IMG/VR virus record: IMGVR_UViG_3300021197_001581
Location: 1 to 33,586 of that record
From: a virus
Strand: one strand, 5' to 3'
Length of the DNA: 33,586 nt
In this document: piece by piece, positions 1 through 33,586 of the stretch
Position numbering within the stretch: position 1 is the stretch's first letter
How the letters are laid out: each line of letters opens with the position of its first letter
The notes under the pieces: model-generated
Database searches by the model: none
Told to the model about the DNA's origin: nothing
The model's input: only the letters and a program-made list of their open reading frames with translations
Made by a program: the position numbers and the translations under genes

Positions 1-532
1 CAACTGCTAGTTGCTCGCATGTAATTACTTCCAATGGATTCCCCAGTGGGTCACGGCTACAGACGTAGCGATTGAGATGAAAACAGCGCAGCCCTTCTGG
101 CGCTACATAAAGCAGTGCATTGCCGCCAACGATGAGATGCAGCAACGCCTCATGAAAAACCACACGGTCATTGCTTGCCTCGATCTCCCGCAGCACCTGA
201 CGTTCGATCTGGCTTAACGCCATTTCAAACTCGGACTTCTGCTCTGGATCAACGCCTTGAGCATTTAGCTCGGCTTCATCTAGTGAAAAACGAAAAAACT
301 GCTGCGTTGGTGGAAGCAAAGCCAAAAGCATCCGGCTTGCCAAATTCAGGCACCCTCGGGCTCCAATGCCATTCCAAGGAACCGGATAAGTTTCCTTGGT
401 ATCAGCAACTGGCTCTGAGCTGGTCGGAATGAGATACGGAATCGTCAACCGAGCGCAAGCCCGGCCACGACTTAAGTAATAGTCCCTGTCAGATTGCAGG
501 TCTTCGTAGCGTTGAGCAGCAGTTTTACGCAT
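1..532 (-). CDS. Portal (head-tail connector) protein, T7 gp8-like, N-terminal part, cut by left edge
   Basis: The portal forms the ring at the capsid vertex through which DNA is packaged and ejected. Reading from the ATG at 532, 177 residues are visible before the window ends, with no stop. The N-terminus carries the podovirus portal pattern: an RYEDLQSDRDYYLSRGR stretch, then LTIPYLIP, then the conserved segment around ARGCLNLASRMLLALLPP at roughly residues 58-75, and later a GNALLYV strand. T7-type portals are usually a little over 500 residues, so about two thirds is missing. It starts 3 nt after the stop of the upstream gp7.3-like gene, matching the T7 order 7.3-8. The family call is from recognised sequence pattern, not a search. 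Confidence 0.88.
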   Translation of the reverse strand, partial: MRKTAAQRYEDLQSDRDYYLSRGRACARLTIPYLIPTSSEPVADTKETYPVPWNGIGARGCLNLASRMLLALLPPTQQFFRFSLDEAELNAQGVDPEQKSEFEMALSQIERQVLREIEASNDRVVFHEALLHLIVGGNALLYVAPEGLRCFHLNRYVCSRDPLGNPLEVITCEQLAV

Positions 533-534
533 GA

Positions 535-954
535 TTAGATCGAGAGATTTGTGCCGCGACTTCGAGCAGAACCACGAGCAACATTTGCTTGAGTTGAAGC
601 AGACCCACGACTGCTAGGTCGCGATGCTGTTTGCGATGCAGTCGGAGCCATTGGCTGCTTCTGTCCAAGGATTTGCAGCGATGAAACAACCGATTGGCCA
701 CGGCTTTTAATTCCCCCAAGGGTTGCAGCCTGCTCCGCTTGCAAGCCTTTTACTTTCGCGGTTTGAGCAACTTGTCGATCAGCCATTTGCTGTTGCAATG
801 CAGCTGACTGCGCTTGCTGCTGTTGGGCTACAAGCATTCGCTGATCTGCAATTCGATCAAGATCTTTCTGCCTGTTTTCGGCTATTTTATTGAGCCGTTT
901 TTGTTCATTTTCAGCGCGCACTTTTTCACGCCGCCTTTTGCCACCGCTGCACAT
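535..954 (-). CDS. gp6.7/gp7.3-like small virion protein, paralog 3 of 3
   Basis: The 139-residue product begins MCSGGKRRR, has a Gln/Ala-rich probable coiled coil (about residues 15-75), a Ser/Arg-rich low-complexity tail and ends GTNLSI. Two tandem paralogs upstream share the MC-x-GG start and a C-terminus of the type GLNI. T7 gp6.7 also starts with MC and T7 gp7.3 ends in a basic stretch followed by GGGINI; both are small virion proteins encoded just before the portal, and this gene sits in that position. The leader CGGAGTCTGATC-ATG is nearly identical to that of the next paralog, so the duplication included the ribosome-binding site. The role in the virion (tail or ejection-associated) is inferred from position and motifs. 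Confidence 0.68.
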   Translation of the reverse strand: MCSGGKRRREKVRAENEQKRLNKIAENRQKDLDRIADQRMLVAQQQQAQSAALQQQMADRQVAQTAKVKGLQAEQAATLGGIKSRGQSVVSSLQILGQKQPMAPTASQTASRPSSRGSASTQANVARGSARSRGTNLSI

Positions 955-956
955 GA

Positions 957-1355
957 TCAGACTCCGATATTGAGACCAGAGCCAGCGCTAGCCATAGTCC
1001 CGCCAGTGCTGATCTTGAGATTTTTCTTGGGCTTCTTTTTGGCGGTAACTGCGGCCGTAGTTTGAGCTCCCTCTGGAATTTCAGTTTGCTGCGCTGAAGT
1101 GATGTATGCCGCGGCTTGATCAGCAGATGATGATGCTGCTGCCGCCGCAGTTTCAGCTGCGTAGTCAGCCTGAAGCTCGGCTGTCTCTGCCGCAGCTGAA
1201 TCAATTTGGGTTTGCAATTGAGTTTGAAACTCGTTTTGCTGAGTAGTCATCTGTTGCTGATATTGCGCCAGAGACTCTTCATTGCGCCTGATGTCGTCAT
1301 CAGAAGGCCCGACATATTCAACTCTTGGTGCTTGAGGGCTGCCTCCTAAACACAT
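957..1355 (-). CDS. gp6.7/gp7.3-like small virion protein, paralog 2 of 3
   Basis: A 132-residue protein starting MCLGGSPQAP. It has an acidic segment, a long Gln/Ala-rich coiled-coil-like stretch (about residues 25-90), a lysine patch (KKKPKKNLKI) and the terminal motif SGLNIGV. The lysine patch followed by a Gly/Ser tail ending in LNI resembles the end of T7 gp7.3. I chose ATG 1355 over an in-frame TTG 6 nt upstream because CGGAG lies at proper spacing to the ATG and the sister genes start in the same way. It lies between its two paralogs in a leftward run leading to the portal. Low-complexity composition means only the ends carry family information. Confidence 0.68.
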   Translation of the reverse strand: MCLGGSPQAPRVEYVGPSDDDIRRNEESLAQYQQQMTTQQNEFQTQLQTQIDSAAAETAELQADYAAETAAAAASSSADQAAAYITSAQQTEIPEGAQTTAAVTAKKKPKKNLKISTGGTMASAGSGLNIGV

Positions 1356-1367
1356 GATCAAACTCCG

Positions 1368-1766
1368 TTAGGTGATGTTGAGGCCAGTGCCCTGGCTAGA
1401 TGAATTGGCCGTGCGGCCAATCCGCAATGACTTCCGTCCTTTGGTGGTTTTAATCCCACGATCTCTTGAACCAATCTCAGGAGCTTGCGCTGATTCCTCT
1501 GGCGGAGGAGCGCCAATCAACGTAGATAAACGCATGGCTTCTTCGTTCAAAGCCGACGCATCATTTGCTGCGGCAATTCTGTCTGCGGCAATCTCCGATC
1601 TGACAGTGTTTTGCGACTGCAAAGCGCTCTGCAACTGCTGTTGCATTGCCATAGAACCGTTATTTATCTGCGACTCAATCGCAGAACGCTGCAAAGCAAA
1701 TTGCTTGTCGTAAGCGTTGTAGTCCGGCTGATAAATCGTTGCCCTTTCACCTCCACCGCCACACAT
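1368..1766 (-). CDS. gp6.7/gp7.3-like small virion protein, paralog 1 of 3
   Basis: A 132-residue protein starting MCGGGGERATIYQ, with a Gln-rich helical segment (about residues 20-80), a proline-containing linker, a basic patch (KGRKSLRIGR) and the terminal motif TGLNIT. The patch KSLRI followed by a Gly/Ser tail is close in style to the C-terminus of T7 gp7.3. The reading frame is open further upstream to 1832, but ATG 1766 overlaps the stop of the preceding gene as TGATG and gives the MC-x-GG start shared by the paralogs, so it is preferred. Function is inferred from the T7-like position ahead of the portal. Confidence 0.68.
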   Translation of the reverse strand: MCGGGGERATIYQPDYNAYDKQFALQRSAIESQINNGSMAMQQQLQSALQSQNTVRSEIAADRIAAANDASALNEEAMRLSTLIGAPPPEESAQAPEIGSRDRGIKTTKGRKSLRIGRTANSSSQGTGLNIT

Positions 1767-1963
1767 CAACCGCCCTCCATTTCCATAACGACAACATCTG
1801 TCTGCTGATCTAGCTGCTTTTGAGCCAGCCATTTCACGACTGATACCTGACCAGCGCGAAACATGATCTCGCGATCACTCCACTCCAGCTCAGGCGCACG
1901 ATCAGGAAACTCTGCGGCAAGAGCAGCCACAAGCCTCTCATCGATTCGTGGGAGATAAGGCAC
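1766..1963 (-). CDS. Small conserved-type phage protein, 65 aa, unknown function
   Basis: The protein has a central pattern (AAEFPDRAPELEWSDREI, then FRAGQVSVVKWLAQKQ) that I associate with a small family found next to structural genes in several phages; its function is not known to me. No signal peptide or membrane segment is visible. It ends in a TGATG overlap with the first gp7.3-like paralog, so it is probably translationally coupled to it. The start at ATG 1963 gives MPYLPRIDERLVAAL. Upstream on this strand lies the oppositely oriented gene at 2023-2256. Confidence 0.6.
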   Translation of the reverse strand: MPYLPRIDERLVAALAAEFPDRAPELEWSDREIMFRAGQVSVVKWLAQKQLDQQTDVVVMEMEGG

Positions 1964-2022
1964 TCTGCGCAGCCGTAGATATTGACCATGGTATCTAAGC
2001 TTCAGGCAGAAGCACAGCAGTT

Positions 2023-2256
2023 ATGTCTGATCAACTAAGCAAACTCAGCGAGATGCACGATCTCGTAATTGATCAAGTGCTGGAAGACTTGCAGAACGGT
2101 GATCGCAAAGCTCGCATAGAAGCGATGGCATTACTGAAGAACAGCAACGTCACTGCTGTTGCAGCTGAGGGCTCAACTCTCAAGAAGCTTGCAGGCAAGT
2201 TGGACTTTTCAGAGATGAGCGACAAGGTTGTGCCGATTACACCGAAAGCTGTTTGA
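2023..2256 (+). CDS. Candidate small terminase subunit (TerS), encoded opposite to TerL
   Basis: A 77-residue, mostly helical protein: residues 1-45 form two amphipathic helices (LSEMHDLVIDQVLEDL, then KARIEAMALLKN) typical of the DNA-binding/oligomerisation half of small terminases, followed by a short tail ending in DKVVPI. Its reading frame looks far more protein-like than any antisense frame. It is convergent with the terminase large subunit and overlaps its 3' end by 20 nt, while all neighbours run leftward. T7-type TerS (gp18) is about 90 residues and lies directly upstream of TerL on the same strand, so this position is unusual. No Shine-Dalgarno is visible. The TerS call is an inference from size, helical pattern and position. 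Confidence 0.5.
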   Translation: MSDQLSKLSEMHDLVIDQVLEDLQNGDRKARIEAMALLKNSNVTAVAAEGSTLKKLAGKLDFSEMSDKVVPITPKAV

Positions 2257-3991
2257 CCCCGCCATAAGCTCCGTGATTGGACAGGTTGGGTCGCCATCCC
2301 AGCGCGAGGGAATCGACGGCACCTTCCTGTTCACTCATCCAAGCTTCCATATCTTCATTACGCATCTGGGCTGTGCGTTCCAGTTGAGTTCGCATCTGAT
2401 CCTGGGCGGCACTCTCGACGTAGTAAGCCAAGGCAATTGCTAAAGCATCAATACGGTCATCGTGCGACAAACAGCCACGCTCGTCTGAGAGCCTTGAGAG
2501 CTGATGGGCTAACGACCTCGAATAACCATGCTCAGGGTCTTCATCAAGCAATCGATAATCCGCTTTTATCACCCGCGCAAGGATCGATAACCTGTGCTGC
2601 TGAATAATTGGGCCTAACGTGTCACATAGGCGGGTTTCTTTGCGGATGCTGTGTCTTACCTCTTCGATTGAGACCGGATGATGTCTCAATATGTGGGGTT
2701 TCAACAGGGCTGTAAACATCCCGTCCCCCATATTTGATTCTGCGATTACATAATTCACGTCCCATTTCTTTGCAGTCTTGGCCAGATGCTCAAGCACCGT
2801 GTCGTCATAGCCAAGAGTGCTGCCACCGCTCTCTAGCACTGTGAAATTTCCGCCATATTCCGCCAATACGCACCAAGCCAGCTCGTCGCGGCCCCTACCC
2901 GCTGGATCGACTGACATAACGACACGGGCCTCCTTTCTTTCCACCCAGCCGTTGATGAATGCAGGCCGATGCCAGAACCTATCTGCGCCCATCCCAACGC
3001 AAACCAGCTCTTGAAGCCGGTATTCGGGCGAGCTCGACCAGACGACAGTCTCAGGAAGAGCAGATCCATCGATGTCGAGGACGCAAATATCACCGAGGCG
3101 TACTGGGAAGCGGTCAAGGGTGGCAAGCCTGCAATTGAGATAGAACTGAAGCTCGAAACTTGCCTTCGTCATCGACGCTTGACGTTGAAGGATGTCTTCG
3201 TGACTGAACCGCTCAGGGTCCGTTGGCTCTCCGACTAACCCTGGATCCGTTTCGACTTCTAGCTCAATACGTGGATCGAGGTTCCCTTCGTAGGTATCAA
3301 GCTCTTCTGGGTATAAAGCAGGCCAATATCTACTTGAATAACCCCTTTCTCGCACCAGTCGTAGGTAAATACTGGTCTCGGTGTGCGGTGTGCCGAGATA
3401 AATGATCTTTCTGGGCAGTAACTGGCCCTCATCTGGCTTGATGATGGATTCCATCTCAGTTACAGCATGAGCAATGCGCTCTTGTTTTAATATAGTGAGG
3501 GTATTTGCAAGTGTTTCGATATCATCTAGTACCGCGCAAGTACATCTCTGGCCTGTGGTTTGAGCCCCTACGCCTAATGCGCGGACCGAGGCCGACTGCT
3601 CAGGAATACATGGCCCAACATCAAAGGCGACATTGCTGGATCTGTTATTCATTCCAGGCAATAAGCACTGCAATATGTCCACTTCAGCCATAGTACGCAA
3701 CATAAATTGCGTGAAATCCGTCGCCTTTAGTGCTGTAGCTGAAACGACAAGGATCTTTTCCTCTGGATCCATGCGCAGCCGCCATAAAGCGTAGTAACTG
3801 GCAAGTAATGACTTGCCCAGGCCCCTGAATGCAACAGTCAGCTGCCGATCAGGGCCATCTTGCATCCATTGGGCAACAGCAACCTGCTGCTTGGTGGGAG
3901 TTGTCGCCAGACCTTGCTCTCTAAGTAGATAGCAACAGAACTGCGGGAACCTCGGCAGCTGTTCTGGCATCTCTTCCCACAACTGCTTCAT
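2237..3991 (-). CDS. terL: Terminase large subunit (DNA-packaging ATPase/nuclease), T7 gp19-like
   Basis: This is the motor that pumps DNA into the prohead through the portal and cuts concatemers. The 584-residue length matches T7 gp19 (586). The ATPase half shows Walker A AFRGLGKS near residue 55, Walker B CAVLDDIE near residue 153, and the coupling motif YLGTPH near residue 198. The nuclease half shows the three acidic sites SVDPAGRGRDE, AESNMGDG and DDRIDAL, the last close to the C-terminus. The ATG overlaps the stop of the preceding 53-aa gene as ATGA. Its 3' end overlaps a convergent small gene that is a TerS candidate. Unlike T7, it is upstream of the portal in the same leftward unit. 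Confidence 0.95.
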   Translation of the reverse strand: MKQLWEEMPEQLPRFPQFCCYLLREQGLATTPTKQQVAVAQWMQDGPDRQLTVAFRGLGKSLLASYYALWRLRMDPEEKILVVSATALKATDFTQFMLRTMAEVDILQCLLPGMNNRSSNVAFDVGPCIPEQSASVRALGVGAQTTGQRCTCAVLDDIETLANTLTILKQERIAHAVTEMESIIKPDEGQLLPRKIIYLGTPHTETSIYLRLVRERGYSSRYWPALYPEELDTYEGNLDPRIELEVETDPGLVGEPTDPERFSHEDILQRQASMTKASFELQFYLNCRLATLDRFPVRLGDICVLDIDGSALPETVVWSSSPEYRLQELVCVGMGADRFWHRPAFINGWVERKEARVVMSVDPAGRGRDELAWCVLAEYGGNFTVLESGGSTLGYDDTVLEHLAKTAKKWDVNYVIAESNMGDGMFTALLKPHILRHHPVSIEEVRHSIRKETRLCDTLGPIIQQHRLSILARVIKADYRLLDEDPEHGYSRSLAHQLSRLSDERGCLSHDDRIDALAIALAYYVESAAQDQMRTQLERTAQMRNEDMEAWMSEQEGAVDSLALGWRPNLSNHGAYGGVKQLSV

Positions 3992-4149
3992 TCAAAAGCC
4001 TTGGCAGCAGCACGATTGATGGCATTCCTTAGATGCCGCTCTTTGTCCTGAACGAGATGGAACGACGACACAAACGTGCATTTCGTTATTCCATTCTCGG
4101 TAAGACACACTTTGAGACAGTCGTCCTCAGTGGAGGTGACATCAAGCAT
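3988..4149 (-). CDS. Small protein directly upstream of TerL, 53 aa, unknown
   Basis: An open frame of 53 residues beginning MLDVTSTEDDCLKVCLTENG and ending in a basic/alanine helix (NRAAAKAFE). It is packed exactly between two genes: its ATG overlaps the upstream stop as TAATG and its TGA overlaps the TerL start as ATGA, which strongly suggests a real, coupled cistron. I do not recognise a family. The position is that of T7 gp18 (small terminase), so this is the rival candidate for that role, but it is short and lacks the long helical core expected. Confidence 0.55.
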   Translation of the reverse strand: MLDVTSTEDDCLKVCLTENGITKCTFVSSFHLVQDKERHLRNAINRAAAKAFE

Positions 4150-4397
4150 TACTTCTTAGAGCTTTTGCTTTTAGTCGTCACCTCAGGAGGAGGATTCGGT
4201 GGCGTTGGTACAGGGGTCGGCGTATTAGGCATTCCCTGCACATAAGGCCACTGACCTGTTGCCGTGAAATAACCGTCTTGAGCAGCCTGAACAATGGATT
4301 GAGGCTTAGTGCTCTCACCCGTCAGACCTAAAACCTGACGCGACTCATTCGTCAGATAAATGCTGGGATTGGACCCATTGACGACAACAGTGCTCAT
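4149..4397 (-). CDS. Small protein with proline-rich tail, 82 aa, unknown
   Basis: The N-terminal 55 residues look folded (SIYLTNESRQVLGLTGEST, then AAQDGYFTATGQWPYVQG). The C-terminus is a proline/threonine linker and a short Lys/Ser tail. No membrane segment or signal peptide is visible. A good AAAGGGAA ribosome-binding stretch precedes the ATG, which also overlaps the stop of a 15-codon frame as ATGA. Its stop overlaps the next start as TAATG, placing it in the coupled chain that leads into TerL. I do not recognise a family; a structural or packaging accessory role is only a guess from position. Confidence 0.55.
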   Translation of the reverse strand: MSTVVVNGSNPSIYLTNESRQVLGLTGESTKPQSIVQAAQDGYFTATGQWPYVQGMPNTPTPVPTPPNPPPEVTTKSKSSKK

Positions 4398-4441
4398 TTC
4401 CCTTTACCGACAGGCTTTGGCTTGTAACACTTTTTAGCCAT
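4394..4441 (-). CDS. 15-residue lysine/proline-rich mini-ORF
   Basis: The frame encodes MAKKCYKPKPVGKGK. An AGGGG sequence sits at good ribosome-binding distance, and the stop overlaps the next ATG as ATGA. It may be a translated coupling peptide or a genuine tiny basic protein. Without comparative data it is only a candidate. Confidence 0.35.
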   Translation of the reverse strand: MAKKCYKPKPVGKGK

Positions 4442-4468
4442 ACGACCCCTAAGAACAGGACGACCCCA

Positions 4469-4687
4469 TCATGGCTCATGCCATGGGGATTGGATATGTA
4501 AATCGTCAATATGAGTGGGTGGTGGCATTGATGGGGGCTGTGACTTATGCCAGCTCTTAACTTCAGCGTCGATTCGAGGCTTCAGTGTTGCCTCAAACTT
4601 GCGACGTTGAATCATGCGTTGCAAATCATGCCAAGGCGATCGTGTCGAAAATTGCAATAGCCACTTGCCATCAGCAGGAATCAGCCC
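4469..4687 (-). CDS. -1 frame extension of the 49-aa protein (possible programmed frameshift product)
   Basis: This frame is open for 72 codons from the slippery site to a TGA at 4469 and reads like a real protein: GLIPADGKWLLQFSTRSPW, then a basic helix around residues 25-50, then a proline-rich tail ending SPWHEP. It has no ATG; the only internal initiator is a TTG at 4657. The preceding 49-aa gene reaches A AAA AAG in phase, and a -1 slip there continues into this frame, giving a fused product of about 120 residues. Alternatives are a TTG start or a single-base sequence error in the run of six A. Function unknown. Confidence 0.5.
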   Translation of the reverse strand, partial: GLIPADGKWLLQFSTRSPWHDLQRMIQRRKFEATLKPRIDAEVKSWHKSQPPSMPPPTHIDDLHIQSPWHEP

Positions 4688-4830
4688 TTTTTTGCTTTTA
4701 AGGAGCGCAGAACAGTAAACAGCAATTGCACGACTGAATTGTCCTTCAGCTTGCTCATTCCAATCAGCTCACTAGCTGCTGCAACGACGATCCAAAAAGC
4801 TGGATGCCCCAAGACTTCTTCGATGTTCAT
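4681..4830 (-). CDS. Short conserved-type cyanophage protein, 49 aa, likely membrane-associated
   Basis: The product begins MNIEEVLGHPAFWIVVAAAS, continues ELIGMSKLKDNSVVQLLF and ends in a basic tail. The N-terminal half contains a short hydrophobic stretch (about residues 10-24) that could insert in the membrane. I recall very similar short proteins, with a PxFWxxV...SELIGMSKLK pattern, from cyanophages, without known function. Position near the packaging and candidate lysis genes leaves a holin-type role possible but unsupported. The last codons before the stop are GCA AAA AAG GGC TGA, containing a classical slippery heptamer. Confidence 0.65.
   Translation of the reverse strand: MNIEEVLGHPAFWIVVAAASELIGMSKLKDNSVVQLLFTVLRSLKAKKG
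4687..4693 (-). promoter_or_regulatory. Candidate -1 ribosomal frameshift site (A AAA AAG)
   Basis: On the minus strand the sequence AAAAAAG lies in zero phase as A AAA AAG, the most efficient type of bacterial slippery heptamer, two codons before the stop of the 49-aa gene. The -1 frame is open for 72 more codons. Downstream, only a weak GCAA/TTGC hairpin is visible, and no clear internal Shine-Dalgarno precedes the site, so stimulatory elements are not obvious. Confidence 0.5.
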
Positions 4831-4876
4831 TTTAATTTGGCCTCTGAACGGATCATATCCACCCCCGCAGAACAGA

Positions 4877-5122
4877 TCACCTCTTTGGTCGTGCCTCTAG
4901 CGCTGTAATGCGATTGCCTTGTTCGTTCAACAGCTTGTAGATCGCTGATCGATCGGCCTTCATGTCGATATGAAGTGAATCCAAACGCTCAGCAATCGAT
5001 TCCACTGCAACAGTCAGGCGTACTGCTTCCTCACGGTTCTCACGGTTACGGGATCCCATACCTGACGCTGTAACGCCGGCAATGCCAATCACTGCACCAA
5101 CGACCGCTGCAACAATTTCCAT
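4877..5122 (-). CDS. Small membrane-anchored coiled-coil protein, 81 aa; holin/spanin-type candidate
   Basis: Residues 3-22 form one glycine/alanine-rich hydrophobic segment (IVAAVVGAVIGIAGVTASG). The remaining 60 residues are charged and heptad-like (SIAERLDSLHIDMKADRSA, then NEQGNRITALEA), typical of a cytoplasmic or periplasmic coiled coil. The architecture resembles small phage membrane proteins such as holin or spanin components, but no family was recognised. ATG 5122 is preceded directly by a GTG at 5125 that could also start. It follows a terminator-like hairpin and a 180-nt gap, so it may head the leftward packaging unit. Confidence 0.55.
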   Translation of the reverse strand: MEIVAAVVGAVIGIAGVTASGMGSRNRENREEAVRLTVAVESIAERLDSLHIDMKADRSAIYKLLNEQGNRITALEARPKR

Positions 5123-5196
5123 CACAACGCTTTTGACGCTAAAGAGCTGATCACTGGCTACAGGGCCGTAAGTCTCCCCACCATATTGCCTACAAC

Positions 5197-5221
5197 AAAG
5201 CCCCCTGCCTAGGACAGAGGG
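5197..5221 (-). terminator. Terminator-like hairpin after the leftward regulator operon
   Basis: The arms AGCCC-CTG and CAG-AGGGCT pair around a 7-nt loop with one internal mismatch. Read on the minus strand the stem is followed by TTTGTTG, so it would work as a rho-independent terminator for the regulator/zinc-protein unit. Read on the plus strand, the same hairpin is followed by CCCACGACTAAA at 5246, as in the early-gene modules, but no start codon follows there. Confidence 0.5.
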
Positions 5222-5304
5222 CTCTGCATGTCTCCCGCTCGGCTCAACCTCCCACGACTAAATAGTTGGCGGCGTTACCGGAGACGACTAGAGACTAGCT
5301 CTTC

Positions 5305-5484
5305 TCACTCCTCTTCTTCCTCCTCCTCGTATTCACCGCACCACTCATCAGACAAAACCTTGGGGAACTTAGTGACAACGCCAAGACCCTCCCCGAAGAT
5401 GACTACAGGAGGTCTCCTCCGACACTCCCCATGCCCCATGCTTTTGAACTCGAAATACCGGCAGTAACAACAGTGTTCCTTCAT
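5305..5484 (-). CDS. Small cysteine-rich (probable zinc-binding) protein with poly-Glu tail, 59 aa
   Basis: The protein begins MKEHCCYCRYFEF, has C21-R-R-R-P-P and WCGEY near residue 48-52, and ends in seven glutamates. The spacing CxxC ... C-R-R-x-P-P ... D/E-W-C-G-E matches a widespread small family with four cysteines likely to bind one metal; its role is not established as far as I know. The start overlaps the stop of the preceding 52-aa frame as ATGA. A terminator-like hairpin follows about 85 nt downstream, so it is probably the last gene of a short leftward unit with the winged-helix protein. Confidence 0.7.
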   Translation of the reverse strand: MKEHCCYCRYFEFKSMGHGECRRRPPVVIFGEGLGVVTKFPKVLSDEWCGEYEEEEEEE

Positions 5485-5639
5485 TTGGTCCCCTTCATTG
5501 CGTCGTAATAACCACGCTCCAAATGCGTCAACTGATCACGACGTCCAGTCACTACAGCTTCAGCAGCTCTCGCCTTCGCACCGTTCTGCACCCTCTGCCA
5601 CGCATCCTCGTTCTGTACTTGGTTCAATCGTCCAGCCAT
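5481..5639 (-). CDS. Small basic helical protein, 52 aa, overlapping the regulator gene
   Basis: The frame reads MAGRLNQVQNEDAWQRVQNG followed by an alanine-rich helix, then RRDQLTHLERGYYDAMKGTK, a plausible compact helical protein. It overlaps the last 80 nt of the winged-helix gene in another frame and its stop overlaps the next start as ATGA. The ATG lies one base after CCACGACT, the motif that precedes starts of the rightward early genes, and a perfect 7-bp hairpin (5664-5682) lies just upstream. These shared signals are the main reason to accept it. Family unknown. Confidence 0.5.
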   Translation of the reverse strand: MAGRLNQVQNEDAWQRVQNGAKARAAEAVVTGRRDQLTHLERGYYDAMKGTK

Positions 5640-5985
5640 TAGTCGTGGGCTCCATGTATTTCAGTGATGGCAAACCCATCACGCTGATCGCATGACGGAC
5701 TGCCTCTAGATGCCTTGGATGTGTAACTCGCCAACGACGCTTCGGAGAACCGTTGCCCCAGGCCCAACCTGCGTACTGAATAAAACCTGCATCAAGCAAC
5801 TTCTTCAAAGCCTTGATCACAGTCGCCTTACCCAATCCACATTGATTGGCTATCCCTTTCACACTCCAAGCTGTTGTTCCACCCTGCGCAGACTTACCCT
5901 TGCCTGATACATCCTTGAACGCGCTCTCCCACAACAGCGCATAAACAGGACCGCATTCACGACCTAAGTCGAATACTTCCACCAT
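5560..5985 (-). CDS. Winged helix-turn-helix DNA-binding protein (regulator or replication-initiator type)
   Basis: Residues 30-65 form a clear helix-turn-helix and wing (WSVKGIANQCGLGKATVIKA, then a short helix and AGFIQYAGW), the pattern of bacterial and phage winged-helix domains that read DNA next to their own promoter. About 141 residues are predicted from ATG 5985; the frame remains open to a TTG at 6018 and a GTG at 6012, and none has a convincing Shine-Dalgarno. It is the first gene of the leftward unit and faces the gene-free control region. A perfect 8-bp palindrome lies 36 nt upstream of the ATG, suggesting autoregulation. It could act as a lysogeny or early repressor, but this is inference. 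Confidence 0.7.
   Translation of the reverse strand: MVEVFDLGRECGPVYALLWESAFKDVSGKGKSAQGGTTAWSVKGIANQCGLGKATVIKALKKLLDAGFIQYAGWAWGNGSPKRRWRVTHPRHLEAVRHAISVMGLPSLKYMEPTTNGWTIEPSTERGCVAEGAERCEGESC
5640..5682 (-). promoter_or_regulatory. CCACGACT start element with hairpin, minus strand, inside the regulator gene
   Basis: On the minus strand a perfect hairpin GTGATGG-GTTTG-CCATCAC (5676-5682 with 5664-5670) is followed by CCCACGACT-A and then ATG 5639. This repeats the hairpin/CCACGACT/ATG order of the rightward early modules on the other strand, but within coding sequence, so chance cannot be excluded. Confidence 0.4.
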
Positions 5986-6020
5986 CGGTGGACAGCTACC
6001 AACCAAGATCACAGACAAGA

Positions 6021-6038
6021 GTGTTCTGCACAGAACAC
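6021..6038. promoter_or_regulatory. Operator-like palindrome GTGTTCTG-CA-CAGAACAC
   Basis: The sequence is a perfect inverted repeat of 8 bp with a 2-nt centre, lying just upstream of the winged-helix gene. A further half-site, GCAGAACTC, occurs about 20 bp away at 6056. On the minus strand TAATAT (6043-6048) lies next to it and could be a -10 element, so a bound dimer would block the leftward promoter. This is the typical geometry of an autoregulated repressor. Confidence 0.55.
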
Positions 6039-6090
6039 GTCTATATTACAGCCCCGCAGAACTCCCGCCAGAGCTACTCCCAAAGCTCTA

Positions 6091-6130
6091 CCTCTAAAGG
6101 CCTCTAAAGGCGATTAGGGCTCTAAAGGCC
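6091..6130. repeat. Short direct repeats TCTAAAGG, three copies
   Basis: CCTCTAAAGG occurs twice exactly in tandem (6091-6100 and 6101-6110), one helical turn apart, and again as GCTCTAAAGGCC at 6119-6130. Such phased repeats in a divergent control region could be regulator-binding sites or origin iterons. Confidence 0.5.
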
Positions 6131-6141
6131 GACTTGGGTAT

Positions 6142-6167
6142 CCATCACCTTATCTCGATAAGGATGG
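6142..6167. repeat. Hairpin-forming inverted repeat in the control region
   Basis: CCTTATC-TC-GATAAGG is a perfect 7-bp inverted repeat, extended by CCAT/ATGG with a 2-nt bulge. A second small inverted repeat, TTGAG-AATG-CTCAA, follows at 6172-6185. They may be protein-binding sites or RNA hairpins in a rightward leader. Confidence 0.5.
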
Positions 6168-6261
6168 CTTATTGAGAATGCTCAAATTTGCTGGGCGGTG
6201 AGATGGGCATATTTACGCAAAAGCCCGTGCCTACCCCCCCATGCCCCCTTTCGTTGCTGCT

Positions 6262-6284
6262 GGGGGCCTAGGCGGCCCCCTTTT
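6262..6284 (+). terminator. Strong rho-independent terminator or attenuator in the early leader
   Basis: GGGGGCC-TAGGC-GGCCCCC is a perfect 7-bp G/C stem followed by TTTT on the plus strand. There is no coding sequence upstream of it on this strand, so it would stop a short leader RNA begun within the divergent region (a weak candidate promoter is TTGCTG 6188 / TATTTA 6210, 16-bp spacer). That suggests attenuation of early transcription or a small RNA. Confidence 0.6.
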
Positions 6285-6375
6285 GCAGAGTTTGCAGGGG
6301 TGGGGTGGGGAACATCCCTTTGTATGACTGGCTTTTGATTGTGATGGAGAATCACATTTAGCTTGTGTCGTCCCT

Positions 6376-6612
6376 CTGCTGGCATGGATTGGCGGGAGCC
6401 AATCCATCTACTAGGGAGCGCATGGCCAGCAGGAGATAGAGCAAATTGCGCGCCGAGGAATGCTCGCAAGGTGGGTGAGGCAGGTTGTTGCCCAGGGGAG
6501 GAGGGAGTCATGCAGGAGTGTTGCGGGGGTGCAACGCAATCGCTATGCTGTGGGGGAACCTTGAAAACCAAATAGCGAATGCCGAATGGCACGGATTGGC
6601 GAGAGCCAATCC
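6376..6612 (+). ncRNA. Candidate structured non-coding RNA in the early leader
   Basis: No convincing reading frame is present, but nested and serial stems are. CTGCTGGC (6376-6383) pairs with GCCAGCAG (6424-6431) and encloses a perfect 10-bp hairpin with a GGGA loop (6384-6407). GTTGC/GCAAC (6520-6535), TCGCTAT/ATAGCGA (6540-6578) and an 8-bp hairpin with a GAGA loop (6593-6612) follow. The first and last hairpins are near-copies (GGATTGGC ... GCCAATCC) and both have GNRA loops, which favours function at the RNA level. No known RNA class was recognised. Strand assigned from the direction of downstream early genes. Confidence 0.4.
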
Positions 6613-6625
6613 ATGACCATCTCTT

Positions 6626-6688
6626 GAGGGGCTCTAGAGCCTCTCTAGAGGTGCTCTAGAGCGCCTTTGTTCCCACGACTTGGAATCA
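6626..6688 (+). promoter_or_regulatory. Intergenic start module, copy A (two hairpins + CCCACGACTT)
   Basis: Hairpin 1 is GGCTC-TA-GAGCC within 6626-6645. Hairpin 2 is GGTGCTC ... GAGCGCC at 6650-6665. CCACGACTT at 6673-6681 is followed by GGAATCA and the ATG at 6689. The stems differ in sequence from the other copies, but the order and spacing are the same. There is no Shine-Dalgarno. Confidence 0.65.
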
Positions 6689-6844
6689 ATGAACATCACT
6701 GAAAGCAGCAACAAAGCAGAAATCATTACTGCGGCTTTGGAATCAATAGACGACAAGGCAGCGCACATCGAACGACTGGAGCAGCAACAAGTTTTCCTTG
6801 TCGCCCTTGCTTCATTCCTGCTCTGCCTGTTGTTGGCGCTCTGA
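6689..6844 (+). CDS. Small tail-anchored membrane protein, 51 aa
   Basis: Residues 1-32 form a charged helix with coiled-coil character (EIITAALESIDDKAAHIERL). Residues 34-51 are a hydrophobic segment (VFLVALASFLLCLLLAL) ending at the C-terminus, so the protein is probably tail-anchored in the inner membrane. It is the first gene of the rightward early region and is bracketed on both sides by copies of the intergenic hairpin module. A host-takeover or holin-like role is possible, but no family is recognised. Confidence 0.65.
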   Translation: MNITESSNKAEIITAALESIDDKAAHIERLEQQQVFLVALASFLLCLLLAL

Positions 6845-6855
6845 CCATCTCACTG

Positions 6856-6909
6856 AGGGGCTTCGGCCCTTCCCTGAGGTGTTTCACCTCAACCCCACGA
6901 CTTAAGCAA
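6856..6909 (+). promoter_or_regulatory. Intergenic start module, copy B
   Basis: Hairpin 1 is AGGGGC-UUCG-GCCCUU (6856-6871), with the extra-stable C(UUCG)G loop. Hairpin 2 is GAGGTG-TTT-CACCTC (6876-6890). CCACGACTT is at 6895-6903, then AAGCAA and ATG 6910. There is no Shine-Dalgarno. Confidence 0.7.
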
Positions 6910-7263
6910 ATGGCAATCCATAGAACCGAGTCGTTTCACAACGACATCGACAGCGAAAGCGTCGAACGTTCATTCATGACCAAGGGAACCTCTTGGGCTC
7001 GAATTGATACAGACCAAGACGCTTGGTATTACGGCAACTGGACCAACCCCGAAAGGTTTTACGTCGTCACTTATGCGGAAGGCGATTTGATCGTTCTCAA
7101 ATGCGATACAGCTGAGGAGTTTTGCTCTGAGCTGAATCGCATGGCTGCATGGCATGCCGTCCAAGACAGCTACATGCGCATTGATCCAAGAGAAGAGCAC
7201 GAGCCACTTTGGCTTGAGCTTGGCCTTGGGCATTTGCTGGCAGATCAGCTAGCTGTCGTTTGA
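6910..7263 (+). CDS. Early protein of a tandem-duplicated family, 117 aa (paralog 1)
   Basis: Residues 28-82 align well with the next gene: W-A-x-x-DTDQDA, then GNW-x-x-PER, then EGD, then a KC, and an acidic helix with EF and E-x-R/xRM. I recall related small proteins in cyanophages and other phages, with no assigned function. No membrane segment or catalytic motif is visible; an alpha/beta fold of about 60 residues with variable ends is likely. It is a monocistronic cassette between two start modules, suggesting individually controlled early expression. Confidence 0.7.
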   Translation: MAIHRTESFHNDIDSESVERSFMTKGTSWARIDTDQDAWYYGNWTNPERFYVVTYAEGDLIVLKCDTAEEFCSELNRMAAWHAVQDSYMRIDPREEHEPLWLELGLGHLLADQLAVV

Positions 7264-7272
7264 TCCACTCCT

Positions 7273-7329
7273 GGAGCCCTTCGGGGTTCCCTGAGCGGTT
7301 CTACCGCTTAATCCCACGACTTGGAATCA
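7273..7329 (+). promoter_or_regulatory. Intergenic start module, copy C
   Basis: Hairpin 1 is GGAGCCC-UUCG-GGGUUCC (7273-7290). Hairpin 2 is GCGGT-TCT-ACCGC (7295-7307). TTAATCCCACGACTT (7308-7322) follows, then GGAATCA and ATG 7330. The complete consensus order is present; no Shine-Dalgarno is seen. Confidence 0.75.
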
Positions 7330-7668
7330 ATGAACAAGACAGAACTATTCGATGCCGGAATGAACCGCTACGCGTTTGATTTTGAGCACTGTCGCTGCAA
7401 TGACGGCTGGGCACAGCTCGACACTGACCAAGACGCTGAGTGGTTTGGCAACTGGGCGCATCCTGAACGCTTGCACATCGTGTCGTTTGTAGAGGGTGAC
7501 ATCGCAGTCACCAAATGCGCAGACAGCGATGAGTTTAGGACTGAGATTGAAAGGATTGCGGTTTTTCACATCGACAAGATGAACGGCCGTTTTTCAATTG
7601 ACGCTGGAGGCGATCGCAAGCGCGAGCGCGAATGGAACGGTCACGGCTTGAAGTGTTACCTGCGCTGA
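7330..7668 (+). CDS. Early protein of a tandem-duplicated family, 112 aa (paralog 2)
   Basis: The segment from about residue 25 to 80 (WAQLDTDQDAEWFGNWAHPE, then VEGDIAVTKC, then an acidic helix) is paralogous to the previous gene, showing a local duplication that includes the flanking control module. The C-terminal 30 residues are unrelated and basic. ATG 7330 is chosen because the upstream in-frame TTG belongs to the conserved CCACGACTTGGAATCA element. Function unknown. Two diverged copies kept side by side suggest distinct targets or dosage. Confidence 0.7.
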   Translation: MNKTELFDAGMNRYAFDFEHCRCNDGWAQLDTDQDAEWFGNWAHPERLHIVSFVEGDIAVTKCADSDEFRTEIERIAVFHIDKMNGRFSIDAGGDRKREREWNGHGLKCYLR

Positions 7669-7681
7669 ACGATCCACTCCT

Positions 7682-7740
7682 GGAGCCCTTCGGGGTTCCC
7701 TGAGTGGCTCTATAGCCACTTAATTCCACGACTTGGATTC
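7682..7740 (+). promoter_or_regulatory. Intergenic start module, copy D
   Basis: Hairpin 1 is GGAGCCC-UUCG-GGGUUCC (7682-7699). Hairpin 2 is AGTGGCT-CTAT-AGCCACT (7703-7720), with different arms from copy C but intact pairing. CCACGACTT is at 7726-7734, then GGATTC and ATG 7741. Confidence 0.75.
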
Positions 7741-8475
7741 ATGACAACAACAGCGACACTTCAAGACGAATGGGCTTCAAACAGCACTCAACTGGCTGAG
7801 CAGCTTGACACTGGACTAGCCGCAGCGGTTTTGCCGTATTGGCCAGTCTGGGCCGCAGCTCAGTTTGCGAGCACTGATGAGACCAAGGATCGGTTGCAGT
7901 TTGTGCACGTATGGCGCGACAAAGACGCACTACAGATTGAAAGCACGGACGGTCACCGAGCGTTTCGCTATCGCTTGCCTTTATGGCAAACAGATCTAAC
8001 ACCAACGCTTTGGCGCATCCCTGATTACGGCGTTCTTTTACCGGCAAAGCCGTTGAAGAGGGCCGTATCAAAAGCGAAGCTGTTGACCATATCGAACGAC
8101 CTCAGAGCCACCTTCCACGGGGGCTCTAAAGGATCGCTTGACGAGTTGTCATCAGTGAATTGTGCGGGAACCTTCTCAGTCCATACCGCCGAAGATTGGA
8201 AGCCCGAACGATCGGGGAATTATCCCCAATTGAACCAGCTCTGGCCTGACGCTTTCTCTAACAATGCCGAAAAACCTTTTGCTTTTAATGCCAGTTATTT
8301 GAAGCAATGGTTTTCGGTCGTTGAGAAGCTTTCACACAATGGCGTGACAAAAGTGCGCTGCAACTCTGCAAACAGTCCGTTTGTGATGAGCAGTAGCTAC
8401 GTGCCACATGCCGGGCAGCATTTTGGTCACCCTGAGATCGAATTGCTTTTAATGCCAGTGCTTCTCAGGTACTGA
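7741..8475 (+). CDS. Sliding-clamp-like protein (DNA polymerase III beta-subunit homolog, shortened)
   Basis: Sliding clamps encircle DNA and tether polymerase and repair proteins. This 244-residue protein shows landmarks of bacterial DnaN: LQIESTDGHRAF with TDGHR at residues 69-73, a following strand/helix pair (LLPAKPLKRAVS), GNYPQLNQLWPDAF corresponding to the FPDYRRVLP region, FAFNASYLKQWF matching the FNVSYVLDVL helix of domain 3, and the C-terminal LLMPVLLRY with MP at 238-239, as in the MPMRL end of the E. coli clamp. DnaN has about 366 residues in three domains. This one appears to lack domain 1 and part of domain 3, so two lobes per subunit (a PCNA-like trimer) is possible. It lies among early genes, and no phage DNA polymerase is visible. 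Family call by eye. Confidence 0.65.
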   Translation: MTTTATLQDEWASNSTQLAEQLDTGLAAAVLPYWPVWAAAQFASTDETKDRLQFVHVWRDKDALQIESTDGHRAFRYRLPLWQTDLTPTLWRIPDYGVLLPAKPLKRAVSKAKLLTISNDLRATFHGGSKGSLDELSSVNCAGTFSVHTAEDWKPERSGNYPQLNQLWPDAFSNNAEKPFAFNASYLKQWFSVVEKLSHNGVTKVRCNSANSPFVMSSSYVPHAGQHFGHPEIELLLMPVLLRY

Positions 8476-8484
8476 TCCACTCCT

Positions 8485-8541
8485 GGAGCCCTACGGGGTT
8501 CCCTGAGCGGTTCTACCGCTTAATCCTACGACTTGGAATCA
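8485..8541 (+). promoter_or_regulatory. Intergenic start module, copy E
   Basis: Hairpin 1 is GGAGCCC-UACG-GGGUUCC (8485-8502); the loop change to UACG keeps the UNCG tetraloop class. Hairpin 2 is GCGGT-TCT-ACCGC (8507-8519). TTAATCCTACGACTT follows, then GGAATCA and ATG 8542. Confidence 0.75.
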
Positions 8542-8736
8542 ATGCAAAACCCTGACCGCTGGGGAGCTTATGAGCTCTCCGTATTGGATTGCGCCAATGA
8601 ACACGGCAACCTGTCGCTCGATGACGCGATGGAGCTTTGCAGAGTGCATGGAACCACCTTCGGCGAATTGCTTGATGGTGGATTCACTGGCCTGTTGCTT
8701 GATGCCACAGCCCTCCTCGAAGTGCTGGGGTACTGA
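8542..8736 (+). CDS. Small acidic early protein, 64 aa
   Basis: Acidic, helical protein with a pattern reminiscent of a small antirepressor or HTH-like helix pair (LSLDDAMELCRVHGTTFGEL), ending LLEVLGY, an ending I associate with small cyanophage proteins of unknown function. ATG 8542 lies after the conserved start module; the stop is 3 nt before the next ATG, so the two genes form a bicistron. No family assignment. Confidence 0.6.
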   Translation: MQNPDRWGAYELSVLDCANEHGNLSLDDAMELCRVHGTTFGELLDGGFTGLLLDATALLEVLGY

Positions 8737-8739
8737 GCA

Positions 8740-9162
8740 ATGGGAACACGATCTGCGATCGGCTACAAGCTGCCCAATGGCAACATAAAGGCTTCTTATT
8801 GCCATTGGGATGGATACCCAGGGCACCAGCTGCCGATTCTGGTCAAGCACTATCAAACGCTTGAGCAGGTTGAGGCTTTGGTGGCTCCTGGTTCGATGTC
8901 CAGTCTGCGAACCCGCAAAACTTGGGCCTATGGCCCTTCTCTTCGGGATGAGCAGGGCGATTTTGTCATTGATGCTGAAGGGCTCCTGCGCTACGAAACC
9001 GAGCAGGAACCTGGCCCTCTGTATCACCACGAGCGCGGTGACGGTATGAAGCCGATCACCAGCAACTACCCAGCGAATTGCTGGGATGAGTTGATGGACA
9101 TTGAGCACCTTTATGTGTTCCACCCTGAGCTCAGCTACTGGGAGCACGTCGAACAAGATTGA
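8740..9162 (+). CDS. Conserved phage hypothetical protein, 'GTRSAIG ... YCHWDGY' family, 140 aa
   Basis: The N-terminus MGTRSAIGYKLPNGNIKASY leading into YCHWDGYPGHQLPIL, followed by a helix (LVKHYQTLEQVEALV) and a loop with SSL, is characteristic of a small family found in many phages and some bacteria. I recall no established function. The invariant-looking Cys-His-Trp-Asp cluster suggests a binding or catalytic site. The middle (residues 60-100) is the variable part, and the acidic C-terminus is aromatic-rich. It is the second gene of a bicistron with the 64-aa protein and is followed by module F. Confidence 0.75.
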   Translation: MGTRSAIGYKLPNGNIKASYCHWDGYPGHQLPILVKHYQTLEQVEALVAPGSMSSLRTRKTWAYGPSLRDEQGDFVIDAEGLLRYETEQEPGPLYHHERGDGMKPITSNYPANCWDELMDIEHLYVFHPELSYWEHVEQD

Positions 9163-9171
9163 TCTACTCCC

Positions 9172-9234
9172 AAAGGCCCCACGGGGCTTTTCTGAGTGGC
9201 TCACTGCCACTTAATTCCACGACTGAAAAAACCA
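9172..9234 (+). promoter_or_regulatory. Intergenic start module, copy F
   Basis: Hairpin 1 is AAAG(G)CCC-CACG-GGGCTTT followed by T (9172-9191), the copy most like a true rho-independent terminator. Hairpin 2 is AGTGGC-TCACT-GCCACT (9195-9211). TTAATTCCACGACT is followed by an A-rich spacer and ATG 9235. Confidence 0.7.
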
Positions 9235-9471
9235 ATGACTGATTTTTATCTACCCGTCACGGACAGGATCGAATTGCTTATGTATGCGGTTGCCTGCCTT
9301 GAGTCTTTGGATGAGAAGAGCCACGCCAAAATGCGTGAATCAATCAAGGAGGCAGTCAAGGACTGGCCGCAAGATCTAATCATCGAGACACTGCTCGATG
9401 CTGGGGCGATAACAAGACACAAGCTTGCAGATCATGGTTTGCTGCTTGACACAAAGGAGGCATCGTCATGA
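9235..9471 (+). CDS. Small helical protein, 78 aa, unknown
   Basis: A compact helical protein: LPVTDRIELLMYAVACLESL, then a basic/acidic helix containing AKMRESIKEAV, then WPQDLIIETLLDAGAITRH, an ending that could be a small DNA- or protein-binding helix bundle. It has no transmembrane segment and no known motif. It starts after module F, and its stop overlaps the next ATG as ATGA, so it opens a three-gene operon with a membrane protein and a winged-helix protein. Confidence 0.6.
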   Translation: MTDFYLPVTDRIELLMYAVACLESLDEKSHAKMRESIKEAVKDWPQDLIIETLLDAGAITRHKLADHGLLLDTKEASS

Positions 9472-9740
9472 CTATTTGGACAGCAGGGGCAATTGTTCTC
9501 GCCGGCTATTGCACGTTCGGTTTGCTGCTGGCTCGTTTCGGGCGCAAAGACGACACACCAGACGACATCAAGGCTTTACGTCGTATCAATACCGATACGG
9601 CTGCGGGTCGCAAAAGGTATTTCGCCAAGGTTCAGCAGATCGCTGCTGATCGCAAAGCCAAAGCTGAGCCCGATGACGGAATCATTGTTGATGTAGACGC
9701 AACCCCATATCAGCAGGGGAAGCGATGGGGGAAGCGATGA
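9468..9740 (+). CDS. Small single-span membrane protein, 90 aa
   Basis: Residues 3-23 form one hydrophobic segment (IWTAGAIVLAGYCTFGLLLA) followed by RFGRK, so the charged C-terminal 65 residues probably face the cytoplasm. That part is mainly helical and ends in an acidic patch (PDDGIIVDVDA) and a basic tail. Both ends are coupled by ATGA overlaps. No family recognised; it might anchor the neighbouring small protein at the membrane. Confidence 0.6.
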   Translation: MTIWTAGAIVLAGYCTFGLLLARFGRKDDTPDDIKALRRINTDTAAGRKRYFAKVQQIAADRKAKAEPDDGIIVDVDATPYQQGKRWGKR

Positions 9741-10057
9741 CCAATCAAGAGCTTGCCGCTGTCGTCCAGCGGTTTAGGCGCGGCCATGGCGGCCAGTTCG
9801 GGGGCTTGGCCTTTGAGTGCTTGCTGCTGTGCTCCGAGGAGCCCAGGACCGTGCCTCAGCTGGAAGAGCTAACTGGCTGCACCCGTGGCCGGTTGAACCA
9901 TGCAATCAGATCACTGACGCCATGGTTCAACAAGGAGGAGGGCGTTGTGGTGCTGCCAAAGCTGCACCTATTGCAGCGCCGACGCGTGATCAATGGCCGC
10001 GGCCACCGCATTTATGTGACGGCCAAAGGGAGGGAGTTGCTGAAAGCAAGTGCCTGA
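9737..10057 (+). CDS. Winged-helix DNA-binding protein, MarR-like, 106 aa (paralog 1)
   Basis: The core reads as a winged helix: a first helix (GGLAFECLLLCSEE), HTH (RTVPQLEELTGCTRGRLNHA) and a wing with RRRVINGRGHRIYVTAKGRE near residues 85-102. The -YVTAKGRELL ending of the wing is typical of MarR-type proteins. The protein at 10366 has the same layout and a similar end (RIRLTAKGMAL), so the two are probably paralogs. ATG 9737 overlaps the upstream stop as ATGA. It likely regulates early or integration genes nearby; targets unknown. Confidence 0.7.
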   Translation: MTNQELAAVVQRFRRGHGGQFGGLAFECLLLCSEEPRTVPQLEELTGCTRGRLNHAIRSLTPWFNKEEGVVVLPKLHLLQRRRVINGRGHRIYVTAKGRELLKASA

Positions 10058-10084
10058 AAGATCCCAATAGTGCGGACTTCGGGG

Positions 10085-10113
10085 GCGTAAACGTTGCCGA
10101 TATCGCGTAAACG
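10085..10113. repeat. Direct repeats GCGTAAACG, two copies 20 bp apart
   Basis: GCGTAAACG at 10085-10093 and 10105-10113 are exact copies spaced by about two helical turns, in the gap after the first winged-helix gene. They are candidate binding sites for that protein or for the integrase. Confidence 0.45.
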
Positions 10114-10125
10114 AGAATAGTTCTC
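10113..10125 (+). terminator. Weak hairpin after the three-gene operon
   Basis: GAGAA-TAG-TTCTC followed by ATTGTTTTG is a short 5-bp stem with a T-rich tail. It could terminate the 9235-10057 operon, but the stem is weak and it touches the end of a possible minus-strand gene. Confidence 0.35.
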
Positions 10126-10351
10126 ATTGTTTTGTAAAGTTTAATCCCCACTTCTCTACGCCGCCGATGTAATCTTCAAAGACACCAGACCCCTGCTTGG
10201 GACAAGGGTTTGTATCGCACCGAACAAAATGCTCATCATCTCCGTAGTTGTCCCAAAGCCAGTCATGCACTGGCATTTTTTTGTGTATTACTGGCCAGCC
10301 GAGGGCGGACAACGAGAAGAAGTGGATATGGGCATAATTGACGAGACCCAT
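10124..10351 (-). CDS. Possible protein with His/Asp-rich motif, 75 aa, divergent from the second winged-helix gene
   Basis: Read from ATG 10351 the frame gives MGLVNYAHIHFFSLSALGWP, then MPVHDWLWDNYGDDEHF, a cysteine pair and FEDYIGGVEKWGLNF, which looks protein-like. It faintly recalls small proteins with a PIHDWFD...RHR pattern, but the match is weak. There is no Shine-Dalgarno at either ATG (10351 or the internal one at 10273), and a good plus-strand terminator lies inside the frame, so it may be spurious. If real, it is the only leftward gene inside the early region. Confidence 0.4.
   Translation of the reverse strand: MGLVNYAHIHFFSLSALGWPVIHKKMPVHDWLWDNYGDDEHFVRCDTNPCPKQGSGVFEDYIGGVEKWGLNFTKQ
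10258..10282 (+). terminator. Rho-independent terminator upstream of the second winged-helix gene
   Basis: GCCAGT-CATGC-ACTGGC followed by A and seven T is a classical intrinsic terminator on the plus strand. It lies 200 nt after the last upstream plus-strand gene and 84 nt before the next, insulating the integrase unit from early read-through. It implies a separate promoter in 10283-10350; CATAAT at 10333 is the best -10 candidate, without a good -35. Confidence 0.7.
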
Positions 10352-10365
10352 GATTTCGGAGGCAG

Positions 10366-10689
10366 ATGGATTTGGATAAATTGGCGACCGCTCTGGAAGT
10401 GTTTGGCAGTCTGTCTCCGGGGGCAATGCCGGTTCATCACTTTCAGTTGATCCTTGAGATCGAGAAAGGCGGCAAAGCAGGCCTGACCTATGCGCAGCTT
10501 GAGGAGCGCTTTCAGCTCAGCAACGCAGCGATTAGTCGTTCGGTCAATGCACTCAGTGAAAACGCAAGGCATCGCAAAAGCAGCTTTGACCTTGTGGAAA
10601 TCTTTCGCGACCTAGAAGAGGGCCGGCGATACCGCATCAGGCTTACCGCAAAAGGCATGGCCCTGGTGAGATCAATGAAACAGCTCTAA
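10366..10689 (+). CDS. Winged-helix DNA-binding protein, MarR-like, 107 aa (paralog 2)
   Basis: The order is a helix (MPVHHFQLILEIEKGG), HTH (LTYAQLEERFQLSNAAISRS) and a wing (RRYRIRLTAKGMALV), the MarR layout. A strong GGAGG lies 6 nt before ATG 10366, one of the few clear Shine-Dalgarno sites of the early region. It is directly upstream of the integrase, with only the CCACGACTT element between, so it may regulate integration or excision, like an excisionase or repressor. Together with the protein at 9737 it forms a diverged pair. Confidence 0.72.
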   Translation: MDLDKLATALEVFGSLSPGAMPVHHFQLILEIEKGGKAGLTYAQLEERFQLSNAAISRSVNALSENARHRKSSFDLVEIFRDLEEGRRYRIRLTAKGMALVRSMKQL

Positions 10690-10691
10690 TT

Positions 10692-10703
10692 CCCACGACT
10701 TAA
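10692..10703 (+). promoter_or_regulatory. CCCACGACTT start element before the integrase
   Basis: TAATTCCCACGACTTAA lies immediately before ATG 10704; its TAA is the stop of the preceding gene. It shares the TAAT...CCACGACTT core with the early modules but has no obvious double hairpin upstream. No Shine-Dalgarno. Confidence 0.55.
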
Positions 10704-11747
10704 ATGGCTGATCGAGTACGGCTACAAGGCGAACACTGGATCGCCGACTACACCCTCGGTGGTAAGCGGAAACAGAACCGCGTCAGTTCAGAAGCAGAAG
10801 GCTGGGAGCTCATTCAGAGAGCTCACAGGCAGGCTGTCGTCGATCACGACCAGCAACAGCGCACAGGCATCAAGAAAGCACCTCCAGCACCCACTGGGGG
10901 TTTTTCTGTTGCTGAGGCATGGGAGCTCTCGTTTCAGCGACGCTTCAAAGGCCAAGCCAGTGTTGAGAACACTCAAAGCCACTTCAAGAAGATCCGCTCA
11001 TACTTCGGCCCCAATACTCAGCTGGCAGCAATCAGCGCCATCTGGCTGGATCAGTTCAGGCAAGAGCTATTGAGAGCGATTAGCGCCAAGTCGGTCAACC
11101 GTGTCGTCTCTGTACTGCGTGCAATGCGCAGCGATGCCATCACCTTTGGTCGTTTGATTGACGTGCCGGCATGGCCCAAGCAACTGGCAGAGACCAAGAT
11201 CCCGCCGCGGTTTCTTAGCGGTGAAGAGGTCGATGCAATGCTCGCTTACTGGGCTGAAAAGGCCGCGGCCAATCCGCGTTGCACCTATGAGCTCATGATT
11301 GATTTCGTGCAGTTCAGGCTGTGCCAGGGCAGCCGCTTTGGCGAAAGCATCAGGGTCACACCTCGCGACGTGAACAGCAGGACATGTGATGTCACGTTCG
11401 TCTACACAAAGAACGGATCACCACGGACTGTGCCGCTGCTGGCTGTTGCGATGGAGATCGTAAAACGCCGCAGCGCAGGCCTTGACGCTGACGATCAGAT
11501 CTTCCCGATTAAATACTCAACGTTTCAACGGCAGTGGGCTGAGTGTCGTGACGCTTTAGGCCTAGGCGGTCGCGTTGTGCCCCATGTTCTGCGGCACACC
11601 ATGGCAACCAGGGCAGTGAGCGCAAACGTGTCAACAGCGCAGCTGATGCACTTCGGGGGATGGCGCAGCCTGTCGGCTTTGGATCACTACAGCCATATCG
11701 ACACGCAAGGTTTGCAGAGGATGAAACAAGCGCTTGAAAACTATTGA
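10704..11747 (+). CDS. int: Tyrosine-family site-specific integrase
   Basis: Catalyses recombination between phage attP and a host att site. The 347-residue protein has an N-terminal arm-binding-like region, a core-binding SAM-like domain (about 65-165) and a catalytic domain with the full active-site set: R211 in QGSRFGES, K236 in TKNGSPRTV, H294-x-x-R297 in HVLRHTMATR, H316 in MHFGGWR and the nucleophile Y329 in DHYSH. All residues are present, so it should be active. It lies just upstream of the RNA polymerase, the arrangement also seen in some marine T7-like cyanophages. No tRNA-like attP core was recognised nearby. Confidence 0.93.
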   Translation: MADRVRLQGEHWIADYTLGGKRKQNRVSSEAEGWELIQRAHRQAVVDHDQQQRTGIKKAPPAPTGGFSVAEAWELSFQRRFKGQASVENTQSHFKKIRSYFGPNTQLAAISAIWLDQFRQELLRAISAKSVNRVVSVLRAMRSDAITFGRLIDVPAWPKQLAETKIPPRFLSGEEVDAMLAYWAEKAAANPRCTYELMIDFVQFRLCQGSRFGESIRVTPRDVNSRTCDVTFVYTKNGSPRTVPLLAVAMEIVKRRSAGLDADDQIFPIKYSTFQRQWAECRDALGLGGRVVPHVLRHTMATRAVSANVSTAQLMHFGGWRSLSALDHYSHIDTQGLQRMKQALENY

Positions 11748-11748
11748 G

Positions 11749-11767
11749 CTGTGATGAAAGATCACAG
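11749..11767. repeat. Inverted repeat CTGTGAT-GAAAG-ATCACAG after the integrase
   Basis: Perfect 7-bp arms with a 5-nt loop begin 2 nt after the integrase stop. There is no T-run, so termination is doubtful. TGTGA-N7-TCACA resembles a CRP-type site but the spacer is one base longer than the canonical N6. It may be a regulator site or an RNA-stabilising hairpin. Confidence 0.45.
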
Positions 11768-11800
11768 TCATATCTGCAACTCTGCAAACGAACCGCAAAC

Positions 11801-12018
11801 TTTGCAGACAAACCAGCAAACCCCTGTCCCTCACTAGCTGGTGTGTCTTGCCTTGTCACAACGCACCGCTCTACGGGGGTGCAAACCATTTGCCGCGCAA
11901 GGTGTTTGGGGCTTGCAAATGCCAAAATGCGAGGGCGTAATAGTCCCAACGTGTTTGCAGACAGTTTGCAAAAAGAACAAGGATTACAACAGCTAGAAGC
12001 AGAGCAACTTTGCAGACA
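11801..12018. repeat. TTTGCAGACA direct repeats and GCAAA-rich region between int and RNA polymerase
   Basis: TTTGCAGACA occurs at 11801-11810, 11954-11963 and 12009-12018. The first and third share 14 bases (AACTTTGCAGACAA). Many further GCAAAC/TTTGC boxes lie between. The last two copies fall within the start of the RNA polymerase gene. Candidate functions are integrase arm sites or operators. The 179-nt gap between int and the chosen RNA polymerase start holds no convincing gene. Confidence 0.45.
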
Positions 12019-14377
12019 ACGCAAAGCTGACGAACGCGCAAGAGCAGCACGAGATAGCAACCAAAGGAAGCTCAAAGAGATTGGGTGTGAATCAGCCCTG
12101 GATTACGGGCAAAAGCTGTTCAGCATCAGCGTGGATTTTGTGGCTGATTACATCAGCGCCACTCTTGAAGATTTTTTGCTGCATCCAGAGAAGGCCAGGC
12201 CTCACGCCAGCGCTCTACCTCTGCTCGATGATTTCTCCGATGTTCATCACATTGCTGCTGTTGCACTGACCGCAGCGTTGAACCAGCTAAGCCGTCGGCA
12301 GACGTATGGAACGTTCCTGCAACACATCGGCTTAGCCATTGAGAAGGAAACCAGGCTGATCAAACTCGGCAAGAAGAGCCCGTTAGAGATGCGCAAGCTG
12401 ATGCGTGATGGCGTCAGCCGTCGCAAGATCAGCAGCAAGAAGGTGCTCCGGGCATTGAACTGCCCGGTCATCGAATGGTCTGACCTGACCAGGCTTCAAG
12501 TTGGCGCGTTCCTGGCTGAAGCAATCTTTGCCACGGAGCTACTGACGCCGATCATGCTGCGAAGGGGCAAGCGCACAATGCGCTTAGTCGTGCCCACTGC
12601 ACAGGCTGAAGGATTTATCCGCAGCTGCAAGGCAAAGGCTTACAAACCCAATCACCTGTCGATGCTGGTGCCACCGAGGGATTGGGTGGGGCTACATGGC
12701 GGTGGAGCCCTTAACAATGATGAACCGCTGGTCAAACCTGTCCTCTACGACGCTGCTGAACCGTGGGCTCTTGATCACTACAAGACGGCAGACCTGACCA
12801 GAACGACTACGGGCGTCAACCACCTCCAGTCTCATGGCTACAGGGTGTCGGCTGAAATCGTTGCGATCCAACGACCAACATGGGAGGGAGGTATTGAAGG
12901 CCTTTGGCCTTGTGCCAGGAACCCCAAAGAAATACCGAGCCGGTTGGGTGACAGCCCCAGCTCTGAGGATCTGAAGGTACGCAACCAAGCCGCAGCTGCT
13001 GCTTATCGCGATTGCGAAGGTAACCGCCACAGGCGCATTCGCATAGAACGCTCGCTTCAAAACTCCGAAGACGTCATCGATCGCGAGGTGTTTCAGGCCT
13101 GGTATCTGGACCATCGAGGCCGCTGTTACACCTCGAACTCGATTGGTTCGACCATGGGGCCGGATCATGAGAAGGCCACCCTGTCGTTCTCTAAACAGCT
13201 GCCTGTCAACGACGAGGCAATGGCCTGGCTACTGAAAGCCGCAGCAGGCCACCAGGGCATGAGCCGTGACACATGGGAAGCACGACTGAAATGGGGCCAA
13301 GACAACGTTGACCTGATGGTTGCTGCTGCTGAGGATCCACTTGGGAAGCTTGAGCTTTGGCGTGGAGCTAAAGATCCATGGCAGTTCTTGCAAATGTGCA
13401 TTGGCATCAGAGACGCCAAGGCCACAGGAATGAGCGGAACAATGATCCGCCTCGACCAAACGACATCAGGGCCTGGCATCTTGGCGGCACTCACAAGGAA
13501 CAAAGATGTTGGTCGTTTATGTAATTTATTCGGCGACAGTCCGCAGGATTTGTATTCAGTAATTGCAGAAGCCTGCAACAAACGGCTTAGAGAAGACCTT
13601 GAGCTTGGGGATCAAAAGAAAAAGGCCTTAGCTGAGCTCTGGTTAAATTTTGGGGTTGATCGCTCACTCGTCAAGCCTGGCGTTCTTCGTGCCCCATACG
13701 GCGGCAGCTACTTCTCATTAGCGGACCAGCTGGTTGATGCCCTTGAAGAAAGACTTGGCTATGTCCCGCTAGAGCAATACATCTTTAGGGTCAGCATCCC
13801 AAGCAAGTACATGGCTTCAATCATCTGGGCTGAGATGAAGGCAGTCATTGGCCCCGTGATGGAGGTCAAAGCGTGGCTAAGAGCCTGCTGCAAGAAGTTA
13901 TTGAACAAGGGTGTCGTTATGGAATGGACTTCACCCAGTGGATGGCCGATGCGTGCTGCTGATAGGCAGCCAAAAAGGCGCGACATTCGCACTCATCTGT
14001 TCGGGAAAAAATGCTGCATCACCATTAAAGATCAACCGACCGATGCCCCACTGAGCTCGACGCAGGCCAACAAATCAATCAGTGCCAATACGGTCCACTC
14101 ATTTGATTCAGCGATGGTTCACAAGATCATCTACGAGGCCGCAAGAGCAGGGGTATCGATAGTTCCGACCCATGATGCTTTTGCTACTCATCCGGCCACT
14201 GCAAGCAAGATGCACGAGATGCTGCATTGGGAGTTTGGCAACATGTTTAGGAAGCCCCTGCTTCAGCAAATGAAAGCTGAGATCGAAGACAGGACAGGGG
14301 TTTTGCTGCCAGAACCACCTAATCATGGGACGCTAGACCCCATGGCAATTGGCTCGAATCTTTACTTGTTTTCATAG
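11927..14377 (+). CDS. T7-like single-subunit DNA-directed RNA polymerase
   Basis: Transcribes phage genes from phage-specific promoters. From ATG 11927 it has 816 residues (T7: 883). Catalytic residues are all present: the fingers motif with D510 in RLDQTTSG, K583 and Y591 spaced by eight as in T7 K631/Y639 (SLVKPGVLRAPYGGS), and D750 in the palm motif THDAF; LDHRGRCYT corresponds to the T7 DWRGRVYA motif and NTVHSFDSAMV to the HSxDGSH region. The frame is open upstream to 11744 with only a TTG start; that part is Cys-rich and unlike family N-termini, so ATG 11927 is preferred although no Shine-Dalgarno is seen. It follows int by 179 nt. Confidence 0.95.
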   Translation: MRGRNSPNVFADSLQKEQGLQQLEAEQLCRQRKADERARAARDSNQRKLKEIGCESALDYGQKLFSISVDFVADYISATLEDFLLHPEKARPHASALPLLDDFSDVHHIAAVALTAALNQLSRRQTYGTFLQHIGLAIEKETRLIKLGKKSPLEMRKLMRDGVSRRKISSKKVLRALNCPVIEWSDLTRLQVGAFLAEAIFATELLTPIMLRRGKRTMRLVVPTAQAEGFIRSCKAKAYKPNHLSMLVPPRDWVGLHGGGALNNDEPLVKPVLYDAAEPWALDHYKTADLTRTTTGVNHLQSHGYRVSAEIVAIQRPTWEGGIEGLWPCARNPKEIPSRLGDSPSSEDLKVRNQAAAAAYRDCEGNRHRRIRIERSLQNSEDVIDREVFQAWYLDHRGRCYTSNSIGSTMGPDHEKATLSFSKQLPVNDEAMAWLLKAAAGHQGMSRDTWEARLKWGQDNVDLMVAAAEDPLGKLELWRGAKDPWQFLQMCIGIRDAKATGMSGTMIRLDQTTSGPGILAALTRNKDVGRLCNLFGDSPQDLYSVIAEACNKRLREDLELGDQKKKALAELWLNFGVDRSLVKPGVLRAPYGGSYFSLADQLVDALEERLGYVPLEQYIFRVSIPSKYMASIIWAEMKAVIGPVMEVKAWLRACCKKLLNKGVVMEWTSPSGWPMRAADRQPKRRDIRTHLFGKKCCITIKDQPTDAPLSSTQANKSISANTVHSFDSAMVHKIIYEAARAGVSIVPTHDAFATHPATASKMHEMLHWEFGNMFRKPLLQQMKAEIEDRTGVLLPEPPNHGTLDPMAIGSNLYLFS

Positions 14378-14452
14378 AGGGCTTGCTTTTGTTCTACGAG
14401 GCCTTAGTCTTCTGGGGCAGCATGGCTGCAATCACCCAATACCCATGGCCTA

Positions 14453-15052
14453 ATGGCACGCGAACTGAAAAGAACTCCAGCGGTTGAAGTCCGTTGGTGC
14501 AAGATGCTGGGCGCCGCTCGTCCTAACCGTTTTGATGCAAGCAAGCCGCATCAATGGGGCGTCGATATTGTTCTTGATTCACAAGAGAAAGAGCATCTTG
14601 AATATATCGAAGCAGTAGAGGCAGAGTTCGCCCTACAGCACGGAGAACAGGTCAGGAAATCCAACAACTGGAATCCTGTTAGGCCTGACAAAACGCAGCT
14701 TGCTGAGCGTGGCCAACCGCAACGTTTCTACGTTGCCAAGTTCACCCTCAACCAGATGCGTCGCAGGGATGGCACTACGTCAGAAGGCCCAACCATCTTT
14801 GATAAGGATGGCCGCGCTTGGGATCACTCCAAGCTGATTGGCAACGGTTCCAAAATGGTGATTGGCTATGAAATTTATGCATGGCCAGACAAAGGTACTG
14901 GCGCTGGCTTAAGCCTTAACTGCTTGGCTGGGCAGGTAACTGAATGGCTTGAAGCACCAGCACTCGCACGAACTAGCGCTGCTGATTTTGGATTTAACCA
15001 AGCCGCTGGCCTTGAAACCGCTGCTGGGGGAAATGATGGTTTCCCGTTCTAA
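14453..15052 (+). CDS. Single-stranded DNA-binding protein, T7 gp2.5-like
   Basis: Coats single-stranded DNA and coordinates replication proteins through its C-terminal tail. The 199-residue protein has the gp2.5 layout: an N-terminal strand (VRWCKMLGAARPN), a central OB-fold with YVAKFTLNQ and GPTIFDKDGRAWD near residues 100-130, MVIGYEIYAW, then a glycine-rich acidic tail ending GGNDGFPF. A terminal aromatic residue after an acidic stretch is the known contact element of gp2.5 for polymerase and helicase. It sits between RNA polymerase and the nuclease gene, as gene 2.5 does in T7. It is unclear what its tail would contact here, since no phage polymerase is visible. Confidence 0.82.
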   Translation: MARELKRTPAVEVRWCKMLGAARPNRFDASKPHQWGVDIVLDSQEKEHLEYIEAVEAEFALQHGEQVRKSNNWNPVRPDKTQLAERGQPQRFYVAKFTLNQMRRRDGTTSEGPTIFDKDGRAWDHSKLIGNGSKMVIGYEIYAWPDKGTGAGLSLNCLAGQVTEWLEAPALARTSAADFGFNQAAGLETAAGGNDGFPF

Positions 15053-15230
15053 TGGCAAGCCCTACTACTCGCAAGCTGACGAAGATTCAGCGGTTCAGAT
15101 CCAGCTGCTCACAGAGATCAAGCAACTGCTTCTTCGTGTTGTCAAAACACAAGAGCCTCCGACTCTTCCAGATATTCCGCCGCCAGCTCCGCGCCGCGCT
15201 CCTCGTAAATTCAGGAATGACGAGTCGTGA
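15033..15230 (+). CDS. Small helical protein, 65 aa, overlapping SSB and RusA
   Basis: Reads MMVSRSNGKPYYSQADEDSA, then a leucine-rich helix (IQLLTEIKQLLLRVV), then a proline-rich basic tail (LPDIPPPAPRRAPRKF). This frame is more protein-like than the overlapping frame that extends the RusA gene upstream. It starts within the last codons of SSB after GGGGGAA and overlaps the RusA start by 14 nt, a coupled arrangement. The function is unknown; an accessory to SSB or the resolvase is conceivable. Confidence 0.55.
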   Translation: MMVSRSNGKPYYSQADEDSAVQIQLLTEIKQLLLRVVKTQEPPTLPDIPPPAPRRAPRKFRNDES

Positions 15231-15582
15231 GTTTGTGCTCCCGCTTCGGCCCATCAGTAAAGCCAGGCCTCGGTCCTTTCAAGGCCAGGCCCGGCCTTAC
15301 ATGCCAGCTGCATACAAGCAATGGATCAAAGACGCTCGGATGCACCTATCCGAGTGGTGGGTTGATGAGCCACTGGAGCACGTTGAAATGATGGACGTTC
15401 ATTTCTATGGCCCCGCAAGGGGCGACCTAGACAATCGCGTCGGGTCGCTCTGCGATGCCATGAATGGACTGGTCATTAAGGACGACAACGTGAATGTCCT
15501 GCCTCGGATGAGGCTGTCATTTACCAAGGCCAAGACCACTGAGGCCTGCATCCACATCCGTCTGACATGGGGGGAAGAATGA
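15217..15582 (+). CDS. rusA: RusA-family Holliday junction resolvase
   Basis: Cleaves four-way DNA junctions, here probably resolving branched replication concatemers before packaging. From ATG 15217 (after a TCAGGA box) it has 121 residues, the size of E. coli RusA (120). The metal-binding acidic residues are in place: D70 and D72 in GDLDNRVG, the NGLVIKDD motif with D89/D90, and an N-terminal PISKARPRSF basic patch. The frame is open further upstream to 15052, but that part is Ser/Arg-rich and non-homologous in appearance. T7 uses the unrelated endonuclease I (gp3) at this point of the genome, so this is a functional replacement. Confidence 0.9.
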   Translation: MTSREFVLPLRPISKARPRSFQGQARPYMPAAYKQWIKDARMHLSEWWVDEPLEHVEMMDVHFYGPARGDLDNRVGSLCDAMNGLVIKDDNVNVLPRMRLSFTKAKTTEACIHIRLTWGEE

Positions 15583-15788
15583 TCAACTGCCCTAAATGCG
15601 GATCCGATCAATCCAGCATCAAAGAAACGTATGAGCAGAACAATTTTCTAACAAGACGACGTATCTGCTCCAATTGTGGCAATGGATTTATCACTCGGGA
15701 GTTCAGCGCTGATGCGATCAAACTCTTAGTCGAAAAGGGCAACGAGTCCCTTCAAACAAATCTGGTCCGCTTATTCGGGGGCCGATGA
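15579..15788 (+). CDS. NrdR-like zinc-ribbon protein lacking the ATP-cone, 69 aa
   Basis: Residues 4-35 form a zinc ribbon, CPKCGS ... RRRICSNCGNGFITRE, the signature of the N-terminal domain of the ribonucleotide-reductase repressor NrdR (CPxC ... RRRR-x-C-x-x-C-G-x-R-F-T-T-x-E). NrdR continues with an ATP-cone of about 100 residues; here only a short helical tail remains, so nucleotide sensing is lost. It may bind DNA or RNA on its own, or block host NrdR. It is coupled on both sides by ATGA overlaps, between RusA and the primase-helicase, with a strong GGGGGGAAGA ribosome-binding site. Confidence 0.72.
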   Translation: MINCPKCGSDQSSIKETYEQNNFLTRRRICSNCGNGFITREFSADAIKLLVEKGNESLQTNLVRLFGGR

Positions 15789-17383
15789 GTGACAGCACTT
15801 CCTCTCGTTTTATTCGTCACAGTGCCTGTCCTAGCTGTAACAGCAGCGATGCGTTGGCGATCTATGACGATCACGAACATTGCTTTTCCTGTAATTACGA
15901 CAAGCAGTACAAAGAAAAAAAGGAAGCACCTGCCGAGGCGAGACCTGTTTCGCCAATGACAGAGATCGTGTTCGACACCACCAAGCCATATAGGGGCCTG
16001 GAAAAGAAAACGTTGGACTCCTACGGCGTTTCTTTTAAGGATGACTGCATTGTCTTCAACTACAGAGACCGCACTGGTCAGTTCTGTGCTCAAAAGATCA
16101 GGGACAAAGAACCTGGCACTGATGGCAAACGCAGGACTGCTTGGCGTGGTGATGCAAAAAAGGTTGCAGGTTTCGGCCAGCACCTAGCCAACCCCGTCAA
16201 ACACGATGTCCTTTGCGTTTGCGAGGGCGAACTCGACGCACCATCTATTTATCAGTCAACCAATGGCAAGGTTGCTGCTATCTCTGTTCCTAACGGGGCA
16301 GCAGGCGCAGCCAAATTTGTAAGGGAGCACTTAGATGAGCTTCTGAAATTCAAAACCATCACTGTTTGCACTGATAACGATGAACCTGGCCATGAGGCAG
16401 CGACAGCAATCATGGCGTTGTTTGATCCTGGCAAGGTCAGACGTGCTCTCTTCCCAAAGAAGGATGCAAACGACACTTTGCAGGAGCTTGGCGCACAATC
16501 TGTAAAGGATGCTGTTGATGCAGCTAAGGAGATTCGCCCGGATGGCATCAGACCAGCCAGTGATTACAAGGGGATTGCGTTAAAACCACGCGATTGCAGG
16601 GCGACGGATTGCGCTTTCAGTTTCTGGAATAGCAAGACACCGTTTTACGACAACCAAATGATCTGTCTCATCGCCGGATCAGGCGTGGGGAAGACAACAT
16701 TCGCCAGAGCCCTCGCCATGCACGACATGGAACGCGGGATCAAATGCGGGTGGATCGGCTTAGAGGAAACAGCTGAGGAGGCGATCTTTCGTTTTGTCGG
16801 CATGGCCGCTGGTATTCAGCTTCATGCAAGACAGGACTACGAAGACTTAAGCGAACAGCAACTAAAAGACATTGAGATGGCTGACCGGTTTGTTACTGGC
16901 AGCGGCTCACTGGAGTTGTTTGATCACTTTGGATCGCTTGATGAAGAATCAATCCTTAACCGGATGAACTACATGGTCAGGTCGCTTGGCTGCAAGCACA
17001 TCTATCTCGACCACCTGACGATCATCGGCTCCGGCTTAGCGCAGGACACCCGGCACCTGGACAGCTTGATCACCAAGATCAGGTCGTTTATTGCTGCAAC
17101 TAAATGTACGGTGTTTGCAATCTCTCATCTCTCCCGATCACAAGGCCAGAATTTTGAGAATGGCGACATCCCTGAGTTGCAAAACATCAGAGGCAGTCAT
17201 TCAATTGTGCAATTAGCAGACACGATCTGGGCTCTAGGTCGAAAGCGTGGAACGCAGTTGACTCACTCTCACTGCTTGAAAAACAGGATGCTTGGTCGTC
17301 TTGGCTACGCGGGATCTTTTGAATTTGATGAAGCCACCCAACGCCTTGATCACAAATGGGTAGACCAGGCCAGCAGCTTCTGA
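15785..17383 (+). CDS. DNA primase-helicase, T7 gp4-like
   Basis: Synthesises primers and unwinds DNA ahead of the fork. The 532-residue protein (T7 gp4A: 566) has all modules: a zinc-binding domain with CPSC ... CFSC at about residues 15-36, a TOPRIM primase domain with CEGELDA and TDNDEPGHEAA (about 140-210), a linker, and a RecA-type helicase domain with Walker A GSGVGKTT near residue 298, Walker B HIYLDHLTI near 410 and the DNA-binding loop IRGSHSIVQLADT near 470. In T7 relatives the DNA polymerase gene follows closely; here two small genes and the exonuclease follow instead. Confidence 0.95.
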   Translation: MSDSTSSRFIRHSACPSCNSSDALAIYDDHEHCFSCNYDKQYKEKKEAPAEARPVSPMTEIVFDTTKPYRGLEKKTLDSYGVSFKDDCIVFNYRDRTGQFCAQKIRDKEPGTDGKRRTAWRGDAKKVAGFGQHLANPVKHDVLCVCEGELDAPSIYQSTNGKVAAISVPNGAAGAAKFVREHLDELLKFKTITVCTDNDEPGHEAATAIMALFDPGKVRRALFPKKDANDTLQELGAQSVKDAVDAAKEIRPDGIRPASDYKGIALKPRDCRATDCAFSFWNSKTPFYDNQMICLIAGSGVGKTTFARALAMHDMERGIKCGWIGLEETAEEAIFRFVGMAAGIQLHARQDYEDLSEQQLKDIEMADRFVTGSGSLELFDHFGSLDEESILNRMNYMVRSLGCKHIYLDHLTIIGSGLAQDTRHLDSLITKIRSFIAATKCTVFAISHLSRSQGQNFENGDIPELQNIRGSHSIVQLADTIWALGRKRGTQLTHSHCLKNRMLGRLGYAGSFEFDEATQRLDHKWVDQASSF

Positions 17384-17637
17384 ATTGGACTGATCTGACG
17401 ATTGGCCAACTCATCTATTTCTTTACCGGCGCAGGCTGGAAGAAAGCAACAGTCCTTTCAAGGACAGATCATTCAGCCAAAATTCTTTTTACTCACGGAA
17501 ACAATGAGCGACACATCTCTATCACTGACCGACGAAACATCAGGACAAAAGATCACGAGGCTGGAGGAGCTATGCCGCAGGACCGAGCTGGAGATCATGA
17601 CCGGAGACATCAAGAGTCTTTTGATTTGGGCCTATGA
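17356..17637 (+). CDS. Small beta-rich protein, 93 aa, overlapping two neighbours
   Basis: Residues 10-65 look real: LTIGQLIYFFTGAGWKKATV, then SAKILFTHG and ISITDRRNIR, a pattern of alternating strands I associate with small SH3-like cyanophage proteins whose function is unknown. The last 25 residues are less natural and coincide with the start of the next frame. It begins inside the last codons of the primase-helicase. Either both frames are used, or a small sequence change merges them. Confidence 0.5.
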   Translation: MGRPGQQLLNWTDLTIGQLIYFFTGAGWKKATVLSRTDHSAKILFTHGNNERHISITDRRNIRTKDHEAGGAMPQDRAGDHDRRHQESFDLGL

Positions 17638-17740
17638 GAGCTACAACGATTCCTTTAAGAGGAGTGATGTCAAAGAATCGATGTACTGGGACGGTTATAT
17701 CAGGGCTCTTCACCACGTTCTGGAGGGGATTGGTCAGTAA
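17504..17740 (+). CDS. Small acidic protein, 78 aa, unknown
   Basis: Starts MSDTSLSLTDETSGQKI, continues with a helix (LEELCRRTELEIMTGDIKSL) and a second part with aromatic residues (LIWAYESYNDSF, YWDGYIRALHHVLEG). It has no known motif or membrane segment. It overlaps the previous frame by 134 nt, which is long for a phage and suggests that one start or stop is wrong. Its own stop overlaps the next ATG as TAATG, supporting its 3' half as genuine coding sequence. Confidence 0.6.
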   Translation: MSDTSLSLTDETSGQKITRLEELCRRTELEIMTGDIKSLLIWAYESYNDSFKRSDVKESMYWDGYIRALHHVLEGIGQ

Positions 17741-18186
17741 TGCCAGTATCAACAGCATCAGTCGTACTCTGCCCTAAGTGCGGCACTCAGACTGCAACCT
17801 ACTGCTATGGCACCAAAAAACCTGACGTAAAAGTCAGATATAGGAGATGCCCTAAATGTGAAAACCGACTCAAGACTATTCAACGCTTTGATGATCCTAA
17901 AGCAGGTGAAAAAATTGTTCCAACCATGACACTACAAGAGCAAGGAAAGTTTCTTGCTGAATGCCGGGCCAAGGCTGCCAGGCAAAAAGGCAGGAGAAAA
18001 GCCATGAAACAAATAAAACTAACTGAACGAGACGTGGCTGAGATCAAGTACCTCATTCACAACAACATCCAAACGCAGGCTTACACCGCCATGCAGTACG
18101 GAGTGGAGAAAACTTCCATTCATCGCATTGCCACTGGTGCTTGCTTCGCAGACATCCCAACCCCTAAGTCACTAGCAGACCTATGA
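17740..18186 (+). CDS. Zinc-ribbon plus HTH-like DNA-binding protein, 148 aa
   Basis: Residues 11-44 form a zinc ribbon, CPKCGTQTATYCYG ... RYRRCPKCENRLKTIQRF, similar in style to the NrdR-like protein upstream. After a basic linker (KAARQKGRRKAMK), residues 90-140 resemble a homeodomain-like HTH of resolvase or HNH-associated type (LTERDVAEIKYLIHNN, then AMQYGVEKTSIHRIATG). Such zinc/HTH combinations occur in phage regulators and homing-endonuclease DNA-binding ends, but no nuclease motif is present. It is coupled to both neighbours by TAATG and ATGA overlaps. It occupies the place of the DNA polymerase gene in T7-like genomes. Confidence 0.62.
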   Translation: MPVSTASVVLCPKCGTQTATYCYGTKKPDVKVRYRRCPKCENRLKTIQRFDDPKAGEKIVPTMTLQEQGKFLAECRAKAARQKGRRKAMKQIKLTERDVAEIKYLIHNNIQTQAYTAMQYGVEKTSIHRIATGACFADIPTPKSLADL

Positions 18187-18953
18187 ACCCCAGGATCTAC
18201 ATCGACATTGAGCCCACGCAGTTTGGAGTTAGCCGAAGCCACGAGTACGAACTTCAAGTCGGCCCCTATCAATGGTCGTACTTCACCCGAATTGATCGCT
18301 GCATTACTGACATTGGCAACAAGCTAGAGCGACTTGAAGCCTTTGCTCCTCAACACGAACAGGTGATTTGCCTTGGGCATCACAACAATTTTCGCTATGG
18401 GGTACTGCCCAGTTACAAAAGCAACAGGCTTGGTATACGCAAGGCCGCTGGCTATAAGGCTTTGAGAGATTGGATACAAGACAACTATGAAACACTTGTC
18501 TTCCCAAATGTTGAGGCCGACGACGTAATTGGATTGATGGCAGGCAGAGACGACATCATCTTTTCCACCGATAAAGATCTCAAGACGATCAAAGGCGTTC
18601 ACATGGATAACGAGGGCAACCTCACTGAAGTCACAGAGCTTGAAGCAAACCGCAGTTACTTCAGACAAGTCCTTACCGGCGATGCTGCTGATGGCTACAT
18701 GGGGTGCCCTGGCATTGGCAACAAATCAAAGATCTTTGAGCAGGAAGACTGGATCACCTGCTGCACTGAAGCTCACTTCTGGGATCTGGTGAAAAGCAAG
18801 TACGAGGAGAAGTCACACAAGCTGCGGTTGATGTATGACATCTACGACCCCATGGCCTACTGCTTACAGGTCGCCCGTGTTGCACGGATTCTTAGGCCAG
18901 GGGAATACGACCACCAATGGGATACTCCTGTCCTATGGGATGGGCCGAGTTAG
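18183..18953 (+). CDS. 5'-3' exonuclease / flap endonuclease, T7 gp6-like
   Basis: Removes RNA primers and degrades DNA from 5' ends, feeding nucleotides and recombination. The 256 residues carry the FEN-family landmarks in order: an N-terminal IYIDIEPT acidic site, VLPSYKSNR with the conserved basic residues near 80, NVEADDVIGL near 110, FSTDKDLKTI near 125 and the helix-hairpin-like LTGDAADGYMGCPGIG near 165-180. T7 gp6 has 300 residues; this is somewhat shorter at the C-terminus. It overlaps the upstream gene as ATGA and is followed after 28 nt by the lysin gene. Confidence 0.9.
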   Translation: MNPRIYIDIEPTQFGVSRSHEYELQVGPYQWSYFTRIDRCITDIGNKLERLEAFAPQHEQVICLGHHNNFRYGVLPSYKSNRLGIRKAAGYKALRDWIQDNYETLVFPNVEADDVIGLMAGRDDIIFSTDKDLKTIKGVHMDNEGNLTEVTELEANRSYFRQVLTGDAADGYMGCPGIGNKSKIFEQEDWITCCTEAHFWDLVKSKYEEKSHKLRLMYDIYDPMAYCLQVARVARILRPGEYDHQWDTPVLWDGPS

Positions 18954-18981
18954 AACTAGGAGGTCTACGTCCTCGTAATTG

Positions 18982-19701
18982 ATGGCCAACCCCATTCAGT
19001 TGACCGACGCGGCCCGGTTCTACAAGCAGGAGCCTCAGCAAGTCTCTGCTTTCGAGTGGCTTCAGCTCCAGCAAACGTCAGAGACGATGGCCGAGTTTGC
19101 CGAAAGATACCGAGACAAGCCACCGGCTCCTCCAGCGCCAGAGCCACAGACCGGCTACATCACGCCGGAGCTGATGCAGGGCATCACTGCGCATCCAGCG
19201 TCGTCTTTTGATGCAGCGTTCTGCAATGACTTCAATGACATGCTCGAATCCACTGGGTTTGATCAGCACCTAGACGCCATGCAGATGTTGATTTCCAACC
19301 TGTGCCATGAAAGTTGTGGCTTTCGCTACATGAAAGAGATAGATAGCGGCGAATATCTAAACGGCAGGAAAGATTTAGGCAACGTACTTCCGGGTGATGG
19401 TCCACGTTTCCGCGGCTGCGGCCCGTTGCAAGTGACTGGACGTAATCACCATCAGTCAGCATCAGATTGGCTACGCGATCACCGAGGAATAGATGATGGC
19501 AAAATCATGGACCTTGGTACTGATTACTCCGCTGACCATTACGCTTTTACCATCGCAATTCCTTGGCTTCTTAATAACGATCTACTTACTGTTTGCTTGC
19601 ATCAGGGGTTTGAAGCCTGCTGCGTAAAAATAAATGGTGGATACAACGGCTACGAAGATCGCTGTATTTGGTACTCAAAATGCAAGCTAGTGATGACGTG
19701 A
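18982..19701 (+). CDS. Endolysin, glycoside hydrolase family 19 (chitinase-like) lysozyme
   Basis: Degrades host peptidoglycan at lysis. From ATG 18982 there are 239 residues: a short N-terminal helix-rich module (LTDAARFYKQEPQQ, residues 5-45), a proline-rich linker (PPAPPAPEP, about 50-60), and a GH19 domain with the catalytic glutamate E110 in CHESCGFRYM, a second acidic region at MKEIDSGEYL, and the family signature GDGPRFRGCGPLQVTGRNH. It has no signal peptide, so a holin would be needed. AGGAGG lies 18 nt before the ATG, too far for normal use, with an in-frame TTG 3 nt upstream of the ATG. It ends in TGATG with the next small gene. Confidence 0.85.
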   Translation: MANPIQLTDAARFYKQEPQQVSAFEWLQLQQTSETMAEFAERYRDKPPAPPAPEPQTGYITPELMQGITAHPASSFDAAFCNDFNDMLESTGFDQHLDAMQMLISNLCHESCGFRYMKEIDSGEYLNGRKDLGNVLPGDGPRFRGCGPLQVTGRNHHQSASDWLRDHRGIDDGKIMDLGTDYSADHYAFTIAIPWLLNNDLLTVCLHQGFEACCVKINGGYNGYEDRCIWYSKCKLVMT

Positions 19702-19838
19702 TGGTTGGTCTATGTCGCCTCTACTGTTATCGGCAGGGCGTCTTCAAACTGGTTGATGTTCCTGTAAGTGAAGCCAAGAAGATGCAACGTGAGCTAACCC
19801 TTGATGATTGGGTCGTCACTCATACTGAGCACGTCTAG
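19701..19838 (+). CDS. Small protein downstream of the lysin, 45 aa
   Basis: ATG 19701 overlaps the lysin stop as TGATG. The product reads MVGLCRLYCYRQGVFKLVDV, then SEAKKMQRELTLDDWVVTHT; it contains a short beta-like start and one helix and has no membrane segment. Translational coupling to the lysin is the main support. Its 3' end overlaps the convergent leftward gene by 4 nt, with no terminator between the two convergent units. Confidence 0.55.
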   Translation: MVGLCRLYCYRQGVFKLVDVPVSEAKKMQRELTLDDWVVTHTEHV

Positions 19839-20050
19839 TCATGACCAGCTTCGGCCGCATATAGCGCAAAAGCTGAAGCTGTGATTTGCGCCATTAGTTC
19901 AGAGACTTGGCTGCCTGAGCACCGCTCATTGCCTGGGTCTCTACCTTGGATCTTTGGATAGATCGTAAAGCAACCGATCAACGTGCCGCTGATGATTAAC
20001 AGCTGGAATGTAATAACTCCAGCTACCAGCATCAGCGCAGGCTTCTTCAC
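19835..20050 (-). CDS. Small membrane protein, 71 aa, possible lysis accessory
   Basis: A short basic start (MKKPA) is followed by one hydrophobic segment (LMLVAGVITFQLLIISGTLIG, about residues 6-26), then a polar stretch with two cysteines region (RDPGNERCSGSQ) and a short helix. It could be a signal-anchor with a periplasmic tail, the layout of some holin or spanin components; no family recognised. The start is a GTG placed directly after the upstream TAG. It is the last gene of the leftward structural unit and is opposite the lysin cassette, which fits a lysis role. Confidence 0.55.
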   Translation of the reverse strand: MKKPALMLVAGVITFQLLIISGTLIGCFTIYPKIQGRDPGNERCSGSQVSELMAQITASAFALYAAEAGHD

Positions 20051-20365
20051 CTATAAGAACTTCCGGTGAGGAGTCTTAGGTTCAATCCGATAGGCTTCCA
20101 GCCCATTGGCATACGGACCAGCAAAGTTAATGTGCCAACCGGGTAGAGGTACAGGCGGAGTTAGTTCTTCACCTTCCTCGTCATAAGTACCTGGCTCGAA
20201 GATAGTGCCGACTACATCCATAGCCCAACCGAGGTCAGCTGTTTTGTAGTAGGCAGGAATCACTTCCTCTTCAACTGTTTCTTCAGGGACGTAATACCCT
20301 TCTGGTTGTAGTACTGCAATCGCAGTAGCTTCGTCAGGGAATTTGAAATAGGTTGTAGTTGTCAT
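20051..20365 (-). CDS. Small acidic protein after the tail-protein genes, 104 aa
   Basis: Begins MTTTTYFKFPDEATAIAVL, contains an acidic loop (EETVEEEVIP), tryptophan-containing strands (LGWAMDVVGTIFEPG, PGWHINFAGPY) and ends in a basic tail. I associate such proteins with tail-fibre chaperones or accessory proteins near fibre genes of cyanophages, but have no firm family. The start overlaps the stop of the third tail paralog as ATGA, so it belongs to the tail operon. Confidence 0.6.
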   Translation of the reverse strand: MTTTTYFKFPDEATAIAVLQPEGYYVPEETVEEEVIPAYYKTADLGWAMDVVGTIFEPGTYDEEGEELTPPVPLPGWHINFAGPYANGLEAYRIEPKTPHRKFL

Positions 20366-21621
20366 GAGGTTAGTGTTTGAAGTTCTGCGTCAGTTAGACG
20401 CTCGTTGTAGTAGGAGAGGCGGGCGATGTGACCGTTTAATTGCGTTTGATAGTTGTTGTTTACAGTTCCCCCAGTGTTTTTATTATTTGCATTTGTTATC
20501 TCAATTCCAGTGAACGTACCTGGCTGATGGTAAGTTCCACTGACAGCGGATTGCTCATTATTCACAAGTGCAAAGTCCAAGGAAGTTCCGGATTGGGTAA
20601 CCGCAAACTTATTTATAACGTTGACTGAGCTTGAATCAAGAATTGTCCTGCCACCACCTGGATTGCCAGGTGCGCTTAATTGTGAACGAAATCGAGTGGG
20701 TCCGGTACCGACGTAAGCTTGCCATCTGGAACCATCAGAGCTTATAAAAGTGAAAAACCCTGAAGAATTATCATTTGAGTTTAACAGGCTTACATTTTCA
20801 AACACCGTCCCTTCACTCTGGTTATACCAACTGCTGAAGTTATCACCAGTTATCTGAGCAATGTCAGCTGAGCGGGTAACAGTGCTGCCGGTTGTGGGGA
20901 TGTAGGAGGTTGGGAAGGAGCCTTGTTCTCCTTGTGCCCCCCAAAGGAACAGCCCATCACCTGCCGCTGCCGTGTAGGTGGGCAACCTATTCGATCCAGG
21001 GTCAGAAGGGGCTCCAAGAACTAAGACGTTTTTGTTAGTGTTACTAACTGATACTTGAGTAATTGAGCACCTGTACCAGCCGTCTTTCAATGGCTCGATT
21101 GTTGCTGAACTTGTGCTGAAATAAGTGATCAAACCATTCACTAAATCAAAGGTCGCAACTCTCGAATTGAATCCACTAGAAGAAGCTAACTGCAAAAAAC
21201 CATAAACATCAGCTTTTGCGTATATGGAGAACGTGTAATCTACCGCATCTGCGCCTAAAAAAGTACTTGTTATCCATGGGCGCACTGTTCCTACATTGGG
21301 CACAAATCTATCCGCCGTCGCAGTTCCGTCGGGCGCAATCGTGACATTAGGTGTCACCGAACATTCGGTTGCACCCCATGTGTCAAGCTCTTCGCTGTCG
21401 GGTTCAAGGTTCGTCCTACTCTCTTCAACCAATAACCCTAAGCATTCACCAGTCACTGGGTCATGGTCAAACCGTGGTTCATGATCAGCAGCACTGACGA
21501 CCAAGCCAGCACTATTGATATAAGTAGCACCAGAAGAACGACTGAACGTAACCCTAGGATCCAGCTGTTGTGAGTTCTGAAAGTCCAGCGTTATTGCTGG
21601 CATGATTATTGGATAAGTCAT
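20362..21621 (-). CDS. Tail/adhesion protein, paralog 3 of 3 (419 aa)
   Basis: The N-terminal 75 residues carry the shared module of this tandem family: LTLDFQNSQQLDPRVTFSRS, SGATYINSAGL and a DHEPRF...LLVEESRTNL segment. A jelly-roll-like middle (about 90-230, with TPNVTIAPDGTATAD and GLFLWGAQGEQGSFPTSYIP) is typical of carbohydrate-binding modules on phage tails. The C-terminal half starts with ITGDNFSSWYNQSEGT, a concanavalin-like strand pattern, and ends GHIARLSYYNERLTDAELQTLTS. It probably forms part of a receptor-binding tail appendage. ATG overlaps the upstream stop. Confidence 0.75.
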   Translation of the reverse strand: MTYPIIMPAITLDFQNSQQLDPRVTFSRSSGATYINSAGLVVSAADHEPRFDHDPVTGECLGLLVEESRTNLEPDSEELDTWGATECSVTPNVTIAPDGTATADRFVPNVGTVRPWITSTFLGADAVDYTFSIYAKADVYGFLQLASSSGFNSRVATFDLVNGLITYFSTSSATIEPLKDGWYRCSITQVSVSNTNKNVLVLGAPSDPGSNRLPTYTAAAGDGLFLWGAQGEQGSFPTSYIPTTGSTVTRSADIAQITGDNFSSWYNQSEGTVFENVSLLNSNDNSSGFFTFISSDGSRWQAYVGTGPTRFRSQLSAPGNPGGGRTILDSSSVNVINKFAVTQSGTSLDFALVNNEQSAVSGTYHQPGTFTGIEITNANNKNTGGTVNNNYQTQLNGHIARLSYYNERLTDAELQTLTS

Positions 21622-22814
21622 AGGGTTATGGTTTGAAGTTCAGCGTTGGATAGGCGGCGGGAGTAGTAGGAGAGGCGGGAGATAGGAGCGTTTGCCGGGA
21701 ATATGTTCAACCGATTCAATCCTGTTGACGGTGGATTGGTCGATGACTCAACAGTGCCACCATCAAAAACCATTGCCAAATCACTTGTGGCATAAGCCAA
21801 TGCTGTACTGACAACAGGTGCAGTAGCTATAGAAAAACTCGTCGTCGGTGAACCTCTTACTCTCCACATTTGTTGGTCTGCACCAGTGCTGCTACCAAAT
21901 AAAATGCCCGGACGAGCTCCTGCGCGGGTAGCGTTCCTATCGGCAAAAGAAAGGATTCGCGTGTCGCTGCCCGTCGCGTATGTTTGTCCTGCAAACTTTG
22001 CGTAGATTGTTCCTTCACTTTGGTTATACCAACTACTGAAGTTATCCCCGCCGACCTGAGCAGTATCAGCAGAGCGGGTTACGGTGCTTCCTGCGGTGGG
22101 GATGCAACTGGTTGGGAAGAGACCATCCTCTGCTTGAGGGGCGCAAACCAATACATCAACATCCCCCTCAGTGTTGGGGTGAAAATAATTACCACCAACA
22201 GCAAAAAGACCGCTATCTGCTATAACAGTGTTAATTAAAAAAATGCGATACCAACCATTTGAATATTTTTCAAATCCTATGTCATCTGTAGTTACACTGT
22301 CATTTTGGAAGAATTTGAATTGCTCGGTTGCAAACTCAAAGTACCGACTATTTGACGCAGTGCTATTCCCATAATCCAAGCCAACTTTTGTCCCCCCATT
22401 GTTTTTGACAAAAACGGAATAAGTCCTGTCTAAACCTGTCGGAAAGCGAGTTGCTCGATTGATGACTAATGCTTTACCAATTTGATTACTATTCACCGAT
22501 TGTGGTCTTACTCTCCAAGACAACATACCGTCGATTGGACTGTCTGTACTACTGGAGAAGGAGTTTAGATTTAGTGTTTCGTTAGGTAAGGCCGATAGAT
22601 CAGTAGAGTTAGAAACAATGTTCGTCCTACTCTCCTCAATCAACAACCCCCCTTCTTCAAACCTTGCCTCATGATCACTAGCTGTTGTAATCAACCCTGT
22701 ATCAGGATTGAGGTAAGTAGCACTAGACGAACGACTAAAGGTAATACGTGGGTCCAGCTGACGACTGTTGGCAAAGTCCAGGGTTAGTTCTGGACGTATG
22801 GTTGGATAAGTCAT
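21618..22814 (-). CDS. Tail/adhesion protein, paralog 2 of 3 (398 aa)
   Basis: It has the same three-part layout as its neighbours: an N-terminal LTLDFANSRQLDPRITFSRS module ending at EESRTN, a divergent jelly-roll-like middle (about residues 80-230) closed by GLFPTSCIPTAGSTVTRSAD, then VGGDNFSSWYNQSEGT and a concanavalin-like C-terminal domain ending ISRLSYYSRRLSNAELQTITL. The ends are strongly conserved among the three paralogs while the middle and distal domain vary, as expected for receptor-binding proteins under selection. Starts and stops are joined by ATGA/TGATG-type overlaps. Confidence 0.75.
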   Translation of the reverse strand: MTYPTIRPELTLDFANSRQLDPRITFSRSSSATYLNPDTGLITTASDHEARFEEGGLLIEESRTNIVSNSTDLSALPNETLNLNSFSSSTDSPIDGMLSWRVRPQSVNSNQIGKALVINRATRFPTGLDRTYSVFVKNNGGTKVGLDYGNSTASNSRYFEFATEQFKFFQNDSVTTDDIGFEKYSNGWYRIFLINTVIADSGLFAVGGNYFHPNTEGDVDVLVCAPQAEDGLFPTSCIPTAGSTVTRSADTAQVGGDNFSSWYNQSEGTIYAKFAGQTYATGSDTRILSFADRNATRAGARPGILFGSSTGADQQMWRVRGSPTTSFSIATAPVVSTALAYATSDLAMVFDGGTVESSTNPPSTGLNRLNIFPANAPISRLSYYSRRLSNAELQTITL

Positions 22815-23911
22815 GATGTGATTGCCTCCAGTTGTTCGTTAGTTAGTCGTTCGGGGTAGTAGGAGAGGCGGGCAACACAACCGTTAAGTCGATTAGTCCC
22901 TCCATAAGCTATATTTCGCCCAATTGTCATTTGGGCAACACTGTTTATTGTGTTGTTACTGCCGGTTTTATTAACACCCTTAACAGCAAATGCGTAATCG
23001 CCTGGTTTAATTGCATAGGCAAATTTTATAGGGTTGCCGTCTACTACATTAGTATGCTGAATGTTTGTGTTGGCATTAGTACCATTGACTTGGAGATTTA
23101 GATTGATAGTACCGTTTACCATTACTCGATTGTTATTAGTACCAAGATACACTGCATCACCGGGCCTCAATGATGGTCCCACATCAGCAAGCATAGTGCC
23201 TTCACTGTTGTTATACCAAGAGCTGAAGTTATCACCAGTTATAGTGCAGACATCAGCTGCTCTAGTTACTGTTGAGCCGGACGTTGGTATAAACGATGTT
23301 TCAAAACTTCCCTTTTCAGCTTGTTCTCCCCATACGTCTATATCGCAGCCACTCGAATCACTAGCTCTAATTCCAAATGTTTTACCAGTGATGGCGGGTA
23401 CATCTGTTGCATCACTGATTACTCGAATCCAAGAACCATCTGCCGGCAATGTAGTTGTTATGGTAGACGATGTACTAGACAAAGTACAGTCAACATTTTG
23501 AGCTACACCAGTGCGAGATCGAGCATATACAGAGCATATATGAGTCCCTGTTGCTGCTGGATTAAAGAGTCTTTTTCCTCCGCCAGTGGCCACCGACGAT
23601 TGGATTCTGATGCAACCTGTGGACCCGTCGGGAGCCGTAGATGTTGAGCTGACGGGAGTAGCACCGCCGGAAAGTAAGTCCCAATTTGAGGCATTTGGTG
23701 TGGACGTATTTAGTATTAAGTTAGTCCTAGCCTCTTCAATCAACAAACCCTCTTCTTCAAACCTAGCTTGATGTTCATCGGCATACTTAATAACACCACC
23801 CTCAACATAAGTAGCTGAGGATGATCTACTAAACGAGATCCTTGGATCAAGCTGTTTACTCTTTTGAAAGTCCAGCGTCAGGGATGGCCGGACTGTTGGA
23901 TACATACTCAT
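22811..23911 (-). CDS. Tail/adhesion protein, paralog 1 of 3 (366 aa)
   Basis: The shortest of the three paralogs. The N-terminal module (LTLDFQKSKQLDPRISFSRS, then EEARTNLILN), a middle with SSTSTAPDGSTGCIRI and SFETSFIPTSGSTVTRAADV, and the C-terminal domain from ITGDNFSSWYNNSEGT to CVARLSYYPERLTNEQLEAITS are all present. The start overlaps the stop of the large fibre gene as TGATG, which links the four proteins as one coupled tail operon. A role as alternate or additional receptor-binding subunit is inferred. Confidence 0.75.
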   Translation of the reverse strand: MSMYPTVRPSLTLDFQKSKQLDPRISFSRSSSATYVEGGVIKYADEHQARFEEEGLLIEEARTNLILNTSTPNASNWDLLSGGATPVSSTSTAPDGSTGCIRIQSSVATGGGKRLFNPAATGTHICSVYARSRTGVAQNVDCTLSSTSSTITTTLPADGSWIRVISDATDVPAITGKTFGIRASDSSGCDIDVWGEQAEKGSFETSFIPTSGSTVTRAADVCTITGDNFSSWYNNSEGTMLADVGPSLRPGDAVYLGTNNNRVMVNGTINLNLQVNGTNANTNIQHTNVVDGNPIKFAYAIKPGDYAFAVKGVNKTGSNNTINSVAQMTIGRNIAYGGTNRLNGCVARLSYYPERLTNEQLEAITS

Positions 23912-26799
23912 CAGCTCAAAGTCAATGTGGTTGAACGAATGGTGCCGTCAAGTCCTTTCATGACGAGCTGAATAGACGTGTCAGATACATACCTGAACTG
24001 AATGTCACCGCCGGTCTGTGGAGCTGAATAGAAGCTTCCAGTAGGGAAGTAAGGACGTAGAGTGCCTACTTCATCGACAAATGCTTGTTTGCCTAAGTAA
24101 CCATTAATAGGTATATTTTCAGGCGCAGTGCCAATATCACCGCCAACCAGGCTTCCCCAGTTAGTGCCGTCATGACTTTCGTATTTGCTAGTTGTACTGT
24201 TAAACCGGATCATCCCAGCTTCTGGTGTTGTTGGTCGTTGCGCTTCAGTACCAACAGGAACAATAATTGCAGTTGTTGAATCAATATCTACTTCACCTGT
24301 TCCGTTAGGAGCCAGTGTAATGTTTCCATCAGTAACGCTAACAATTGAGTTACCGTTTACATCTAAAGGACCACCTAGTTGTGGGGTAGTGTCATTAACA
24401 ACGTCAACACCAGTAAGGTTTGAACCGTCGCCAGTAAACGACGTAGCAGTTACCGTACCTGTAATATTTACATTACCAGTACCTGTAATATTCTTAGTAT
24501 TTAGGTCTAAGTTTCCGCCAAGCTTCGGACTAGGGTCTGATTCAACTTCGGTTTGCACAGCCCCAACCGGCAGTGAAACCTGTCCTGTCCTCTGGTCAAC
24601 CAGCAGCGCGTCACCACCAATTCCAACCTGAAAACGACCGTTCTCATCAGTGCTGCTGAGATAAACAGCGCCCCCGTTGTAGGCAGAATTAGTGCCACTG
24701 CCTCCCAGTTGAATAGCTTGCTTGGCCGTGTCTGAAATGCCGCCTAGCCACGGTGCTGCCCGGTAGTCCGTGCCATGGACCGCGCCCACGTACTCAAACG
24801 TGTGGCCGCTAGTGCTGATCTGGCTTCGCAGGTAGAACTTAACTGCCGTGCCATTACTGACAGCTCCGGGGTTTAGTCCCAAGTTGACGGATTTATTGTT
24901 AGGAGATGGGTTGAGAACCGTGACGACGCACGAGTTACCAGCAACAGTAGTAGCACTGAGGATGGGATACAGCTCAGAGCCAATCTCCATCATCATCGTG
25001 GAGCCTGGCTGGTTAGTTGTGTAACTGGTTGCCAACCCAGAAACCGTAATGTTCTTATCGCCAGGGACGTATGCACCCGTTGTGCCTGTATACCCGTTGT
25101 ATGTGCCTGATGTCGTGCCAGTAATTAACTCTGTTGCTGACTTGCCATCAGCGATTAAGCCGTAACGACCGAAATCTGTCGTACATGCAGTTAAGTTCGC
25201 ACTACCGCCAGACCTTACTTTGCAATGATATGAAGCAAAAGTTGAGAAGAAGGAAACACATTGCGCATAACCGTTGTTTGCAATTAGCAGCGTAGGCCCG
25301 TCTAAATTAATGTTAGTAAAGGAATCTACGACAAATGAGCGAAGAGGAGAGTTGCTTGCCGGTGCGCTTCCGTCAACATAAATACCGCCTCCAGTAGGAC
25401 TGGAAGTAATATCCCCGCCCGTACCACCAGCTAAATTATTAGGGTCAAAGTTGTCATTATCAATATTGCTATCTGCAAAGTTTGTGCAGTTTTGTATGTA
25501 AGGAGATTTACGGATAACACTGCCTGTCCTGAACCTCGCGACCCATCCCTGATTGGGCGGCAACCCATAAGTGGCATCAGGGTCAACGCTTCCAGCAGCT
25601 CCCCGAGTACCGCTAGCTTTTAATCCAGCAAACGACATCCCGTTGATATAAGTGCCGGAGTCACAGAGGAACATCGTCGCTTCCTCCGTTGCAGTCGTCG
25701 GATGGACAAACACCGAGCGGATTGACTGGCCAACAATGCTCAGGTTCTGAGCTGTAATCGTGATGGGGAACGTCTCCTGATAAACACCAGGAGAAATAAG
25801 GATGATTGAGCCATCACCAAAGCTGGTGTCAGCGTTGGCCTGCTCAACAGCTGCCTTGATTGTCAGCTTGGGACTGATGATTCGGTGGCCATCGAACGAG
25901 TCATTGCCATTGCTGGCATCGACATAAATGATCTTGGGCTGGGTAGTGAATGTTCCGCCTGATGTAATTGACGCCCAATTCGTTCCATCCCATACCGATA
26001 AAGTTTTGTTGACATCATCTTGGAACCAGAATTTGCCCTGCTGATATGGCGCTGCTGGCGGCAATGTCAAGCTGACGATATTGTCATGCCTGCGAGCAAT
26101 GGCCCCTGCTGTTGCCTGAGCTGCATCGTCCCAGGCAGGAGTGCCTGCATCTTGATCTGCAACGTCACGACTAGGAACGTTTACCCACTGGCTAGTGGTG
26201 CCGTCGTACCTGAGAGCATTTTTATCAACAGGGCTGGTGAGATTTGCATCTTTTAAATCATCGACCCCGACTGTTGCCTCAGTAATTTCAATAGGAGTCT
26301 TGTTTACCCATTTCTGGGAAGTCGCATCAAACGTCAGCTGATCCCAATTAACGGGACTGGTGATCGTGACATCACCCAAATTGTCCAGGTCAACAAAATC
26401 ACCAGGGCCAGCCCCGCCGCCAGTAATTTCCCCAAGCCAATCGGTCAGCTCTTGATCGATATAAAGGCTTTGCTCTTCGCTGGTATTTAGATCCTCAGCA
26501 ACGATATAGCTACCGTCTTGCCACTGCACTGTTTGCTCGTTTACAGGAGTGGATCTCTGGATTTTTAACTGTTGAGCCGCTGTCGGTGCAGTTCCAACTG
26601 TCACCAGCTGATCGTTATCCCAAACAAACTGATCACCTGTTGGTGTCCCTGACTGAATGACGGTCAACTTTGTCTGGCTGCCATCGACAATCACGATGCG
26701 ATAAACATCAACAGTGTCGCGATCCAGAAAATCAAACGTGACCGGAAACGCGACCTGTGAGCCGGTCCCCGGATATACGTCAGCTGAATAAAACGACAT
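23911..26799 (-). CDS. Tail fibre / tailspike with T7 gp17-type N-terminus and beta-helix domain
   Basis: The first ~125 residues match the T7 gp17 virion-anchoring domain (YPGTGSQVAFPVTFDFLDRD, then DDNQL-like and VAEDLNTSEEQSLYIDQELT). A repeat-containing stalk (about 135-280) follows, then a pectin-lyase-like right-handed beta-helix starting at KIIYVDASNGNDSFDGH and including SIILISPGVYQETFPITI, up to about residue 650. The C-terminal part has repeated short strands (LGGNLDLNTKNITGTGNVNI) and an end domain. The 962-residue length exceeds T7 gp17 (553). It probably attaches to the tail and recognises or degrades surface polysaccharide; a catalytic site cannot be assigned by eye. Confidence 0.88.
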   Translation of the reverse strand: MSFYSADVYPGTGSQVAFPVTFDFLDRDTVDVYRIVIVDGSQTKLTVIQSGTPTGDQFVWDNDQLVTVGTAPTAAQQLKIQRSTPVNEQTVQWQDGSYIVAEDLNTSEEQSLYIDQELTDWLGEITGGGAGPGDFVDLDNLGDVTITSPVNWDQLTFDATSQKWVNKTPIEITEATVGVDDLKDANLTSPVDKNALRYDGTTSQWVNVPSRDVADQDAGTPAWDDAAQATAGAIARRHDNIVSLTLPPAAPYQQGKFWFQDDVNKTLSVWDGTNWASITSGGTFTTQPKIIYVDASNGNDSFDGHRIISPKLTIKAAVEQANADTSFGDGSIILISPGVYQETFPITITAQNLSIVGQSIRSVFVHPTTATEEATMFLCDSGTYINGMSFAGLKASGTRGAAGSVDPDATYGLPPNQGWVARFRTGSVIRKSPYIQNCTNFADSNIDNDNFDPNNLAGGTGGDITSSPTGGGIYVDGSAPASNSPLRSFVVDSFTNINLDGPTLLIANNGYAQCVSFFSTFASYHCKVRSGGSANLTACTTDFGRYGLIADGKSATELITGTTSGTYNGYTGTTGAYVPGDKNITVSGLATSYTTNQPGSTMMMEIGSELYPILSATTVAGNSCVVTVLNPSPNNKSVNLGLNPGAVSNGTAVKFYLRSQISTSGHTFEYVGAVHGTDYRAAPWLGGISDTAKQAIQLGGSGTNSAYNGGAVYLSSTDENGRFQVGIGGDALLVDQRTGQVSLPVGAVQTEVESDPSPKLGGNLDLNTKNITGTGNVNITGTVTATSFTGDGSNLTGVDVVNDTTPQLGGPLDVNGNSIVSVTDGNITLAPNGTGEVDIDSTTAIIVPVGTEAQRPTTPEAGMIRFNSTTSKYESHDGTNWGSLVGGDIGTAPENIPINGYLGKQAFVDEVGTLRPYFPTGSFYSAPQTGGDIQFRYVSDTSIQLVMKGLDGTIRSTTLTLS

Positions 26800-26820
26800 C
26801 TGTTCTGCGGGGCAGTAACT

Positions 26821-29800
26821 CTATTGTGCCGTAACTAGCCCCCCTGTCAGCTCATTGAGCTTTCGTTTCTTCACGGCAGCTTGCTCTGGGGTAGGCAGAA
26901 TCAGCTTTCGATCCATTACATACTGAGCTGCGCCCTCGTAGATCTCTGGCTCTTGCTGCCCTTTCTCGATGAACTTGTTTTCCAACATGTCGTTGTAGTG
27001 CTTGTTGACAAGGCCCACTAGCTCGTTGGCAGCAGATGCCTTGCGCTTTGCGTCACTCATTGGTCCGAGGTTGCCAAAGCCTTCTTCCGAGTCATCCTCT
27101 CTCAAGTTCATGTATTCAGGACTGGTAAAGATCACGTTGAGAGCTTCCCTCCAGGTATTGCCTTTAACTGCTCTGTTCAGCACAGACTTCATCCTGGTGC
27201 CAGGCAAAGAACCTTCCTTCCCGTTCCCACTCAAGCCGGTCTTCAGGGTTTTAGGCGTACCGCCAATACGACCCTCATCCCTGTAGCCATCTGATCTCAT
27301 CGTTCCAGAGATGATCTCAAGGTCATTGATGCCTGTAGGTGTCACAGGCACACCACCAAGTAAGTGAGACCTAAAGACAGGCGGCTCGTTATACATACCG
27401 ATCCGATCCAGCTCAGATTCAACGGCATATTCGTCGTCGATCTGAAGCTCAGGCACTCCATCAGGCCATGAGTTTCGTTCCGTTGCAGGCAGGTACTTCA
27501 AGCCATTCCACTTACGACCTAAATACGTGTACTGCCGATCTCGACCACCTAATGCTCTAACCAACTCAGGGGTGCCGCCAAGATCAACAGTCCGTTGAAG
27601 CCTTTGCATTGTTGACTTCAATGGATGGTCTGGTGGAAGCTTTTTGTACCAATCGTTTTCAGCTTCAAGCAGCTTTCTGCTTTGTGTCGTGATCAGTGAG
27701 TCGTAGTCGCTGCCAGTGAAACCGCTTTGGACTTGACCCATCGTCCTAGTAACACCATTGGTTGGAAGGCTGGACGCTGCAAATCGCGCTGATATTTCAG
27801 CGACAGCCTGCAGAAAGCTTTGGTTCCTATCGAGTTGCCCCAGTGATCGAACGATCCATTGCAACTGATACAGGCCTGGAGCCCTAAGAATTAATCCTGC
27901 AAAGACGCTGGTGACACCACCCATTGCTGTCCCAAAATCAGCATCAGTCATCCGCCCACGCTCCCAGGCGTTCTTGATGTCCTTGTAGATCATCATTGTG
28001 CGAATAAGCGGCAAGGTCGCGATTGGCAGTGAGCGAAAAAGTTGCGGGGCATCCTTGAAGTACAAGGTGTTTGGCATCTGCCCCTTAGCTTTTAACGCTT
28101 GCTCGTATTGACGTTTGGGCTCGCCATACATCGGGCCAGTCCCGATGAATTGCACAGGAGAGTCTTCTCCCATGCTTTCAATTCCAGCGAACAGCGTTAA
28201 TACCGAAGCTGTCATTGTCATTGCACCAGCTGCTTTACCTGCAAGCTCTGGAGTAATTGGGTCGCCACGCCTCATGACACCTCCGATTTCAAGCGCTGTG
28301 CTGATTGCGGTAGTACCACCAGTACCTAGATCCCAAGCAGTTTGCTCCGCCCAAGACTTAAGGAACGGAACAATGGAATCACCGCCTTCGCTTTGGCGAA
28401 AATTTTGAAGGACGTTCTTTGTTTGCTTTAAGCCAAAGACGTTATCGGCAGTGTTGCCCTGCATCCTGAACTCTCTTGACTTTTCAAACGACCGCTGCCT
28501 GCTTGGAGTGTCCAGTACAGGCTGACCCACTTTGGTCATTGCAATTGTTTCTCTGATCTGGTCGTCAGAGATTTCGGAACCCGCGTCAAACTGCTGCCTC
28601 CAAGAATTAACCTGAGCGTCAGAAGGGTTCGCTTGATAAAGCTCATCCTTGATTCGTGCGTTTGCATAATCCACCGCTCCCTTGACAGTGCCTCTTGGAT
28701 TTTGCCCAAAGTATTCAAGTTGTAATTCATTAGCTCGATCCGTGACGAACGTGCGCAACCCTGCCCGGTTATCAATTACCTCGTTGATTTTGAGCACCGT
28801 CATGACAGGCAGCTCTTGCCCCGCAAATTTGTTTGCTATGTGATGGTTCATGAAGGCCTTAGACCCCCACGCCATCTTGTCCCTTATCTGAAAAGGAATC
28901 CGCCACTTGGTTTCCCAAGTAAAACGCTCTGCCCAAACCTTTGCAGCGATGTCGTATTGCTCAGCAATTGAAATCTGACCAGTTCTGTTGTTGACGCGAT
29001 CAACGTTGCCAGCGAATGGCAGGTCGTCTGAAAAAATATCTTTAAGGATTGAGTCTGTCCACGACTGCTTAATTACAGATTCAGCAATCATATTGGCGCG
29101 TGTTGCGGCTGCTGAACCTTGGCTCAGCGATGTCATCGGATTGCGCCAATTAGATGTTCCTACTGGGTTGCGAAGATTGCCGACATAGATCCTTGCTGCA
29201 TTGCTAGCAATCGCTTTATATCCTTCAGCGGCAAACACCATCTTTTGGCTGAGATAGTTGTTCTGCAAGATCGACTTGGCACCACCAAGAATTGAATCTT
29301 TGTATGCAGATCGCGCATACTTTTGCCAATCCACGACTTCAACTGAATCGTCAATTACGTCCTTAGCGGCACCAACCTGCTTCCTGATTCGCTTCAGTTC
29401 CTTGACGCCTTGCTTGCCTTGGTTGGCCGCATCAATGACACGGTTCAGCGTTGACCCTTTATCAGCCAATTCTTTGGCAGTTGCACCAGCCAAAATCCCA
29501 GCATCCGCATCAATCTGTTCTTGCGTCTGCTTAACGGCTTCTTTGACCTGCTTGTTCATCTCGACCTTACCGGTCTTGGGATTTACCTCAACAGTGCCTT
29601 GAGAGGTGCCGTCAGCTTTAACGTTGACTGGGGTCTCGATATAGCCAAGCTCAAGCTGTGGCCCCATCAAGTCCCGCTCATTTCGCAGCAGCTGGCCGCT
29701 CCTGGTGCGAGCAATGTTTCTTGCGCGTTGCGAATTAACTGCTCTGATGTAGCCATTTACCAGCTCACGCTTTGCAGTAACCAGCTCTTGCGGTGTGTAG

Positions 29801-30366
29801 TTCCCTGCCTCCAGCAGATCCTCCATGTCCTTAATGCGCGACATATATCCAGCACGACCAACCTCTGCATAAACCTTGAGCCTGGCTTGGTTCTTCAAGA
29901 TCGGCAGGAACGGAGCAAGGTTTGCTTGGACGCTATTGGTCAACTCATCTGAGAGGTCCAAGGCAGCAGTGTCGGCAGCATCTTGAAGAGCTTCAACTAA
30001 ATCCTTGCGTGAGTAGGCAGCAACTTGAGCGGCGTAATCCTCAGGGCTGAGATCTTTCCATGTCTCATCCATACCCCGCAGCAGCCCTAAAAGGCTTGTT
30101 GCTTCCTCATCACCAAGACGATCTGCCAATGCTTTTGCATTGTTGAACCTGTCGAGTTGCCTATTGGATCGCCGTCCCTTGGCTATATCGTCAGCTGCTT
30201 TATCAACAGGGCCTTTGCCCATTGCCTTTCTGATGACATCATCTCTTGTCTCTGGAGATAGGTCTTCAGGATTAATGCTGTTGAGCTCTTCAGCAGCACC
30301 CGCCACTCGGCTGCGTTTTTCGTTTAAGTCTTGGATCTTTTGGAAAAGTTCTTCGCAATTAGCCAT
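26821..30366 (-). CDS. Internal virion (core/ejectosome) protein, T7 gp16-position, 1181 aa
   Basis: Giant, mostly helical protein encoded directly upstream of the fibre, where T7 has gp16 (1318 residues), which is ejected to form the DNA conduit across the envelope. Visible features are long charged helices (residues 1-350), a region with aromatic residues and many RW/WK contacts (400-560), a hydrophobic alanine/threonine-rich stretch around AAGAMTMTASVLTLFAGIES near residue 730, and a Gly/Pro-rich C-terminal part. No lytic transglycosylase signature was seen. It is preceded by a strong AGGAGG and starts 3 nt after the stop of the upstream core protein. Role assigned from size and position. 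Confidence 0.75.
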   Translation of the reverse strand: MANCEELFQKIQDLNEKRSRVAGAAEELNSINPEDLSPETRDDVIRKAMGKGPVDKAADDIAKGRRSNRQLDRFNNAKALADRLGDEEATSLLGLLRGMDETWKDLSPEDYAAQVAAYSRKDLVEALQDAADTAALDLSDELTNSVQANLAPFLPILKNQARLKVYAEVGRAGYMSRIKDMEDLLEAGNYTPQELVTAKRELVNGYIRAVNSQRARNIARTRSGQLLRNERDLMGPQLELGYIETPVNVKADGTSQGTVEVNPKTGKVEMNKQVKEAVKQTQEQIDADAGILAGATAKELADKGSTLNRVIDAANQGKQGVKELKRIRKQVGAAKDVIDDSVEVVDWQKYARSAYKDSILGGAKSILQNNYLSQKMVFAAEGYKAIASNAARIYVGNLRNPVGTSNWRNPMTSLSQGSAAATRANMIAESVIKQSWTDSILKDIFSDDLPFAGNVDRVNNRTGQISIAEQYDIAAKVWAERFTWETKWRIPFQIRDKMAWGSKAFMNHHIANKFAGQELPVMTVLKINEVIDNRAGLRTFVTDRANELQLEYFGQNPRGTVKGAVDYANARIKDELYQANPSDAQVNSWRQQFDAGSEISDDQIRETIAMTKVGQPVLDTPSRQRSFEKSREFRMQGNTADNVFGLKQTKNVLQNFRQSEGGDSIVPFLKSWAEQTAWDLGTGGTTAISTALEIGGVMRRGDPITPELAGKAAGAMTMTASVLTLFAGIESMGEDSPVQFIGTGPMYGEPKRQYEQALKAKGQMPNTLYFKDAPQLFRSLPIATLPLIRTMMIYKDIKNAWERGRMTDADFGTAMGGVTSVFAGLILRAPGLYQLQWIVRSLGQLDRNQSFLQAVAEISARFAASSLPTNGVTRTMGQVQSGFTGSDYDSLITTQSRKLLEAENDWYKKLPPDHPLKSTMQRLQRTVDLGGTPELVRALGGRDRQYTYLGRKWNGLKYLPATERNSWPDGVPELQIDDEYAVESELDRIGMYNEPPVFRSHLLGGVPVTPTGINDLEIISGTMRSDGYRDEGRIGGTPKTLKTGLSGNGKEGSLPGTRMKSVLNRAVKGNTWREALNVIFTSPEYMNLREDDSEEGFGNLGPMSDAKRKASAANELVGLVNKHYNDMLENKFIEKGQQEPEIYEGAAQYVMDRKLILPTPEQAAVKKRKLNELTGGLVTAQ

Positions 30367-30368
30367 GA

Positions 30369-33300
30369 TCAGCAGCCTCCTTGAGTGGCGAGTTGTTTGA
30401 GAGCAGCGATCTCAGTGTCGATGCTATTTAAGACAGTGTTTGCTTTCCCTTTCCATTTATTGAAATACCTTTCTCTTTCTATGGCCTCATCAAGAGAAAC
30501 GTCTACTTCTTCAAGCCTTCCGCTGGCCCTTATCTCGTCAAACTGCCCCTTAGTCATCCCCATGACCTCATCGATTGTTCTAGTGGCATCTTCAAATCTG
30601 CGGCCTTGAGTAAGTTTGCCGTCATAAGCCTCTTGGAATATGTCGTAAACGTTCTGATAGCCATTGCCAGCTATAAGGTTTCTGCCTCTAACAGCAAAAG
30701 CTCTTATCCTTTCCCAGCCTTCAGCCAGGATAGTAAAGGCATTAGCTGTTAGTTTTTTCTTCCAGCCTTTGAACTCAGGAAAATACTCTTCAAGCTGAGC
30801 AATCATGCCTTGACGAATAACGTCTGTTCTTGTTTCGCCTAGGTCTCTCATCCTGGAATAATTTTGGAATGCAACAGCTTGCACTTCTGTCTGTTTAATC
30901 CTTTGACCTCCACTCGTCTTCGCCCAGTTAGCAAGATCTGTTTGAGCAAATACGTTGTCAAGAACTTTGAGCTCTTTGGGTTTTAGATACCCACGCTGAA
31001 TGCGATGCCAGGACTCATGAAACATTGTTGTCCTCAAAGTTGACCTTGAGCCATTCATAAGGTTGTTAATTGTGATCACATCTGAAAGACCGGCGAAATT
31101 GCCCAATGCTTCTGCTGTTTTAATTCCATCGCCACCCCACGCTCTTGGAATGACAATCTCTTTGGGGTCAAGCTTGAAATTAAAGTTAGGCAGATCATCA
31201 CCAAACAACTGTTTGGCGACTCCCTTCAGCTCTGTCTCCAACTGCTGCACTCGGCCATTGATTGCCTGAGCAAAGCGCTCCTCCATCGGCTGAGCTGGCT
31301 TATCAGGCAGATCAGGCAGATCGATGCTGAAGTCTTGATCTGCATCCCGCGTGGAAGCCGGAACCTCAATCTCAATCCTTTGCTGCGGAGCCTTACGACT
31401 GCCGGTTGCGTCTTCAATGCCGTCCTGAATTGCGGCCTTAACCTCAGCCCCCAGGTCCAAAGCTTTGCGACGACTGATGCCCCTTTCTTCTAATGCTGCA
31501 AATAGAACCTTTCGCTTCTTATCAGCCTTAGCCCCAGTCGTTTTGCTCTGGAGCATGTAAGCCGCTCGGTCTAAATCGCTTTCAAACTTCAGCTGTGCTT
31601 GGCCAAACGTTGGCTTTGATTTTGCGTATGCCTGCGGCATTACAAATGCTGGCTGCGCCTGGGGGAGCTCAATCCCTTGAGATTTCAACTTGTCCACCCA
31701 ATAGGCCGTGGCCTCTTCTGGCGTGACTCCTGCACTGTTAAGGATCTGCCTGCCAGCCGGAGAATCGATATTGACGAGCCTGCTTCCATCATCAATTTGA
31801 AGCGGCTCCTCACCAGGCATTCCCGACATTCCAAGCCCTTTCTTTTTCAAACGAGAGCCAACATGCTCAGCTTTTGCCTGGGGTTGTGCCGGGGGTTCTT
31901 CCCACCCATCAAGCTTGCCGTTGGCGACCTGCTCCTCAGGGCTCATCTGGTAGTAACCCTCAGCTTCGCGGGTCTCATTGATGATCCGCTCAGCCTTCGC
32001 GTTATCAAGCTTTTGGTACTCATCCTTCAAACGAAGCTCTTCATCCAGAGCCTCGAATGGAGTCATGTCGTCAATGTCTTTCTTGGTTGCAGTCGGAATC
32101 TCAGGGGCTTCTGTCGCTGATGGCCGCACTTCGCCGTTATTGATGGCTTGCCTGATGACCTGCTTCTTTACCTCATTGCGTTGCGCTGCTGGCATCGCAG
32201 AAGGTGGCGCTGAGATTGGGCTGGCTGCCCCTGCGTTCTTTTGCCGGACTCTCAGGATTGCATCGATCAGCTCACGCCTTGTCGCCTTGGTTGGCGACGT
32301 TCCAGCTTTGGCTAGCTCTGCACCGACGTTTACGTCTAACGATGCAATTCCTTGAAGCTGCGGAACGTCAATGGCCTCAAACATCTCCTGATCAGGGAGC
32401 AATTGCTGAGGAGGCTCCACAACAGGAGCGTCAGGAGCGACCTCTAATTCAGGAGCAGCTGGTGCTTCTTCGACCACATCAGAGCCAAACCCACGCTGCT
32501 GACTGCGAGCTTCAGCAACCTGCCGCAGTTGCTCTTGCGCCTGACGCATCTGTTGCTGTCGGTTCAGCTGCTCACCCAAAGCCTCAGCAATTGGCTGCTC
32601 AGGAGGACGACTGGCAATAGCAGTCAGGCCTTCGTCGTCCAGTTGATCCAAGCCACGAACGGCAACATCAACTTCTGGCAATGACGAGTCCCAAGAAGAC
32701 TCCATCAGATCGATGGCTTCTCTTGGATTCTTTGGTGCATCCGCTGTTGGGCTTGGCTGCTCATCAGCTATGAACTCATAGGAGCCCTCACCATTTCGTT
32801 GCTGTAAACCGCTTTCTTCTGTCCAGGTCCGAGCCTTACCTACATCGTTGACCGTGTTGTGAGATTTGTTGTTTCGGGCAATTGACTTAAAAAGATCAGG
32901 GCTGGAGTAACGCAAGTCATCTGGGTTAATTAATTCGCCAAATGAAGCCTTGCGATTTAAGCGATTTATCCCAAAGCCAACAAGACCTTCAACGCCTTTA
33001 GCAGCTCCAAAAAGTCCACCTGCTAAAGCAAAATCAAAGCCAGCCTGTGGAATTAAAGATTTTAGGGCCGCCCGTGTTTGGTCGTCACCAGGATCGGCGT
33101 ATGGCGACTCACGATTATCGACAAGAGCAGTGGTCGCCATTGACTCGACGCCAAGCGCTGAACTCCAACGCAAAAACGGCCTCAGCTTTGCTGCGTTTTC
33201 CGTCCGCAATAGGGCCCCTAACGGCCCTCTGGTATTGATTAATTGACGTGGCCCTGCTGCTCCACCAAGAGATTTGAGCTTCGTCCCCGTAAATGCTGTT

Positions 33301-33586
33301 GAACTCCCCATGGGATTAACCGGAGTCCTGCCAATAAGCCAAGCCGCAAACAAGCTGACTGCAACTTCGCCAGACAGATCCCGGAACATCCGGTCAGCTG
33401 GGTCGAGCTCATAACGCTGTGGGATATCGAGGAGGTTGGCACTCGCTTCCTTCAACCCCGCCAAAGGCCGACCCAAAAGAGTTTCCTCTGGATCCTGCGG
33501 CTCTGGCTCGCGCCCTTGGATTGGAGCAGCAACCTGCTCAACAATGTTCTGGCCAAGGTTTACGCCAGCCACGCCAACGTTGGCGG
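30369..33586 (-). CDS. Internal virion protein with HExxH zincin-like domain, 5' end beyond window
   Basis: At least 1071 residues are visible; the frame is still open at the right edge, so the GTG at 33572 is probably not the true start. The order is an N-terminal helical part with a hydrophobic stretch (VAVSLFAAWLIG), long Ala/Gln/Pro/Glu-rich low-complexity helices in the middle, then a folded domain with MFHESWHRIQRGYL (HExxH, 31005-31019) and about 35 residues later QTEVQAVAF, which could supply the third zinc ligand as in gluzincin metallopeptidases. A coiled C-terminal region follows. Location between the unseen tail genes and the gp16-like protein suggests a T7 gp15-type ejected core protein carrying a peptidase-like domain. 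Confidence 0.75.
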   Translation of the reverse strand, partial: ANVGVAGVNLGQNIVEQVAAPIQGREPEPQDPEETLLGRPLAGLKEASANLLDIPQRYELDPADRMFRDLSGEVAVSLFAAWLIGRTPVNPMGSSTAFTGTKLKSLGGAAGPRQLINTRGPLGALLRTENAAKLRPFLRWSSALGVESMATTALVDNRESPYADPGDDQTRAALKSLIPQAGFDFALAGGLFGAAKGVEGLVGFGINRLNRKASFGELINPDDLRYSSPDLFKSIARNNKSHNTVNDVGKARTWTEESGLQQRNGEGSYEFIADEQPSPTADAPKNPREAIDLMESSWDSSLPEVDVAVRGLDQLDDEGLTAIASRPPEQPIAEALGEQLNRQQQMRQAQEQLRQVAEARSQQRGFGSDVVEEAPAAPELEVAPDAPVVEPPQQLLPDQEMFEAIDVPQLQGIASLDVNVGAELAKAGTSPTKATRRELIDAILRVRQKNAGAASPISAPPSAMPAAQRNEVKKQVIRQAINNGEVRPSATEAPEIPTATKKDIDDMTPFEALDEELRLKDEYQKLDNAKAERIINETREAEGYYQMSPEEQVANGKLDGWEEPPAQPQAKAEHVGSRLKKKGLGMSGMPGEEPLQIDDGSRLVNIDSPAGRQILNSAGVTPEEATAYWVDKLKSQGIELPQAQPAFVMPQAYAKSKPTFGQAQLKFESDLDRAAYMLQSKTTGAKADKKRKVLFAALEERGISRRKALDLGAEVKAAIQDGIEDATGSRKAPQQRIEIEVPASTRDADQDFSIDLPDLPDKPAQPMEERFAQAINGRVQQLETELKGVAKQLFGDDLPNFNFKLDPKEIVIPRAWGGDGIKTAEALGNFAGLSDVITINNLMNGSRSTLRTTMFHESWHRIQRGYLKPKELKVLDNVFAQTDLANWAKTSGGQRIKQTEVQAVAFQNYSRMRDLGETRTDVIRQGMIAQLEEYFPEFKGWKKKLTANAFTILAEGWERIRAFAVRGRNLIAGNGYQNVYDIFQEAYDGKLTQGRRFEDATRTIDEVMGMTKGQFDEIRASGRLEEVDVSLDEAIERERYFNKWKGKANTVLNSIDTEIAALKQLATQGGC

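Follow-up and report, generated by a model that had tools for sequence, protein, structure and literature searches.

The stretch of DNA analysed here (the window) comprises positions 1–33,586 of IMGVR_UViG_3300021197_001581, a 33.6 kb fragment carrying the T7-type RNA polymerase and packaging genes of polymerase-less T7-like phages and lacking the gp5-type family A polymerase of a T7-type replisome. A preliminary description had noted that no polymerase lies between the primase-helicase and the exonuclease, its place being held by two small proteins and a zinc-ribbon/HTH protein. PDB and PHROG matches confirm the two flanking genes, and the interval between them indeed holds two small overlapping genes and the zinc-ribbon/HTH gene, with the limits of the small genes revised by a codon-position test (Table 1). 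Small protein 1 is related to the S-SRP02 product encoded at 21301–21549 (29% over 55 aa, E 1e-6), and 11 of the 15 differences between its gene and L009 fall at third positions of the assigned frame. The end of small protein 2, which is common with a longer ORF (17402–17740), matches S-SRP02 21468–21647; differences downstream of 17600 fall at third positions of its frame, and the same test identifies the ORF start at 17402 as spurious. The zinc-ribbon/HTH gene was not found in L013 or G001 when the loci were compared.

Table 1. Features of the window, in order of position
Feature	Position	Strand	Basis
Portal, N-terminal part, cut by left contig end	2..532	-	phrog_449 E 3e-50
Terminase large subunit; marks late strand	2237..3991	-	phrog_38 E 8e-80
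Two-domain beta-clamp-like protein, 244 aa	7741..8475	+	AF2 model, Foldseek, alignment A1
Tyrosine integrase	10704..11747	+	PF00589 E 9e-16
Single-subunit T7-type RNA polymerase	11924..14377	+	phrog_414 E 8e-130
gp2.5-like SSB, ends ..NDGFPF	14453..15052	+	phrog_112 E 2e-6
RusA-type Holliday junction resolvase; gene probably starts downstream of 15052	15052..15582	+	PF05866 E 1.8e-10
NrdR-like zinc-ribbon small protein	15567..15788	+	PF22811 E 9e-8
T7 gp4-type primase-helicase, 532 aa	15785..17383	+	phrog_239 E 1e-119; phmmer
Small protein 1 (93 aa from first ATG, true start uncertain), overlaps helicase end	17356..17637	+	codon-position test
Small protein 2 (about 47 aa, ..YWDGY..)	17597..17740	+	end common with longer ORF 17402-17740
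Zinc-ribbon/HTH protein, accessory	17740..18186	+	weak PHROG matches to HNH/HTH families
5'-3' exonuclease (T7 gp6 / Pol I N-domain type)	18183..18953	+	phrog_107 E 1.8e-31; PF02739 E 1e-7
Two large internal-virion-type proteins, second cut by right contig end	26821..33584	-	27-30% to AP013547 8815-16709

The window is best explained as some four fifths of the genome, ~43 kb in full, of a temperate-looking T7-like phage (Autographiviridae) from the S-SRP02/uvMED-G9 lineage. Its left end breaks within the portal gene and its right end within an internal virion protein gene. Because terminase and portal genes stand at the left end and virion protein genes at the right, the absent ~9–10 kb corresponds to the head/tail block; the content of the window's own absent ~10 kb is read from synteny. 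The RNA polymerase is 51% identical to that of AP013546. No tRNA gene was found in the window, which offers no att-site clue to the host.

Profiles for Pol A (PF00476), Pol B (PF00136) and DnaE (PF07733) yielded no candidate in the window, bearing out the earlier statement that no polymerase motif occurs in the 33.6 kb, and PF00476 matched 14/14 comparable T7-like phages as a positive control. PF00136 and PF07733 were searched in part of the genome set. The records of G001, AP013546 and AP013547 likewise contain no polymerase. That a polymerase gene lies beyond the contig ends, the case that the preliminary description had set against its own claim, is barely credible: the record is a fragment, but it ends within portal and virion protein genes, the genes between these two points in the three complete relatives are exclusively those for portal, scaffold, capsid, tail tube and virion proteins, and G001 (43.1 kb, complete, with a 127-bp end repeat and the gene order of the window) has no polymerase. 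We also consider it very improbable that a phage polymerase is present but has diverged beyond recognition. No family matches two large proteins of the late strand or many smaller proteins, and phi29-type Pol B and primase-polymerase models stood outside the profile set used; however, every polymerase-sized gene of the early strand is assigned, the two large late-strand genes, which are the polymerase-sized ORFs without a family match, are syntenic with AP013547 virion protein genes, and the sister S-SRP02 and MPP-C genomes are equally devoid of a polymerase. The analysis confirms that a phage-encoded DNA polymerase is truly absent rather than lost to fragmentation, and a host polymerase must therefore be used.

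This absence is lineage-wide. In a TerL tree, ten polymerase-less genomes (the window, uvMED G9 phages and S-SRP02 relatives) form one clade (100/99), which excludes P-SCSP1 and P-SCSP2, the polymerase-less T7-like cyanophages of MPP-C (Cai et al. 2022, PMC9860041); grouping every polymerase-less phage in a single clade could not be rejected (p-AU 0.127), and a single origin also agrees with the helicase tree. The preliminary description had called the arrangement not typical for this group, a view that does not hold: absence of a polymerase is the rule within the phage's own clade, and MPP-C has been known since 2022 (PMC9860041). Membership of the window in the S-SRP02-like/uvMED G9 lineage is indicated by the TerL clade and a common gene order (RNAP, SSB, RusA, zinc ribbon and, further on, exonuclease), shared together with polymerase absence by S-SRP02 and MedDCM-OCT-S37-C6, S31-C1 and S38-C3. 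S-SRP02 also carries the clamp, and S37-C6 and S31-C1 do not; unlike the window, S-SRP02 and S38-C3 have no detectable T7-type primase-helicase, and the predicted structure of the S-SRP02 protein occupying the helicase place was too poor for use (pLDDT 42). The gene annotated in the S-SRP02 paper as DNA polymerase is apparently the exonuclease. S-SRP02, the sole isolate of the lineage, infects Synechococcus, and the window phage group probably infects cyanobacteria. MPP-C genomes measure 37.3–37.9 kb, as compared with the 33.6 kb of the fragment and the 43.1 kb of G001. Like the window, they lack a DNA polymerase, retain RNAP, SSB, primase-helicase and exonuclease, and have a non-acidic helicase tail; unlike the window, no clamp was found in them and their SSBs retain EF or DF ends.

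Compared with the T7 replisome (gp4, gp5, gp2.5 and thioredoxin), the window has a gp4-type primase-helicase, a gp2.5-type SSB and a gp6-type exonuclease, but no gp5, no acidic gp4 tail and an SSB ending in PF instead of DF. The primase-helicase is of full-length gp4 type (phmmer against T7 gp4 6n7i, E 1.7e-51 over residues 4–521), and its conserved columns include zinc-site cysteines as well as toprim and Walker A residues. Its C-terminus is short and non-acidic (..DHKWVDQASSF), and in T7 the acidic C-tail of gp4 binds gp5 (PMC12593628). The acidic gp4-type tail is missing in 9/9 polymerase-less and 0/17 polymerase-bearing phages, with net tail acidities of 0–2 in all nine of the former and 3–10 in all 17 of the latter (p 3.7e-5), and in a second IMG/VR sample it is missing in 8/8 versus 14/74 (p 9e-6). 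This association, however, reduces to ~2 independent evolutionary contrasts, and the trait changes ~12 times on the tree. SSBs ending in PF occur in 6/12 polymerase-less phages and also in 4/17 polymerase-bearing ones, so this tail is suggestive of host mimicry at most.

The clamp-like gene of the preliminary description proved to be truly beta-clamp-like. Its AF2 model (pTM 0.74) shows a bacterial beta-clamp fold: the best 50 chains listed by Foldseek against the PDB are all bacterial DnaN, structural comparison gave a VIA Z of 10.4 (4.2 Å over 170 residues), and the model aligns to two DnaN domains and also to PCNA-size clamps. The pocket motifs, which align to those of DnaN, are kept (TDGHR at 69–73 and a C-terminal LLMPV..R), and TDGHR and the C-terminal MPM/MPV segments are invariant in ten phage clamps (alignment A1). 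The protein shares fold, TDGHR and MP(V/M) segments with the Pol III clamp DnaN; it is otherwise highly divergent, with weak Pfam and profile scores, and its 244 aa make up two domains rather than the three of DnaN, which forms a dimeric ring.

Our data suggest that the family A polymerase was lost and that a host polymerase, most likely Pol III, copies the DNA while the clamp holds host proteins, a scenario that we regard as probable. The phage retains genes for an RNA polymerase, an SSB, a resolvase, a ring primase-helicase and a flap exonuclease; leading- and lagging-strand synthesis would fall to the host enzyme. The phage helicase-primase would unwind the DNA and lay primers for extension by the host Pol III core, and the two-domain clamp, through its beta pocket, may keep host proteins with clamp-binding motifs on phage DNA. 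Retention of the partner-binding pocket motifs favours Pol III, whose use is the best, if unproven, explanation; we infer both the identity of the host polymerase and the partners of the clamp. More tentatively, the T7-type primase-helicase without docking tail and host Pol III, captured on phage DNA by a clamp that would imitate nothing of the host beta clamp but its partner-binding pocket, might form a chimeric replisome. We found no published interaction with host Pol III for this phage group. The hybrid replisome put forward earlier stands as regards the need for a host polymerase, with the clamp pocket in favour of Pol III, and is weakened by the absence of the clamp from the three closest complete relatives.

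Host DNA polymerase I, the cellular family A relative of T7 gp5, could instead work with the gp4-type helicase; it is a natural rival, since family A polymerases are the usual partners of T7-type helicases. T7 gp4 and gp2.5 evolved together with such an enzyme, the phage supplies a 5'-3' exonuclease, and Pol I was named first among the three hypotheses stated for MPP-C, which include Pol III (PMC9860041). We nevertheless regard Pol I as unlikely, as the gp4 tail used for docking a family A enzyme is lost and a clamp with a beta pocket suits Pol III at least equally. Pol I is, moreover, poorly processive.

The distribution of the clamp bears on its function. Among the T7-like phages tested, it occurs in 5/12 polymerase-less records and in none of the polymerase-bearing ones, a restriction that holds within this set only, as G018, a non-T7-like phage contig, carries both clamp and Pol A. 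G001, AP013546 and AP013547, the closest complete polymerase-less relatives, have no clamp, which rules it out as a general polymerase substitute; this absence, its company with Pol A in G018 and its weak scores to DnaN count against the Pol III reading. The sole match in a cellular genome lies on a 6.6 kb contig from a Rhodobacteraceae bin, presumably a mis-binned phage contig. It is conceivable, though we give it rather little weight, that the clamp acts outside genome replication, in recombination, nuclease recruitment, late transcription or competition with the host clamp. Such roles would agree with its presence alongside Pol A, its absence from the closest polymerase-less relatives, and a patchy spread with horizontal transfer (61–67% identity to the G006 and G011 clamps, as against 38–39% for TerL and 25% for RNAP), but not readily with its restriction to polymerase-less members among T7-like phages.

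Polymerase-less T7-like phages and the idea that they use host Pol III were already published for MPP-C in 2022 (PMC9860041). The present analysis adds a second lineage without a DNA polymerase gene and two clues to mechanism, a phage sliding clamp and a helicase devoid of the polymerase-docking tail. As DNA polymerase genes have been widely used as a marker for counting cyanopodoviruses, surveys of this kind overlook a clade that has none. Loss of the docking tail and the host-type clamp pocket make it concretely testable whether these genomes are copied by Pol I, by Pol III or by a hidden enzyme.

The phage behind the window is T7-like, falls in the S-SRP02/uvMED-G9 lineage and lacks a DNA polymerase gene. 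Profiles for Pol A, Pol B and DnaE gave no match in its 33,586 bp, in agreement with the preliminary description. This virus record is fragmentary, its left end lying inside the portal gene and its right end inside an internal virion protein gene. The block between these genes encodes portal, scaffold, capsid, tail tubes and virion proteins in the uvMED relatives AP013546 and AP013547 and in G001, a 43,066-bp sequence whose last 100 bases recur near its start (127-bp overlap). G001 is 85% identical to the window in terminase large subunit (TerL) and 76% in primase-helicase, and no polymerase was found in it. All 14 other T7-like phages searched with the same Pol A profile, P-SSP7, Syn5, P-RSP2 and several pelagiphages among them, gave a match, as did the distant contigs G004 and G005. 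Because the profiles are blank in the window and G001, the relatives' intervening block is structural and the Pol A profile succeeds in other T7-like phages, the absence is real; for the ~10 kb missing from the window, where the preliminary description had left room for a polymerase gene, it is a judgement from synteny.

The plus-strand early genes are, in order, the clamp-like gene, MarR-like genes, an integrase, a T7-type RNA polymerase (RNAP), a gp2.5-like SSB, a RusA resolvase, a zinc-ribbon protein, a T7 gp4-type primase-helicase, two small genes, a zinc-ribbon/HTH gene, a 5'-3' exonuclease and an endolysin. The minus strand carries the genes for terminase, portal, internal virion proteins and tail fibres, in a block that wraps round the contig ends.

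Features of the window
Feature	Position	Strand	Observation
Winged-helix protein	5560-6018		upstream of terminase
Small protein	6910-7263		no Pfam match
Small protein	7321-7668		no Pfam match
Clamp-like protein	7741-8475	+	244 aa; no Pfam match
SSB	14453-15052	+	ends NDGFPF
Small gene 1	about 17356-17637	+	codon-position test against L009
Small gene 2	about 17597-17740	+	codon-position test against L009
Zinc-ribbon/HTH gene	17740-18186	+	weak HNH-endonuclease-family similarity
Three successive proteins	20362-23911	-	opening motif TLDFxxSxQLDPRxxFSRSS

The two small proteins and the zinc-ribbon/HTH protein described in the polymerase's place were confirmed, with the frames set by comparison to locus L009: before position 17600, the first frame has 11 of 15 differences at its third codon positions, and beyond that point the second frame has 9 of 11. 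The zinc-ribbon/HTH gene belongs to the accessory set; among close relatives its identity varies from 93% (L009-L011) to 26% (L005), and it was not found in L013 or G001. Elsewhere, the winged-helix protein, kept in AP013546 and G001, is weakly similar to phage replication initiation proteins and is a candidate initiator or small terminase. The two adjoining small proteins look like tandem paralogues, both matching one site in L031 and adjacent sites in AP013547. The three minus-strand proteins, nearly identical in their opening motif, are apparently duplicated tail proteins.

Pol A was likewise not found in AP013546, AP013547, AP013548, AP013549, S-SRP02, G001, G006, G009, G011, G016, G019 and G020, nor in P-SCSP1u and P-SCSP2. 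A 'DNA polymerase' was used in the concatenated tree of the S-SRP02 paper (PMC8790148). The sole gene so annotated in that record ('DNA polymerase I', L003:22389-23129) encodes a 246-aa product matching 5'-3' exonuclease domains only, and is apparently the gene used; the 'DNA polymerase I' of AP013546 is the same kind of protein. The S-SRP02 subgroup also seems to lack a T7-type primase-helicase. In its place stands a conserved protein of 150-220 aa (L003:20614-21252, L004:6492-6947, L031:19116-19679) that matched no family. It may serve to recruit host DnaB, its structure model being too poor to judge.

Ten polymerase-less phages including the window form one TerL clade (100/99), with the MPP-C cyanopodoviruses outside; uniting all polymerase-less phages in one clade is not rejected (p-AU 0.127). 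The primase-helicase tree would fit a single origin (75/87), and a larger, quicker tree needs two.

The clamp model (pLDDT 70.6, pTM 0.74) resembles DnaN: the 50 top-ranked PDB chains in the Foldseek listing are without exception bacterial beta clamps (best E 1e-6), and VIA-align gives Z 10.4 and 4.2 Å over 170 residues, with many PCNAs near Z 9. Sequence similarity to DnaN is weak (profile E 0.14). The aligned segments, TDGHR and a C-terminal MPV, correspond to TDGHRL and VVMPMRL of E. coli DnaN, and are invariant in ten phage clamps. In the beta clamp these segments form part of the pocket to which peptides of the polymerase and clamp loader bind. The clamp occurs in five of 27 T7-like records searched, all five polymerase-less, and was not found in G001, AP013546 or AP013547 among them; in a single non-T7-like phage (G018, L166), clamp and Pol A genes lie on the same contig. 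Identities to G006 and G011 of 61-67%, versus 38-39% for TerL and 25% for RNAP, argue that the gene is mobile and has moved horizontally between polymerase-less lineages.

In T7, gp4 binds the gp5 polymerase through its acidic C-terminal tail (PMC12593628). Scored past the final conserved block, the primase-helicase tail has a net acidity of 0-2 in 9/9 polymerase-less and of 3-10 in 17/17 polymerase-bearing phages (Mann-Whitney p 3.7e-5). A second set from IMG/VR, in which a Pol A profile made for this analysis supplied the labels and 'polymerase-less' was assigned only with 3.4 kb or more of downstream sequence, gave values of 2 or lower in 8/8 polymerase-less versus 14/74 polymerase-bearing loci (Fisher p 9e-6), the former being of the same lineages as in the first set. 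The tree offers only two independent contrasts, with the expected direction 1.7 times on average and ~12 changes of the trait. The pattern is consistent with, and does not prove, release from a polymerase partner. Bacterial SSBs end in -PF. In the window's clade, SSB proteins often have such ends (IPF in most relatives), whereas DF is the ending in T7 and in most polymerase-bearing relatives; with -PF in 6/12 polymerase-less versus 4/17 polymerase-bearing phages, a link to polymerase loss is only suggestive.

For MPP-C, reported as polymerase-less in 2022, a divergent own enzyme, host Pol I and host Pol III were proposed (PMC9860041). Of the earlier proposal that host Pol III is coupled to the phage replisome, the need for a host polymerase is almost certain. 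Host Pol I possibly copies the phage DNA; for this phage Pol III is our best guess, given its clamp pocket and the loss of the docking tail.
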